This document shows, piece by piece, positions 1 through 64,000 of a stretch of 64,000 bases of DNA. Under the pieces are notes generated by a model. It worked only from the letters and a program-made list of their open reading frames with translations, did not search any database and was not told the DNA's origin. The stretch covers positions 24,791,000 through 24,854,999 of the forward strand of contig OZ038384.1 of the NCBI GenBank assembly GCA_964036045.1, read 5' to 3'. Within the stretch, counting starts at the first letter, position 1. The number at the start of each line of letters is the position of its first letter. The DNA comes from Eutreptiella sp. 'Long Island Sound 2002' (Eukaryota; Euglenozoa; Euglenophyceae; Eutreptiales; Eutreptiaceae). A program made the translations under genes and the position numbers.

Positions 1-129
1 AGTGAAATCGTTAAAAATCGACGAAACCACGCGGGAAATCGTCATTTTTATACATAACTCAAAGTTGCAGACAAGGGCAAAGGAAGCGGACTTCAAAAAC
101 AAGGTTGCGCAAGCGTAAAGGGCTTTTGA

Positions 130-640
130 AAAAGAAGGTATGAGCCGTTGTTTTTTTAAGTTCTAAAGGAAATTTTTGCACAGTTGCATCAAAGTTTTTA
201 TAAACTTCAGAGAAAAGTATTCAAATTCAACCCACACCACAGAGCAGGTCAACAACCCACCTCTCAGGTATGTCAGTGTCATCTCACACGCACGCATTGC
301 GTTTGTGTTGGTTGCTTCGTCAAAACGTTAGGGTTGTCAACGCTGTGTTCGTTGGGGGGTCGGGTGTTCCTCTCTCGTGCTCTGCACAGGTCAAAACAGG
401 AAAGAAAGGTATGCGATGCGAATGGAGCGCACAGCGCGCACGTAGGGTTAGAATATGCGCTGTGCTCGCGATGCATGTGCCTAATCGAGGCATTCACACA
501 CTGTGACGCTTTCCCTGTACCCCATTTCACCCTTGTTCTCTCTTCACAGGTAAGTAAAGAAAGTGTTTGTTCGTGTGTAGCCGTAGCGTTAAAGTAGGGT
601 TGCTTAAAACGCCTAGGCTTGTTTTGTGTTCGCTTCACTT
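130..640 (+). repeat. Leader-like repeat with periodic splice-donor-like motifs
   Basis: Donor-like GTATG, GTAAG or GTGAG motifs occur at about 138, 268, 409, 550 and 661, spaced 111 to 141 bases. Two follow a pyrimidine-rich CAG directly (CAG|GTATGT at 265-273 and CAG|GTAAGT at 547-555), so acceptor and donor are fused. The stretch from 547 to about 625, which contains GCGTTAAAGTAGGGTTG, matches the inverted complement of about 33,341-33,410. That second copy lies upstream of LINE-1, so I infer that this is the 5' leader of another LINE copy on the plus strand. It is not an ordinary exon: no long ATG ORF is present. Confidence 0.5.
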
Positions 641-2216
641 TGGCATCCACACGATGCATGGTGAGTAAGGTAGGTTAGCCCAGGAGGAGCTCACCTCCTG
701 GTTGAGTCAGTTTGGAAACGGTGTGGAATTGGTCTGCCTCCCTTCCCTGCGTGCACATGATGCATTGAAGGGTAGGCCACGCGAATTGCGCACGGTAAAC
801 CTTGTTTAGGTTACCCAGGGGCTCCTCGGTACGTTCTTTAAGAGAACCTGAGGAGTCTCTTAACGCTTGCTTGCTTGACAGGGCGTGTTTGCGGACAGTG
901 TATTATAGGTCACACTGAGAAGCGTATAATACGTGGAGTGTGGCTTGGTTCCTCCGCCGCAAACACCCCTTCATTTGCCTCTGTTGTACAGGTGGGAGAG
1001 GTTCAGGATGATTGGTGCACGCAGCAGCTGCCTCCGGCGGCCATCTCATTTTTCTGCCCCAGCTGAACAGGGGCGCTGGTCACAAATCAATTGACCGTGC
1101 CTCAGCCAGGAGTGGCGAGGGCAGTTCCACTTCATCGACATCTGCGCTGTGGACGCAACAAGAGCACCCCTTCCCTCCAAGCCCTAGCAGGGAAACGTGT
1201 TGTGACGTCCCTGTTAGGCCACAGTTGCTTAGCAGCGCTGTGTTCTCTTGTCTTCTTCACAGGAGGGTCATTAGGACCCGAGACATCTTTCGCCGCAACA
1301 CCAAGTAGCGTGTATAGGGGTTAGGGTCAGCAGGCCTGGCAGGAGTTGAGTGCAAGTGATGAGTGCTCACCCTGCCTTCGAAGGCCGCTGCTGGCGTTAG
1401 TGAGTGTAGTGTAGTGGTGTCTCCTGTCCCGCGTGCTTTTCCTCGTGGGCAGGGGAGTGCGTTAGCTTTTGGCCTGTAGCAAGAATGGGCGTTTTGTATG
1501 CCCTTAGCACACTTGGCCACCCCTCCCCTCTAGTAGGTAGGGCTTTTGCCGTCTTCCCCCAAGGATAGGCGCCGGCACAGAAATTGGGCGTCATAGGAGT
1601 GGTAATAGTACCTGATTAGGACCTTCGGTCCGACGTCAGCGAAGCCCGGTCTCCGGGAGCCACGCCAGGGAGAGAAGTGAGACACACACAGACATACGAA
1701 GCACACATAGGGGTATGGTAAACCCTGTAAGGAAGGGTAGAACCCCATGGGTCTGGACCAGTCAGGGGTCCTAACTGTGGGCTCGCTTGTCCCCAAGGAG
1801 GGAAGACACACCTTGCCTCATAACACCTTGCTTGTCATTCCCCCCTGGTGTAGTAAGCCACCGTTCTTCGTTGGCTCCACAGAGTCATTACATCAGGGCA
1901 GTCCCCATGCAACACATGGTCAACAAGGCATACACTCGCTGGGTGGCTGCAATCCTGATAAGCGGCCACATGGCCCACGCTGGAATCCACAGGCATGGGT
2001 CTGCAGGGCACAGACAGGGTCAGTGCAGTGCTCAGTAAGCAGTAGTCTGTGAAAAAAACCAATGGCCTTCGGCCAGGGAGTGGTTGTCACAGGGGGCTAA
2101 CGGTCCTGTCCTGCGATGCAATGCGGGGCAACTGTGATAACTGCTCTTACACCCATACACAGGCACGTCTGCAGAAAAGTGCTCACTGCACCTGTCAGTA
2201 GACTGACACAGGGAAA
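641..2216. other. Non-coding stretch, no gene seen
   Basis: Only short chance ORFs are present, and no RNA gene or clear repeat was recognised. Acceptor-like CAG sites follow pyrimidine tracts near 989 and 1,258. The part next to 2,217 should hold the polypurine tract and 3' LTR of Gypsy-1. The coding strand there is purine-rich over the pol stop codon (plus strand 2,220-2,230), but I could not find an LTR partner. Confidence 0.4.
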
Positions 2217-5200
2217 TTAGTTTCTTTTCTTACGCTGGGACATAGTCTCAGCACGGGTTAGGAGCTGCCTCTCGTTGTTCTCAACGAGGTAAGTGCGGAA
2301 GATGGGGTTGATACTCGCATCTGGTTGTATGAAGGCTGACATAGGTTCCCAGGTTGCCTCAGATAACCCAAAGCCATCCCACAGGGTTGAGAATTTCCAG
2401 CCCTGTTTATACTGGTGGCAAGCAATACCTGCAACCACGTAGTAACCATCGACTGCCATCTCATCGGCAGTCATCTCTTCGAGTTCGTCTGCCTCCTCTG
2501 GACTGGCAGCGTTGTCCAGGTCTATACGCTCAACCTCACTGTTGCTGAGGCGCCACTCATCCCAAGACAAGTCGTCAGGGGAGTGATAGTGCCTCAACTG
2601 CTTAGGTGCACACAGCAGTTCACCACCTAGACGTGGACTGCGTCTGACATGGATCCTGGATCCATCTATCCTGATGATACGATAGGGTCCAAAGTAAGGG
2701 TCCTGTAGGCAGTTACGTGGCCAGGAGGGTAGGCGTGAATGGTGTACCAAAACAAGGTCACCAACCTTGAAGCTGGCAGGTCGCCGTAGGCGGTTCCGTC
2801 GGCTCTGTTCACGGTCACCAATGTGTCTCAGGTTAGTACCAGCCTGGTTAGCCAGAGACTGCTTGTGTTCCAGCCAATCTCCCACAGGGCTCTTGAAGTC
2901 CTCAGGAAAGGGGGTTTTGAAGAACCAAGCAGGTCGTCCTCCATGGAACAGTTCGTGGGGGGTGAAACCCGTAGAAGAGATCCGCTGTGAGTTCATGGTC
3001 AGCACTGCCCAGGGCACTAGGCGTACCGAGTCCTTGGTGCGCTCCTGTTTCATCAGGATTCTTAAGTTTTGCTCCACCACACGGTTGTGTCTCTTACAGA
3101 GAGGGTTAGACGTGTGGGTATAGGGCACACCTGTGGTTACCTCCACGTTGAGGGCATTTAGCACTCGTTTGTACCACCCAGTGTCACTGCGGATGCGTAC
3201 ATCCTCATCAGAGTGCACCTGCTTAGGTGCTCCATAGGGTTCGAACCATTGTTCGACCAACATTTTCACAGTCTGCTCACCTGTTATTTTCTTATTGCAA
3301 GGAAACACACGGCTGAAGCGAGATAGACCACAGGTGACCACGAGGCAACTATCATAGCCGCCAACGCGTGGTAGGCCGTGGATGAAATCCAAGTAGAGAA
3401 GAGATTTAGCACAATAGGGTATGGGTAAGCTGGAGATCAGGGCCCTATCCCTACTGTCGCTCTGCTTGCTGGCATGACAGCCACAAGCATCCACAATGGT
3501 CTGCATACGCGACCTCAGTTCAGTCAGGGTTAGACTAGAGTAGAAACACTCACGGAAGAAGTCCACTGAGCGATTAGCGCCAGTGTGACCAGAACTGAGA
3601 TGGGACCACTGTAGGCACCCATCCAGTCGTGCCTCAGGCACCACAATTCGGTCCTCGTAGAAGAGGTATTGATTGTTTTTATACCACTGGTGCCCGTCAA
3701 TGACACGGGGTTCGAGACCAGTGCTGAGGGTTTGGAGAATTTCTTCATACTCTGACTGATAGTCGGTTAGACTCCAACCCTCCAGGATTCCAGCAGTGCG
3801 CATGGACAGGTCAAGCTGGACATCCATACGCTGGAAAGGCTCTCTGGCGAGCGCCTCAGAGCTCTCGCCAATAAGCGCATCGAAGTTGTTGCGCGATATA
3901 TAGTCAGACAGTTCATTCTTTATCCTGGGGATATGATGCACTGTCAGCCTGAACTGGCTCAGGTAAGTCCACAACCGTTTTAGCTTTGCTTTCTCTGGTG
4001 GTGGGCCCTTCTGAAAAGACTTCACAGGCTCCTGGTCACACAGCCAGACAATAGGGTTAGATCCCAGGAGTCGGGATTGTGACGATAGCACCAACATACC
4101 GGCCAGGAGTTCCTGGTCATAGGTGCTGTAATTGGAACGCGCTTGGTTCCATTTCCAATTCCAGTGTCCCAGTGGCACCAGTCGCCACTCACTGATAGGA
4201 TAGTCATGTTTCAACGAACCATGACGGTTCAGTCCAGTAGTACGATAATGGCAGTGGGTTAGTTCAGCGGGGTTAAGCTCCTGCCATTGGTAGATCGTAC
4301 CTCCCCCCCCTACATCACTGGCATCAGTGATCAGGACTATCTCGCCCTCAGGGCGGGGCACTCCCAGGCAGTTGGAGGAGGCAATCTTCTTCTTCAACTC
4401 CTGGAAACACTCTTCCTCTCTGGAGGTCCACCTCCAGGGAGTAGTTTTCTTGATTAGGTCAGTGAGGTGTGCAGAGGAGTAAGTAAACTTGTGGATGTGA
4501 CGCCGATAGACATTACAGGCGCCCACAAAACTCCTCACATCGTGTAGGCCCTTCTTAGGGTCATCGCAAATCTGCATGTCCTGTAGGGGCTGCATCCTAG
4601 ATGCGGCTGGTTTCCACCAGCTATACCCCACGTCGAAACCCAAATACTCCATCTCCTCTTTCATAAACTCACTTTTTTCGAGTTTGATTCGGAGATGGTT
4701 TTCTTGACAGACAATGAAAAATTCACGAAGGAGAAGGACATGGTCCTCTTTGGTATTAGTACCCAAACTCACGTCGTCGATGTGAGCCTCCATTTCTGCA
4801 CCCCAAGAGATCAACTCTTGTACTAGAGGCCTGCGCCTCAGTATGTACAAAATTTTGTTCATAAGCTCCTGGAAGAGCGCTGGGGCATTAGCCACCCCGA
4901 AAGGCATAACCTTCCACTTGAAGACACAACCCTTAGGGGTTATAAAGGCCAACAGCTCCTGAGCTGCGGCGGTTAGGTCCACCTCCCAGAAACCAGAGGG
5001 TTTGTCCATTTTGGTCTTGTACCTGCATTTGGCATCACGCTCCAGGGTGTTTTCCATGTTAGGAATACTCCCTGAGTGGTTCTGGGTTTTCTTGTTGACC
5101 TCACCATAGTCTACAACCAGACGTAGGGCAGTCGACCCTGGTTTGGCAACAAGGAAACAGGGACTCCAGTGATGGGGATAGTCCCCATGCTTATACTCTT

Positions 5201-6182
5201 GAACGAGGCCAGCATCAATGCATTCCTGGATCTGGCGCTCGATTTCTTCAACCTGTTCCTGTGGAGCGGGATAGGGACGACGCCTCACTCCCGTCTTTTC
5301 AAATTCTGGTTTCAATTTCAGGTCCATCTGGACCAGTTTTTTATAAGAAAGGGGAGGCGGCAAGGCGCCGAACACCTCCTCATAGGTTATCAGCAGTTTC
5401 TTCAGGCGGGGGTCAAGGTTAAGACTCTCGAGTTTCTGAAGGAAATCCTCCTCAGCATGGAGGTTGCTTTTTCCATGTTCTTTCTTTTTCTGCCGATCAG
5501 CAGTTTCGGCAGGCACAGAACCATCGTCCCACTCAGGGGGACATTGCTGCCCATAGTGCAGAGAATACACTAGAGGTATCTCAGGATCAGGCAGCGTATA
5601 GGACTCATCGTCCTCCTCAGACCAGATGGAGGATTTCCGGGTCTGTCTGAGGTATTGCAGCCGCTCTTGGCGCTCAATACCTTCGGCCTTCAGGTACAAC
5701 AGCCGCCGGAGTTCCTGAGTGTCATGCTCAGACAATGGCATGTTATTAGCAGCAGGCTGCGCCAGAGCATCAGCACTCCGGGCCACGGGTTCACCTGTGT
5801 GCATAGGCTGCATGTATAGTACTGGCTTCCCAACAGGGGAAGCGGGTTCAGAGGTTGACTCTAGATCTACCTCCTCTAGCAACAGCTGGGCTAGGAAGGC
5901 ACTATGTTTTAGGTCAACACAGCTGGGATCAACGGAAGGAATTGTGCTGGCGATCTCAGACAGTTGGTCGTCAGCATCCTTTTTTACAGCTGCAGGTTCC
6001 AGATAGTCATCGGGAGACTCACACCCTGTAAGTGTGGCAGATAGGTGCTCAGGAGATCCATTTTTGAGATCATAAAGGGTCAGGCCACGATTTCCGGCCA
6101 TGGCCTCTTTCAGTAGCAACTGGTCTAGGTCACACAGGGTACAGGATTGAGAGATCCATCGACGATGGACAGGAAACTGGCC
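2217..6182 (-). CDS. pol: Gypsy-1 pol: reverse transcriptase, RNase H, integrase, chromodomain
   Basis: About 1,320 codons, open immediately after a TGA and with no ATG at the front, so it is probably entered by a -1 shift from the protease frame. Approximate domains: linker 1-260; reverse transcriptase 290-480 with the metal-binding box HIDD (Tyr replaced by His); RNase H from about 610 (TDASDVGGGG); integrase with an HH zinc region near 840, first Asp in YLDFIHG near 932 and second Asp in HSDEDV near 990; chromodomain about 1,245-1,290, followed by a basic tail. The residue expected to be the integrase Glu reads Lys (PLCKRHNR, near 1,028), so integration activity may be lost. The product would copy element RNA into cDNA, and the chromodomain would steer insertion to marked chromatin. 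Confidence 0.92.
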   Translation of the reverse strand, partial: GQFPVHRRWISQSCTLCDLDQLLLKEAMAGNRGLTLYDLKNGSPEHLSATLTGCESPDDYLEPAAVKKDADDQLSEIASTIPSVDPSCVDLKHSAFLAQLLLEEVDLESTSEPASPVGKPVLYMQPMHTGEPVARSADALAQPAANNMPLSEHDTQELRRLLYLKAEGIERQERLQYLRQTRKSSIWSEEDDESYTLPDPEIPLVYSLHYGQQCPPEWDDGSVPAETADRQKKKEHGKSNLHAEEDFLQKLESLNLDPRLKKLLITYEEVFGALPPPLSYKKLVQMDLKLKPEFEKTGVRRRPYPAPQEQVEEIERQIQECIDAGLVQEYKHGDYPHHWSPCFLVAKPGSTALRLVVDYGEVNKKTQNHSGSIPNMENTLERDAKCRYKTKMDKPSGFWEVDLTAAAQELLAFITPKGCVFKWKVMPFGVANAPALFQELMNKILYILRRRPLVQELISWGAEMEAHIDDVSLGTNTKEDHVLLLREFFIVCQENHLRIKLEKSEFMKEEMEYLGFDVGYSWWKPAASRMQPLQDMQICDDPKKGLHDVRSFVGACNVYRRHIHKFTYSSAHLTDLIKKTTPWRWTSREEECFQELKKKIASSNCLGVPRPEGEIVLITDASDVGGGGTIYQWQELNPAELTHCHYRTTGLNRHGSLKHDYPISEWRLVPLGHWNWKWNQARSNYSTYDQELLAGMLVLSSQSRLLGSNPIVWLCDQEPVKSFQKGPPPEKAKLKRLWTYLSQFRLTVHHIPRIKNELSDYISRNNFDALIGESSEALAREPFQRMDVQLDLSMRTAGILEGWSLTDYQSEYEEILQTLSTGLEPRVIDGHQWYKNNQYLFYEDRIVVPEARLDGCLQWSHLSSGHTGANRSVDFFRECFYSSLTLTELRSRMQTIVDACGCHASKQSDSRDRALISSLPIPYCAKSLLYLDFIHGLPRVGGYDSCLVVTCGLSRFSRVFPCNKKITGEQTVKMLVEQWFEPYGAPKQVHSDEDVRIRSDTGWYKRVLNALNVEVTTGVPYTHTSNPLCKRHNRVVEQNLRILMKQERTKDSVRLVPWAVLTMNSQRISSTGFTPHELFHGGRPAWFFKTPFPEDFKSPVGDWLEHKQSLANQAGTNLRHIGDREQSRRNRLRRPASFKVGDLVLVHHSRLPSWPRNCLQDPYFGPYRIIRIDGSRIHVRRSPRLGGELLCAPKQLRHYHSPDDLSWDEWRLSNSEVERIDLDNAASPEEADELEEMTADEMAVDGYYVVAGIACHQYKQGWKFSTLWDGFGLSEATWEPMSAFIQPDASINPIFRTYLVENNERQLLTRAETMSQRKKRN

Positions 6183-6834
6183 CACTCAGGGGCCTGCATA
6201 GCTGTGTCTGAGTCCTCAGGCACATAGATGGGGCCGTCGGAGAGTTGCACTCTTCCCAAGGTCATTCGATCTACCATACGGCGCCAGTAAGCATGTTCAC
6301 CAGAGCAGCCCCAGTCAGGGGTGCACATAACAACCCTTCCTCCCTCATAAGCGATTTCGGTTAGAACCTTCGCGAGCAGGGAGAAGGGAGGGTTAGCATA
6401 CGCTAGGCCCATTGCTTTCCAGAAGAAACAGAAAGCATTGTTCAGTTGTTTCGAGCAGTACAACTGCATGATGTGCTGTTGTTGGCTCGCAAACGATTCC
6501 ACCTGGATCTCATCCAGGTTAACCTGAAGGGCCGCCAGTCCATTTTCAAGAACGTGACGGGCCAATTGGTAGTTTTCAGTACCATAGTTAGTCTTGGATG
6601 CGTGGCGCAGCCCAGACTCTTTTCGTCCTGACAGCTCCAAAGGTACGGAGAATAGCCCACTGCCAAAGTCGCAGTGCAAAGAATAGGGGCGCTGGAGGGA
6701 CAGCATTTTTACCTGGGGGTTTCTTCGTAGGAAGTCGGTGCCAATGACGATGTCAAAGGCGTCGGTGTCCAGCACTCTGCAGTGTTGGGTCAGGGTTTCG
6801 TCGCCCAGACATATAGTCACATCGACCCCCCCCC
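6125..6834 (-). CDS. Gypsy-1 protease C-terminal half and linker (frame-split)
   Basis: The reading continues the retropepsin fold: a stretch with DIVIGTDFL is the usual second half of an aspartyl protease, and about 180 residues without recognised domains follow. This frame meets the N-terminal protease frame at the run of nine G (plus-strand C at 6,826-6,834). A one-base change in that run would join them. Downstream it overlaps the pol frame by 57 bases, and pol lies in the -1 frame. I saw no classical slippery heptamer in the overlap. The apparent start inside the G run is an artefact of the frame break. Confidence 0.75.
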
Positions 6835-7019
6835 AAGGAATGGATGGTACGCTCATCCCCTACTCTTATGGCCACGGTCTTAGTTTTCTTGAAAGTCTTT
6901 AGCAGGCGCCGGGCCACTTTGGAACGTGTTGCACCGGTGTCAAGCACCGCTTGAAAAACCTGATCCCCGATTTTCACGAGGATCCAGAAAACCAAGTCCT
7001 CCTCTTCGGAGCCGCCCCC
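6826..7019 (-). CDS. Gypsy-1 protease N-terminal half after in-frame UAG
   Basis: In phase with gag and separated from it only by the TAG at 7,020-7,022, the reading gives an acidic linker followed by an aspartyl-protease active site, AVLDTGATRS. There is no ATG before the active site, so production as a Gag-Pro fusion by UAG readthrough is the simple explanation. The reading then runs into a G9 tract, where the protease breaks frame. The family role is known: the enzyme cuts Gag and Pol polyproteins inside the particle. Confidence 0.75.
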
Positions 7020-7022
7020 CTA
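7020..7022 (-). other. Gag stop codon, candidate UAG readthrough site
   Basis: On the minus strand the codons read GAG GAG TAG GGG GGC GGC TCC, with gag and protease in the same phase on either side. A UAG followed by G and a G-rich spacer resembles the arrangement at the gag-pol border of mammalian gammaretroviruses, which use readthrough. That similarity is an inference; whether a downstream pseudoknot forms was not tested. Confidence 0.55.
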
Positions 7023-8411
7023 CTCCTCATCAGGGAACTTGACATCCACCCCTGCAGCAATGAGGGACTTGGCCATCCAGGCCAAGCGCCTCTTCTTGGA
7101 ATTATTCCCCTCAGGGGTAGCGTTATCCCCTTGGGGGCGCTTCTTGGGGTCACCTGCGGCAGGAGCGGGTGTAGCGGCAGGAGTGGGTGTAGCAACGGGC
7201 GCTGATGCACGCCTCTGGGGGTTAGGGGGTCCATTTTTGCCACCCCCCTTGCCACCTCCTTTACCACCTTTATCCCCATTCGAGGGATTTCTGGCGGGCG
7301 TTTGGGTCTTCTGGCGTTCCGCCTCCTGACGCTTGAGTTTGTCACTCTGGCATTTCTTGATGTGGCATTCGTCCTCGTAGTGACGACGTTTGCCACAGTA
7401 ACCACAGGTGATGGTACACCTGAAATGGTCCTGATGGGTCACAGGTTTCCCATCTTTGGTATGCTGCTGACGTTTCATCTGCAGCATACAGCCACTGCGG
7501 AGATCGCAGTCAGAGGCATGACAAGGTCCCCCCTTGTCATTGACAGGTTTGCAGTAGAACAGGGGGGGTGTACCTGCATCAGGTTTAACCTCATTCATGG
7601 CACGTAGGTTGCCCCTCCCTTTACCACCTCCCTGGTTGGTGTTGGTAGGATTTTTAGGCCCTTTCCCTTCGCCACGTTCGGGGGTAGGGGTACCACCTCG
7701 ACCCAAATGCTTATTGAGGAATTTCTCCATGTGGGAGTCATTCTCTCTCTCAAGAGCTAGCTCAATCAAGAGGTCCACCAGTTCATCGTACGAGTGGGTC
7801 CTGCTCTCCCTCTCAGAGGTGGAGCGGCAATCATCCCACGTACGTTGGGGGATCTTACTCATGAGCCACAGGTGGGGCTCAGTGGCTCCGTAGGAGCCCA
7901 CGTTCATCCTCGAAAACAGGTACTCCAAGTCGCACACATATTCAGAAATTCGCGCAGCGGATGGAAACTCAGGGAGCACAGGTAGCTCCTCGATCTGTGT
8001 GCGTACGCTGAGGTCAGTCTCATAGACTGGGAATGTTTTCTCCAACCTCAGGAGTACCTCTGCCCAGGTAGAACAGGCTTTCACAATCTGTTTCACCTGT
8101 TTTTGCAAAAATTTCCTTTTGCATGAGCATTTCAGCAGTGAGCATTTGGTGGCCACATCCACATGGGATTGGCCAGTCAGCAAAAGGAACTCTGCAAATT
8201 CTTCTGCCCGTTCATGCAGATTTTTGGGGTCGAACTCCGGCAGTTCCAGCTGGATGTTCGCCTGGGCAATAGGTCTGCCCGTCTTCCCACCCCCCAGAGT
8301 TAGGCCTGAAGGCGACACGCCGGCAAGAGGTGCCAGGGCTGACAGCCCTCTTTTTCTCAATCTCTGTGACAGGCACATCCTGTAGTTCAGCCATAGGCAC
8401 TGTCCTGGCAC
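7020..8411 (-). CDS. gag: Gypsy-1 Gag: capsid and zinc knuckle
   Basis: A helical capsid-like region of the retrotransposon Gag type (residues about 55-260 of the open frame; IQLELPEFDP near its start) is followed by a Gly/Pro/Lys-rich linker. Next comes a zinc knuckle CGYCGKRRHYEDEC (C-x2-C-x4-H-x4-C), then a Lys/Gly-rich basic tail ending FPDEE before the TAG. The product would form the particle and bind element RNA. The first about 25 codons look out of frame; the true N-terminus is the overlapping upstream ORF, joined by a +1 change between 8,330 and 8,411. Confidence 0.85.
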   Translation of the reverse strand: MPGQCLWLNYRMCLSQRLRKRGLSALAPLAGVSPSGLTLGGGKTGRPIAQANIQLELPEFDPKNLHERAEEFAEFLLLTGQSHVDVATKCSLLKCSCKRKFLQKQVKQIVKACSTWAEVLLRLEKTFPVYETDLSVRTQIEELPVLPEFPSAARISEYVCDLEYLFSRMNVGSYGATEPHLWLMSKIPQRTWDDCRSTSERESRTHSYDELVDLLIELALERENDSHMEKFLNKHLGRGGTPTPERGEGKGPKNPTNTNQGGGKGRGNLRAMNEVKPDAGTPPLFYCKPVNDKGGPCHASDCDLRSGCMLQMKRQQHTKDGKPVTHQDHFRCTITCGYCGKRRHYEDECHIKKCQSDKLKRQEAERQKTQTPARNPSNGDKGGKGGGKGGGKNGPPNPQRRASAPVATPTPAATPAPAAGDPKKRPQGDNATPEGNNSKKRRLAWMAKSLIAAGVDVKFPDEE

Positions 8412-9228
8412 GGGGGTGAAAGGGGCTGGGGCAGGTGACCTTAGGCAACAGCCTTGAGACCCTTGATCTCTTAAGATCTTCGGCCAGGGTACTCAGTCCG
8501 GGAGAGGAGAAGGACAACTCTGGCTTGGGTAAGGGTTCTGCAATACCCAGTTTTGCCTTAATGGCCTCCGATAGGGCCGTCACATCTGGATCCTCTGATC
8601 CAGACAGGAGTTTGGCCAGCAGTTCGGCCGTATGATCCAGGGCACCGTAGGTTGGCCTTGGATGATGTTGTTCCTTTACTCGAGTCGGGCCCACTTGGGG
8701 AGCCCTTGGGGTTGGACAACATGCTCTTGGATACTCGGGTCTCGGTCGTCTTGGCACGGATGCTGTCTCGGCTCTGTCGAACGGCGGGCCAGAGCGCGCG
8801 TAGGACCCTAGGTCTGTACGTGGTATGGATCCATGTACTGCCAATGGCTCCTCTCCATCTTCTCGACGAATGGATTTGTAGTACTCCTCATGGAGGATGT
8901 ATTCATCCATTTTCTTCCTCAGTTCCTCATACTCCTCAGGGCCTTCAATCGCTGTTGAGGATGAAGCCGGACAGTTGGATATGGATACTGAGGCTGCTAC
9001 GCATCTGTGGAGATGACTGAAGCTGTCTCCACCGTGGGCCGCTAAGGCCTCGGTGGTAAGGCCTTTTTTTTCTTCCGCCCTTCTGCGTTCTGGATCTCCT
9101 TGGGACCCAGATGCGCCACTGAGATGTTGTGGAGCTCGATAAGGTGGTTCACTCATAGGGTGGGCCATGCTGCCCATTTGCACTTGGACAGTTCTGATGG
9201 GCCAGGTCTTGACGCTTGGCGTGGACAT
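8212..9228 (-). CDS. Gypsy-1 Gag N-terminal region
   Basis: This open frame starts at an ATG at 9,226-9,228, about 70 bases inside the primer-binding site. It is rich in charged and Pro residues, has no domain I recognise, and contains a Glu/Lys-rich helical stretch (residues about 85-115). Reading quality drops after EIEKKRAVS, and the other frame then continues into capsid sequence, so the two ORFs probably form one Gag. The switch lies by an A-rich string (GAAAAAGAGGG), which could be a slip site or an indel. Confidence 0.7.
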   Translation of the reverse strand: MSTPSVKTWPIRTVQVQMGSMAHPMSEPPYRAPQHLSGASGSQGDPERRRAEEKKGLTTEALAAHGGDSFSHLHRCVAASVSISNCPASSSTAIEGPEEYEELRKKMDEYILHEEYYKSIRREDGEEPLAVHGSIPRTDLGSYARSGPPFDRAETASVPRRPRPEYPRACCPTPRAPQVGPTRVKEQHHPRPTYGALDHTAELLAKLLSGSEDPDVTALSEAIKAKLGIAEPLPKPELSFSSPGLSTLAEDLKRSRVSRLLPKVTCPSPFHPRARTVPMAELQDVPVTEIEKKRAVSPGTSCRRVAFRPNSGGWEDGQTYCPGEHPAGTAGVRPQKSA

Positions 9229-9299
9229 GATGAACTTGGTGTTGAGCTTTGTGTGCTGCACTTCTTCTCAGGGTCGGTTCAAAAGGTCACAAGGGACTG

Positions 9300-9311
9300 T
9301 CTCTGCTACCA
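9300..9311 (-). other. Primer-binding site for initiator tRNA-Met
   Basis: The minus strand reads TGGTAGCAGAGA. Eleven of its 12 bases match TGGTAGCAGAGG, the complement of a vertebrate-type initiator tRNA-Met 3' end with CCA. It lies about 70 bases upstream of the gag ATG, the place expected for a primer-binding site. First-strand DNA synthesis would start here. The bases just beyond (9,312 upward) should then be the end of the 5' LTR. Confidence 0.7.
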
Positions 9312-9960
9312 GAAAGATGTTCTTGATTTATGCCCTAGAGATTTTGATGAAATCCTGCAGGTTTTGTAGTTGAAAACCCAAACCAAAGCAGCAATTAGAG
9401 CAAGAACAGGATGTGGATCGAATCAATGATTGGTTTTGGAATCCAGTGTAACACAGAAGGGCTGCAGATAGACAAAGCAGGTTTATACACAAAGATTCAA
9501 TCACAAATGGATAATACAAAAGATTTTATATGAAGATTGGTCTGACTCTTGCCTCAGAGATAGCATTAGGCACTTCATGTGCACTCTTTTGGGTGAAATG
9601 GTGCTGGTTAGGAATGTGGGGCATAGATGTCAGGACCACACAGAAAATGACTTGGCCAAGCAACTGAATTCAGAAACAGTTACAAAGTAGGACCACAATA
9701 AGTGGTAGAAACAATTGAGTATAGGGGTCTTGGGCTGGGAGACCACTAGGCTTAACCTCCAAGGCCTAAAGCATGCAATGCCTATTTTATTTCGGTATAT
9801 CCTCCATGAAGGAAGGTACCTCCGCTCAGTTGAGTGGTAGGGGTGAACTTGATGGGGGGCTAGGGTCACAACCCTAGTTACTTTGAGAAAGTGTACTTTA
9901 GGCAACAAAAGAGAGATAAAAACACTTAAGTTTGTCTTAGCATCAACAAAAGGGTTTTAA
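9312..9960. other. AT-rich stretch, presumed 5' LTR or flank of Gypsy-1
   Basis: By position next to the primer-binding site this should contain the 5' LTR. It has no substantial ORF. I looked for the same sequence on the other side of the element (1-2,216) and found none, so the LTR assignment is unproven. The composition changes abruptly to GC-rich DNA near 9,960. Confidence 0.35.
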
Positions 9961-10898
9961 GGGGGGCTTGGCCTGGATCAAGCCCTCCAAGAAAGACATG
10001 GCAGTAACTTTTTCTTACTGCCCGCAACACATGCCCGTGCTCGGTAGTCCACCAGACGGGCATGCCCACCAACATGAACACGCGCCCCACACCACGCCAT
10101 ACTCACCAACCACACGTGCCCAGAGGAAGGGCCTCTAGCGGTCCTCTGCGGGGACCTCCACAATCACCCCAAGGGCACCATCCACACCATAGACCTTGTC
10201 GGGGCCTCCATCAACGTAGTATAAATCACCCTCCCCCAAATGCGGGTCCTGCACCACAGCGGGGCACACCACACCCCCTTTCTACAGCTTCCCGAATGGC
10301 CTCAATACCGCCTCTTCCACCATTGCCTCACGCAGACGGCACGAGCAGCGGGACACGGTCTGCCGGGAAGCAAAGACATGCAAACAGCCTACCGAGAATT
10401 CACAAAGCAACACCCCCAACCCATCCCAGTGACACCGCCCTACGCACCCACCGGCTCGAAACACGAACCCGCCCCCCCGGTGACGGGCCAAGTCCCACCA
10501 CTAACCCTACTACTGGCCCCGAATGAAGCCAAACCCACGCAGACCACCGTCATCCACCACGGGGCAAAACGGCGCAAACCGAAACACCACATGACCGCCC
10601 GAGACCTACCACGGGTCCCCCATGACTCCCAGAGCATGCCACCAACATGTTGAACCTGTGACCCCGAGGCACCAACCACACCATGGCCCGTACTACACCT
10701 CACAGCACGCCACCGCACCCACCCGACAACCCAACTACCACCACAGGCCTACGCATGGGTAGCCCCATGGTTCCACCGCACGGACACTAACCCCACGGTA
10801 GCATGGAACCCCGACCACGCGCTCAAATGGCTCTTCACCACTACACCCACATGGCCCCGCCCCGACCCGGCAGGGGTCGCCATCTGGTTTGAGGTTTG
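9961..10898 (+). pseudogene. Broken LINE-like fragment
   Basis: The plus strand holds short protein-like stretches in more than one frame, broken by stops. At 10,141-10,224 the reading VLCGDLHNHPKG...TIDLVGAS ends in TAA and resembles the GD-N part of an apurinic-type LINE endonuclease. From 10,240 to 10,653 a second stretch has no stop, and from 10,746 to 10,898 a Trp-rich stretch (AYAWVAPWFH, KWLFTTTPTWPRP) ends in TGA. I infer a degraded relative of the LINE elements to the right. No start codon or full domain survives. Confidence 0.4.
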
Positions 10899-12159
10899 AG
10901 GTTTGATTTTGCGGGTACTAGACGCTTTTCGGCCCCGGGGGGCCACCTGGTCGGGCCAGGTGATATCCTCCCCACCGGGTCCTAGTGGGGGGTCCTCCAA
11001 GACGCACCTCCTGCCTGGTGGCGGAGTCCCCCGGGTTCACAGAGCTCGGAGCCCCGTCCTTCCCCGGCGTCCCCGTTTCGCCACTCCCCGGTCAGTGCAT
11101 CAATTCGCAGCCGTGGCCGCGGGCGCTTACCCACTGCGTCGCCCCCCTAATGCGTGGTCGCCCGGGGCACCGGCGCCGCCGGGCCCGTGCTACTGGCTTG
11201 TCGCCAGTGGGACCCCCTTGGGCTGGCGCGGAGGCTGCCTAGCCTAGGGGTTGAGGCGTGGCGCTGTGCGCCACTACTGCCTTGGCGGGTGCAGTGTCCC
11301 GTCTGTGTGTGCGCGGCGCTCGCGGCCTGTTCGGGGGGGTTCGGGCCGGTACCTGGTGTTGTGCCTCCCCTTCTTCCCCCTTCCCGCCCCGCGTATCCCG
11401 CGCTGCGTGTGGCGGGCCGTCCCGTCCGGGTGTCCCTTATCCTCGCTCGCTGGTACGCCATTCCATGTGGTCTGTGCGTTCCGCGCGCTCGGTCCGGTTG
11501 CCCTTCTGGTGGTCCCCGCGTGTCCTTTTCGTGTGTGTGCGCTCGCGCTCTCGCGGTGTCCGCTCCCCGCTGGGTGGTGTGGCGCGCGCATCTCGCGTGG
11601 TCCCGGCACTGGGCGCTGGTAGGGCCGTTCCATGTGGTCCGTGCCACTCCGCGTGTCCTGCCCCGGTCCCGTGCTCCGTCTGGCGTGTTTGGGGGGGGGC
11701 GGTCCGGTCCCGGTTCCCCCCTACTGGGCTTGGGGTTGTGGGGGCGGCGGCCGGGCGTCCCCGGGGGGGTGCCTTCGTCCGTTGCGTGGGGCGTTCTGGG
11801 TCTTGCGCTCCTCTTCCCCCGACTGCCCGTCCACTAGGTGGGCTGTCGGGGTCTGCGTTGCGGGCGTGCGGTTGTGGGGGCCCCGCTCTGTTCTTGCGGG
11901 GGGGGAGAGAGGTGTCGTCTTGGTGTCCAGGCGCCGGCCCGCCGGATTCCCATGACGAGCCTGATGCGCACGGAGCTTCGCCCTGCGGGATGCGTGGGGG
12001 GGTTGGGGTGACCGTGGCTGGAGTAGTGCTCCAATGTCCCGGTCCATGGCCCAGCAGAGCACCCCTACCGCGGGCTTACTCTTAGCACAGGGGGAGGGGG
12101 TTGCGGGCGCGTTTGTTCTGTGACCCGGGTGCCAGTGTATCTCAGAAGGCAGCCGCCCC
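10899..12159. other. GC-rich stretch without gene, probably LINE 3' DNA
   Basis: The plus strand is rich in G and T runs, and every frame is open by composition. The ORFs have no conserved motif and look like chance. It continues the G-rich plus-strand skew of LINE-1's 3' region, so it may belong to that element, but no boundary is visible. Confidence 0.35.
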
Positions 12160-12535
12160 GGAGGTAGCGCACCAGGCGCGCGCCGCGAAGGAGCTGGTTC
12201 GAACCCCGGGATCGGTGGTCTCCCACCGATCCCTTCGAATACCGGACGAGGCCTCCCATCGACCTGTTTGAGTACAGGTGACGGTGCGCACTGCTGCAGG
12301 GGTGGGTGGCTCCCATGTGTTTTGTTTTTCTTGGGCGGGGGGCAAAACGAACGAGACCTCCACCCGATCCACCGGTATCGGTGGTGGCGCGAGTTGCTGG
12401 AGGGGGGGGTGGTTCCCACGTAGCCAACTAGAGAGCTCTACGTGCAGGGATCCCAGGAGCACCAACGCCCGGGATCGAACCCCCGCACTGGACGATTGAA
12501 GACCGACGCTCTCACTACTGGGCCGCGGGTGTCTC
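12160..12535 (-). repeat. Three spaced hairpins and a tRNA-like box in LINE 3' DNA
   Basis: Read on the minus strand, three perfect or near-perfect hairpins occur: 12,369-12,384 (6-bp stem), 12,262-12,279 (6-bp stem, 6-base loop) and 12,208-12,233 (11-bp stem, 4-base loop). Similar GGGA-CCAC and GGAGGCCTCGT-type sequences flank the first two, suggesting a decayed tandem unit. B-box-like GGTTCGATCC and GGTTCGAACC occur near 12,478 and 12,197 (minus strand). LINE 3' hairpins are known to recruit their own RT; that role here is an inference. Confidence 0.45.
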
Positions 12536-12779
12536 TTACGCCACTGAGGGGTGTCGTCGGCTATGAATCCAGTCCTGAGGGTGGGGCTGTGCGTTGTGAA
12601 GCGTGTTGCGCGTGCCGGGAGGCCCCAGTCCACGTGCACGGGGTCGGGACGGGCGGGGAGGGGGCTGGGTGGGGTGCGTTGGATCGCCGACTGACGTGCA
12701 CAGGGGAAAGAGGCGGGCAGTAGCTCCGCCGGGTCGCCGACTGACTGTAGGGCGGGGGGTCGCTCTGCCTCTTTCCGTC

Positions 12780-14800
12780 CCTCTGCCTTCCCTGGGCAGG
12801 CAACAAAGCGGGCGTCACTGGCGTTGCGCTGTCCATGGGGGGCGTGGCCCCCCATACCACTCCGGTTCGTGTTCACCCAGCTTCTCCGGGTACGATCTGT
12901 GCGGCGTCCCGGTGCGCAGGCGTGGGCCCGCTTGTTCTTCGCGGCCCCCATGTGGGCCGGCGGCTGGAGCGGGGGGGCAGGTCACACTCCGGCTCCCCTC
13001 TCGGGTGGGGGGGGCCCATCCCCCTTGCCTCGGGGGGGGTGTCGCGTTGCGGCCTCCCCGCTCTCGTTCCGGGCGGCGGCCTGCGGTACCCCTTTCTGGC
13101 TCTCTTCGTGTCGCTGGCGCGCTCCCCTCCGGCGCGCGCGTGCGGTGGGGGCTGAAGTGCCGCCCCGGGGTGGGGGGGGGTGATGGGCGGCCCGTGGACC
13201 GCTCCCCTGGGGGTCCCAGCTGACCTGCAAACCCCCCCTCTGTCTCCTCGGAGTGGGCTGTGGTCACGCGAGGGTCATGCGGGGCGCGGCCTCCTTCGTG
13301 TTCCGTTGTGCGCGTTGCTCCGGCACGCCGGTTTGGGTTCGCGGGGGCAGGTCCAGCCGCCGTTGCCCTTACCGTGTCGCCGTTCCTCCTGTGGGTGGGG
13401 GCGCCCCCCCGGCCCTGGGGGGGCGGAGGGCCGCGCCTGTGGCTCCCCAGCTGGGGTGGGTGCGGGGGGGGGGGCGCCAACCCGCCCGCTCTCGGGCCTG
13501 TGTGGGAGGGGGGGGGGGGGGAGTGGGGGGGGGCCTTCGGTCCCCTGGCGATGCCCCCTGTCGGCCAAAAAGGGGGGGGGGCGGCTTGGCGGTCCCGGCC
13601 CCGGGGGCCAGCCATCGGCCAGGGGGGTCGCGCTCTTCCCCCGCCCCCCTCTACCGAGAGCCTGATCCTCACGCAGTCCCTCCCTGGGGCCCCTCATCCC
13701 CCGGCCGGTGCCGCGCGGCGCTGGCCGGCCGGGGGTGGCCGTGAGGGTCAGGGGTCAGTGGTTAGCGGGTTGCGGGGCCGCTTTCCCTGGGTAGGCAACA
13801 AAGCGGGCGTCCCTTGGTGTCGTGCTGTCCATGGGGGGCGTGGCCACCCATACCATTCCGGTTCGCGCCCACCCGGCTTCTCTGGGCACGATCTGCGCGG
13901 CGTCCCGGTGCGCAGGCGTGGGCCCACTTGCTCTTCGCGGCCCCCATTTGAGCCGGCGGCTGGGGCGTGGGGGCGGGTCACACTCCGGCTCCCCTCTCGG
14001 GCGGGGGGGGTCCGTCCCTTCTGCCTCGGGGGGTGGGGGCCGGGGCCCCCGTGGCTGGCGGGCCGGTGGGGGGGCGGGGGGGGGGGTGTCGCGCCGCGGC
14101 CTCCCTGCTCTCGCTCCAGGCGGCGGCCTGTGGTACTCCCTCCTGGCTCTCTCCGTGTCGCCGGTGCGCTCCCTTCCGGCGCGCGCGTGCGGTCGGGGCT
14201 GAAGTGCCGCCCCGGGGTGGGGGGGATGAGGGGCGGCCCGTGGACCGCCCCCCTGGGGGCCCCATCTGACTTGAACCCCCCCCTCCGTCACCTCGGAGCG
14301 GGCTGTGGTTACGGGAGGGTCATGTGGGGCGCGGCCTCCTTCCTGCTCCGTCGTGTGCGTTGCTCCGGCACGCCGGTGTGGGTTCGTGGGAGCAGGCCCA
14401 GCCGCCGTTGCCCGCATCGCGCCGCCGTTCCCCCTGAGGGGGGGGCGGAGGGCCGCGTCTGTGGCTCCCCTGCTGTGGTGGGTGCGGGGGGGGGGGGGTG
14501 GGGGGGCCGCCTCCCCGCCCGCCCTCGGGTCTGTGCGGGGGGGGGGGTGGGTTGAGGGGGGCCCTTTGGCCCCCTGGCGATGCCTCTCGTCGGCCGGGGG
14601 GGAGGGGCGGGGGCGGCATGGCGGTCCTGCCCCCAGGGGCCAGCCATCGGCCAGGGGGTCGCGCCCTTCACCCGCCCCCCCTATCGAGAGCCGGATGGTC
14701 GCGCAGGCCCTCGCCGGGGCCCTCACCTCCCCGGTCGTTGCCGCGCGGCGCCGGCCGGCCGGGGGTGGCCGTGGGGGTTAGCGGTCGGTGGTTAGCAGGT
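12780..14800 (-). repeat. About 1-kb tandem duplication in the LINE-1 3' region
   Basis: Two diverged direct copies, about 12,780-13,775 and 13,776-14,800, share many landmarks: GGCAACAAAGCGGGCGTC at about 12,799 and 13,796, and the GGGGGTGGCC strings at 13,731 and 14,761. The offset is 996 to 1,030 bases. Both contain long G runs on the plus strand (C runs in the element's sense strand) that vary in length between copies. ORFs crossing this block are compositional and were not annotated. Confidence 0.8.
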
Positions 14801-14955
14801 TGCGGGGCAGCCGGTTCCTCCCCGCGCTTGTCGCCTCCGCACTCCCTCCCGCGGGAGGCGGCGCGCCCTCGCACGTCGTGCCATACCGTGGGGGGGGCGT
14901 GGGTCAGGGGGCCCATCCCCCCCCCCCAACCCTCCCGTACCCGCCGTCTGGGCCT

Positions 14956-15200
14956 TCACTTGCGCCGCCGCTTGTGTGGGGGCTGGGGCTGCGGCGGCGG
15001 CGGGTTGTGCCGGCGGTAGCGCCAGTGGGCGAGGGCGCTACGCAGAGCCCGGGGGAGCCAGTTGTTGGCGTCCGCATCCGTGATGCGGAGCACCGCTCCC
15101 CCTTCCAGGAAGGCCGGCCACGTCGGCCCCCTGTCGGGCCACGCCGCCCGGATCACTGACCTGAGGACCCTCTCGTGGTCCTCTGGGGCCGCCCACCCCC
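14956..15200 (-). CDS. LINE-1 ORF6 C-terminal end in shifted frame
   Basis: After the ORF6 frame stops at 15,153, another frame carries a better-looking C-terminus: a hydrophobic/aromatic stretch around WPAFLEGGAVLRITD, a helix WLPRALRSALAHW, then PPHKRRRK and a stop. LINE-3 has PPHKRRR after a comparable helix, so this is very likely the true end of ORF6, reached by a one-base slip or indel between about 15,160 and 15,240. KRRRK looks like a nuclear-localisation signal. Confidence 0.6.
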
Positions 15201-17039
15201 CGGGGGTGCCTCTCGGTTTCCTCCGTCCCTCCGGAGGAGCACGGCATCGAAGGGCCGGTTCCGCGACCTCCTGGAGGTCCCCTGGTTGGCCCAGCACAAC
15301 CACCCGTACACTTCCCCCACCAGGTGGAGGGTCTCCCCCCCCAGCGGGTCCGGGACTGCGCCCCAGTCCACGTCCCATGGCCGGCTCCCCTCCACCCCCC
15401 GTGCCTGCCCCCCTCGCTGCTCCTGCGCCTGCGGCGCCGATGCCGCGCCCCGTCCCCCCTCCGCCGAGGCCATCCGCGCCGGCTCTGCCCTCGGCGCGGG
15501 GGAAGCTTGCTGGTGCTGGTGTCGTGGGGGTTGGGGGGGGACGAGCTCGCCAGCGTCAGGGTCGATGTTGTAGAGGTGGTGGTGGTGGTGGTGGTGGTGG
15601 TGGTAGGTGTGGTGTGCCGGCATCTGTTGGATGCCGGGGGGGATGCACCTCACCGGCTGCACGTCCGGCTGCGGGGGCGCTCCGCCCTCTGCCCCCCTCC
15701 CTTCGCCCCGCCCTCCCCCCTGGGCTCCCATGCCCCGTCCCTCCTGTCCCTTGGGGCCCTTGCCCTTGCCCTTGCCCTTGCCCTTGGGCCCCTTCCCAGT
15801 CCCGCGCCCGTGTCGCGGGTCCCGCCTCTCGTCCCCCACGCTCTGGCCCGCTCGCTCTCCCATCCCCCCTTGTCCTGCCCCCTGCACCTGGGTACCCTTC
15901 CCGCGCCCCTGAGCACCCTTCCCGTGCCCTGGCCCCTCCCCGACCCCTTGCCCGTGTCGCGAGTCCCGCCCCTCGTCCACCACGCCCCGGCCCGCTCGCT
16001 CTCCCACCTCCCCCCGCCCCGCCCCCTGCACCTGGGCTCCCTGCCCGCGCCCCTGCGCGCCCTTCCCGTGCACTGACCCCTCCCCTGCCCCCTGCCTGTC
16101 ACGCCGTCCGCTGCTCCCCTCCCCCTCGTCGCTGCGCCCTTCCTGGACCACTCGCCGGGCGTCCCGCTGCCTTTGCAGTTGCGGCAGCGTGACGCCCGGC
16201 GGCGAGCGCTCGCGCGTCGGGGGGCGGACGTGCCGCTCCCGCCCCGGGGGGAAGGGCTTGCGGGGGTACGGCTTGGGGGGGCTGGTGTGGGTGTGGGCGG
16301 GGTTGGCGTGGGCGCGGTACTTCGCGCTCTCCCTGCCCACTGCTGCTGCGGCGGCGGCCGCCGGCGAGGCGTCCGTGGCCCGTGCGGGGTTCTTCTCCCG
16401 CTTGCGCGGCGTGCCGGGGGCCGCAGCCCCTCTCGCGCCCTCCGCACTCTCCTTTGCTGCCGCGGCGGCCGCCGACGAGGCGCCCGTGGCCGCGGTCGCA
16501 GACCCTCGCACGCCCTCCTCGGTCTCCTCTGCTGCCGCGGCGGCCGCCGGCGAGGCGCCCACGGCCCGTGCGGGGTCCGTCGCAACCCCTCGCACGCCCT
16601 GTTTGCTCTCCTGCGCGGCTGCGGCAGCCCTCGGCGACGCGTCCGGCTCCTGCGCTGGGGCTGCCCCCCTTGCCGGCGGTGTGCCGGGGGCCGCGGCCGG
16701 GGCCGCGGCGTGGTTTGCCGCGGTCTCCGCCTCCTGTGCGTCAGGGCGGGGCGGGGCGGCGGGGCTGGCCGCTTGGGCGGCGGGGGCGGCCGTCTCGGCT
16801 GGCCCAGGTTCCCGGGCCGGCGGCAGCGGCCCGACCACCGCCGCCTCCGCCAGCCTCCGCTCCTCGCGCTCCGCGAGGGTCTCCCCCGTCCACTCTGGGG
16901 AGGAGACGGGGGAGCGGGAGCGGGACCGGCGGTGGTGGCGGTCGTCCCGCCCGAGGGACCCATCGGAGTCTGCCATCACTGTTACTCTGGTAGGCATGCG
17001 TGGTGGCAGGCGCGCCCTTCCCACTACCTCCTGGTGCAT
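15153..17039 (-). CDS. LINE-1 ORF6: Arg/Ser- and Ala/Pro-rich basic protein
   Basis: The ATG at 17,037-17,039 overlaps the ORF5 stop as TGATG. The protein is about 628 residues and low in complexity. It has an N-terminal RS segment (HHRRSRSRSP, residues about 35-45), Ala/Glu-rich repeats in which similar blocks recur three or four times (residues about 130-250), a Pro/Arg region, a Gly/Arg/Gln region with repeated GQGxGEGxG units, a His run (GGT repeat, plus strand about 15,570-15,605), and a short folded-looking end with several Trp. Related proteins occur in LINE-2 and LINE-3. I infer an RNA- or chromatin-binding accessory protein; the function is not known. Confidence 0.6.
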   Translation of the reverse strand: MHQEVVGRARLPPRMPTRVTVMADSDGSLGRDDRHHRRSRSRSPVSSPEWTGETLAEREERRLAEAAVVGPLPPAREPGPAETAAPAAQAASPAAPPRPDAQEAETAANHAAAPAAAPGTPPARGAAPAQEPDASPRAAAAAQESKQGVRGVATDPARAVGASPAAAAAAEETEEGVRGSATAATGASSAAAAAAKESAEGARGAAAPGTPRKREKNPARATDASPAAAAAAAVGRESAKYRAHANPAHTHTSPPKPYPRKPFPPGRERHVRPPTRERSPPGVTLPQLQRQRDARRVVQEGRSDEGEGSSGRRDRQGAGEGSVHGKGAQGRGQGAQVQGAGRGEVGERAGRGVVDEGRDSRHGQGVGEGPGHGKGAQGRGKGTQVQGAGQGGMGERAGQSVGDERRDPRHGRGTGKGPKGKGKGKGKGPKGQEGRGMGAQGGGRGEGRGAEGGAPPQPDVQPVRCIPPGIQQMPAHHTYHHHHHHHHHLYNIDPDAGELVPPQPPRHQHQQASPAPRAEPARMASAEGGRGAASAPQAQEQRGGQARGVEGSRPWDVDWGAVPDPLGGETLHLVGEVYGWLCWANQGTSRRSRNRPFDAVLLRRDGGNREAPPGGGRPQRTTRGSSGQ

Positions 17040-18331
17040 CAGTGCCGTGCCGTGGGCAGTGCCGTGTGGTGCTCTGCGGGGGGGAGGGGGGGAGGGGGTG
17101 GGGGGCCGGCTGTGGCGTCAGCCCGGCACGGCCGGGGGTCCGCGGCCATCCACCGGCATTGGGAGGGGAGGCGGGGGAGCCACGCGGCCCACGCGTCGCG
17201 CCACAGCTCCCAGTCTGGGGCGGGGCTCAGGGCCCTGGGCCCCCGGGGGTCGTCGAGCGGTGTCGGGGGCAGCCGCACCAGGTGGACCCCCGTAACGGCG
17301 GTGACCTCCTGTGTGCGCAGGAAGGTGTGTACTCCGTCCCGCGCCGCGGGCGCCGGGAGGGGGGGGCGGGGTACGGGTGTGGCCCCATAGAGGTGGGTGG
17401 GGGAGATCCCCAGGATCCGCCCCGGGCCCCCGCGGGTCCCGACGACGAGGAGGAGGAGGGGGGTGCCAGGGCACTCTTGCCAGAGGACCTGCCCCCTGTG
17501 GTGGGCACCCCTGGTCCTGGAGAGGGGGGGGGAAAGGTCTGGATTAGCCCAGCCGCGGGGCGCGTGCGTCGCCGGTGGGAGGGCGGGGCACCAAGTGGGC
17601 TCCCTGGGGAACGCCTCGTAGACGACGGCGTACAGGGGGGTAGGCCCGGTGCCGTCATACACCGGGTTGGTCGGCCGGGGGCGGGCGGACGCCTCGTCCG
17701 CGCCTTCCACGAACACCGTGACCTCGCCCAACTCCAGGTCCTCGTCCGGCGGGTGTAGAAGGTGGAGCGCCGCATCCAGCTCGGACACTCCCCCCGGGTA
17801 CGTGGCCCGCGCCTGGTTCAGGTACGGGGCCGCGTCCCCGGGGTAGCGCGTCCTCAGGGCGTGCAGCAGGGCTGGGGCGCTACTGCGGAGGGACATGGCA
17901 GACCCCGCTCCCGTCAGCCGGAGGGTGTCCCCCATGGACAGGGGCCGGCCTGACCGATTGGACTCGCGCCACTCCATCCAGTGCCCGTAGAGGGCCGCTT
18001 CCGGGCTGATGAGCCCCGGCCGGACGGCGTTCACGATCCGGTGCATTGCCGGGAGCAGCGTAGGGGCCCCCGCTCCGTTCAGGGCGCGGACGGCCGGGAG
18101 GGCGGTCTCGTCGAGGAAGGCCCTCACACTGCCCCCCAGGTCGCACCGTGCGGCAGCGTGCGCTTCTTTTGCCTCCGCCACCGCGTCCGCCACAGGCCCC
18201 GGACGGCCGCCTCCTGCGCTCTGCGGCGGGCCCTGGTGTGCCCCGGCCCATCCCCCCGGCGGTGTGGCATGGTGCTGCGGGCTCTGCAAAGGGTGGGGGT
18301 TAGGGGGCGAACACGTGCGACAGGTGCGCAA
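17039..18331 (-). CDS. LINE-1 ORF5, unrecognised
   Basis: About 430 codons in a frame different from ORF4, overlapping its end by 31 bases. No ATG occurs in the first 90 codons of this frame, so entry by +1 frameshifting at the ORF4 end (GCC CCC TAA) or by non-AUG initiation is possible. The middle (residues about 45-260) looks like a mixed helix/strand protein (FLDETALPAVRAL, YGHWMEWRESN, ELGEVTVFVEG); the rest is Pro- and Arg-rich. I recognise no domain. It ends in TGA, overlapped by the ATG of ORF6. Confidence 0.6.
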   Translation of the reverse strand: MRTCRTCSPPNPHPLQSPQHHATPPGGWAGAHQGPPQSAGGGRPGPVADAVAEAKEAHAAARCDLGGSVRAFLDETALPAVRALNGAGAPTLLPAMHRIVNAVRPGLISPEAALYGHWMEWRESNRSGRPLSMGDTLRLTGAGSAMSLRSSAPALLHALRTRYPGDAAPYLNQARATYPGGVSELDAALHLLHPPDEDLELGEVTVFVEGADEASARPRPTNPVYDGTGPTPLYAVVYEAFPREPTWCPALPPATHAPRGWANPDLSPPLSRTRGAHHRGQVLWQECPGTPLLLLVVGTRGGPGRILGISPTHLYGATPVPRPPLPAPAARDGVHTFLRTQEVTAVTGVHLVRLPPTPLDDPRGPRALSPAPDWELWRDAWAAWLPRLPSQCRWMAADPRPCRADATAGPPPPPPLPPAEHHTALPTARH

Positions 18332-19820
18332 CGGATGTGGGGTCCTGCAGGTGCACGTGGATCCACAGAAGGGCAGCGCCCGCGGGGCCCGCTTGTTCGT
18401 GCGAGGGGGTGTGTGCCCCCTCGATGCGCCGGCGCAAGGCCTCCTCCTCTGTGCGCCTGCGCGGGCCTGCGGGAGGTTCGGGCCAGGGGCACGCGGCTAC
18501 CTGGGTGCACCGCGCGCACCTGTTGGCGCCTGTCGCTGCTGCGGAGGACACCGTGTCACACTCTCCGCAGAGTCGGCAGGTGTGTGGGAGGTGGGAGGGC
18601 GGCGACCAAGGGTCGAGATGGCGGAGCCAGAGGTCGTCCCACCTCTGTCGGAGGGGGTCCCGGATCTCCAGCAAGCGGGCGCGGACGCGGCGCCGGTAGT
18701 CCTTGCCAAGCGTCTTCCGCTGGACCTCCTGCCACGTGTCGCCGGGGAGGATCCCGTGGTCGTGGAAGGCGGCGATGAGGTCGTCCCACGCCGGGCGGGG
18801 GTGCCCCTGGGGGGGGCTCGCCATGTACACGTGGCGCCCGGTGAGGTGGTGCGTCAGCGCGTCCCATTGGCACCCGTTCGCGGTGTCTCTGTGGAGGAGG
18901 GCCAGCAGGGTGCCGTCCGCGACTGCCTCCCACCCCACTCGCAGCCCTTCGCAGCCGTCCAGCTCCTGGCGCAGCGCGGCTGCGATACCGGATGGGAGCA
19001 TGAGGAGTAAGGGCCCCTGGGTGTCGCCCAGCCGGGACAGGGCGTCGTCGTATACCGGCCCCCCAGCTTTGAAGTGCGCCACGGTGAGTTGGGTGGCCCC
19101 GTCCTCTGGGGGGTGCCACCGGACGGTGGCCGCAGCATGTCCCCACGTGCGTATCTCCGTGGCCCGGAGCACGTTGGCGGTGTGAAGGACGATGCGGGGC
19201 GGGACGGGCGTCCTGACGAGTGAGGATACGTCCCCAGTCCATCCCGTTTGCGGCCCCGGGGCCGCCTGCAGCCATTCCCCCGTCGCCGCGTCCCACGGGT
19301 GGTCAGGCCCCGCCCCGCGGATCATGGTGGGTCTCGGCCGGGTGTCCGGCCCCCACCCCCGGAGCGGGACGGCGGCGTATCGTTGCGCAGGGGTCTCCGG
19401 GGCGCGCGTGGCGGCGCACCACCGGCCCCACTCCCGCGCCCATTCCTCCCCCACGATGCGCGCCTCCCATGCGGTCATGGAGCCGCGCCCGATGATCCAC
19501 GGTGGGAAAAGGGCGTCTTGCAGGTGCCTCGAGAACCCCCCCGGCAGGTCCTGATACGGGTGGGGGCTCTCTTGGAGTGGGCACTCCAGAGTGCCATTCA
19601 CAACACGGAGGGAGGCTACGAAGTCCTTGTCAGGGCGCGGGGGAGGGGGAGGGTGGTCGCCCTCCGCCGCAGTGAGCCACCGGTGCGCCCGGGCCGCCGC
19701 GCTTAGGGGCTCGTGGAGGAGTTGCTCCAGCCGGTGGTTGCGAAGCTCCCACGCGAAGTCCCCCAGCCGGAGCATGTGGTGGAGGAAATCGTCCACTGAG
19801 GTCCCTCCCGGCGGGTCGTA
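18300..19820 (-). CDS. LINE-1 ORF4: zinc-ribbon protein of unknown function
   Basis: The frame is in phase with the RT ORF and begins right after its TGA (19,821-19,823). The first ATG comes 16 codons later (before LRLGDFAWELR). It spans about 505 codons. The N-terminal third is helical and Trp-rich, and the centre is strand-rich (TEIRTWGHAAATVRW, LLLMLPSG). A zinc-binding cluster (CRLCGEC ... CARC, C-x2-C-x2-C with a distant CxxC) lies near residue 410-435. A basic helix EEEALRRRIEGAH follows. I do not recognise the family. It could be made as a readthrough extension of the RT protein or by re-initiation at the nearby ATG. Confidence 0.6.
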   Translation of the reverse strand, partial: YDPPGGTSVDDFLHHMLRLGDFAWELRNHRLEQLLHEPLSAAARAHRWLTAAEGDHPPPPPRPDKDFVASLRVVNGTLECPLQESPHPYQDLPGGFSRHLQDALFPPWIIGRGSMTAWEARIVGEEWAREWGRWCAATRAPETPAQRYAAVPLRGWGPDTRPRPTMIRGAGPDHPWDAATGEWLQAAPGPQTGWTGDVSSLVRTPVPPRIVLHTANVLRATEIRTWGHAAATVRWHPPEDGATQLTVAHFKAGGPVYDDALSRLGDTQGPLLLMLPSGIAAALRQELDGCEGLRVGWEAVADGTLLALLHRDTANGCQWDALTHHLTGRHVYMASPPQGHPRPAWDDLIAAFHDHGILPGDTWQEVQRKTLGKDYRRRVRARLLEIRDPLRQRWDDLWLRHLDPWSPPSHLPHTCRLCGECDTVSSAAATGANRCARCTQVAACPWPEPPAGPRRRTEEEALRRRIEGAHTPSHEQAGPAGAALLWIHVHLQDPTSVAHLSHVFAP

Positions 19821-22800
19821 TCAGGTTATGGCGCGGAGCTGCGCCTCCGCGTCCTCGGGCACCAGTCCGGAGCAGAACACCTCCGTCCACGTGGCGCCTG
19901 CGGAGCGCCACGAGGCCACCCACAGGGCCTTGTCCCCAGGTGGGAGGTGGCGGGCCGCCTCGTGTACCGCCTGGCGGTAGTGGGGCCAGAGGAGCCGCAA
20001 GTGGGTGCAGCCCACGTGCATGTGCACCGGGGTCTCTTCCGGGCCGCCGCAGAAAAGGCACGGTTGCGGGACGATGGCGACGCCGGAGAGCCGCTCCTTC
20101 CGGATGCGGAGCCTGCGCTGCACCGGCGTGTGGCCGTCTCGGGCCCGCAGCGCCCGGCGGTTGGTGGCCGCCGCGGTGAGGTCCCGGGCGTGGACGTAGG
20201 CCGTGGCGTGGGCCGCGCCCAAAGGTGTGTGTCCCCGGTGCGTCAGCGCATGGTCCGTCTGCGCCCGTTGCGCGACCTCGCCGAGCACCCGCATCGTGGG
20301 GGGCCGTAGATCGAGATGGCCGTCACGGCCGGCGACGATGAGTTGGGCGTGGCCAGGCTCCGGGGGCGTGTTCTGCAAGACGGTGTCCTGGGACGCCGCC
20401 CAGTCCGCCTTGTGCAGCAGGGCGTCACTGTGGTGCGAGGTGGCTCGGACGTACCAGAACGGGTGCCCGGCGTGTTGCCCCCGCGCGCACAGGCCGTCCC
20501 GGAGCCACCTCAGGGGCATCTGGTTGACCACCTTCGCTGCACCCGCGGGGACCCCCGTGGTTCGCTCGCGATCTGCGTGCCGCAGGAGGTGGAGGATGAC
20601 TTCGGCGTCCACCGTGTGGACCCATGGTCTGTGTGCACCGTAATGTAGGGGGAGGGAGGCGGCCACCCCCTCTCCGTCGGGCACCGTGCCCGAGATGGCC
20701 ACCGCCCACGTGCGGGTGAGGTCGGCGGCGAGAGCGACGCTGGTGGCGTGTTTGCAGGGTCCGCCCCCGGACGCGTCAGAGGAGGTGTGTCCCCAGGCCT
20801 CCGGGATCCAGTAGTATCCGGTGGGGCTGAGCCACCCCGCGTTGAGGTCGGTGGAGTGCCACCGGACGTCGGGGTGGCTGTGGGTCAGTTGGTCCACGCT
20901 CAGCGCCCTGGTGTCGCCTGGGCTGATCGCCGGGTGGTCGTGCAGCCGGATCTCCGCTCCGGCGACCGTGCTTGCCCAGGACCGTAGCGCCGTCACATGT
21001 TCCTTGAGCCACGCCGGGCCCCCGCGCTGGTGTACCACCAGGTGTCCTGTGTCCTCCGGACGGTCCTCCAGCGCGTGCACCGCCATGTGTGGGTCGTGCG
21101 GCACCCCCGTAGCCACCAGTAGGGCGGTGCCACGGGGGAGCCCACGGGGTTCGGGCTGGCCTGCCCCCACTTGTACTATCACCCACTCGGCCTGGAGCTG
21201 CGCTTGTCCCGTCGCTTGGGTGCATTGGTCGTCTGTGGTCACCAGCCACAACGGCGTCGGCGCGTGGGGCCGGGGGCGTAAGGGCTCTGGCCACGCCACG
21301 TCCGCGTTAGGCTCTTGGTGCTCGCTTTCCGCGAGTACGTCGCGGAGGATGTACATGAGGGCCGCTGGCGGGTGGTACGCCGCCCCCCGCGTGGGGTGGG
21401 ACAGGCAGTCCCGGCGGCGGTAGCCCCCGACGTGGAGGTGCAGGCCGTCCGGGGTCACCCTTGGGCCGGTGTGGGCGTCCTGCTTAGCCCTCGTGGGGTG
21501 GACGAGTCTCAGGCGGGGGTCCCGTGTGCCGGTGGTGTGGAAGAGGTGGGCCAGGGCATCGCGCCACCCGGGGTGGTTGGTGGGCCCTTGCTCACGGCGG
21601 CAATAATGGAGGTGTTCATCGGCGCATTGGTTGAGGCACTCCCGCACCGCCGTCGGCCACGGATCGTCGTTGTCGGGGAAGGGGTGGCGTGGCCCGTGGT
21701 GCCCATGCCACGGCGTTGCGTGTGGCACCGTCAGGCGGCACATGTCGCGGTGTCGCAGCTTGGCGGTGCGCAGCGTGACGATTTTGCCCGGCGGGGACTG
21801 TAGTTGGACATGAGCCGCCCTGGGGCACGCGATGGGGTTGTACATCCCCACTCCCAGGGCGGCCAGGGCCCGGGGTATGCAGTGGACCCAGTCGCCTCCC
21901 GCCAGAGTTATGAACTCCGGGACGGGGTAGTGCACCATGGGGCATATTCCGTGCGCGCCGGCTATCTCCCAGAACATCTTGGTGACCTCGGCGCGCACGG
22001 AGGTTGCGCGGTGGTGGACGAGTGTACCCACGAGGGCCACCGCTGCCTGCTGGCACCGCGTGGGCACCCGTGTGAGCCCCAGGGTCCGGTCGTCCTGCAG
22101 GCTGTCCCGCGAGGCGTCGAAGGCGTACCGTGCCCTGTCCTTCGCGACCTGGACCGTGATGTGGTCCAGGTGGCGTGCAGTGTCGGAGTCGTCGGCGATG
22201 AAAGGGGCGACGTACTGCGTCACCCCTCCGAGGATCGCCAGGATGACGTCCTGCACCACTTTCGGCGGCGCGAGGGTGTTAAGGCACCAGTGGTGCACTG
22301 CCGCCAGGCGTAGCCGGTGCGTGCGCTGCAGGGAGAACTCCCCGTCCGGCTGCAGCTGGAGTCCCAGGTAGGGGACGGAGTCCGCCGCTGGTACCCAGTA
22401 CCACGGGTTTTCCAGGTGGGGGCAGAGGCGCAGCTGCAGGCCCGGGACCCCCTCCGTGGTGGCCATGGCGCACTTGCGGGGGTTGAGCTCCATGCCCATC
22501 ATCCCAAGGTACGCGGCCATCGCCTCCACGCCCTCGACGAAGTGCTGCAGCGTGTGGGCCACCACCAGCAGGTCGTCGATATAGGCCTGGATGAGGCCGT
22601 GCTCGGCCCCTCCCGGCGGGCGCAGGCGGTGCCCCTGTGCCCTGAGCAGGGGCTCCAGGAGGAGCGCGTACAGCAGGGGGCTCTCGGGGTTGCCCTGCCG
22701 GACGCCGCGTAGCATGTAGACGGGCTGCGTTAGCCCGTGTGCTGTGACGATGCGCAGCCTGGCGCACGTGTGGAGGAAGAGCAGGAGGTCAATAACGTCC

Positions 22801-24995
22801 GGCGGCACGGAGAGGTGGCGCAGGATGAGGTGGAGGGCGCCGTGTGGGGCGGTGTCGAAGGCCTTGCGGGCGTCGAAGGAGAAGACGTAGTTGGGCCTTC
22901 CCCGCTGGAGCTGCCGCTGCGCCATGAACAGCGGGGGGCCTGTGTTGGAGCCAGGGAGGGCCCCCTGCTGCCAGTCGCTGACCACGCCGTGCCGTGTGAG
23001 CACCTTCGTGATGCGCTGGGTGAGGGGGCCCGTGAGCAGCTTCGTGTCCAGCTGGCCCAGGGCTATGGGCCTGTAGTCGTCCAGTCTGGCAGAGCCCGGT
23101 ACCTTGGGGCTGAGCCAGATGTGCGCGTCCCTCCAGTGCATCGGTGGCGGGGCGCCGCGGAGGATGGCCCGGTAGGAGTGGATTAGGAGCCACTGGACGG
23201 GTGCCGGGAGGGCCTTGATGAAGCGGGCCTCCACGTGGTTAGGACCTGGGGCCTTGCCATCGGCCTTGTCCAGGGCGGACTTCAGGTCCTGCATGGAGTA
23301 CTGCTGGACCTGTGTCCAGGCTCCCTCAGGGACCCGGGGGACGTGGCGGCCGAGGACCGCCTGGAAACCCGGGAGGTCCACCGGGCGTTTGTCGTACAGT
23401 TCTCGCCAGAAGGCGCGGACTGCGAACATCACGTCGTGGGCCTCCGTGAGGAGCGTTTGGGTGTTGGGAACCCGCACGTTCCAGAGGCCTGACGGGCCTG
23501 GGGCCTCCACCTCTATGGCTCCCCGCACGGCTTTCCATCGCTGGGCGATGTCGGGGGCGTGGCGTCGCCAGAAGTCCTTGATGGCGCGCTTGCGGTCTGC
23601 CGCCAGGAGGGCGCGGAGCTGGCGAATGTCCTCCTCGAGGGCGGCTGCTTCCCTCTCCAGCTCCTCCTGCAGTTGGCCCTGCGTGGTCGGGCGGAACCCG
23701 GGCGACACACCCTGCAGTTCCTCCGTGAGCCGGAGCGCCGCCTCGGACCGGATGCCATGCCTGGCCGCGTCCGCCTGGTACGCTGCCGGGGCGCGCGCTG
23801 CCAGGGTGTCATAGCGGAGGACCGCTGCCTGGAGCTGCTTTCCGCTCTCCGGGAGGTCCCCCTCCGCCGGGTCCGTTCCCGCCGGAGACGGCTGCCGGCG
23901 TCCCACCACGCGCGCTAGGGCGTCATGCGTCGCGTGGAGGTGTTCGAACACCTTGTCCACCGCAGCCGCGGGCATGGACCCGTCGTCGTGCTGCTCTGCG
24001 GGACCCAGCCAGGGCGCAAGGGAGGGTTCATCCTGCGCGGCGGTGACCGCCGCCCACAGGCAGTGTTGGACGGGCGCGGCCTCGGCGTCGTACGGGAGGA
24101 GGCGGCCCTCCGTGTGGCTGTAGGGGGTGGGCATCGCCGCGCGTCCCGCTGCGCTGAGGAGGCCCGGCAGGGCCAGGCGGACCGGGAGGTGGTCCGAGCC
24201 GACCACCTGGGGGTGTGCCATGCCGCGAGCCCAGACGCTCTCCCGCAGGGACCACGGCAGGAGGGGCTCGTTGACCAGGAAGGTGTCCACCCTGTGCTGG
24301 GACGGGTGGAGCGTGGGGGTCATGTCCTCCTCGCCGCCTGCCGCGGCTCTTCGGAAGCCGCAGGCTTCCCAGCCCGCTCGGAAATGCTCCGTGGCCGGGT
24401 TGGCGGGGACATCCATGTAGATGTTGGTGTCACCGGCAATGACCACCGGGTGCCTCCCGCCGAGGCTGCGTGCCATGGCATACATTTGTATGTCGGCCCA
24501 GAACGCCGCCCGTCCCGCCCACGGGGAGCAACCTGCTTGCGGCCCGTGGACGTTGATGAGGCTGAGGCCTCCCCCGTCCGTGCGGATTTCCAGGGCCGCG
24601 GCTTTCCCGGGGACCATTTCCGTGAAGCTGAGCACCTCGTGCTCCGCCACGTACTTGCTGCTGACCGCGGTGAGGAGGCCCCCCCCTCTCGAGGTGGAGG
24701 TGGCCCCCGTCTCCGCCAGCCGGCTGCTGAAGTAGGCGGTGTACCCCTTGTCCCGGAGCGCCGCGGCCACGTGCATCTCCTGCGCCCTGGTGGCGATCCC
24801 CGTTTCCTGGAGCATGATGGCAAAGCCCCCCTCCTGGGGCAGCATGCCGGTGATGAGGTGCTCCTTGTCGGTGCAGGCCGCCGGCCCCCGGCGCCGCCGG
24901 AGTGTGTCCCGGAGGGACCGGTCTGGCGGCACGAGGCCGTTGCGCAGGTTCCACGAGAGGAGCCACAGGGCGTCGCCCGTCGTGTCCTCCTGGAG
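19821..24995 (-). CDS. LINE-1 endonuclease, reverse transcriptase, RNase H
   Basis: The open frame starts directly after a TGA at 24,996-24,998 and spans about 1,724 codons. An apurinic-type endonuclease fills residues about 1-270, with SWNLRN, QET, GDTN, RVD and GSDH motifs all present. Reverse transcriptase lies at about 580-860 (SFDARKAFD, RGVRQGNPESPLL, YIDD box at about 805; most LINEs have FADD). An RNase H-like region lies at about 1,400-1,525 (SSDASGGG, TVDAEV, KADWAAS), and a CxxC...H...C zinc motif at about 1,644-1,665. The product would nick DNA and prime cDNA on it. The first ATG comes about 45 codons in, after the catalytic Asn, so normal AUG initiation would destroy the endonuclease. 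Confidence 0.93.
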   Translation of the reverse strand, partial: LQEDTTGDALWLLSWNLRNGLVPPDRSLRDTLRRRRGPAACTDKEHLITGMLPQEGGFAIMLQETGIATRAQEMHVAAALRDKGYTAYFSSRLAETGATSTSRGGGLLTAVSSKYVAEHEVLSFTEMVPGKAAALEIRTDGGGLSLINVHGPQAGCSPWAGRAAFWADIQMYAMARSLGGRHPVVIAGDTNIYMDVPANPATEHFRAGWEACGFRRAAAGGEEDMTPTLHPSQHRVDTFLVNEPLLPWSLRESVWARGMAHPQVVGSDHLPVRLALPGLLSAAGRAAMPTPYSHTEGRLLPYDAEAAPVQHCLWAAVTAAQDEPSLAPWLGPAEQHDDGSMPAAAVDKVFEHLHATHDALARVVGRRQPSPAGTDPAEGDLPESGKQLQAAVLRYDTLAARAPAAYQADAARHGIRSEAALRLTEELQGVSPGFRPTTQGQLQEELEREAAALEEDIRQLRALLAADRKRAIKDFWRRHAPDIAQRWKAVRGAIEVEAPGPSGLWNVRVPNTQTLLTEAHDVMFAVRAFWRELYDKRPVDLPGFQAVLGRHVPRVPEGAWTQVQQYSMQDLKSALDKADGKAPGPNHVEARFIKALPAPVQWLLIHSYRAILRGAPPPMHWRDAHIWLSPKVPGSARLDDYRPIALGQLDTKLLTGPLTQRITKVLTRHGVVSDWQQGALPGSNTGPPLFMAQRQLQRGRPNYVFSFDARKAFDTAPHGALHLILRHLSVPPDVIDLLLFLHTCARLRIVTAHGLTQPVYMLRGVRQGNPESPLLYALLLEPLLRAQGHRLRPPGGAEHGLIQAYIDDLLVVAHTLQHFVEGVEAMAAYLGMMGMELNPRKCAMATTEGVPGLQLRLCPHLENPWYWVPAADSVPYLGLQLQPDGEFSLQRTHRLRLAAVHHWCLNTLAPPKVVQDVILAILGGVTQYVAPFIADDSDTARHLDHITVQVAKDRARYAFDASRDSLQDDRTLGLTRVPTRCQQAAVALVGTLVHHRATSVRAEVTKMFWEIAGAHGICPMVHYPVPEFITLAGGDWVHCIPRALAALGVGMYNPIACPRAAHVQLQSPPGKIVTLRTAKLRHRDMCRLTVPHATPWHGHHGPRHPFPDNDDPWPTAVRECLNQCADEHLHYCRREQGPTNHPGWRDALAHLFHTTGTRDPRLRLVHPTRAKQDAHTGPRVTPDGLHLHVGGYRRRDCLSHPTRGAAYHPPAALMYILRDVLAESEHQEPNADVAWPEPLRPRPHAPTPLWLVTTDDQCTQATGQAQLQAEWVIVQVGAGQPEPRGLPRGTALLVATGVPHDPHMAVHALEDRPEDTGHLVVHQRGGPAWLKEHVTALRSWASTVAGAEIRLHDHPAISPGDTRALSVDQLTHSHPDVRWHSTDLNAGWLSPTGYYWIPEAWGHTSSDASGGGPCKHATSVALAADLTRTWAVAISGTVPDGEGVAASLPLHYGAHRPWVHTVDAEVILHLLRHADRERTTGVPAGAAKVVNQMPLRWLRDGLCARGQHAGHPFWYVRATSHHSDALLHKADWAASQDTVLQNTPPEPGHAQLIVAGRDGHLDLRPPTMRVLGEVAQRAQTDHALTHRGHTPLGAAHATAYVHARDLTAAATNRRALRARDGHTPVQRRLRIRKERLSGVAIVPQPCLFCGGPEETPVHMHVGCTHLRLLWPHYRQAVHEAARHLPPGDKALWVASWRSAGATWTEVFCSGLVPEDAEAQLRAIT

Positions 24996-24998
24996 TCA
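24996..24998 (-). other. In-phase TGA between C2H2 ORF and endonuclease
   Basis: The minus strand reads GAT AGC TGA CTC CAG GAG. The first endonuclease strand (LLSWNLRN) begins about 10 codons later with no ATG between. UGA followed by CU is related to the UGA-CUA context known to favour readthrough, but CUC is not the strongest form. Confidence 0.5.
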
Positions 24999-26219
24999 GC
25001 TATCCCGCATCGGCATCGCCGCCGGGTTCGCTGGCGCCGCCAGGGCATCTGGGTGCGCCGCATCCGCTGAGCCCGTTCCCAGCGGGGCCCACAGGGGGGC
25101 CCGGGGGACCGGGGGAGCCAGGGGGGCCAGGGGGGCCAGCCCCGCGGGGATGGACATGGACCCTGGTGGGGCCGCGCCGCCGGCCCCCGGGGCCGCTCCG
25201 GGTGCCTCCTCACCTCCATCTGCGTGGTCGGCTGCCTGAGGCGGGGGGCGCCGGGTGTACGGGGCGTGCCACGGGGACCTCCGTGCTCTCCCCTGCAGGA
25301 TGTTGGCGGCCGCCTCCTTGTCGTCCGTCAGGGCCGCAGCGTGCACCGCGTGCCACGCCAGGTGTTCCAGCATTGCCCCGCTGGTGTAGTACTTGTCCGC
25401 ACACAGGGGGCACTTCGTCGGCTCCGTGGCCCCTCGCGCCGGGGGGAGCTGCACCGACTTCCGAATGGCGCCCTCCGCCGCTGGTTCTAAGGGCAGGTTG
25501 GCCAGCGGCACCGTGTGTGGTGCCAGCGTGCGGCCCGGGGCCGCCGCATCGAGGGCTCGCGTCGCAGGCGCGGGCCCGAGGCCTCGGGCGGCATCGCGCT
25601 GCGCGTCTGCTTGCAGCCACGTTTGCCAGTGCGTGGATCCGATTTGGCGGTCGGGTTTGCTCCTCCATCGCAGGTCGTGGAAGGCCTGTAGCCAGTGGTA
25701 CACCGTGGTCGGGACCGCCAGCTGTAGCTCCAGGTCGGCGGGGTGCACCGCTGCCGGCCACACTCCCGGCCTCGCCGCCCGGGCGTTGTCCTTCAGCCTG
25801 ACCTGGAGCAGGAGGGCGTGGTATTCGCCCTCCCGCAGCGCCTTGATGATCATGCGTGTGCAGTCTGCCACGCGGATCACGGCTTCGGGCCCCGGCAGGC
25901 GTTCGGGGTCGCAGACGACGATGTGCGCGTCCGCTGGGCTGAACATGCAGACCACCCACTGTGGGTTCTGCTGCCCCCGTTGGGCCACCGCCAGGGTAGC
26001 CGCTGGGCGGGCGTGCGTGATGGGCCCCGCGTGGAGGTCCGGGACGTCCGTGGCCCTGATGGCGTCTCCCTGCCACGCGGCCCGTAGATGCTCCTCCTGG
26101 TCGGGGCTCCACACCAGTGTGGGGGGGTTGACCCACCCCGGTTCCTGCCTCTTGTTGGGGGCGCTGACAGTGTGTAGCAGGACCGCCAGCGGCCAGGGGT
26201 CCGCCGACACATAGTAGGC
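24996..26219 (-). CDS. LINE-1 C2H2 zinc-finger ORF between two in-phase stops
   Basis: About 407 codons lie between an upstream TAG (26,220-26,222) and a TGA (24,996-24,998), in phase with both neighbours. No ATG occurs in the first 90 codons. The first 240 residues look globular (strands such as WVVCMFSPADAHIVVCD, helix RMIIKALREGEY). A C2H2 finger (CPLC ... H ... H) lies at about residues 270-293, followed by a long Ala/Pro/Gly-rich tail. C2H2 fingers preceding the endonuclease are known in other LINE clades and may bind target DNA. The lack of an ATG suggests that this is the middle part of a readthrough polyprotein. Confidence 0.75.
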   Translation of the reverse strand, partial: AYYVSADPWPLAVLLHTVSAPNKRQEPGWVNPPTLVWSPDQEEHLRAAWQGDAIRATDVPDLHAGPITHARPAATLAVAQRGQQNPQWVVCMFSPADAHIVVCDPERLPGPEAVIRVADCTRMIIKALREGEYHALLLQVRLKDNARAARPGVWPAAVHPADLELQLAVPTTVYHWLQAFHDLRWRSKPDRQIGSTHWQTWLQADAQRDAARGLGPAPATRALDAAAPGRTLAPHTVPLANLPLEPAAEGAIRKSVQLPPARGATEPTKCPLCADKYYTSGAMLEHLAWHAVHAAALTDDKEAAANILQGRARRSPWHAPYTRRPPPQAADHADGGEEAPGAAPGAGGAAPPGSMSIPAGLAPLAPLAPPVPRAPLWAPLGTGSADAAHPDALAAPANPAAMPMRDS

Positions 26220-28691
26220 CTAGGTGGGCCCCTGTCGCCAGTCGACGTGGGGCAGGGGCGGGAAAGCCCCCTGCCTGGCGGTGCTGTGCCAGACCGTCCA
26301 TCGGCCTCCGGCCAGGATGTGCGACCGGTACCGTCCGGCGTGGCCGTGTACGATGGCTTGGTAGCCTGCCGTCTGCAGTACCAGTGCCTCCCCTTGCTTA
26401 GGCCCGGGCGGGGGTGCGCCATCGCCCGCACCCCAGACGCGGGTGCGCCCGCGGAGTGTGGCATGCCACGGGTCTGGTGCATCGCGCTGGGGTCCTTGTA
26501 TGCATCCCGCAATTTGCGCCGGGCCGTGGTGGTGGACGAAGCTCTCCCCGCCGTCTGCTAGCAACGCGGCCGCGACGACGTATAGTTGCTCCGCCGTGAG
26601 GGGTGCCGTCGGCTCGTGCGTCGCGGCCGGCCGTCGGGGCCGCGTGTCGCGGCAGGGGACTTGGGGCAGCAGCTGCGCCGGCCACGCCGCCACTGGACCC
26701 ATGGTGACGGCCGCAACCGCGGACGCCAGCGCCGTGCGGTCCGTGGGTCTGTACTGCCGGAGTCCCGTGGCATCTCGGGTGAGGTGCCTGCAGGCTGCCA
26801 TCCAGGCCACCGCTCCGCAGTTCGTGCAGTCCGGTTCGGCACCGCTCGCATCGTCGCCTCCCCATTGCTGTACCGTGGTGGCGGTGTCGAGCGGGGGGCC
26901 CCGCTGTAGCGCCTCCGGGCCCTGCCCCGGCGGGAGGGCGGGCGGGATTGGCTGCGGGTAGCTGTGCGCGCCCCGGCGCTCCGGGTGCGTGTGGTACGGG
27001 TTCTGCCGGCGGTGTTCCGGGGCTGCCCGTGGCTGGAAGAGGAGTTGGTGCAGGTACCAGTGGCCCTCCGCAGTGGACGGATTGCGGAGCGTTAGCCACT
27101 GTTCCACCACGCCTCCTGGGTGCGCGGCCTCGACGCGGCGCTGCAACCCCAGGCGGCCTAGGCGGTTGGATGTGCCCGCGGGTGGGATGTGTGCTTGCGG
27201 GTAGAGCACCCGCAGCGGCTCCAGCGCCAGGTCCAGCACTTCGTCGTTGAGCTGCTTCGTGAGGGCCGACGCCCTGTGTAGGGCGTGGAGGACCCCGGGT
27301 GTGGGGGCCGTGAGCTGTTCGAGCACCGGTCCCGGCGGGTACCGCGTACCCGGGTTCGTTAGCCACTCCCTGGTGTGGCTCAGTACGGCCTTCCACACGT
27401 CCCTTGTAAAGGCGTGCTGGGGGGCCAATGAGGGGACCATCCGCAGGAGGCGGTGGCACGCCGGCGGCGATCGCATGGGCTGTGGGGCGGCCGCCGCGAT
27501 CCACCTGCACGCCGTGCCGGGCACGATCGCCCCCCATTCCACGGTCCTCATGCCCTCGGCATGGATCAGCGCCTGGCCTTGGACCATGGGGAAATAGGGG
27601 CTCGAGCGCCCCTTCCCTTCCTTCCACCGTACCCAGGCGGCCCCCGCCTGCAGGCTGCGGAGCAGGGCCACGCCGGGGAGGAGCGGCTGCGGGAAAGCCC
27701 CCTTGACGGCCTGGGTGGCGTGGGCCAAGGTGCCCATGGGTAAGTACCACAACGGGAGGGTCCAGGGGCCCGGCAGTGGTTGCGCCACCCCTGCGTCCCA
27801 TCGCCACTCGGAGTCTGGCGGGGTGGCCGGGACCGTGCCCGTCTGCAGGAAGTGGCGCGCCTGCTTGTCGGGGTGCCGTTGGAGGATTGCCGCGAGGCTG
27901 AGCCCCTCTGCCGCTGGTGCCACCGGGAGGCCGCCCCGGGGCCTGCGCCAGGGGTATTCCTGGTCGGCCGGCCAGGTGTGGAGGTCCCGGGCGATGTCCT
28001 CCGCGGTCCCTGTGGGGGCGTCCTCTGGTGCCAGGTGCCACATGACGGCGAGCACCGCCCATGTGGAAAAGGGCCACGCCCGCGGGGGGGCGTACAACTG
28101 GATGGTCCACTGTGGGCACGCCCGCCGCACGCGGGACGCGTGGAGCACCCCTCGGACCATGTCCGCCGCCAGGACCAGCACCATTCCCGAGGGATCCACA
28201 ATGATCCCCTCTGCGGGTCCACCGTGGCGGCCCCGGGTGTGCAGGGCCACTGCCGCCTGTCCCGCGTGGGTGACGCGGTCGACGGCCTCCTGGATGTTCA
28301 CGCTGCCGCGCGCGGTCTCATCCAGGATCCAGCCCTGCGTCACCCCGTAGCGTAGGGCGGCGCGTGCGGCTGCCGGCTTCACCTCGGGCAGCGCTCCGTC
28401 GTCGGCATCGGGCCGGGGGTGCTGTTTGGGGCACCAGCCTTCGCCGGTGCAATGGCCCCGTTTCCACGCTGGGCAGATCGCGGGTACGCCGTCCGCCGGC
28501 GGCGCAGGTTCCGCGGGCGCGTCCCCCGTGGGGGGCTCCGGCAATGCCTCCAGGTCGGAGTCTGTGCCCGCGTCCCCTTGTGAGGGGTCTCCTTCGCCGT
28601 CTCTGAGTCCCAGCGCCCTGATGACCTCGTGTGCTTCGTCCAGCGTCGGAGATCGGGGGCGTGTCTTGCGTGGTGCCGCGGGCTCCGCCAT
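26220..28691 (-). CDS. LINE-1 ORF1: CCCH finger and USP-like cysteine protease
   Basis: The likely start is the ATG at 28,689-28,691 (MAEPAAPRK); the frame is open up to an ATG at 28,796, at the edge of the monomer array. A CCCH zinc finger of spacing C-x7-C-x5-C-x3-H lies near residues 75-95, typical of RNA binding. A long mixed region (about 130-590) is not recognised. The last 200 residues contain a Cys box (DCTNCGAVAWMAAC), a HHHG segment, and GRYRSHILAGGRWTVWHS, which resembles the C-terminal box of ubiquitin-specific proteases, where GHY is usual; here the His reads Arg. ORF1 ends in TAG, in phase with the next ORF. Confidence 0.75.
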   Translation of the reverse strand: MAEPAAPRKTRPRSPTLDEAHEVIRALGLRDGEGDPSQGDAGTDSDLEALPEPPTGDAPAEPAPPADGVPAICPAWKRGHCTGEGWCPKQHPRPDADDGALPEVKPAAARAALRYGVTQGWILDETARGSVNIQEAVDRVTHAGQAAVALHTRGRHGGPAEGIIVDPSGMVLVLAADMVRGVLHASRVRRACPQWTIQLYAPPRAWPFSTWAVLAVMWHLAPEDAPTGTAEDIARDLHTWPADQEYPWRRPRGGLPVAPAAEGLSLAAILQRHPDKQARHFLQTGTVPATPPDSEWRWDAGVAQPLPGPWTLPLWYLPMGTLAHATQAVKGAFPQPLLPGVALLRSLQAGAAWVRWKEGKGRSSPYFPMVQGQALIHAEGMRTVEWGAIVPGTACRWIAAAAPQPMRSPPACHRLLRMVPSLAPQHAFTRDVWKAVLSHTREWLTNPGTRYPPGPVLEQLTAPTPGVLHALHRASALTKQLNDEVLDLALEPLRVLYPQAHIPPAGTSNRLGRLGLQRRVEAAHPGGVVEQWLTLRNPSTAEGHWYLHQLLFQPRAAPEHRRQNPYHTHPERRGAHSYPQPIPPALPPGQGPEALQRGPPLDTATTVQQWGGDDASGAEPDCTNCGAVAWMAACRHLTRDATGLRQYRPTDRTALASAVAAVTMGPVAAWPAQLLPQVPCRDTRPRRPAATHEPTAPLTAEQLYVVAAALLADGGESFVHHHGPAQIAGCIQGPQRDAPDPWHATLRGRTRVWGAGDGAPPPGPKQGEALVLQTAGYQAIVHGHAGRYRSHILAGGRWTVWHSTARQGAFPPLPHVDWRQGPT

Positions 28692-28820
28692 TGCTATGTT
28701 GCTGTGTCTAAGAGCAGGGGGCGGGGTGCGGATGTCCCGTGGCTGGTGCGTTGGTGCGTTGCTACGTTGCTCGGTGTGGGGGTGGTGGATGGGCATCCCC
28801 GGGGGGGCGCCTTCCAGTGT

Positions 28821-31800
28821 TGCGAGGGGCGTCCGGTGTTAGGCGCTGTACCTCTCCCGGTCGCCCGGCCTCCGGAGCGGGCAGCCAGGGTTCCGCGACC
28901 CGTGTGTCCCGGGTGCGGTCGATGCGGACGTGCGGGCCCAGCACCGGCCCCACGGCGTGCGCCCTTGCGGGCCGGCGTTGCTCGCTGTGGGGGTGGCGGA
29001 AGGGCGTCCCCGGGGGGGGTGCCTTCCACCGTTGTGAGGGGCGCCTGGTGTCAGGCGCTGTCCCTTCCCCGGCCGCTCGTCCTCCGGAGCGTGCAGCCAG
29101 GGTTCCGCGACCCGTGTGTCCCGGGTGCGGTCGATGCGGGCATGTGGACCCAGCACCGGCCCCACAGCGTGCGCCCTTGCGGGCCGGCGTTGCTCGCTGT
29201 GGGGGTGGCGGAAGGGCGTCCCCGGGGGGGTTGCCTTCCACCGTTGTGAGGGGCGCCTGGTGTCAGGCGCTGTCCCTCCCCCGGCCGCGCTCGTCCTTCG
29301 TAGCGTGCAGCCAGGATTCCGCGACCCGAGTGTCCCGGGCGCGGTCGATGCGGGCGTGTGGACCCAGCACCGGTCCCACAGCGTGCGCCCTTGCGGGCCG
29401 ACACTGCTCGCTGTGGGGGTGGCGGAATGGCGTCCCCGGGGGCGGTGCCTTCCACCGTTGTGAGGGGCGCCTGGTGTCGGGCGCTGTCCCTTCCCTGGCC
29501 GCTCGTCCTCCGGAGCGTGCAGCCAGGGTTCCGCGACCCGTGTGTCCCGGGTGCGGTCGATGTGGGCGTGTGGACCCAGTACCGGCCCCACGGCGTGCGC
29601 CCTTGCGGGCCGGCGTTGTTCGCTGTGGGGGTGGCGGAAGGGCGTCCCCGGGGGAGGCTGCCTTCCACCGTTGTGAGGGGCGCCTGGTGTCAGGCGCTGT
29701 CCCTCCCTCGGCCGCTCGTCCTCCGGAGCGTGCAGCCAGGGTTCTGCGACCCGCGTGTCCCGGGTGCGGTCGATGCGGGCGTGTGGACCCAGCACCGGCC
29801 CCACAGCGTGTGCCCTTGCGGGCAGGCGTTGCTCGCTGTGGGGGCGGCGGAAGGGCGTCCCCGGGGGGGGTGCCTTCCACCGTTGTGGGGGGCGCCTGGT
29901 GTCAGGCGCTGTCCCTTCCCCGGCCGCTCGTCCTCCGGAGCGTGCAGCCAGGGTTCTGCGACCCGCGTGTCCCGGGCGTGGTTGATGCGGGCGTGTGGAC
30001 CCAGCACCGGCCCCACAGCGTGCGCCCTTGCGGGCCGACGCTGCTCGCTGTGGGGGTGGCGGAAGGGCGTCCCCGGGGGGGTTGCCTTCCACCGTTGTGA
30101 GGGGCGCCTGGTGTCAGGCGCTGTCCCTCCCCCGGCCGCTCGTCCTCCGGAGCGTGCAGCCAGGGTTCTGCGACCCGCGTGTCCCGGGCGTGGTTGATGC
30201 GGGCGTGTGGACCCAGCACCGGCCCCACAGCGTGCGCCCTTGCGGGCCGGCGTTGCTCGCTGTGGGGGTGGCAGAAGGGCGTCCCCGGGGGGGGTGCCTT
30301 CCACCGTTGTGAGGGGCGCCTGGTGTCAGGCGCTGTCCCTCCCCCGGCCGCTCGTCCTCCGGAGCGTGCAGCCAGGGTTCCGCGACCCGCGTGTCCCGGG
30401 CGCGGTTGGTGCGGGCGTGTGGACCCAGCACCGGCCCCGCAGCGTGCGCTCTTGCGGGCCGGCGTTGCTCACTGTGGGGGTGGCGGAGGGGCGTCCCCGG
30501 GGGGGGTGCCTACCGCCGTTGTGAGGGGCGCCTGGTGTCAGGCGCTGTCCCTCCCCCGGCCGCTCGTCCTTTGGAGCGTGCAGCCGGGGTTCTGCGACCC
30601 GCGTGTCCCGGGTGCGGTCGATGCGGGTGTGTGGACCCAGCATCGGCCCCGCAGCGTGCGCCCTTGTGGGCTGGCGCTGCTCGCTGTGGGGGTGGCGGAA
30701 GGGCGTCCCCGGGGCGGGTGCCTTCCACCGTTGTGAGGGGCGCCTGGTGTCAGGCGCTGTTTCTTCCCCGGACGCTCGTCCTCCGGAGCGTGCAGCCAGG
30801 GTTCCGCGACCCGTGTGTCCCGGGTGCGGTCGGTGCGGGCGTGTGGACCCAGCACCGGCCCCACAGCGTGCGCCCTTGCGGGCCGGCGTTGCTCGCTGTG
30901 GGGGTGGCGGAAGGGCGTCCCCGGGGGGGGGGGGTGCCTTCCACCGTTGTGAGGGGCGCCTGGTGTCAGGCGCGGTCCTTCCCCCGGCCGCTCGTCCTCC
31001 GGAGCGTGCAGCCAGGGTTCCGCGACCCGTGTGTCCCGGGTGCGGTCGATGCGGGCGTGTGGACTCAGCATCGGCCCCACAGCGTGCGCCCTTGCGGGCC
31101 GGCGTTGCTCGCTGTGGGGGTGGCGGAAGGGCGTCCCCGGGGGGGGTGCCTTCCACCGTTGTGAGGGGCGCCTGGTGTCAGGCGCTGTCCCTTCCCCGGC
31201 CGCTCGTCCTCCGGAGCGTGCAGCCAGGGTTCCGCGACCCGCGTGTCCCGGGTGCGGTCGATGCCGGCGTGTGGACCCAGCACCGGCCCCACAGCGTGCG
31301 CCCTTGCGGGCCGGCGTTGCTCGCTGTGGGGGTGGAAGAAGGGCGTCCCCGGGGGGGGTGCCTTCCACCGTTGTGAGGGGCGCTTGGTGTCAGGCGCTGT
31401 CCCTCCCCCGGCCGCATGTCCTCCGGAGCGTGCAGCCAGGGTTCCGCGACCCGTGTGTCCCGGGTGCGGTCGATGCCGGCGTGTGGACCCAGCACCGGCC
31501 CCACAGCGTGCGCCCTTGCGGGCCGGCGTTGCTCGCTGTGGGGGTGGCGGAAGGGCGTCCCCGGGGGGGGTGCCTTCCACCGTTGTGACTGGCGCCTGGT
31601 GTCAGGCGCTGTCCCTCCCCCGGCCGCTCGTCCTCCGGAGCGTGCAGCCAGTGTTCCGCGACCCGTGTGTCCCGGGTGCGGTCGATGCGGGCGTGTGGAC
31701 CCAGCACCGGCCCCACAGCGTGCGCCCTTGCGGGCCGGCGTTGCTCGCTGTGGGAGTGGCAGAAGGGCGTCCCCGGGGGGGGTGCCTTCCACCGTTGTGA

Positions 31801-32690
31801 GGGGCGCCTGGGGTCAGGCGCTGTCCCTCCCCCGGCCGCTCGTCCTCCGGAGCGTGCAGCCAGGGTTCCGCGACCCGTGTGTCCCGGGTGCGGTCGATGC
31901 GGGCGTGTGGACCCAGCACCGGCCCCACAGCGTGCGCCCTTGCGGGCCGGCGTTGCTCGCTGTGGGGGTGGCGGAAGGGCGTCCCCGGGGGGGGCTTCCT
32001 TCCACCGTTGTGAGGGGCGCTTGGTGCCAGGCGCTGTCCCTCCCCCGCCCGCCCGTCCTCCGGAGCGTGCAGCCAGGGTTCCGCGACCCGCGTGTCCCGG
32101 GTGCGGTCGGTGTGGGCGTGGGGACCCAGCACCGGCCCCACAGCGTGCGCCCTTGCGGGCCGGCGTTGACCGCTGTGGGGGTGGCGGAAGGGCGTCCCCG
32201 GGGGGGGTGCCTTCCACCGTTGTGAGGGGCGCCTGGGGTCAGGCGCTGTCCCTCCCCCGGCCGCTCGTCCTCCGGAGCGTGCAGCCAGGGTTCCGCGACC
32301 CGTGTGTCCCGGGTGCGGTCGATGCGGGCGTGTGGACCCAGCACCGGCCCCACAGCGTGCGCCCTTGCGGGCCGGCGTTGCTCGCTGTGGGGGTGGCGGA
32401 AGGGCGTCCCCGGGGGGGGCTTCCTTCCACCGTTGTGAGGGGCGCTTGGTGCCAGGCGCTGTCCCTCCCCCGCCCGCCCGTCCTCCGGAGCGTGCAGCCA
32501 GGGTTCCGCGACCCGCGTGTCCCGGGTGCGGTCGGTGTGGGCGTGGGGACCCAGCACCGGCCCCACAGCGTGCGCCCTTGCGGGCCGGCGTTGACCGCTG
32601 TGGGGGTGGCGGAAGGGCGTCCCCGGGGGGGCCACCTTCCACCACGGTGAGGGGCGCTTGGGGTCAGGCGCTGTCCCTCTCCCGTCTGCC
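28821..32690 (-). repeat. Tandem array of about 18 monomers of 212 bp (LINE-1 5' UTR)
   Basis: A unit of about 212 bases repeats head to tail. The landmark TTGTGAGGGGCGC recurs at about 29,033, 29,245, 29,458 and so on up to 32,433, with diverged edge copies at 28,821 and 32,646. Copies differ by scattered substitutions and by the length of one G run. The array ends about 25 bases before the first ATG of LINE-1 ORF1, so it lies in that element's 5' UTR. Because 212 is not a multiple of three and the DNA is GC-rich, long ORFs appear in several frames; they are by-products. Mouse L1 uses 200-bp-class 5' monomers as promoters, and a similar role is inferred here. Confidence 0.85.
31797..32645. 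repeat. Two-monomer higher-order duplication
   Basis: Within the array the dimer 31,797-32,220 is repeated almost exactly at 32,221-32,644, including private variants (CTTCCTTCCACCG, CTTGGTGCCAGGCGC, GGCGTTGACCGC). This is a recent 424-bp duplication at the end farthest from ORF1. Confidence 0.75.
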
Positions 32691-33339
32691 CGCCCACTGC
32701 CGGCTGGGTTGCCGGGGTTCGCTGGGTGTGTGCGGTGTGTGTGGTGTCTGTGCCGTGCGTGTCGTGGTGCGTGGTGCTGCTCTTCCCTTGGTCCTCCGGT
32801 GCTCCCCTCTCCGGTGTCTCGGTGCGGTGTTGTGCTCGCCGTGTGCCCGCCGTGTCCCCCCCTCTGTGTGCGCCCCTTGCTCGTCCGCTGGCTACCCCTT
32901 GTTCCTTTCGTGGCTTCGTTGCTCTTTACCCTTTCCTCTACTCCTCTCCCTGGCATGCACTTTTTCCCTGCCTCCGCTTTGTTGTGTGTCTCTGTCTTTT
33001 TCCTTGTCGGCCCGGGCTTCCTCCTTTGAACCTGCGTAGGGAGGGGAGGGAGCGTAAACGAGCGTGCGGCGGCGACGGTTTTGTCGTGACACGGCACCTC
33101 GAGCTGGCTGGTACGTCATGCGACATGCGTGTGCGACCGGCTTGCGCGTAGGTTTATCGCCCCACTTGCTCCCGTCTTGTCTCCACCCCCCTTTGGTCGC
33201 TACCTTTTCTCGTTGCCCGTTCCGCGCGCGCGGCGTGACATGCAAGATACCTGCTTCTTTCCCCACTACCTTAACGTGTCCTAGTCCTCCCGCCTTGCCG
33301 GGCGTTCGCTTATGTGTGACGACGGCACGACGCAATACT
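32691..33339. other. T/C-rich stretch without gene upstream of the monomers
   Basis: On the LINE-1 sense strand this is the start of the 5' UTR, between leader and monomers. It has pyrimidine-rich and TG-rich low-complexity sequence (about 32,720-32,990). No gene was seen. Confidence 0.35.
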
Positions 33340-33980
33340 TGCCTAAGCGTCTAAGACAACCCTACTTTAACGCCCGGACGACGCAGACACGAGCATACGC
33401 TTCTCCGCGGGACCTGTGAGGGGAAGAGAACATGGGTGCGTGCACGTGTGTTTGTTGGGACCCGGCACACGTCAGCGCTATGCTATTTGTGTGTTTGTTC
33501 CCCGTGTCCCCCTCCCTGGCTATTTGTGTGTTCTAACCCACGCATCTCCGCGGTTGGCGACGTGGCACGACATGGTAACATACTTGCGTTCTTGGTGGCG
33601 GTGTGTGGCTTGCCTACTATTCGTTTGCATGCGGCGGCATACCTTTTGTCCCCTTTCGCTCCCTTTTGCCTCCTACATAAACGGGCGTGCGGGTGGGCGG
33701 TGGGCACGTCTCGGTTACGCTACGTGGTCACCTTTTACTTTTGTTGGCGTGGTTGCCGTTCTCGTCTCGTGTCCGTTGCGTAGCGTAGCGTGGCATGCAA
33801 CATACTTGGACACGACTAGTCACGTGTGTATGCTTGGTTTTTTTTTTTTTTTTTTTTTTTGTTGTGCCCCACCTCGGTTGTCTTTTTGTTCCTCCTCGCT
33901 TGTCCCTTCATACCATGTTGCTCGTCCGTGGCGGTGATGGCCTTGCGGCGTTCCGGGCATGCGCGTGCGGGCATACCTTT
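33340..33980 (-). repeat. Leader copy related to 130-640
   Basis: Read on the minus strand, GGTATGC-type donor motifs occur at about 33,976, 33,642 and 33,250, with weaker AAGTATG motifs at about 33,805 and 33,583. CACAG|GT near 33,405 is followed about 40 bases on by GCGTTAAAGTAGGGTTG, as at 547-602 on the plus strand. A T23 run at about 33,839-33,861 (A run on the sense strand) interrupts it. This is the far 5' part of LINE-1 by position. Confidence 0.5.
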
Positions 33981-34021
33981 CTTTCCTTGCTTTCCGGCGG
34001 CCGGTCGCCATCTGTTACAGC

Positions 34022-35629
34022 ATGTACGAGCCGGGCAGAACGGGCAAGCACGAGCACCTCTACTATCCGCTCCACCACTCGTGCCACACACCGGAGCACA
34101 GAACACAAACCCTCACATGCCACGAACTAAACCCAGACACAGCCTACATCCTCCACTACATCTACTCCTACCTCACACAAGGAGAGCCGGAGCAGGGACT
34201 TAAGGCCCTGTCCCCCAAAGCAAAACACATCATCTCCAAAGGAATAGGGGTGTACGCAACCCCCATCCTGCAGCCCACAACCCCAGTAGCCCACCTTGCC
34301 ACGGGCCTCGCCATATACGCCTACCTGCCCATGAACCCATGCCGCCTCCCACAACCATCACCGGCGGACCGCCTCTTCTTCACCTACGCCTCAGGCGAAT
34401 CCGCCCTCACGCCCATCACCGGAGGGGCCAACCTGCAGCTAACCCACACCGGGGGACACTACCACATGGACCACCACACGGGCCACACCACCTATGGGGC
34501 CTCCTCCCACGGGGAGCTAGGGGCCATGGCCGACGCCATCACCGAGATCGCGGCCCACCTACCCGCCCACCTCCCGCACATCGTCCGGGTCTGGTTCGTG
34601 ATAGACGCCACTGTCTACACACACCTGCTCCTTCGCATAGCAAGGCAACCACTTCACAAACCCACCGCGACGAGCCTCCGCACCCAGGCACTGCTGCTCT
34701 GGAAAGCCCTTCGCAGCCTTCCCCCCTACGTCCAACTCCACATCGTGAAACAAGAGTCCCACAGACACCAATACGGAAATGGTAAGATCGACAACCAGGC
34801 AGTACACCAGCGCACAACGCACCTACCAGCCCTCCAGATCCCTGACCTCGGCCGAAACCACACACACCTCCAACACATACCCCCCGTACCCGAGCCCCAT
34901 CAGACCCCGGACTGGGTACCAGAGGACGCCCCCTATTCCTCCCACGACAGAGCATACCACTACCCCAACCCCATCCAACATCTCGCCCGCGTGCTCGGCG
35001 ACGCAGACAGCCGGGCCTACATCCAGGAGCTCCAGGACAGACTGCAAATCCCCCTCTACCACTCAGCGCTACGCCCAGCAAACGTCCCAGCCCACCTCCA
35101 AAAACGACGCATCCAGCTCCTCAGTGAGCAACTACCATTCCTCACCAGGGTCGCCAGATGGCTCGCCCGCAAACACATCAACGTCCCCGAAGAACACACC
35201 CGTTGCCCTTGCGACCACACCACCCCGGAGGACTGGGAACACTTCAAGAAATGCCCCCTCCATACAGGCAGGGACACGCTAGTGGGCTGGTCCCCGGCGG
35301 AAACCCTGCGACAACACGAACGATGGCCAACCCACAGCCACGCACACCAGGCCACCAAACACCTCTTCCGGGATCCCCTGGTCAAAGAAGCCACCATGAG
35401 AGGGGCGGTGACACAGGCCCTGCACCGACACCTCACCAAACACACGGAAAGCCCCATGGAGGCAGCAGCGCACCTCCAGCTAGAGGCAGTCCGCAGAGCA
35501 GCGGCCCAAATGGTACACCGCAAACACCTCCTCTTAACACACGCGGAGCAACTCACCAACCCCAACGGCAGGGAACACATGCAGCGTCTCATCCATTACC
35601 ATGCCGTGAATGACCGAGACGTCCACTAA
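34022..35629 (+). CDS. LINE-2 RT ORF C-terminal part: RNase H and zinc motif (partial)
   Basis: The frame is open from 33,959, but the first codons derive from the joined leader; the retroelement part starts near the ATG at 34,022. An RNase H-like fold spans residues about 110-270: FFTYASGES (usual first Asp not evident), SSHGELGAM (Glu), WFVIDATVY (Asp), and a closing HRHQYGNGKIDNQA. A C-terminal zinc knuckle-like CPCDHTTPEDWEHFKKC lies near residue 400-416, then a long helical tail. The position of RNase H and CCHC at the end of the RT ORF matches LINE-1. Endonuclease and RT are missing (5' truncation). Confidence 0.75.
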   Translation: MYEPGRTGKHEHLYYPLHHSCHTPEHRTQTLTCHELNPDTAYILHYIYSYLTQGEPEQGLKALSPKAKHIISKGIGVYATPILQPTTPVAHLATGLAIYAYLPMNPCRLPQPSPADRLFFTYASGESALTPITGGANLQLTHTGGHYHMDHHTGHTTYGASSHGELGAMADAITEIAAHLPAHLPHIVRVWFVIDATVYTHLLLRIARQPLHKPTATSLRTQALLLWKALRSLPPYVQLHIVKQESHRHQYGNGKIDNQAVHQRTTHLPALQIPDLGRNHTHLQHIPPVPEPHQTPDWVPEDAPYSSHDRAYHYPNPIQHLARVLGDADSRAYIQELQDRLQIPLYHSALRPANVPAHLQKRRIQLLSEQLPFLTRVARWLARKHINVPEEHTRCPCDHTTPEDWEHFKKCPLHTGRDTLVGWSPAETLRQHERWPTHSHAHQATKHLFRDPLVKEATMRGAVTQALHRHLTKHTESPMEAAAHLQLEAVRRAAAQMVHRKHLLLTHAEQLTNPNGREHMQRLIHYHAVNDRDVH

Positions 35630-36745
35630 CCCACTCCGCGCCCCGCACGCGCCCCCCATCTCCATCCGCAGGCCTCCAAGACACCACCACAGCGCTCTGA
35701 GGCCCATCTCTCACCAAAGAAGCCACCCGGCACCGCCCAGCCCGGCCGCGCCCAACCAGGGCCAACCATACGTCGACGTAGACGCGCAAGACCCCAGCAG
35801 CCCATCCAGCCCGCCCCCCCCGGACCCGGGGCACCCCCCCCTCACACCGGCCACCTCCGCGACCCGGACCTCCTCCGAGCAACCCTCCAAGGCAGGGCCC
35901 CAACCACCCCCCTGGGCTGGTACCGCCTACAAGACGACTGGACCAAGCTCACCGTCAAAGCCGTCCGGGACCTGACCACCCCAGGCAGCGGCCTCCACGA
36001 CGCCATCGTAGACCTCGTACTCTGGCGACCCCGCAAACACACCCAGGGCCAGCACGTCTGGATCCCCCCCATCGAGTGGAGCCAGGCCCTGACACACGAC
36101 ACGGACATCAACGTCACGCGTCGAGGGACCGTACGCCTACGACGGGCCCCAGCGGAGAAGGACCACCCAGCGGACCCGAACCGCCCGGAGCAGTGGGAAC
36201 AGGCCACCGCACCAACCCGCGACACCGCCCTCCGCGCCGCCGGCCTCCGTACCCCAGACGACAACCTCCCCCCCCCACCTACAAAAAGTGACCACCCCCC
36301 GCCGGAGGTCTGGGTTACAGTCCTCGAGCGCGGGCACTACTACGTGATAGCCGCTACAGCTACGTCCCCCGGCCCGCAATGGCTCGTCAAAGGGACAGAC
36401 ACCATGCTCGCCCCGGGGACCGCCCCGCCAGGGGCAGTAGGGAACCCCACCACCCAGCACAGGGTCCTCAGCGGCGTCCTCCAGCCAGGGGACAAGCCCC
36501 CGGCCCGCGCCCTGGCCCAAATCACCTCAGGGAAGGCGGGCTACCACCTGGGATTGGCGATGCTCTGCCTGACCCACTGGATCCAGCGCCGCTGGCCACC
36601 CACGGGGATTTGGGCCATCCCCACCGCGCACACACAAGTCGAGGCGGGCCCAGACACGCAGCCAAACCCCCCCCCCAAGTCCGCAGCAATCCCTCACCTG
36701 CGGGTACCACGCCATCCACAAGGTCCTCAGCCGCTTGGGTCTTAG
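35630..36745 (+). CDS. LINE-2 ORF after in-phase TAA
   Basis: The same phase as the RT ORF continues after a single TAA (35,627-35,629) for 371 codons with no ATG in the first 240. After about 75 Pro-rich residues comes a folded-looking stretch (LGWYRLQDDWTKLTVKAV, QHVWIPPIEWSQAL, EVWVTVLERGHYYVIAATA, AGYHLGLAMLCLTHWIQRRW). I sense similarity in pattern to the middle of LINE-1 ORF1 (WYLP ... AVKGAF ... LLRSL), but no alignment was run. A C10 run at 36,667-36,676 precedes the point where the other frame becomes better; from there this frame is probably wrong. Confidence 0.55.
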   Translation, partial: PTPRPARAPHLHPQASKTPPQRSEAHLSPKKPPGTAQPGRAQPGPTIRRRRRARPQQPIQPAPPGPGAPPPHTGHLRDPDLLRATLQGRAPTTPLGWYRLQDDWTKLTVKAVRDLTTPGSGLHDAIVDLVLWRPRKHTQGQHVWIPPIEWSQALTHDTDINVTRRGTVRLRRAPAEKDHPADPNRPEQWEQATAPTRDTALRAAGLRTPDDNLPPPPTKSDHPPPEVWVTVLERGHYYVIAATATSPGPQWLVKGTDTMLAPGTAPPGAVGNPTTQHRVLSGVLQPGDKPPARALAQITSGKAGYHLGLAMLCLTHWIQRRWPPTGIWAIPTAHTQVEAGPDTQPNPPPKSAAIPHLRVPRHPQGPQPLGS

Positions 36746-37130
36746 CCCAAAGCTAGCATACCCCCTTCCCACCACTGACCAAGAGGTCCACCAGATACGC
36801 AAGCTCGTCTGCGAAATCCTTGCCGCGGCAGCAGAAGACGGCAAGCTTCTCCTCCAAACCGCCCGGCCTACAACTGGCCACGCAAGCGCGCCGCGGCGAG
36901 CCGACACATACACCGACACAATTCACCCCACCGCACAATCCCCGCCCATGCCCCTCCCCTCTCGCTGCTCACCTGGAGACGCACACACGCCCACCATCAC
37001 GCGCAGCCCCGGGCCCCGCGACACGGGCCTCCCCCACCCGCCCGAACACCAGCACACGCCCGCCACACACCCACCCGCCGGACACCCCTCACCACCCCCC
37101 ACACTCGACGACCCGCACACACCCGCCTAG
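36677..37130 (+). CDS. LINE-2 Cys-box stretch in shifted frame
   Basis: After the C10 run, another frame reads LTCGYHAIHKVLSRLGL followed by about 35 helical residues and a Pro/Thr-rich tail up to a TAG at 37,128-37,130. CGYHAI is a cysteine-protease-like Cys box and compares with NCGAVAWMAAC in LINE-1 ORF1. The matching His region was not found. It is probably continuous with the ORF before it through a one-base slip in the C run. Confidence 0.45.
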
Positions 37131-39705
37131 AGGAGCCCTGCGCCCCGCGGCACGCCCACCCCACCCAGTGGCCCGCCCACGCCCCCCGCAAACACCCAAG
37201 AAGACCCAGGCCCACCCCCCCCGGCCCCTGAATGCAGCCCACACGAACTATTCCCCCACGCGGACGGCAGCCCACACAACCTCACACATTGCAGGACCCC
37301 GGCCCAGCCAAGCTGAGAAGGAGAAGGCCACAGCCCCGCGCCTCCCTCCCCCGCCGCTGCCGACCAGATCGGCCCGCCGGGCCGCCAGGTCACGACCGGG
37401 CCCCGCCAGTCGCCCGCCCCCAACCTACAGCCCGACGACATGCCCTCCATCCTCCCCGCCGTGGCCACAGCAGAAGCCGCCGCCCGCAAGCCCGCCCGCA
37501 TCACAGCCCAACCCGCGTCCACCACCTCCTCCTCATCCTCAGCCTCATCCACCTCCTCCAGCTCATCCTCCGACCCCCCCCTCCCCGCCGCCCTCATCCT
37601 CAAGGCCACGGCAAAAGCCAAAGCCGCGGCCGCACGCACCTACCCCCCGACCCCCACACAGGCGACTCGGGCACCCCGGCAACGCACCGGGAAGACCCCC
37701 GACCCGACATCGGCGCCCTCACACCTCCGGACAGTGGTCCTCCTCAACCTGGAACCGGACCCCAACCCCAAACCCGACCCCGAACCCAAGCCGGCGCCCA
37801 GGCGAGCACACACAACACCACAAACGCAACGACACAAACCCAACCAACACCGCCCCAGCCCGGACCCTCACCCAAGCCAGGACGCCCCACCTACTACAAC
37901 CCACGCCCCCCTCACACCGGCAGCCACCACCACCGCAGAGGCGGCCACCCAACACGACCTCGTCCAAACCCTCGTCCACATCCCCGTCACCAAGCGCCCC
38001 GTCATCCATCCCCCACAAACCACCACCACCGCCGGCCAGACCGACCCAGGGACGTGGGACCCCTCGACCACCGTCACCGTCAAGCCCGGCCCCCAACCCG
38101 CCCGCCCTGCCCACCACATAGTGCAGCCCCAGGGGCTACACACGATGCCCAACCCCCCACCCCCGCAAGGGGGACCGGAAAACCAACGAGGGGTCCAAAG
38201 GCCATACCCGCAACACCAACCCCACCACTACCAACACCACCACCACCAGCGGCCCCACCACCACTACCAACACCACCCCCACCACTACCAGTGCCCACCA
38301 CCTTACCCCAGCGGGCCACAACCCCCCGTGCACAAACAGCACCAGCGAATGGGATGGCAGCCACCGAGCGCTCCACCCGCATACCCCAGCTACCACCAGA
38401 GGCCACCCCCCCCGTACCAGCCACCCCCCCCGTACCAGGAACCATATCCCCCCGGCCACAACGTCCACGCCGAAGGGGGCCCCCGGGCCCAACCCCGCCA
38501 AGGACAGTCACTCGACCCATACCACCAGCCGCTTCCGCCACCACACCCCTACGTGGCGGATCCATGGACGATGGGGGACCCCCCCCCCCCCTCAGTACCA
38601 GGCGGCACCGCGCGAAGCCCCCCAGGACCCGCCGACGCGTCCTGACTGGCCTGACTCGAGCGATGAGGCCCGGTGCCGCAAACGGCGGCGCTCCCGCTCC
38701 CCCCCCGCACGGCACACTCGCCCCCGGCGCCAACAGTCCCCACACCGCCACCGCGCCTCAACCACCCACTCGCGCCGCTCCCGCTCCCCCAGGTGCCACC
38801 ACGACCCCCCGGGACCCCGCTCCCGCCGCTCCCACTCCCCCGGGCGCCACCACGAGCGCCACCGCCGCCCCATGTCCACCTCCCCCTCCCCCCTCCGGCC
38901 ATACAAGACCCCCATCCCCAGCCCCTGCCACCACCGCTCCCGCTCCCCCCGACGCCGACAGGCACGCCACCGCCGCCCCACGTCCACCTCCCCCTCCCCC
39001 CACAGGCCCTGCCGGGCTCCCCGTTCCCCCCGCCGGCCATACCCATCCACCACCCCGAGCCCCCGCCACCCGCACTCCCGCTCCCCCGGACGCCACCAAG
39101 CACGCCACTGCCGCCCCATATCCACCTCCCCCTCCCGTTCCCCCCTCCGCCCGTACCCGTCCTCCACCCCCAGCCCCCGCCACCGCCGCTCCCGCTCCCC
39201 CAGGCGCCGCCACCCCCACCACCACCACAGGTCCACGTCCTCCCCCCGCCGCTCCAGGACCTCGGGCACAGACCCCTCCCCCCCCCAGGCCCCCGCCCAC
39301 CTCGCCTGGTGGTCTGCCCCCGCTTTGCAGGAGCTCCGCCGCTGGGTGAAGTGGGCCGGGGGATCGGGAAGGCGCGCTGGGGTGCACATGGTGCATACCT
39401 TCGAGGAGATACGCACCCGCACCCCCGCCGACCCCAACGAGGCCGCCCCGGAGGCCATCATGCCACAAGCGGCATGGGAGGCCCTCCTCCACGATGCGGT
39501 CCAGGGCCTCCGCCCCCCCTACACCCCCCAAGCCCTCCGCCAATGGCTCCAGGCCACCCAACCCCAGGCCTGGGCCGTCGGCGCCCCCTCCCCACCCCGC
39601 CCCTCCCGCCACCACCACACCAGGAAGGGGAAGGACAAGGGCAAGGGGAGGGCAAGTGACACCAAGGGGCACTCAGACAAGACGGCACGAAGGGGCCCCA
39701 AGTGA
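37131..39705 (+). CDS. LINE-2 ORF6 homologue: Pro/His-rich then Arg/Ser-rich basic protein
   Basis: The best reading stays in the previous phase (one TGA at 37,314-37,316). From the ATG at 37,440 it runs through Pro/Ser/Thr-rich and His/Tyr/Pro-rich sequence to a C13 run (about 38,579-38,591), then shifts by one base. The new frame gives DSSDEARCRKRRRSRSP and many RS/SR dipeptides. A compact C-terminal domain follows (ELRRWVKWA ... MPQAAWEALLHDAV ... LRQWLQ, about 39,320-39,570), then a Lys/Gly-rich tail. LINE-3 shares MPQAAWEA and the neighbouring helices. I infer a nucleic-acid-binding accessory protein. Confidence 0.6.
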
Positions 39706-42050
39706 GGGCACGCATCCATGGGGACAGGGCGCCGGAAGAGACACCACATGGGGGCAGGAAACCACCCAAGAACCAGGAGGGGGCAGGAGTGGGGACCAAG
39801 GCGCGGAGGAAAAGGGCACCACGGCAAACGCCACGACCCACACCCAGGAAGGGCATACCACGACGGGGGGACCAGCGCCGCCCCATCCCCATCGAACGCC
39901 CCACAACTCCCGGGGGCGCACCCCCCAACACGCACCGCCGAAGCAAGCATAGGACGCCGTACAGATCACACCACCGCACACCCACCAGCCACCGGAAACC
40001 ACACGGGGAATGGAGGGCACACCTACACGGGGAGAACGGGCCACACCCACAGAAGAAGCCGCAGGGAACGCCGCCGCACGGCGCACCACCACGCCCTCAC
40101 CGACAGGCGACGACCCCGGCCGCCACAAGGGCCACGTCACAGGCACCGGAAGAGGACGAAGGCACGGCCACAGCGACCAGGGCTAGGGGCCAAAACCCCC
40201 AGAGGACACGGGACCAAGGCACAGGACCCCAGGGAGGGCAACCCCACGGATGCCTACCAAACCCACCAGCCCGAGCGGCACGCCCAGGCCCCCACAGCAC
40301 GGACCCAGCGAGACACCCACACCTAACCGCACCCCCCAGCCACCAGCCAGCCACACTCCAGCGCGCACTCCGCACCACGACACAGGCCAAGCTGACCTCC
40401 ACTGACCCACCGCGGCACAATGCGAGACCACAGCACACCGCACCACAGCGCGCCACAGTGCAACGCACCACAGCACGACGCGACGGGACGCGGCACAGAG
40501 CGGCACAACACGGCACGACTGACCCTAACCTGAAGGACTAACCGAAGCAAGCCACCGCACACCCCGGAAGCCGCTGCACCAGCACGCCACGAACCGGCAC
40601 CGCGGGCCACACACGGGGCCACCGTGCGCCCGGCAACAACGGTGGCGGACCACCCGGAAGGTTAAAACCGGCACCGCAGATGGGAAAGGACACGAACAAC
40701 CCCAGCCCCCTAACCCAGAGCCACACGCATCCGCCTGGCGCAGCCGCCCAGCCGGCAGAACCAGCACCTAACCCGGGAAGAAGGGGCGCCGAGCCCAACG
40801 TGTACATAGCCCACCCGACCCATGGGGCCGAAACACGGCCAAACAGAACGCAACCGCCAACAGCAGCCCGGAAGACAACACTGAATGTGGGCCAGTCCGT
40901 GCGCCAGCCCAGGGAAGGCAGAGGGAGGAACAGGCAGGCCCCCCCCCAAAAAAAAAAACAACAGAGAGGGGTGGGGGGGGGGGCGTGCGAAAATGGCCCA
41001 CAGCCACCAAACCGCCTGCCAACACCACCAGAGGCGGACAAACCCCCCCCCCAGAAGGCACCGAAGACAGGACCCCCAAGAAGGCACAGGGGGACCACCC
41101 AGCCAAAACCGGCAACACGGAGCCAGGAACAGCGGCCCACCGGGAAAAGGGACACCGAAACGTGCAGACACACAAAAGAAAAAAAAAAAGAACAGCCAGC
41201 AGCCCAGCCCGAAAGAAAGAGGATGGGGGGACAGGGACCACAAGGCCCGGGGCAGGGACACCGAGCAACCGACACCACAAAGCAAAAAAAAAAAAGCGCA
41301 AAAAACACACCCCGAAAACCCAGCCAAGAAGGGCGGGACACAGCCGAGACCCGGGCCCAGCACGCACGCCCACACCGCACACCAGAACCAGAAACGGCGG
41401 GGGGCAAGCGGAGCGCGCACGAAACCACACACGTCCCATAAGCAGGCCGAAACCTAAGCCCAACCACGAACACCACAAACAGCCGGCACTAGAGGGACAA
41501 CACCACAAGCCATGCCCCAACACACCCACCCAAGACCCCAGCCAGGACTGGCCGGGTTAACAAAACCCACACCCAACCGCAAACCGGACCCAAACACAAA
41601 CGCCGCACAACAGTAGGAAACCCAGTGCCCACAGCCCGGGCACTGAGGCAGCCCGTGCCATGCAGGTGACCCGGCCAAACGAGATCCGGAGACCGGGGGT
41701 AAGGCTGCATCCTAAGGCCTGCACTGCTTTGGGACTCGAGGCGGAGCGTGCGACACCCGAGCGCCTCGGAACCCTAGTACCAAGAACGTGCATGCATGCC
41801 TTGGGAACGGGATACGCCAGGAAGTCCGGTGAACCTCTAGGGTTCCGCCCAAAGGAGGGGACGTGCGCAAGCACGGGGGCACACCCTCCCGGCGAGACAA
41901 GCACGTCACGCCGGCGGCGATCAGCCCTCCCGGTGTTGCCCGGGGCCGCTTCGTTGGGGGCCAACAGTCAGGTCTAGCGGGATGTAAGCCGCCTCCCCTC
42001 TTCACGCGCGGAGCCTCTTCCTGTTTGTCACAGGGGCGACACCAGGGCGA
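39706..42050 (+). other. LINE-2 3' region, C/A-rich, no gene
   Basis: Long stretches rich in CCA and ACC carry several A runs (about 40,950, 41,175-41,190 and 41,285-41,297). ORFs on both strands are compositional. From 41,640 the sequence becomes more balanced and may already be flanking DNA. Confidence 0.45.
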
Positions 42051-42138
42051 ACCATGGGGAGCCTCTCCATGACCGAGTGCACCTACCTACATACCTCAGT
42101 GGCAAGACAGCCGACGGCGATTGGTATGCGGGCACTAA

Positions 42139-43455
42139 GGGTCCGACGGGGACCGTGATATCAAACCATACTGCGAGGAATACGCGAAAAAGGTCCAGTC
42201 AAACCAGAGCATCTCGGCGTTGGGGAAGCGCAAACTCATCAGGCAGTACACCGAGTCTGTGCATGGCATGTGCAGCGCGTTCGCCGACTTCCACCACGAT
42301 GGGTTCTGGCTGAGAAAAAAGCTCAGGCATTTCGTGGCGGCGTTTACCGAGCGGATGAAATCGCAACTGAACGTCGAAAGGAGGATGATGGACGTGCAGA
42401 TATGGTCCACCCCAGTCAGGGAAGCGTGCAAGGAGGTGTTCAACTGTTACGCCATACGGAAACTCACAGAGCAGCTGGACCAGGATATAGCGGCCCAGGC
42501 GGGCGTCAACTTCCGGGCGGTGGTCGGGCGTTCAGGTTGGTGGTCCATCCTGTCCTCGACGTACCAGGGCACAATGGGGATGGTGAAAACCGCAATCACC
42601 AACCTGGTGTACATGTTGATCGGCTTTGTGCCCACACTGGACAGAAAAGGGCTGTACTACTTGCTGTGGTCCATCGTGGGCGGCCTGCTGTCGGGTGTGG
42701 TGCGTGCGTATTACAGCCTCAAATGGCTGGTGCTGAACGCTGTTTAAGTCGCCGTGAATGCGCCGTTCATTGGAAATGTGGTCCTCCTTGTGGTACGCAT
42801 GGTGAAGATACAGTTCTGCGTCTCAGTTCTTGAGAGGAAACCCTTTGTGATACCCGACGGGGAGACGCGGTCCAAGCAGGCGAGTAAGTTGCGTGACATA
42901 ACGTGGAACAAACTGCCGGTACTGGCACAGATCGTCAACGGTGTTGCAGACAGCAGCTTCAAAACCATGTTCAACGCGGTTCCGTCCATGTGGGTGGCCA
43001 TCCCGGTGCTGGGCCCCACTGTTGGCAGTGCAATCAACGAGACGGTACAGAGGTACATGCCGTCGAGGCTGTTTGCCTTTTCCGCGTGGAGCAGCGGCTC
43101 GTTTAGTCCTGCCGCGGACGAGGACGAGGACATGACGAGACAGCAACCGGCAACAGACTGGGACCTAATTTGGCGCGTGTGGGCGGCGTCGGGCAAATCC
43201 GAGGGGCAGGCGGTTCTGTACAACATGGCGGGGCACCATGCCTGGAGTGTGGCCTTCCTTCGGCAGCTCGTTACACTGATCTCTGAGGGGGGGGGGTGCG
43301 AGGAACCCCCGCCTCAGCCCAAGGGTATCGAACCCGCAACGATCGTGGACCTCTCGAACATGACGAAGGTGGACCCGGTTTTGGACGCGGAGGAGTCCTC
43401 TGACGGTAGCTGGTTCGGCTCGTTGAGCGGAAACAAGAAGAGAAAGCTGAATTAG
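42139..43455 (+). pseudogene. Virus-like multi-membrane protein gene with in-frame TAA
   Basis: One phase is open from 42,139 to 43,455 except for TAA at 42,745-42,747; the sequence before and after is equally protein-like. The first half has an amphipathic N-terminal region, then two hydrophobic segments (VKTAITNLVYMLIGFV and LYYLLWSIVGGLLSGVV). After the stop comes a third (FIGNVVLLVVRMV), a hydrophobic Pro/Gly stretch (MWVAIPVLGPTVG), an acidic segment (DEDEDM) and a basic end KKRKLN. There is no ATG at the front, and an upstream frame suggests a further break near 42,136. I do not recognise the family. The gene style resembles large or Polinton-like DNA viruses of protists. Confidence 0.55.
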
Positions 43456-43610
43456 CCGGTTATTTACGACAACGGTTAATGAACCCTAACCACGTCACCC
43501 AGAAACCTACCCCGACGCGATGCACAGTCTATCACCGCCTTCGCACAAGGCTCCACATGGCAGTTACGTCATTTGCCGACTGAACCTTTTGGATGTGTAG
43601 ACATCCACGT

Positions 43611-43680
43611 GTGTCCAGTACTAAAATTTCCCAGATTGGGGCGTTTCCGAACTGATGGCGCTTCCCGTGTCCAGTACTAT
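43611..43680 (+). promoter_or_regulatory. Shared intergenic module, copy 1
   Basis: GTCCAGTACTAAAATTTCCC and, 30 bases on, GAACTGATGGCGCTTCCCG then GTGTCCAGTACTA. The same pieces occur after the gene ending at 54,761 (two copies) and, in part, at 53,909-53,929. It lies about 155 bases beyond the stop at 43,455. This could be a terminator, promoter or mobile junction. Confidence 0.5.
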
Positions 43681-44060
43681 TTCCCATTCATCGGTTTTTT
43701 GTCATGTTCCTTGCTGTGCATCGTGTCATCTGTCCACAGGGATCTAAATAGAATACATTAAACGCACACATTGATTAAATGCATCCAGTGAACTCACCGA
43801 ACATACAGCTTAGGATGAACATGGAAATGAAGTACTTCGTCAAATGGTTCCATCGGATCCGACTGGGGAGTTCGGCTACAGTCACTGTCCGCGAAATTGA
43901 CATCAAACATTGTATGTACGCGCGCGCACGTACACGCGCGCACACGCACATCGGTTGCAGCAGGGTAACCGCCAGGGAAAACCACAATGTGCATATGGGA
44001 ACGATTCGCGTCATCCATTTGGAAATCCCGTATCATGTCAACTGCCAATACAGCACATGT

Positions 44061-44224
44061 TCCGCTTTGCGATGCATGTGTGTGATTTTCCACCGTGTCA
44101 CCAACTGCCGTGTGTGCATGTGCTGCAATTGGTGCTTTTATTTTTTTTTGAAGGGTTGTTCTGGGTAACGTGTAGGTTATTGGATCTTTGGTGCAGCATC
44201 ATCACCCATTATTCATCACATGAG
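44061..44224. repeat. 164-bp direct repeat, left copy
   Basis: Matches 47,439-47,602 at 163 of 164 bases (G/A difference in GTAACGTGTAGG versus GTAACATGTAGG). The sequence on the outer side (43.8-44.06 kb) and that beyond the right copy belong to the virus-like mosaic; the inside is LINE-3. It is therefore best read as a very long target-site duplication. Confidence 0.8.
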
Positions 44225-44799
44225 GTAGGTAGGTATCTTCGGGAGCTCGGGATGCCTCCTTTGACATTGCAGGAAGAAGGTCTTACCAAGGGGACGTCCT
44301 GTCCCTCCCACTGCCCTATGTCAGGTGCCTCTTGAGCCGCTCCCGCATGTGCTTGGGAAGGCATTGTCGCGGCCACCCGGTCCATGTGTCCCAGGTGGGA
44401 GGGTGTCCCCACATGTGTCCATGGGTAGGGCCACATGCCCCCTCCTTTGGGCGGCAGCTCTGGGGGGCTGCCCAGCCGTGTGGAGTATCTCTCACCACAA
44501 GGGGTATTGCTCCCGCTTGTCTACGGTACGACCGCCTCACCCTTGTGGCTTGAGTTGCGGGGCCACTCTGCTTGGCAGGTGACCCCCTCCTGGACTGTGT
44601 ACCGGCTCGCCTGTCACCGGTTGCTTCCATGGCTCCGGGTGACGTTTGCCATGGTCCCCGATGCAGCCTGGCCGGGCTCGGACCAGTGGCCTTGGAGTAC
44701 CGCTCCTGCCACTGGCCCGGTGGGTCGGCTGGGTCGCCCCAGTGCGTCCGACCCATGGGGTATTGGTTCTTTCCTGTCCCTCGGCCGCCCTACGTGTGT

Positions 44800-44976
44800 G
44801 CAGTGTCCTGGGCCGTTGGGCTCCTGTTCACCGGTGTGCCCGCGCGGTTTGCTGTGGTGCGTCTGCGGTGTCCTGGGCCAGCTGGCTCCTGTTCACCGGT
44901 GTGCTCGCTCGGTGTGTTGTGTTGCATGTGCGGTGTCTTGGGCCACTGGGCTCCTGTTCACCGGTGTGCGTGCTGT
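44800..44976. repeat. About 66-bp tandem repeat, 2.7 copies
   Basis: GTGTCCTGGGCC ... GGCTCCTGTTCACCGGTGTG recurs at about 44,802, 44,867 and 44,932. It lies within the LINE-3 3' region. Confidence 0.7.
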
Positions 44977-45024
44977 GTGCGGTGCGCGTGTGCCATGGGT
45001 GGTTGTGTCCCTCTTCTTCCCCCC

Positions 45025-45115
45025 CTAATTTTCGTTTTTTTTTGTTTTTTTTCTGTTTTTTTTTTTTTTTGGAAAAAGAAAAAAAAAAGAAAAAGAAAAA
45101 ACAAAAAAGAGGAAA
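45025..45115. repeat. T-run followed by A-run
   Basis: About 45 bases dominated by T are followed by about 40 dominated by A, forming an imperfect inverted pair. It lies in the LINE-3 3' region; similar A runs occur in the LINE-2 3' region. Confidence 0.6.
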
Positions 45116-45260
45116 GCAGGGGCGCGCGTACACTGCAGGCACAGGCATGGGCAGCTGGTGCGGCGGTGCTATAGCGTTGTGTCCTCTGGCGTGTGTCGTC
45201 GGTGCTGTGGTGGCGGTCGCGCCCCAGGGGTGCGGCTCGCGTGTCCTGATGTACACGGGT

Positions 45261-45640
45261 ATGGGTCAGGGTGGGTTTGGTTAGGTGTCTCTTTGCTTCT
45301 GGTGCTGGCTGGTTAGGCGGCTGTGTGGGCTGTGGCTGTGGGCTGTGTCTACGTATTTCCCTCAGCGGGCCTGGTTTGGAGTCAAGGGTTGACGGTTTCG
45401 GGATGTGGCTCGGGTCTGATTTGTGTTGGGGCTTCGGCTCGGTTAGGCTTGGGTCAGGGTGGGTTTGGTGAGGTGTCTCTTTGCTTCTGGTGCTGGCTGG
45501 TTAGGCGGCTGTGTGGGCTGTGGGTGTGGGCTGTGGTTACGTTGTTCCCTCGGCGGGTTTGGTTAGGAGTCAAGGGTTAGCGGTTTCGGGGTGTGGCTCG
45601 GGTTTGATTTGTGCTTGAGTTCTCGCTCGGTTAGGCGGTT
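45261..45640. repeat. 188-bp tandem repeat, two copies
   Basis: GTGGGTTTGG followed by AGGTGTCTCTTTGCTTCTGG starts at 45,271 and again at 45,459. The copies are diverged and GT-rich on the plus strand. They are part of the LINE-3 3' region. Confidence 0.7.
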
Positions 45641-45736
45641 GCGCGGGGCCGGGCGTGTGGGTAGCGGCGTCCACGGGGTTGTGTGCCCGAGGCGAGTGCA
45701 GGGTGGTGCGTGCGGGCCGGCCGTTGGCCGGTGGCC

Positions 45737-47438
45737 TCACTGGGAGTCCCACACGGAGGGGTCGACGGGCGTGCCGGGGGCATACGCAGCGTGCAGGTTG
45801 GGCAGCAGCCGGCGCACGTGCAGGGCGTCGGCGTGCTCGATGGGGACCTCACTGAGGACCGAGGGGTTGGCGGCAAGCAGTATGCGATGCCCGGGAGGGG
45901 TGGCGGCGAGGAGCGGGAGGATGTCCGCGGCCCGCGACGTGGGGGTGAACACGACGTGGGCCGGGTGCGGCCCCGGGAGCGGTGTTGGGGGGGGCGGGTC
46001 CACAGGACGGCGGTCTACTGTGAGGCGATGCTGTGGCGCAGTGTGTGGGGCCGGGTGCTGGGCGGCGTGGGGACGTGTGGCGGGAGGGGGGGGGGGCGGG
46101 GCGGTGGCGTGGGAGGGGGCACGGTGGAGGAGTGACATCAGTGACGTGTGTGTCGTGCTGAGGGTGGGGAGGGGCCCACGGTATCGGGTCCGGGTTCGGC
46201 GCCTTTGGGCCCAGTGGTGCTCGTTGTCGTATGCGTTGGCTTCCTTCGGCGTCCGGTTCGTTTGGTGACTTCTGGGCGGGGCCTGGCGTGGCGCCCCGTG
46301 GTGGTGGTATGCTGGGTAACGGGGTTGGATGGCGGCGCCGCTTGCCGGGGGGTTTGGCGCGTCGTGTTGTGTGGCGCGCAGGGCTCCTGGGGTGCTGTGG
46401 GTGTCGCCGGTGTCGGTGCGCCGACGTTTGTGGGGTGGTGAGGGGGTGTGTGCGTGCGGGGCTGGGCTTTGGGTGATGTCCCACAGGCGGATGCCGTCTC
46501 GCCGCGTTTCCTGGAGGGTCTCCCGCAGGCGCCTGAGGACGTACGGGTGGTCCTGGGGCGCGGGGAGGTTGCGGGGGTGGACTCCCAGGGGGTGGAGCGC
46601 ATCGGCCAGCATGGCTTCCCATGCGGCCTGCGGCATCCACCCCCCCGCCTGCCGGAGGCGGCCGTTCTCCACCGACCCCTTGCGGGGCCGATGGACCAGG
46701 CCCTCGAGGGAGGGCTCTCCCCGGGCCCACTTCCGCAGCTCCCAGAGCTGCGTGTGGGTCCAGCGCTGCCACCACTGTTCCTGGGCGGGCCTGCGGTCGT
46801 GGGCGGAGGAGTGGGCGTGGGTGGGTGTGACGGGGTCGTGGGGACCGGCGGCGGTGGCAGGCCTGGGGGATTCCTCGTAGTCCTGTTCCGTGGGGGTGCG
46901 TGGGGAGTGGGGGTGCACGCGGATGTGGACCCGCGGGTGGGCGCGTACGGTCTCCGCCTCGGGGTTGGGCGGGGATTCGCGGCGGCGGCGGTAGTGGGGC
47001 ATGCGTTGCATGTGGGCTGTCATCGGGGGCCGGTAGGGGGGCGGGGGCGCTGCTGGTGGACCCTGGCGTTGTTCCGGCTTGGTCGGGGGCGTTCCGTGGG
47101 CCTGGGGTGCGGGCTTTGGGAGGTGGTGGGACAAGGCGCGTCGCGCTTCGGCCGCGGCGCGCTCTGCCATGAAGGTGGTGGCGGTGGCGTCGGTGACGGT
47201 GGGGGGGCGCCGCGCTGGGCGCTGCTGCCTTCGGGCCTGGGACGGCTGGGGCCGGATGTCGTAGAGGACATCCTCGGGGGGCCGGGCTCGCGTTGCCGTC
47301 GTGGCGCCGGGTTTGGGCTTGGGTTTGGGCTTGGCTGCGGGTCGCCGTTTGGCGGCGGTCTTGGGCTTCGGCTGGGTCGTAGGCGTGGGCTTCGCCGGGG
47401 CGTGGGCTTTGGCGGCGGCGGGGCTGCTCGCGGTGGGC
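45737..47438 (-). CDS. LINE-3 ORF6 homologue (5'-truncated)
   Basis: The retroelement reading starts where the 164-bp repeat ends (EPTASSPAAAK) and has no own start. A Lys/Pro/Arg-rich region is followed by an Arg/Pro-rich centre and the conserved module (WWQRWTHTQLWELRKWA ... GWMPQAAWEAMLADAL ... LRRLRETLQETRRD). Next come PPHKRRR and an extra 190 residues absent from the LINE-1 protein, with a folded-looking end (VVFTPTSRAADILPLLAATP). The shared module with LINE-1 and LINE-2 supports a common accessory protein. Confidence 0.65.
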
Positions 47439-47602
47439 TCCGCTTTGCGATGCATGTGTGTGATTTTCCACCGTGTCACCAACTGCCGTGTGTGCATGTG
47501 CTGCAATTGGTGCTTTTATTTTTTTTTGAAGGGTTGTTCTGGGTAACATGTAGGTTATTGGATCTTTGGTGCAGCATCATCACCCATTATTCATCACATG
47601 AG
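47439..47602. repeat. 164-bp direct repeat, right copy
   Basis: Partner of 44,061-44,224. The sequence continues rightward into the virus-like block that also occurs at 58,467-58,622. Confidence 0.8.
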
Positions 47603-47696
47603 TGTCAGATCATTGCTACGGAACCAGCTCCATGGCTCCATTATGGTGGACATCTCGTGTATACACCGTGCCAGGTTGTCTACACAAGTCACCACA

Positions 47697-48093
47697 TCAG
47701 ACCAAATTGATTTTATTGTGTTTTGTACGTCTAACAATATTCCACACCAGTGCCACTGTCAGTGACCAGAAGCAGAACGCAGGCAACCCAGCAAAGACCG
47801 TTCCTACAATGTACTTTCCGTTCGATGATTCCTTGTGTGCACCGACATAAAAATCACGGTCACTCGACTTTTCTACGTTGTATTGGTCAAAATAGACGTC
47901 AATACTACAGCCTTTGGGGTGTTTGTTGTGGTCACGTCTCTGGGATGATATCCCATCGTACATTCCACCACCCTGGTTCGGACTGTATTGCCACTTCATC
48001 TTACAAAATTCTCTGGTGTACCCGTCAGGGATGTGACAGTCCTCGTGTGCAACAACCTTTCCAGTGGTCCTAGTTGATGTATATTTTCTAGTC
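47697..48093 (-). pseudogene. DUF3592-like membrane protein, copy without N-terminus
   Basis: Minus-strand reading equal to the copy at 52,308-52,746 except for a few residues. It starts at a junction at about 48,093, so the first transmembrane segment is missing. It keeps the extracellular-type strand domain (GKVVAHEDCHIPDG, YDGIS, SIDVYFDQYNVEKS), the second membrane segment (IVGTVFAGLPAFCFWSLTVALV) and a basic end (RRTKHNKINLV). The last residues recur alone near 58,590-58,625. Confidence 0.7.
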
Positions 48094-48118
48094 CAAGGGA
48101 GAATCTACAAGTGAATAT

Positions 48119-48448
48119 ATGGAGCATATGGATTCCATTAAATACATAGGTGGGGTAATAGCAGAGAAGCTGGGGCGCATGTATGGTCTAAAGATTTATT
48201 ACTATCGGAATCCTGATCACCATGATATCTCTATCGCTGGTCGTGAGCCAGAATACTTACGTAGTGTAACACCTGTTGTGGCCCCCCTCGGGCCATACCA
48301 ATGCATGTATGACCAACAGACTGACAGGGATAGTCTCGTTTCTTTGAATTTCTGGAGTTCTTGTACCCTTAAGACAGGAACGGAAGGTACATTTCTTTTG
48401 GTCATTGCACATCACCAAAGCAATAGAGGCACAGTACCAAAGGGGTAG
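48119..48448 (+). CDS. Small hypothetical protein in virus-like block
   Basis: An ATG ORF of 109 codons with a mixed, protein-like composition (MEHMDSIKYIGGVIAEKLGR, then Tyr-rich and Asp/His-rich stretches). It begins 26 bases after the truncated DUF3592-like gene on the other strand. I do not recognise it, and an opposing minus-strand ORF covers part of it, so it may be a chance ORF. Confidence 0.3.
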   Translation: MEHMDSIKYIGGVIAEKLGRMYGLKIYYYRNPDHHDISIAGREPEYLRSVTPVVAPLGPYQCMYDQQTDRDSLVSLNFWSSCTLKTGTEGTFLLVIAHHQSNRGTVPKG

Positions 48449-48450
48449 AA

Positions 48451-48738
48451 TCACGTTACCGAGCGAAAGAGGCACATCACCAAGGCAATCGTGTTTTTCA
48501 GCGTAGACCCAGACGGATGTTTTCTTAGTATTTTTACTTTCATACCACCGCCTGGGCCTGTAATATCTGTGCCTTTCCATTCAAGGCCAAAACCCCAATT
48601 ATTGATTGCTATGTTGTGTTTGGCTGCAGACTGGTACAACTTCCTCATTCTGTATGTCCAGACGAGATCCGTGGCATGCTTGCGGTTCTTGTCACTGCGT
48701 GTGACCCAGTCGCGGTCACTCGTGCACGCGGGGGGTAT
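48451..48738 (-). CDS. Hypothetical protein fragment in virus-like block
   Basis: The minus-strand frame is open from a TGA at 48,739-48,741 to 48,451. It reads convincingly (DRDWVTRSDKNRKHATDLVW, KLYQSAAKHNIAINNWGFG, LEWKGTDITGPGGG), with its only ATG in the middle (48,648). The 5' end meets the recombinase remnant on the other strand, so the gene is probably cut. A 20-bp direct repeat (CACATCACCAA...GCAAT) at about 48,408 and 48,474 marks a possible rearrangement at its 3' end. Family unknown. Confidence 0.4.
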   Translation of the reverse strand: MPPACTSDRDWVTRSDKNRKHATDLVWTYRMRKLYQSAAKHNIAINNWGFGLEWKGTDITGPGGGMKVKILRKHPSGSTLKNTIALVMCLFRSVT

Positions 48739-49235
48739 TCAAGAGGTTTGACCTTGGGCATCACAATATACACCAATTCAGTAGCCTGAAGGTGAAAATC
48801 TTCCTCGACAACGGAAATTCGATCGAAAAGGCCTCAAAATTCCTCAAACATAAAAGCAGCCAGACAACGTTCCAACACTACTACAAAACGGACGCAGAGC
48901 ATCTGTCCAACGGGATCGATTTCTTCCAGGGCACATACCACGGAAGGGGGGTTTCATCTGGTAGTAACCATTCGACAGAATACCGCGATGCCCTCCGCAA
49001 AGAGCAACAAATGCGCATGGATACAGAAGAGTGACAAAGGGAATGTGAGATGAAGATGTACGAGTTGCAGAAAGAATTGGCCACATCGCGCGGCGAGGAA
49101 TCACCACCACCACCAGGCGGATTGTCACCAAAGCGCGCAGATTCGGTTGCCTGCAAGGATGTGCGTGAAGACGAAGGTGTTTTGGATCCAATGGATGTCT
49201 TCACTAATTACTCATCGGGTTATTCGCGTGCGTGA
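48735..49235 (+). pseudogene. Tyrosine recombinase C-terminal remnant
   Basis: The reading, without a start, contains NIHQFSSLKVKIFLDNG followed by SKFLKHKSSQTTFQHYYKT, the pattern of tyrosine-recombinase box II (H-x-x-R ... H ... Y). The Arg is replaced by Ser (HQFS), while the later His and the Tyr are kept. A charged tail follows, interrupted by an in-frame TGA at 49,032-49,034, and continues in phase (CEMKMYELQKELATS) to 49,235. The catalytic N-terminal part is absent. Such enzymes integrate protist DNA viruses and mobile elements; this copy should be inactive. Confidence 0.6.
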
Positions 49236-49256
49236 TTTTCTTTGGTCATTTCTATT

Positions 49257-49283
49257 TTGTCTAACGATATTCCACACCAGTGA
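49257..49283. repeat. Short block shared with 47,728-47,751
   Basis: GTCTAACGATATTCCACACC followed by AGTG here, versus GTCTAACAATATTCCACACC at 47,728. This is a junction-type repeat in the virus-like mosaic. Confidence 0.6.
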
Positions 49284-49322
49284 AGCGGTACCCAGAACCC
49301 CATGGCTAGGTTAGGGCATACA

Positions 49323-49398
49323 ACCGGTCTCCGGTCCACTAACCCCATGTATGGAAGGGAAGACCGGTCTCCGGTCCACTAACCCCATGTACGGAAGG
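49323..49398. repeat. 40-bp tandem duplication
   Basis: ACCGGTCTCCGGTCCACTAA begins at 49,323 and again at 49,363, each continuing to GGAAGG. Confidence 0.8.
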
Positions 49399-49469
49399 CG
49401 CCCGTTGACGCCCGGTGCGAGCCCGGCGGGAGGGTGTTCCGTGCCGTAAAGCCCCGCATTGGCAACCGA

Positions 49470-50060
49470 TGCACCGCCGGCGGAGATTTATATATCAGAA
49501 TATCAGGAATCAACAGGGTTTTATTTTCATATTGTTTCCGTCAATTTTTACGCTTCCGTTCTGATATTCACTGTTTTGACTGCTGGCGGTTGGATCGCGA
49601 CTTTACCGTAACCGCCAGTTATACTGTTAATAATGGAAATTCTAACGCTATCCGTGACGAAGGCTCTAAAGTCTTCAGGAATTGCGTTGATGCATCCGCA
49701 ATTTTCACATTCTACACTCGCAACCTTAATCCGAATTTTTCAGGATGTCGAAATCGGATTTTCGACTTCGACATCCCCGCACTTGATTTGACCTCTTTCG
49801 AGTGGACCTACGTGCTTCCCTATGCACGAATCAACTTTCCTTTTATCCTGCCCTCCATTTGTCTTAAAGATATGGGCAAAACAAAGTTGATTCGTGAGGC
49901 CACTTGTGAAGGTCATATCCCGTGTTGCTTGCGAGGAATGACAATAAGGAAACGTGGGATGTATTCACAATACTCCTGACGTAATTTAGGAAGCATTATA
50001 TGCCTTGCGTCTCCACAGGTGCGCGCTAGTGTAATGGATAATGGTCAAGAGGGTAGAGTT
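49470..50060 (+). repeat. Dispersed repeat family R, forward copy
   Basis: Matches the inverted complement of 60,350-60,890 and 61,690-62,290: it shares GGCGGAGATTTATATATC, AGGAATCAACAGGGTTTTAT, GATGTCGAAATCGGATTTTC and GATAATGGTCAAGAGGGTA. An inverted repeat GATGTCGAA ... TTCGACATC is conserved. No transposase or convincing protein is present; the ORF across it is not supported by the other copies. It could be an LTR or a non-autonomous element. Confidence 0.7.
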
Positions 50061-52307
50061 TGCGTTGTAACTCTATGGCCATGATATTGCGTGCGTTAAG
50101 ATAACTTTCGAGTGTAGCGCGCGAGTGTTGGTGTTGCGTAGGAACTCTCCTTGAGTTCCTATGAGCGATTGACACAAAGTTATGCCCTGGGAGGGGCATG
50201 ACATATCGTGGGGGGAGCTACCTTTTTGGGCAATATGTGGTATGTGCCATGTGTTGTGTTGCGTGCCCATTTGGCGGGTCCATCGCTCCAAGCCAAACCC
50301 GCCAATGGACCACATATTGTGCAAGCCCCTTCTCCATACTCCCTACGATCAATTGCAAGCCTAACCTTCGTGAAGGGAAGCTTATGTGGCGATCCCGAAG
50401 CGATGCGTTGGGAGCAAGGTGTGTGTTTTGCAATTTTCCATAATTTCATGTGCCCACTTGGGAAGTAGCACTCGTGACCTTTCAAAGCGCCCCAAGTGGA
50501 GCACATATGTGGAATCGAAGGTCATTGGTGCCAAGTCATTATGTTTAGAAGGATTAGTTGATTGCACGATCCAAGCCGAAGATATTATAATACAATTGTG
50601 CACCTTTCAAGGCACTTTTGTGTATCTTTGTGCCAATTTTGCCGTTTTTGGCCCGTCATGATGTCAAGTGGCGACCGTGTATCTCAACGTTGCGCTCAAT
50701 TGACATCATGACCCAAGAATGTTATGAGGGTACATACTTCGGTACCCAACATATCTTGGACCCAGCGAATAACTCCTCGTGGGCTTGGCATACCGTGGCC
50801 GCCATGTTGGCGATTTGGGACTATCCCAAATCATGGGCTCACTTGGCGACCCTGCCATTCCCGAAACCGGAGGAGTTGGGCGACGCCCAAAAGATATGTT
50901 GGACACATATGACTTGATACCAATCCTATGGCACACTCCGGTCCAAGTCGGGCATGTGCCTCATTTGCCCCAACCATGAGTGTGCGCATTTTTAGCCATT
51001 TTGAGCAATTTTCCACTCTTGCTGCCCGCCGTGCACTATGTTGAGCCCACCCGTGCACGCCGAACGCATGGACCAATGGACCATATATGACATGGGTGTT
51101 ATGCATAATGGTCCCCATGGTTCACACATCACGTGGGCGAAGCGGAGCAACCTTCGTTAAGGCGCTAGCCCAGAGTGAGTGTGGGCAATTTTACCATTTT
51201 GGCATTTGTGGACCCAATTGGGATCGTCACCACGCCGAGTGGCATGAAGATCTTTGAGAGCCAAGGTCTTGGGAGTCTTTGTTGGATTCCCGGTGGATCG
51301 CGTATGGAATGGCAGATCCCATCTCCAAGCCGGCGTGGAGATATACTATTGGGAGCACCCCGAATTTTGGCTCATTTCGAGCAGCCAAAATGACCCCATT
51401 TTGGGACCCCAATTTCCCCCTTCCGTGTGGTCAATTGGGGGTCCCATTTCTCTATGCCCATGAGGAGCTCAGACCCAATTTAAAGTTGTACACTCAGATA
51501 TAGGTCCTAGGTCCTGCCTCCTACCCTGTGAGCCATTGGCGTTGCCCTGGCCGGGCAAGCCACGCGTGGGAATGACGCCCATTTTGGTGATTTTGGCATC
51601 ATGACCCCACTTGACGAATCCGTGTTGCCCTGATGCCGGGACCTCAGAGAGAACCAGGTTGGATGAGGGCTCCAGGGCATTCGTGCTCGACGGGCATAGG
51701 GTCAGTTGCCCCGTCCCTACCTCTGGCGGCTCCGGACGAGGGGTCAATTTTGGGGATTTTTGAGTTAATATCAGTTTGGGCTGAAACAGCCCATTTTCAG
51801 CTACCAACTCCTAGGTGATAATGGCGGGGCCATATCTCTGGCTCAGAAAGGAGTTCGGACCTGCTGTTAAGGGAGCATAGGGAGCCACTGTCGGTTGGCC
51901 TTGGGGCTCCTTGGTTCCCAGGGACTCGCCTGTGGCTGGGCGGGACACCCCCCCCCTATTGGCAGGGTTTCAGGGTCCGGACTGAGCAGGGCATGGGTTG
52001 TGTTTAAGCCCCCGCCCCCACCAGCCACTGAGAGGGTCCGACCTGGGATTGGGATACGAGTTAGGACTGAGTGTCTATTGTCCTGTGATGCCCTTACCCC
52101 AGTCCAGTCTTAACCCCATGTGTACATATCCTGATGTGTTGCTGTACATACTTTCGTTCCCTTGTTGCAGAGTGGCAAGGATCCTGAAACGCTTTGTCAC
52201 ATGACACTAGCGTATTGATGCCCTTGTGAGCGTAGTGCTTTGCCTGCCTGCTCACCTGTGCGTGTCACCGCAGCGTCCCGTGGCCGGCCCCCCACGGGAA
52301 CGCGTCA
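50061..52307. other. Gene-free AT/GC-mixed stretch
   Basis: The first part (50,100-50,240) matches the inverted complement of about 60,110-60,260 (GGAGGGGCATG ... GGGAGC; TTTCGAGTGTAGCGC), so the R family repeat is longer than the core. The remainder has only short ORFs and word-like repeats (GGGACCCC, CCATTTTGG). From 51,490 to 52,300 the composition changes, and no gene was seen. Confidence 0.4.
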
Positions 52308-52746
52308 CCAGTGCCACTGTCAGTGACCAGAAGCAGAACGCAGGCAACCCAGCAAAGACCGTTCCTACAATGTACTTTCCGTTCGATGATTCCTTGTGTG
52401 CACCGACATAAAAATCACGGTCACTCGACTTTTCTACGTGGTATTGGTCAAAATAGACGTCAATACTAGAGCCTATGGGGTGTTTGTTGTGGTCACGTCT
52501 CCAGAACGATATCCCATCGTACATTCTACCACCCTGGTTCGGACTGTATTGCCACTTTATCTTACAAAATTCTCTGGTGTACCCATCAGGGATGTGACAG
52601 TCCTCGTGTGCAACAACCTTTCCAGTGGTCCTAGTTGATCTATATTTTCTAGTCCAACTTCGACTTTTTATGAAACATACAATAGATATTGTAGTGAACA
52701 CAGCAGCCAAGACACCTGTGGCCACGGGTTTTAGTGCTTTATCCAT
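52308..52746 (-). CDS. DUF3592-like two-membrane-segment protein (C-terminus cut)
   Basis: ATG at 52,744-52,746 (MDKALKPVATG). The first membrane segment is VLAAVFTTISIVCFI. A strand-rich outer domain follows (TTGKVVAHEDC, FCKIKWQYSPNQGG, SIDVYFDQYHVEKS), and the second membrane segment is VGTVFAGLPAFCFWSLTVALV. The layout (TM, small beta domain with a G-x-V motif, TM) fits DUF3592-like membrane proteins. The virus-like sequence stops at about 52,308, where it joins unrelated DNA, so about 16 C-terminal residues found in the 47.7-kb copy are replaced. A few percent of residues differ between the copies. Function unknown; it may be a virion or host-membrane protein. Confidence 0.65.
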
Positions 52747-52862
52747 TTCCGTGATTTCAAGTTTTTTTGGAATGGAGATTAACGTTGGGGGGCATTTGAT
52801 GATGTACAACAAAGGTGCAACTTGTTTGGGGCAAGGTTGCATGCATGTAGCACGCGGAAAAA

Positions 52863-53300
52863 TCAAAGGGCCTGGGTGGAACTGTGGGCTTTGAGAACAG
52901 TGTGGACGTGGCCTTGGGGGGGGGGGGGTCCATGTGCGGCACATCGGTTGCAGCAGGATAACCACCGGGTGACGTGTAGGTTATTAGGTCTTTGGTGCAG
53001 GGTTGGTTTGTCAGGCTCAGGGGGGATCTGAGATGTAGCCACGGCAACGGGACACTCCGCTCTGGTGGGAGGTCGTATGTCAGGGGGAGGGGCAATGGGC
53101 CTCTTTGTGGGTTGTTTCTTGATTTTGGGGTCCCTTTTAAACATACCCTTGATCTTTTTGGTGATTGACTTTAGAAGTGGATCATGGAAGATACAGACAT
53201 CTTTGCAATCGCTGATTTCACCGGTTTGTCTGTCGACTTCACACGTTTCTTGGGCTTCATTTGTCTCTGCATTTCTTTTCCGTTTTTTTGTGTGTAGAAT
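52863..53300 (-). CDS. Hypothetical basic Pro-rich virus-like protein (5' end unresolved)
   Basis: The minus-strand frame opens after a TAG at 53,301-53,303. It reads NEAQETCEVDRQTGEISDCK, a loop-like Cys-containing segment, then KKIKGMFKRDPKIKKQPTK and a Pro-rich stretch (APPPDIRPPTRAECP). The first ATG (53,144) is inside. The last part from about 52,990 onward overlaps a repeat shared with 43,95x and 44,17x and is probably not original. It lies upstream of the DUF3592-like gene on the same strand, as in a virus gene cluster. Confidence 0.45.
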   Translation of the reverse strand: MLHTKKRKRNAETNEAQETCEVDRQTGEISDCKDVCIFHDPLLKSITKKIKGMFKRDPKIKKQPTKRPIAPPPDIRPPTRAECPVAVATSQIPPEPDKPTLHQRPNNLHVTRWLSCCNRCAAHGPPPPQGHVHTVLKAHSSTQAL

Positions 53301-53548
53301 CTACGTAGAATAACCGTGCACCACACAAAATGAATTCATCCATTTCCGGTGTTGTTGGGCATATTCTGTCACAACAAACAATAACAACAAAACAGGCAGC
53401 GGGGCGACGAAGTCATTGGTTGGTTCGTTCATTCATACATTCCATCAACCACTGTAACGTTTGTGCACGCACGGCATGTCATGTCACACACCACCAATCG
53501 CGCACAGCCCCTCCTCGCTCTCAATCGAAAGCGAGCGGGGTCGGGTAT

Positions 53549-53913
53549 TATCACACAATGGCAGCTAGCTGTGCAGGGAATTGCAGCTTTGTGTATTATT
53601 GCACAATGGCAGCTAGCTGTGCAGGGAACTGCAGCTTTGTGTAATATCACACAATGGCAGCTAGCTGTGCAGGGAACTGCAGCTTTGTGTATTATTGCAC
53701 AATGGCAGCTAGCTGTGCAGGGAACTGCAGCTTTGTGTATTATATTGCACAATGGCAGCTAGCTGTGCAGGGAACTGCAACTTTGTGTATTATTGCACGA
53801 TGGCAGCTAGCTGTGCAGGGAACTGCAGCTTTGTGTATTATATTGCACAATGGTAGCTAGCTGTGCAGGGAACTGCAACTTTGTGTATTGTTGCACAATG
53901 GCAGCTAGCTGAC
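53549..53913. repeat. 48/50-bp tandem array, eight copies
   Basis: CAATGGCAGCTAGCTGTGCA starts at 53,556, 53,604, 53,652, 53,700, 53,750, 53,798, 53,848 and 53,896. Each unit carries the palindrome AGCTAGCT and a TGCAG-GGAA-CTGCA hairpin. It ends directly at the CTGACAGCGTTTCCCGTGTC module. The 16-residue protein repeat seen in one frame follows from the 48-bp period and breaks at the 50-bp units. Confidence 0.85.
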
Positions 53914-54008
53914 AGCGTTTCCCGTGTCCCATTTGTACATCATATCATATACTCACATACCGGCTCAAGCAGTCTGCTCGTGCGTACTTGTCAGGATTAT
54001 TATAGGCA

Positions 54009-54761
54009 ATGTCCCTCACACAATGTCCCTCAGATTGGCTACAGGTGAAAGCACCAATAAGCACTGACGGTGGTGTCGACATAGCCATGCTCATGACGAG
54101 AGCTGCCGATATGTCAGGCGTTCCCGTTCGTACCGCCAATGCTGTTCTATCTCAGCTGTCATCGCCCTGCTGCCTTGACCTGAAAAGCAGTACCTCAGCT
54201 GCATTTCGTTTGTGGCACCTTTTGAACGCCTTGGCACAAAATAGTGTGATGCTCAAGGCTTTCTATCATCGCATGCACCTGGGAAACCCTTTGGACACAG
54301 CGCCGTACTCCATGTACAATATTGAGATGTTGGCTCGATTTGCTACCAAATTGCTCAGTTTGGAGATGTCAAGGGTGCAAGCGGCATATGAGAAAAAGGA
54401 TTCCCAACTGTTGAGCAATTTTGGGAATGCAGACGCTGCTCTCAAAACGCTGAAGGGGATTGGAATGAGCCACAAACAACTACGCGCCGAAATTGCTTCA
54501 CTTTTACACACTTTAAAGCTGACAATGTCCGGGGAAGATGCATTTAGGGACCAACTCAAGAATTATCAAGAGGGATTGGCATTACTGGATAGGTCGGAGG
54601 ATGATGTGGAGCTTCTTATTGAACAGTACAGATCAGAGCACAAATATGTTGCGACAAGTCTCGCGATTCTCAGGATCTCCCAGGTCGAACAAATATACAT
54701 TCCTGTAACCCGGGTTGCAAAATACGTACCAGAACTCATATTGTCGACCGTGGTTGCCTGA
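54009..54761 (+). CDS. Helical virus-like protein, unrecognised
   Basis: An ATG ORF of 250 codons, nearly all predicted helical by eye, with heptad-like stretches (EMSRVQAAYEKKDSQLLSNF, LRAEIASLLHTLKLTMSGED, DDVELLIEQYRSEHKYVATS). It has no membrane segment and no motif I know. It lies between the tandem array and two copies of the shared intergenic module, so the module follows its stop by about 105 bases, as after the gene at 42.1-43.5 kb. Intact reading frame. Confidence 0.6.
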   Translation: MSLTQCPSDWLQVKAPISTDGGVDIAMLMTRAADMSGVPVRTANAVLSQLSSPCCLDLKSSTSAAFRLWHLLNALAQNSVMLKAFYHRMHLGNPLDTAPYSMYNIEMLARFATKLLSLEMSRVQAAYEKKDSQLLSNFGNADAALKTLKGIGMSHKQLRAEIASLLHTLKLTMSGEDAFRDQLKNYQEGLALLDRSEDDVELLIEQYRSEHKYVATSLAILRISQVEQIYIPVTRVAKYVPELILSTVVA

Positions 54762-54865
54762 ACCAACACATATGTACAGTGACAGCAGGGACAGGAGGCA
54801 ATTTCGTGAGAATGATTTAGAGAAATGCGAGGGGTACTGGTATCTCAATCGGTACATCTCTCCCG

Positions 54866-54978
54866 AAAATTTCCCAGATTGAACCCTTCCCGAACTGACA
54901 GCGTTTCCCGTGTCGAGTACCAAAATTTCCGAGATTGAAATCATTCGGAACTGACAGCGTTTCCCGTGTCCAGAGTTC
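54866..54978 (+). promoter_or_regulatory. Shared intergenic module, two tandem copies
   Basis: Two units of about 57 bases (54,866-54,921 and 54,922-54,978): AAAATTTCC(C/G)AGATTG, about 10 variable bases, CGGAACTGACAGCGTTTCCC or CGAACTGACAGCGTTTCCC, then GTGTC. Same pieces as at 43,611-43,680. Confidence 0.6.
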
Positions 54979-56183
54979 AGCATGACTCGTTGTCTCAGGC
55001 ATGCCCCTGTGTGATCCCCTGTCAGCTATATAAGCGTGCTTTAAGGCAACCCATTCATTGTATGTGTATGATGATCCCATCCGCCGCCAGGTGTCCAGTG
55101 AGGACAATGACATACATATGCCAGGCACAGAAAAGTGCCTCCTTGTTGTTCCTTTGCCCTGTTTTTTGTGCATGCAAGTGATGACAGGGTATTTTTCATC
55201 CTTAGATCGACATTTGGAGCCACCAAAGGAACCACCAGCTGCATCAGTCTCCAGGCACCGGAATCCTGTTGGAGGATAGAGTAGCAATCATCCATCATCA
55301 GACGAAAACGCTTCTGGACGCCCGACAATGTGGCCTGCATTAAAGAAAACAGCCTGCAGAGAACGCATTCTGCAGGTAGGGTTCTGTTAAAAGTAGGAAA
55401 AGGGATTGTCGCGCCCTTGCCGTGTGTCTCCAGGAAGGCTGACAACGAATAAATGATATATGCCGCCTACTGTCTTATGTACTTATGTTGAATTCCGTTG
55501 ATTGCTTGGCTGCCAATCGGAGTCTGTTGTCGCGTGAATTGCGAACTGCATCTTTTCCGTTGATTCACATTATTGTTGAAACAAGCGAAATCCAAATCTT
55601 TCAACGGTCAGAACATTGGTCTTATGAGCCAAAGACATAAGTTGGAAAAATGGGTTCAATGGGTTCAACAAATTCATGCAGTTTTATGCAAATGCGCAAG
55701 CCATGGAGGCAATCAATCTGTGCGTCGGTGGTGGGAAAAATGTCGTGGTGGAACTTTTTTCCAAACTCACACTCCGCCAATTTCATTTTTGGACCGTGCA
55801 TGTAATGTAACAGGTTAGTTCGTTGTGGGGTGCTGCAACGGCGTCTATTCAACATGATTGCCCTTCTGCTGCAAGCCGCGAACCGGGGCACACGCGTGTC
55901 CAACCACCCATCTGATTGATTCCCTTGCGTTCGTTCCAGTGTACGACCCATGACCCTCGGCGACGGGCAATGCTACAACCTCAGTCACTAACCACGTCCC
56001 CACCACAAGTTCATGAACACCTCATCTACTAGTCTCATGTCATTGTCAAAACAACAACACCAGTTTGTGCCGCGGCACGAAAGTGCCATGTTCATTAAAC
56101 TGAGAAATGTAGCAACCCATCATCTTAACCGCCGTATCACCACGCACGTAAGTGAGCGGTAGAGAAATCCTGCCCAGATTGCC
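54979..56183. other. Virus-like stretch with uncertain ORFs
   Basis: Two overlapping minus-strand frames between 55,041 and 55,445 (one with GWRLMQLVVPLV-type hydrophobic sequence, one with Gly/Lys-rich sequence) and a plus-strand ATG ORF at 55,624-55,818 (KLEKWVQWVQQIHAVLCK) could each be remnants of genes. None has a recognisable domain, and I could not choose between frames, so no gene is called. Confidence 0.3.
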
Positions 56184-56720
56184 TCAGTTTCTTGTAAAGA
56201 GATGGTTGTCGGCTGATCTAGGCCCCAGCTTCGGCGCGCCGTCGAATGTTTTCAGCCATCCATGTGTATCAAATGCCGTACAGCCTGGTGTGTCAAGGCA
56301 TTTCTGCTTCAGATATGGGACGTTGAATGCAAAATTGTCACCCACGTGGAACAGATCATCACCAGGATGATCTTGTGCCTTGAATCGCTGCCAGTGTACA
56401 GGACCATGTGTAATGGGGTTGGTCTGGGCGGGGCTACTGGCAGTGGCACTCGGCACAGGCACCGGGCAGGTGGTGGCACTGGCACTCACACTGGGCACTG
56501 GCACCGTGCGGGTGGTGGCACTGGCACTCACACTGGGCACTGGCACCGGGCGGGTGGTAGCACTCTGAGTAGGAGCGGACTCACGTGTTACGTAGGTATG
56601 ATGACATGCACACAATAATCCAAAAATAACCCAGACAGATGAAATGAAATGAAATGAAACACACAAACAACAAGATACAACGCGTCGAATTGTACACACA
56701 AACAAACAAACGAACAAACA
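56184..56720 (-). CDS. PAN-like surface protein with Ser/Ala/Thr/Pro repeat (start unresolved)
   Basis: A hydrophobic N-terminal segment (about residues 15-40) is followed by nearly three 14-residue repeats (SVSASATT...VPVP; 42-bp units at about 56,430-56,555). A C-terminal domain of about 70 residues has DNFAFN, KCLDTPGCTAFDTHGWLK and ends FTRN. The C-x-x-x-x-x-C-x-A-F-x-T-x-G pattern is typical of short PAN-like modules I associate with proteins of large algal viruses. The frame holds no ATG at all, so the start lies in another exon or frame, or is lost. It would be a type II membrane or secreted protein that binds ligands. Confidence 0.5.
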   Translation of the reverse strand, partial: CLFVCLFVCTIRRVVSCCLCVSFHFISSVWVIFGLLCACHHTYVTRESAPTQSATTRPVPVPSVSASATTRTVPVPSVSASATTCPVPVPSATASSPAQTNPITHGPVHWQRFKAQDHPGDDLFHVGDNFAFNVPYLKQKCLDTPGCTAFDTHGWLKTFDGAPKLGPRSADNHLFTRN

Positions 56721-56735
56721 CAAAAAAAAACAACA

Positions 56736-57317
56736 ATGTTACTGTTTCGTTTGTCCCCAGGCAGTAATATGGATGATGAACTACTACCACCCCGCGACGG
56801 GAGAGGAAGAGGAAGCAGATACAAAGTGCTACCAGATCCACTGCGAACGCCATCCCTTTCTCCCTCTTCGTCATCGGAACCCCCCTCCCCCTTGACAGCA
56901 TCACCACCCCGCCCGTCATTACCCAAGAAGAAGAGGAAGAAGAATATCGACACCCGTGTCGATGCTATCATGAATAGACCAATCAATCACACGGGTTACT
57001 GGTACACATCGAATCCGGTGGACCGCAGATTGCCCTCGCCACCACCACCACCACCACCAAAGAAACGACAACAAGGGTGGCTGTTTCATACCAACGGACC
57101 CGCCACCACCGTACAGCGATGGCAGGAGTCTTTGTACGGCAGCGGCGGAGGCCACCATCCACCACCACCACCACCACCATACAACAGTGGTTGTCGCCAC
57201 CCACCCACCCCTTCCTCCCGACGACAAACCCCTCCTCCTCCTCCTCCCGAACCCGAACCGGTGAGATACGGGTCCAGTAGCCTCGAATTCAGTTGCCCCG
57301 ACGGGTGGGAAAAATAA
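56736..57317 (+). CDS. Pro-rich basic virus-like protein
   Basis: ATGs at 56,736 and 56,769; the second (MDDELLPPRDG) looks more natural, although AACAACA precedes the first. An Arg/Ser/Pro-rich first third has a KKKRKK nuclear-type signal. Then comes NRPINHTGYWYTSNPVDRR, a PPPPPPPKKR tract, a WLFHTNGPATT segment, a second Pro tract and an end RYGSSSLEFSCPDGWEK. No known domain. It is divergent to the PAN-like gene, with an A/C-rich 15- to 50-base gap that could hold both promoters. Confidence 0.55.
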   Translation: MLLFRLSPGSNMDDELLPPRDGRGRGSRYKVLPDPLRTPSLSPSSSSEPPSPLTASPPRPSLPKKKRKKNIDTRVDAIMNRPINHTGYWYTSNPVDRRLPSPPPPPPPKKRQQGWLFHTNGPATTVQRWQESLYGSGGGHHPPPPPPPYNSGCRHPPTPSSRRQTPPPPPPEPEPVRYGSSSLEFSCPDGWEK

Positions 57318-58078
57318 CCGCCCCCCCTTCCTCCTCCTTCTTCTTCTTCTTCTTGTGGTGTCGCCATTTTATTACCAGTCTACCTATAAACCACAAAACA
57401 ACACAATGACAACGGCGACCACAACCACCCTACACCACCATCAACCACCATCAGCCGTGATCTGCCGGGACGTATGGTGGTTGATCTCACGCTTCGCCAC
57501 CCACCCGAAGACCCTACGCCTCATCTGTCACACACTGCGCGCGCTGAGTACCGACCGGGTCTTCCTCCCGCGGTTGCCACTGGGCGCGCCACCGATCATG
57601 CACCAAAATCGCGAGAAAATTGGCCTACTGCGGGGTATCGCAGTCAGGCCCACCAGGAAGATGATGCCATTGGTGGACTTGTTGAAGGCAGGAGGGGGTG
57701 GCAAAAACGTCAACGACGTCGTCGATGGCGACAGGCATACGTGTGCCGTCCTCGATTTTGGTGTATGTTGTGGACCGGTGTACGATTCGGGTGTATGCAA
57801 GCATCTTCTGTCACATGTGACACGCATGGTACACACTGGCAAAGCGAAGAAGAGGCTGTTCCAGCTGCACATAGTCAACGCATGACCACACAAACCCCGC
57901 TGCCTCAGGAAGGTGATCAAACTCTTGTTTGGCATCCTGAATGAGAAATTGCTGCTTCGCGTCGACTTTTTCGTCATCCACCACGGGGCATCCGACATGA
58001 ACAACCCGGATATCCGCGCGTGTTGACAGAGAAGCGTGGAATTGTGTGACGCATTGGACGGTACGTTGGTTCTCTGGC

Positions 58079-58112
<34 letters not shown>

Positions 58113-58117
58113 GCAGC
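58079..58117 (+). repeat. CAG trinucleotide tract
   Basis: Thirteen CAG-type triplets, one reading TAG. The length may vary between individuals. Confidence 0.9.
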
Positions 58118-58241
58118 CCCGAGCCCCGTTACCGCCACCACCACCACCCGAAGAGCCCGACCACAGCCTGTCACGCGTCCTTGAAATGCTGGATGCCGCC
58201 GTGTCGTACCAACAACAGGAAGAGGAGGAAAGAGGAGCAAA

Positions 58242-58475
58242 TTACCGGGGTAGGGATGTTGGATTTGATCCTTTGCAGCGCATATATGCGACCCCCGCCG
58301 TCATACGTTGTTGTGGTGGGTGGTGGTGGCCAACACGCATTATGAGTGGGTTGGTGTGTGTCAGCGATAAGGCAAAAACCATGGCAGCAGGCAGCAGCAG
58401 CAAAGAGAGAGAGAGAATAACCAACCAGGCGGGCCACCTCATCCTCTCTCGTCTTCTCACCAAACCCATCATCAC
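58242..58475 (-). CDS. Small hydrophobic ORF, uncertain
   Basis: An ATG ORF of 77 codons with a basic N-terminus (RRRERMRW) and a 20-residue hydrophobic segment (LVILSLSLLLLPAAMVFAL). It opposes the tail of the F-box-like frame. It could be a small membrane protein or a chance ORF made by GA repeats (about 58,400-58,420). Confidence 0.25.
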   Translation of the reverse strand: MMMGLVRRRERMRWPAWLVILSLSLLLLPAAMVFALSLTHTNPLIMRVGHHHPPQQRMTAGVAYMRCKGSNPTSLPR

Positions 58476-58622
58476 GCATTATTTATCACACACGTGTCAG
58501 ATCATTGCTACGGAACCCGCTCCATGGATCCATTATAGTGGACATCTCGTGTATACAGTGTGTCAGGTGGTCTACACAAGTCACCACATCAGACCGAATT
58601 GATTTTATTGTGTTTTGTACGT
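58467..58622. repeat. Block shared with 47,576-47,729
   Basis: CATCATCACGCATTATTTATC and then GTGTCAGATCATTGCTACGG through GATTTTATTGTGTTTTGTAC, with scattered changes from the 47.6-kb copy. It includes the last codons of the DUF3592-like gene on the minus strand (RRTKHNKI), so a third copy of that gene once lay here or the block moved alone. Confidence 0.8.
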
Positions 58623-58702
58623 CGTGCTTCGTGTTGCCCAGTGATGAGTGAATGAGGATGTTTACGAATGCATGTGTAAAACCTCCCGTTCGCGCAAATG
58701 TA

Positions 58703-58985
58703 AAGAAGGTCCCTACCAGGACCGGCCCCCGCTGTGCCCCTTCCGCCTGTAACCCCTGCTGATTTGCTCCTGATCAGCGATTGCATTTCTCAAAGTCCAG
58801 GGTCCAAAATCCAAAAATATAGAAAATAAAATCCTCCTTCAACCCTGAACAGCAACCAGATCCCACAAATACAGCAATAATCCAATCCACACTGCGGGCT
58901 TCCGTTCAGCACACCGGTTGTCTCACGGTGGCGGGCATGTACAAGAATTGCACCAAAGAGGAAAGCCCTGAAATTGGCATATGAA
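58703..58985. repeat. Dispersed repeat S, copy 1
   Basis: Matches 61,351-61,640 in the same orientation: AAAGAAGGTCCCTACCAGGA ... AAATCCAAAAATATAGAAAA ... CATGTACAAGAATTGCACCA. There is no ORF of note. Confidence 0.8.
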
Positions 58986-60349
58986 CACAAATAAAGCAAG
59001 ATTGGGGAGAGATGGAAACGTACACATTCACAGCCATAGACCCCTCATTTCCTGGACTCAAGACCTTCCCTTGACTCACCAACATGATGCCCTGAACCCA
59101 GTCCAAAAGGATGGCTAAATGTCATGTGCCCAAAGTCACTGCACAAACCCCAAAAATGTGTTCACTCCCAAGCCTCTAAATCCTAGCACAATAGGGGAGG
59201 TGGCGTGTCATGGCCTAGAGTGGCACTCAGGACCACGCCCTACCCTGACATATGCTTGGTTGGACTTGGAGTCGAATGGGCTTAGGGATATGCCCCATGA
59301 GTTTGAACTCATAACATGCCAAAAACTGCCAATTCACACCATATTGGCCATATATCAAATATATGCTCAAAATTGAAGTTACCACTTATCCGAAGGCTCA
59401 AAGCATGCATGGAATCGAAGTCTAGTATTCATGGAGGATAGAGACCAAAGGCCAATGCCCATGTACATCCCCACTTTACCCTCGAAACCCATTCGGATAT
59501 GGGCGCCACGCACTGCCCAAGTCAGCCCATGATCTTGAGACCAATTCTTGTAATCCTTCGTGCGCCAAGCCAAATGGAGTACGAGATCCGGCATATGGTG
59601 GTGTTCAACTTCAAAGCATATGCCAACATATGAACAACATACCATGGTTCAACTCTCCATAGGTTTCTTGCTGTTTGCCGACCAGGTAAGTACACAAAAC
59701 GCAAAAATGAGCAAAAATTGAGGTCAAAAACATGAAAATATGTCCAAATACAAAGTTGTCATGATCGTATATATCTATGCCCACCCATGATATCCGCTCA
59801 TGGTTCAATACACAAATGATTGGAACCATGTGCGAACAATTCCCCCACTTGGATCCCCAATCGGGCGCATGGACATACCTTCGCCACTCATATCTACATG
59901 CCCCATGAAAATGGGAGTGCACTCGTGGATCTCTTTGCCAAACATACCATGAGCAATACATACGCGGTAGACTTAGTCTAGCGCTTTGAATTCCACAATT
60001 GGGACATGGGCAAAGCCCTTGTCACGTATGGCTCCCCATCTCTTCGGCCACACGAAGATATATAACACGGGCGTGAGCATATCAAGACATATACTACCAA
60101 CATCGCACATAGCCCTTAAAATTGGCTCCCACCATGGTATGCCATGCCCCTCCATGGTCATAACTTTGGGTAAAATGGACGTGGGAACCGAAGGAAAGAT
60201 GCTATGCAACCGCAAGACTCATGCGCTACACTCGAAAGTCATGATATCAAGTCCGGACACATGGTCAACAAGTTATAAATAAGTTTCTACCATGTCGACC
60301 ATGATCCTATGATACAACGAGTGTGTGTGATGACCCAAGGTATTGGACC
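58986..60349. other. Gene-free AT-rich stretch
   Basis: Short ORFs only. The segment 60,110-60,260 is the inverted counterpart of 50,100-50,240. The remainder contains word-like motifs (CATGGTATG, CCCATGAG) but no gene or RNA was recognised. Confidence 0.4.
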
Positions 60350-61055
60350 CTACCAAAAATAAGTTGAGACCATGGCGATTGCAACGCAACATTCCTTATT
60401 CTCCTTCCTCGCACTCACGCGTAGATATGGCCCTTCAAAGTGGTCCCACGAATCACTTTTGTTTCCCTTATATCTCCAATTCAAATGGGTGGCAAATATA
60501 AGGGAAACCTGATTTGAGCATAGGGAAAAGAGTATGACCACTCGAAGAAGACCAAATCAAGTGCGGCGATGTCGAAGTCGAAAATCCGATTTCGACATCG
60601 CGAAAAATTCAGATTAAAATTTTGAGTGCTTATTTAGAAAATTGCGAAAGCAACGAACCCTTTACTGATGAAATCTGACGCTTCATCGGGGTTTCCGCCA
60701 AAATATCTGGAAATAACAGTTAACCAATCGGTTACCGCAAAATCGCGAGCCAACTGACAGTCGCCGATACATTGACCATCAGAACGGAAGGCGGAAAAAT
60801 TACGGAAACAATATGATAAAAAAACCCTGTTGATTCCTGATATTCTGATATATAAATCTCATCTGGCGGCGCCTCGGTACTGAATATGGCCGCTCATAGC
60901 CGGAATGGCCAAACCTATCACACTATCACATCGGGTTAGGTCAGGCGGATGGGAAAGTATGATATCAGCCAATGGCGGCTTGCCGGCACATAGATACACA
61001 CCTCAAGTGACCCCAAGATGGCCACGGGGGTCCGAACCGGCTTCAAATGTGATAC
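60350..61055 (-). repeat. Dispersed repeat R, inverted copy 1
   Basis: Direct partner of 61,770-62,462 (both end CACGGGGGTCCGAACCGGCT) and inverted partner of 49,470-50,060. It includes GTCGAAAATCCGATTTCGAC and a TTTATATCTCC-type block absent from the forward copy. Confidence 0.75.
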
Positions 61056-61350
61056 ATCCCAGGCACCCAGGAAGAAACTGTATAACACCGGATGCCATGA
61101 ACGTCTCGTATTGCACGGAGCCATCATCGTTAAGGGTTGTGCTTCAAACAATCTTGATGGCTAACTTCAGCTATGTACTTGCTTGGAAAATTTGCTTCTA
61201 CTTACGAAGGTTACGGTGCTGTATGGTTTCCTTTCGAAATAACGCTTCCCTGCTGGGACTCAACTTTGATGTCTTTGCACGATCCCACCTGCCTACCCAT
61301 AAGTAGGCTATAATTCCTTGCAATCATGATGCGTGTTTTTTTAGCATCCT

Positions 61351-61640
61351 AAAGAAGGTCCCTACCAGGACCGGCCTCCGCTGTGCCCCTTCCGCCTGTA
61401 ACCCCTGCCGATTTGCTCCTGATCAACGATTGCATTGCTCAAAATCCAAGGTTCCAAATCCAAAAATATAGAAAATAAAATCCTCCTTCAACCCTGAATG
61501 GCAACCAGATCCCACAAATACAGCAATAACCCAATTCACAATCCAAATCAGGCTGCGGGCTTTCGTTCAGCACATCGATGGTCTCACGATGGCGGGCATG
61601 TACAAGAATTGCACCAAAGAAGAAGGCCCGAAAAAAAATA
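61351..61640. repeat. Dispersed repeat S, copy 2
   Basis: Same orientation as 58,703-58,985. It lies between the two R copies, so R-S-R forms a nested or recombined unit. Confidence 0.8.
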
Positions 61641-61769
61641 GACACTCAGAAAGTCACAATAAAATGTTCGGTTGCACGGTCCAAGAGGTATATATCACTT
61701 TATACCCTCTTGACCATTATCCCTTGCTACATCGGGCATGTGTACACACCAAAGGCGTTTGATGCTTCC

Positions 61770-62462
61770 TAAATTAAGTTGAGACCAAGGCGTATGCAAC
61801 CCAACCTTTCTTATTCTCTTTCCTCGCACTCGCGCGTAGATATGGTCCTTCAAAGTGGTCCCACTATTCACTGTTGTTTCCCTTATATCTCCAAGTCAAA
61901 TGGGTGGCAAGTATAAGGGAAACCTGATTGGGGCACAGGGAAAGGAGTATGACCACTCGAAGAAGTCCAAATCAAGTGCGGCGATGTCGAAGTCGAAAAT
62001 CCGATTTCGACATCGCGAAAAATTCAGATTAAAATTTCGAGTGCTTATTTAGAAAATTGCGGAAGCAACGAACCCTTTGCTGATGAAATCTGACCCTTCA
62101 ACGGAGTATCCGCCAAAATATCTGGAAATAACAGTTAACCAATCGGTTAACGCAAGATCGCGAGCCAACTGACAGTCGCCGATACATTGACCATCAGAAC
62201 GAAAGGCTGAAAAATTACGGAAACATTATGATAATAAAACCCTGTTGATTCCTGATATTCCGATATATAAATCTCCGCCGGCGGTGCCTCGGTACTGAAT
62301 ATGGCCGCTCGTAGCCGGAATGGCCAAACCTATCACACTATCACATCGGGTTAGTTCAGGTGGATGGGAGAGTATGATATCAGCCAATGGCGGCTTGCCG
62401 GCACAGAGATACACACCCCAAGTGACCCCAAGATGGCCACGGGGGTCCGAACCGGCTTCACC
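61770..62462 (-). repeat. Dispersed repeat R, inverted copy 2
   Basis: As for copy 1. Beyond 62,462 the two copies diverge at once (CCCCCCTT here, AATGTGAT there), giving a sharp edge. Because it lies 390 bases past the Gypsy-2 pol stop on the minus strand, it might be that element's 3' LTR; the 5' LTR is outside the window. Confidence 0.75.
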
Positions 62463-62853
62463 CCCCTTCTCAGGGCGTTGTTACCGCTCGGAAGTCATTA
62501 AAGAGAGGACGGGAGGACCCCAATGGGCTTCGACCCCCCCCCCATGTCCCAAGGACACATGGAGGCCCCACACACGTCGTAGGCGTCCCCCACGCCCCAA
62601 GGGAGGGGTGAGGACACTGATAACCGGTGCCCTACGCCATATCCGGTCTCCTCTTGATCTACAACATGGACCAAGGGGATCAAAGATAGAAAAACGTTGT
62701 CGATCGATCTAAATACGTATACCACGATGAAATATATACGTGGAGATCGAGTGAAGGGGGTATATGGCCAATCAAGGCCGAAAAATCCCCGGATGAACGC
62801 CCTCACCCGTCTCCTCAATCACAGAAACAAACAAAATGCCAAGGGGGGATCCA
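62463..62853. other. Stretch between repeat R and Gypsy-2 pol, no gene
   Basis: Contains a C10 run (62,537-62,546) and a GATCGATC-rich segment. It is probably the 3' untranslated part of Gypsy-2. Confidence 0.4.
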
Positions 62854-63999
62854 TTACGGTGCTACAGCAGCAACCAAATGGACCAACACGTCCTTGACAT
62901 CCAAAGAAATATTCTTTTTCTTTAGGTAGTCCATCCAGACCGTGGTGTACCTCGGCACAAAACTGCTCGGAGGCTCCCACGAGTCCCTTGATGCGGCGAA
63001 ACCCTTCCAACGGACTTTATAAAGCCTACCCCCAGGCGTCCCCGGGTCTGGCTTGTCAGCCAGGATCTTCTCGGCGGTGAAGTCGACGTCCTCACCCTCG
63101 TCGTCCGAGTCCACATCGCCAGCCGTGAACTCGAAGGTGACGGGACATCTGCTGGGGTCTGGTGCTCGGGGACGAAGCTGGGTATGGTCGCGGTCCAGGA
63201 TCTTGTTATCCCCCACACGAACCGCATATACATCCTGCCCGACCTTCCGCACGATTACCCCCGGCACATACCAAGATGCCTGCCGATGCCTGGACAGGAC
63301 ATCCTTGTGGTGCCGCTCCACCCACACGGTGTCTTGGAGAGCATACTTCTGGACTTTTCCCTGCTTGAAGTACTTGGCCCTCTTGTCATGCTCGTCCTGT
63401 AGTGCCTTGCACACCTTGGCCGCCGTGTCGTCCGCCTCAGCCATCATAGCATTCGCATCCCGGGCCACTTTGCCATGGTTCATCCACGGGAGAGTGCGTG
63501 ACACTCGATCTCGTAGGAACAGGATGCGATGGGGCGACAGTCCAGTGGGTCCCGGAAGGTCGTGATACGCTTGGAGCACTCTCCACAGCGAGTTATACCA
63601 GTTCCGGCCCGGTTCGTCAATGTGCAGCTGGCGGAACTTCTCGAACATCTGCCGCCCGGCCACCTCAGCACGGCCATTCGACCGGCTGTGGTACGCCACG
63701 GTCTTGGCATGCCGAGTCCCCATGTGCTTGCACATCGTCTTGAACCACGTCCCCACGAACTGACTGCGCCGATCGCTGCAGATGACAGCTGGGACATCAC
63801 AAATCGTCAGCCAATGCCTGATCATGGCATTAGCGACGGTCTTGGCCTGCAGCCCCACTCCATGCTTGTCCTTCTTGTCCTTCTTCTTGGAATTCTTGCC
63901 CGGGACTGCCACGATATACCCGCTGTGCCTGTCCACCGCCAGGATGACACAGTCGTAGGTCTCTCCGTCCACGGTGACCTCAGGCATGGCGAGCACATC
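62854..63999 (-). CDS. pol: Gypsy-2 pol: integrase core and chromodomain (partial, runs off the window)
   Basis: The minus-strand frame runs in from beyond the window edge. The first integrase Asp is probably at the very edge (DVLAMPEV, codon 63,997-63,999), the second in CSDRRSQF, and the Glu in NGRAEVAGRQ 35 residues later, so the D,D-35-E triad is complete. After a Gypsy-type linker (SH3-like region with WYVPGVIVRKV and a DRDHTQLRPR turn) comes a chromodomain (LYKVRWKGFAASRDSWEPP) and a tail ending in HLVAAVAP. Unlike Gypsy-1, no break is seen. This is a different lineage from Gypsy-1, judging by sequence and GC content. Confidence 0.9.
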   Translation of the reverse strand, partial: DVLAMPEVTVDGETYDCVILAVDRHSGYIVAVPGKNSKKKDKKDKHGVGLQAKTVANAMIRHWLTICDVPAVICSDRRSQFVGTWFKTMCKHMGTRHAKTVAYHSRSNGRAEVAGRQMFEKFRQLHIDEPGRNWYNSLWRVLQAYHDLPGPTGLSPHRILFLRDRVSRTLPWMNHGKVARDANAMMAEADDTAAKVCKALQDEHDKRAKYFKQGKVQKYALQDTVWVERHHKDVLSRHRQASWYVPGVIVRKVGQDVYAVRVGDNKILDRDHTQLRPRAPDPSRCPVTFEFTAGDVDSDDEGEDVDFTAEKILADKPDPGTPGGRLYKVRWKGFAASRDSWEPPSSFVPRYTTVWMDYLKKKNISLDVKDVLVHLVAAVAP

Positions 64000-64000
64000 C

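Follow-up and report, generated by a model that had tools for sequence, protein, structure and literature searches.

A long LINE of Eutreptiella with a conserved in-phase UGA between ORF1 and an ORF2 that lacks an AUG ahead of its endonuclease motif

Introduction

Known LINE clades include I, Jockey, R1, L1 and RandI/Dualen. LINEs of the APE type carry an ORF1 followed by an ORF2 with AP-type endonuclease and reverse transcriptase (RT), and their copies show 5′ breaks and a fixed 3′ end. The element described here has the same layout and differs in its size of about 21.8 kb (5′ array included), in the lengths of ORF1 (1,231 aa) and ORF2 (2,231 codons), in an ORF3 behind ORF2, and in the join between ORF1 and ORF2, which lie in the same phase on either side of a single UGA, with no AUG for ORF2. 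How the second ORF of a LINE is translated is unsettled, review passages invoking reinitiation or leaving the matter open (PMC2881922, PMC5009743, PMC5972666). SART1 has an overlapping stop–start UAAUG, and in L1 a spacer of 63 nt leads to the AUG of ORF2 (PMC5972666); as in these elements, ORF2 translation in the present one would depend on ORF1 translation, and unlike them it has no usable AUG. In retroelements of the MuLV type, pol lies in the gag phase behind one stop, with a stimulatory pseudoknot (PMC5009743). The present element likewise has its second ORF in phase after a single stop; it differs in being non-LTR and in having UGA for UAG, simple nested folding found no structure in it, and its readthrough is suggested by sequence. 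Tca2, a Candida retrotransposon, also has a UGA between its two main ORFs (PMC2194720); it is an LTR element, and no readthrough was obtained in S. cerevisiae from its junction by itself, which is a warning for the present case. Titles and abstract openings in the open-access literature yielded no LINE with an in-phase stop that is read through. Were a clade of LINEs to have its ORF2 in phase and AUG-less after one conserved UGA, the question of ORF2 translation would become directly testable.

Here we analyse a window of 64,000 nt from Eutreptiella sp. 'Long Island Sound 2002' (OZ038384.1), to whose positions all coordinates refer. The window holds a damaged copy of a long LINE, the other copies of which encode ORF1, an in-phase ORF2 behind one UGA, and ORF3; on balance, UGA readthrough probably makes some ORF1–ORF2 fusion.

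Results

On the minus strand, a single phase runs from 28,838 to 18,300 and, as the first-pass annotation had described and a re-reading of the sequence bears out, is interrupted by only three stops (TAG 26,220–26,222, TGA 24,996–24,998 and TGA 19,821–19,823) ahead of a terminal TAA (18,300–18,302). Its 3,513 codons hold 4 stops, compared with 47 and 24 in the other two sense phases, 33, 32 and 90 in the antisense phases of the same region, and about 59 expected from base composition alone; its openness is therefore beyond chance. The element has the following features, for which 20 other copies were sampled and counts are limited to those covering each site.

5′ region, 28,765–32,684, minus strand: tandem array of a 212-bp unit in about 18.5 copies (Tandem Repeats Finder), directly upstream of ORF1
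ORF1, 24,999–28,691, minus strand: 1,231 aa elsewhere (MAEPAAPRK...PMRDS); window copy broken by TAG 26,220
TAG, 26,220–26,222, minus strand: nonsense mutation, no border; CAG in 15/15 copies, TAG at 2 places in the genome
TGA, 24,996–24,998, minus strand: true ORF1/ORF2 border, one phase on either side; 16/16 copies, 323/328 sites, 10/10 copies of family 2
ORF2, 18,303–24,995, minus strand: 2,231 codons, interrupted in the window copy by TGA 19,821; the AP-type endonuclease starts at codon 13 and is followed by the reverse transcriptase and a C-terminal region
TGA, 19,821–19,823, minus strand: nonsense mutation, no border; CGA in 19/20 copies, deletion in one; spanned by protein P0001
TAA, 18,300–18,302, minus strand: end of ORF2; TAA in 12/12 sequences (window and 11 copies; copy L033, not homologous there, excluded)
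ORF3, 17,039–18,270, minus strand: 410 aa elsewhere (MPRRRGD...), own ATG; disrupted in the window copy by loss of one base near 18,200
3′ region, 10,886–17,038, minus strand: GC-rich; partial tandem duplication at 12,785–14,808; 3′ terminus at 10,886 with TCAAACC repeats

The LINE traits seen are an RT, an AP-type endonuclease upstream of it, 5′-truncated copies and a common 3′ end. Among the domain labels assigned at first, reverse transcriptase and endonuclease are upheld by Pfam (RVT_1 in ORF2, E 4e-22; Exo_endo_phos upstream of the RT at ORF2 residues 13–269, E 5e-9, profile positions 1–225 of 225), and by sequence the RT hits chains of R2 and human L1 (E 2e-16 to 2e-12); a PDB search with just the endonuclease gave no match up to E 10. 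The labels CCCH, USP and C2H2 in ORF1 found no support in Pfam, and neither did RNase H, no family of which matched ORF2 residues 1,133–1,724 at E up to 10 in a search whose HMMER filters drop most weak matches. A zf-RVT match in ORF2 was sub-threshold (E 0.041), and the Pfam RAG1 profile gave no match in the genome, the control being equally silent. Truncation at the 5′ side is seen in 5 of the 20 copies, which start between 21,696 and 25,141 and match onward to 18,600; in copies L011 and L023 the break falls within ORF1, and L010 is without the 3′ side. The terminus at 10,886 recurs in all three copies that reach it, all longer ones, and the compared stretch of a fourth, L030, stops at 10,916, before the terminus. 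Copy L028 matches into the 212-bp array up to 29,305. We take the array in its entirety to be part of the element and a putative promoter; with the full array counted, the element measures about 21.8 kb.

Two of the three stops are sense codons in other copies. TAG 26,220 is CAG in every copy covering it (15/15, of 20 sampled), and TAG with exact flanks occurs at only two places genome-wide, the window being one of them; at TGA 19,821, 19 of 20 copies have CGA, the remaining one has a deletion, and the 2,181-aa protein P0001 reads across the position. Both are nonsense mutations which the window copy shares with hardly any other copy or with none, and further private stops in ORF1 and ORF2 number 0 to 3 per copy. 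The proposal that every stop marks a module border accordingly holds for TGA 24,996, a border in other copies, and fails for these two, as does the reading of the stops as sites of readthrough or stop-coupled initiation, which is a good one for TGA 24,996 only. What had been described as ORF1 and a C2H2 ORF is one ORF1, and the supposed ORF4 is the end of ORF2, through which P0001 runs. In cluster terms, for which each statement rests on the representative, P0198 (439 members) and P0199 (177) are 1,231 aa long and have the start and end of ORF1, and P0001 (438 members) corresponds to ORF2 codons 51–2,231. A single decayed copy in GC-rich DNA can, through its nonsense mutations, give the false look of a multi-part polyprotein.

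Relative N/S, taken against expectation from variants common to two or more copies, is 0.29 in ORF1 before TAG 26,220, 0.19 in ORF1 after it, 0.30 in ORF2 codons 51–1,724 and 0.38 in the ORF2 tail, against values of 1.3 to 7.1 when these four regions are read in the other phases; in every one of the regions, common variants differ from singletons in N/S (Fisher p 0.004 to 0.008). Purifying selection in one phase continues across both private stops. The prediction of dN/dS below 1 on either side was borne out for TGA 24,996, relative N/S being low in one phase in ORF1 and ORF2; the first 50 codons after this stop contain only 1 common variant in the present element (family 1).

TGA 24,996 is the sole stop common to copies within ORF1 and ORF2. 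It is present in all 16 covering copies (of 20 sampled) and at 323 of 328 exact-flank sites genome-wide, a way of counting that favours copies with little divergence; the other five sites have a codon other than TGA. The diverged proteins P0211 (80% identity) and P0246 terminate ORF1 at this position too, and exceptions at the stop position are Gly in P0024, Leu in P0307 and a deletion in P0021. Between 26,219 and 24,999, 12 of the 15 covering copies show no net frame change, and in the other three the ORF1 tail carries a frameshift private to the copy; no indel site is common to two copies, the insertions each being private to one. In the cluster representatives P0195, P0197 and P0208 (23, 49 and 155 members) the tail is shifted, at a different point in each of the three, and runs to its end in another phase. 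Copies without the conserved layout, through frameshifts or a replaced stop, are read as decayed. A start-codon scan of family 1 found no AUG between TGA 24,996 and the first conserved motif of the endonuclease, SWN, which does not vary across the six rows of alignment A3. The first in-phase ATG of ORF2 is codon 51, after the motif, and the near-cognate codons before it are ACG, ACG and CTG at codons 5, 6 and 10.

A sister family (family 2), whose ORF2 is 37% identical to that of family 1, comprises at least 28 copies, of which 10 were compared at the junction. All 10 have a single TGA at the equivalent place, in one phase, and two have a frame break upstream of it. SWN starts at codon 12 after this TGA; none of the 10 copies has an in-phase ATG before the motif, the first being codon 19, after it, and the near-cognate codon before it is GTG at codon 11. 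An overlapping ATGA opens a frame in another phase that is closed after about 34 codons. Stop–start coupling of the SART1 type was considered and rejected, family 1 having no overlapping AUG and the ATG of family 2 opening only this short other-phase frame. Relative N/S in family 2 is 0.22 before the TGA and 0.07 after it, the low downstream value having a binomial p of 0.003 by model and a Fisher p of 0.34 against singletons. In the gap from TGA to SWN both common variants are synonymous in phase 0, and both sit on a single split among the copies. In sequence as in length, the families appear to differ in their ORF1 tails, with the layout kept; the families have common ancestry, so they are not independent inventions. 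Nested folding found no excess of RNA stability after the UGA in either family (family 1, z -1.3 to 0.8, background mean -0.5, sd 0.9; family 2, z -1.2 to 0.2). ORF2 of family 2 ends at TGA in 4/4 copies, where an overlapping TGATG opens a frame of about 79 codons in another phase; no same-phase ORF3 was found there, that phase having stops in 4/4 copies.

In family 1, the ATG of ORF3 lies 13 codons beyond the ORF2 stop, in the ORF2 phase, in other copies; the window ORF3 is out of phase through a 10-base and a 1-base deletion. The phase after TAA stays open for 423 codons in 7 of 12 sequences, and the extent of ORF3 was also derived from tblastn of P0075. Its relatives number 630 proteins, with 410-aa clusters of 358, 327 and 103 members among the 120 listed. 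Its common variants are few (4 N, 3 S), and a later frame behind it gave no clear phase-specific constraint in 5 sequences. This ORF had been overlooked in the initial four-ORF description. Structure prediction gave no reliable model, with a mean pLDDT of 31 for a piece of ORF1 (823 aa, 43 rows) and of 34 for ORF3 (410 aa, 37 rows).

Discussion

The conservation of the UGA, the phase common to ORF1 and ORF2, the absence of an AUG before SWN and the same layout in the sister family together favour UGA readthrough, and constraint is observed on both sides of the stop. A second ORF in phase after one conserved stop, with no AUG available to it, is the layout of gag–stop–pol retroelements. A few ribosomes would read through the UGA to give an ORF1–ORF2 fusion, with ORF1 in excess over RT as in those retroelements, and ORF3 would be initiated at its own AUG. 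The LINE was probably active recently, since its copies are about 98% alike.

Termination-coupled reinitiation, by which a ribosome stopping at the UGA would restart at a near-cognate codon within about 11 codons and make a separate ORF2, strikes us as possible though rather unlikely. It draws on the near-cognate codons found between UGA and SWN in both families and on precedent, coupled reinitiation being described for SART1 (UAAUG; PMC5972666) and proposed for L1 (PMC2881922). However, family 1 has no AUG overlapping or closely behind the stop, the overlapping ATGA of family 2 opens the wrong phase and soon closes, the near-cognate codons lie at different places in the two families, and a free start needs no phase identity.

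Still less probable, in our estimate, is production of ORF2 from a different RNA, whether an internal promoter gives rise to it, trans-splicing supplies its 5′ end or splicing of an intron takes out the UGA. Tca2 lends it some plausibility, its gag-UGA-pol junction giving no readthrough in S. cerevisiae and containing a minor promoter; yet its authors derive pol from the gag-UGA-pol RNA (PMC2194720, PMC7175516). Even with a new 5′ end, an RNA would have to supply a start codon; the earliest in-phase AUG (codon 51 in family 1, codon 19 in family 2) lies behind SWN; family 2 is moreover constrained on either side of the UGA. Among the 16 family 1 and 10 family 2 copies that cover the junction, none has the UGA spliced out, and the only nearby deletion, of 19 bases in copy L009, leaves it intact.

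That UGA is no stop in this host, or encodes selenocysteine, so that ORF1–ORF2 is one plain protein, would account for the common phase without recoding, but is very improbable: this UGA is the only stop that the copies share in ORF1 and ORF2, TGA ends ORF2 of family 2 (4/4) and ORF3 of copy L030, and many TGA codons occur in non-coding phases. For selenocysteine, no Rfam family scored above threshold in the window, a search that a host-specific SECIS could escape. The original proposal, by which three stops are read through in series to yield four modules in decreasing amounts and which the window sequence itself suggests, is refuted for practical purposes, because two of the stops are sense codons elsewhere, absent from 15/15 and 20/20 other copies, one of them occurring at only 2 places in the genome.

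With UGA readthrough as the preferred reading, we tentatively suggest, at somewhat less than even confidence, a clade of giant LINEs in which endonuclease–RT is made only as a UGA-readthrough extension of ORF1, a retrovirus-like gag–stop–pol arrangement kept while the ORF1 tail changed and to which family 1 adds a separately initiated ORF3. If so, LINEs and retroviruses would have reached the same ratio control separately. The host is a photosynthetic eukaryote, in whose genome hundreds of copies retain TGA 24,996, with an equivalent stop in the distant sister family. In the RT tree, which has few named rows, the two families group together (100/100), set apart by a long branch, and the rows nearest to them are weakly supported (83/69 and 86/88). 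The nearest named RT, compared by protein, is that of the LINE-like P0029 of Haematococcus lacustris, joined at the weak 86/88 node across a long branch of 1.54.

A single conserved stop between ORF1 and ORF2

The minus-strand phase that carries the long LINE of the window (family 1) runs from 28,838 to a terminal TAA at 18,300 and is interrupted internally only by TAG 26,220, TGA 24,996 and TGA 19,821. These four stops in 3,513 codons compare with about 59 predicted from base composition, and with 47 and 24 found in the other two sense phases. The single open phase described in the first-pass annotation is therefore present in the window and exceeds chance; the four-module, stop-punctuated polyprotein derived from it is an artefact that arises from damage in a single copy, since the stops at 26,220 and 19,821 are absent from the other copies fetched.

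Features of the window (window positions)
ATG 28,691 to TGA 24,996, minus strand: ORF1, 1,231 aa in other copies; cluster representatives P0198 (439 members) and P0199 (177)
First ATG (codon 51) to TAA, minus strand: ORF2 protein P0001 (438 members), 2,181 aa in other copies
17039-18270, minus strand: ORF3, encoded downstream of the RT and starting from a separate ATG, a conserved protein of 410 aa in other copies; also in another genomic stretch, L030:540-1769
28,765-32,684: 212-bp tandem array at the LINE's 5' end, 18.5 copies, 93% match
2217-6185, minus strand: pol frame of a Ty3-type LTR retrotransposon, 1,322 aa; RVT_1 and RNase H over the cut-off, integrase core below it
33938-40446, plus strand: GC-rich repeat with long frames

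A search of the 2.28-Gb genome with a 1.5-kb piece of ORF2 returned 2,677 candidates, the best 40 of which were the window and 39 others at ~99% identity. Twenty of these copies, ~98% identical, were fetched over the region and each projected onto the window. The codon at 26,220 is CAG in all 15 copies covering it and that at 19,821 is CGA in 19 of 20 (deletion in the remaining one), whereas TGA stands at 24,996 in 16 of 16 covering copies. Counted across the genome with exact flanks, the 24,996 site has 328 occurrences (161 + 167), of which 323 retain TGA, and the 26,220 site is found in its TAG form at two places, one of them the window. Further in-phase stops, 0 to 3 per fetched copy, reflect decay as expected for dead copies. 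Indels are private, none of their sites being common to two copies, and the net frame of the ORF1 tail is unchanged in 12 of 15 covering copies.

Variants among the 20 copies and the window were sorted into private ones, mostly post-insertion, and those common to at least two copies, which lie nearer to changes of the active lineage. Relative to expectation, shared N/S in phase 0, the reading phase of the LINE, is 0.29 before TAG 26,220, 0.19 from there to TGA 24,996, 0.30 over ORF2 codons 51-1,724 and 0.38 beyond TGA 19,821; the other phases give 1.3 to 7.1 in the same regions, and shared and private N/S are distinct in all four (Fisher p 0.004 to 0.008). This is purifying selection in one phase on both sides of the stops. 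Next to TGA 24,996 the shared family 1 variants (three in the 40 codons before, one in the 50 after) are too few for a reading.

Protein clusters, read through their representative sequences, agree with this layout. P0211 and P0246, two diverged ORF1 proteins, stop at the point where TGA 24,996 closes ORF1. Counting against it, ORF1 tails in P0195, P0197 and P0208 (23, 49 and 155 members) are out of phase with shift points all different, the single-member P0024 and P0307 have a sense codon in place of the stop and continue in frame, and P0021 has a deletion; all six are taken as decayed copies. The three shifted representatives share one other-phase end sequence.

The sister family keeps the layout

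An RT search retrieved P0010 (1,283 members), which represents a second LINE family, 49% identical to family 1 in the RT and 37% over ORF2. Among the copies listed in the window's genome (at least 28), 18 of 28 have a frame open over 2,234 codons. At the junction, all 10 fetched copies show a lone TGA, after which ORF2 continues in the phase of ORF1, with the endonuclease motif SWN beginning at codon 12 after the TGA and preceded by no in-phase ATG; two of them, L047 and L049, have a frame break farther upstream within ORF1. Relative to expectation, variants shared between copies give an N/S of 0.22 upstream of the TGA (Fisher p 0.002) and 0.07 downstream of it (binomial p 0.003 from the model only; Fisher 0.34); the other phases give 2.1 to 4.0. 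Between TGA and SWN, two shared variants are synonymous in phase 0, both on one split of copies, and two private ones are non-synonymous.

By eye, family 1 and the sister family have ORF1 tails that differ in both sequence and length. The strongest reason to regard the layout as functional is its persistence through change in the sequence around it. Since the families share ancestry, their common layout counts as a single line of evidence. A 69-row RT tree unites the two families as a clade (100/100) set off by a long branch; their nearest neighbours, weakly supported, are a metagenome pair and a group that includes Haematococcus.

Translation of ORF2

What survives is narrower: in a clade of very large LINEs, one border between ORF1 and ORF2 is conserved, keeps the phase and offers ORF2 no AUG, and that border is best read as a site of UGA readthrough. 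In both families ORF2 has no AUG ahead of SWN, a motif invariant in alignment A3 (six rows), whose asparagine is presumably catalytic in endonucleases of this type. Ribosomes would read through the UGA, for which a shared phase would suffice, as is found here. The following base is C in family 1, a generally leaky stop context, and A in family 2; nested folding of the RNA around the UGA showed nothing unusual in either family. The main caution is Tca2, which likewise has a UGA between its main ORFs, gag and pol, and whose junction alone gave no readthrough in S. cerevisiae (PMC2194720).

Near-cognate reinitiation of ORF2 after the UGA is a possible alternative: suitable codons exist ahead of SWN in both families, but at different places in each. 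A SART1-like mechanism, in which stop overlaps start, fails because family 1 lacks such an overlap and that of family 2 lies in another phase than ORF2.

ORF3 and the ends of the element

The TAA ending ORF2 is present in 12 of 12 sequences; past it, the ORF2 phase stays open for 423 codons in seven of the 12, the ORF3 ATG being codon 14. The 410-aa ORF3 protein has 630 relatives, the best 120 of which include clusters of 358, 327 and 103 members. Pfam gave it no confident family, only a weak zf-C2H2_10 match (E 0.093). Its shared variants, four N and three S, give no clear signal of selection. In the window, a 10-base deletion displaces ORF3 and the loss of a single base breaks it. The single-member protein P0118 fuses ORF3 to a piece of Ty3-like RT that is related to window 4734-5474; a nested insertion translated as a single frame is the probable origin. 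At the ORF2 end of family 2 (copies L051-L054, around base 73; L054 reversed), an overlapping TGATG opens a frame of ~79 codons in another phase in four of four copies.

Mouse L1 monomers form a multi-unit promoter, and by analogy the 212-bp array could be one as well. Five of the 20 family 1 copies break off at the 5' side inside or adjoining ORF2, and all three copies traceable to the 3' end, longer ones, finish at 10,886, in TCAAACC repeats. The 3' region contains a partial tandem duplication (12785-14808; similarity of its pieces in the window 83% and 89%), where gaps vary among copies.

Other repeats and host genome

The GC-rich repeat at 33938-40446 was without a Pfam match in the five frames tested; its part from 36,400 to 40,446 is 92% alike to sequence adjoining family 1 copy L026. 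A genome search for the chlorophyll a/b-binding domain, with the best 150 of 2,608 candidates scored, marks the host as a photosynthetic eukaryote. Polyprotein light-harvesting arrays are reminiscent of euglenids and dinoflagellates. Many of the matches follow one another in tandem in open frames as long as 6,122 aa, for example at C9:43682069-43694992 and C23:19070551-19075362 on contigs of the window's genome (G000), with frames of 4,424 and 6,122 aa.
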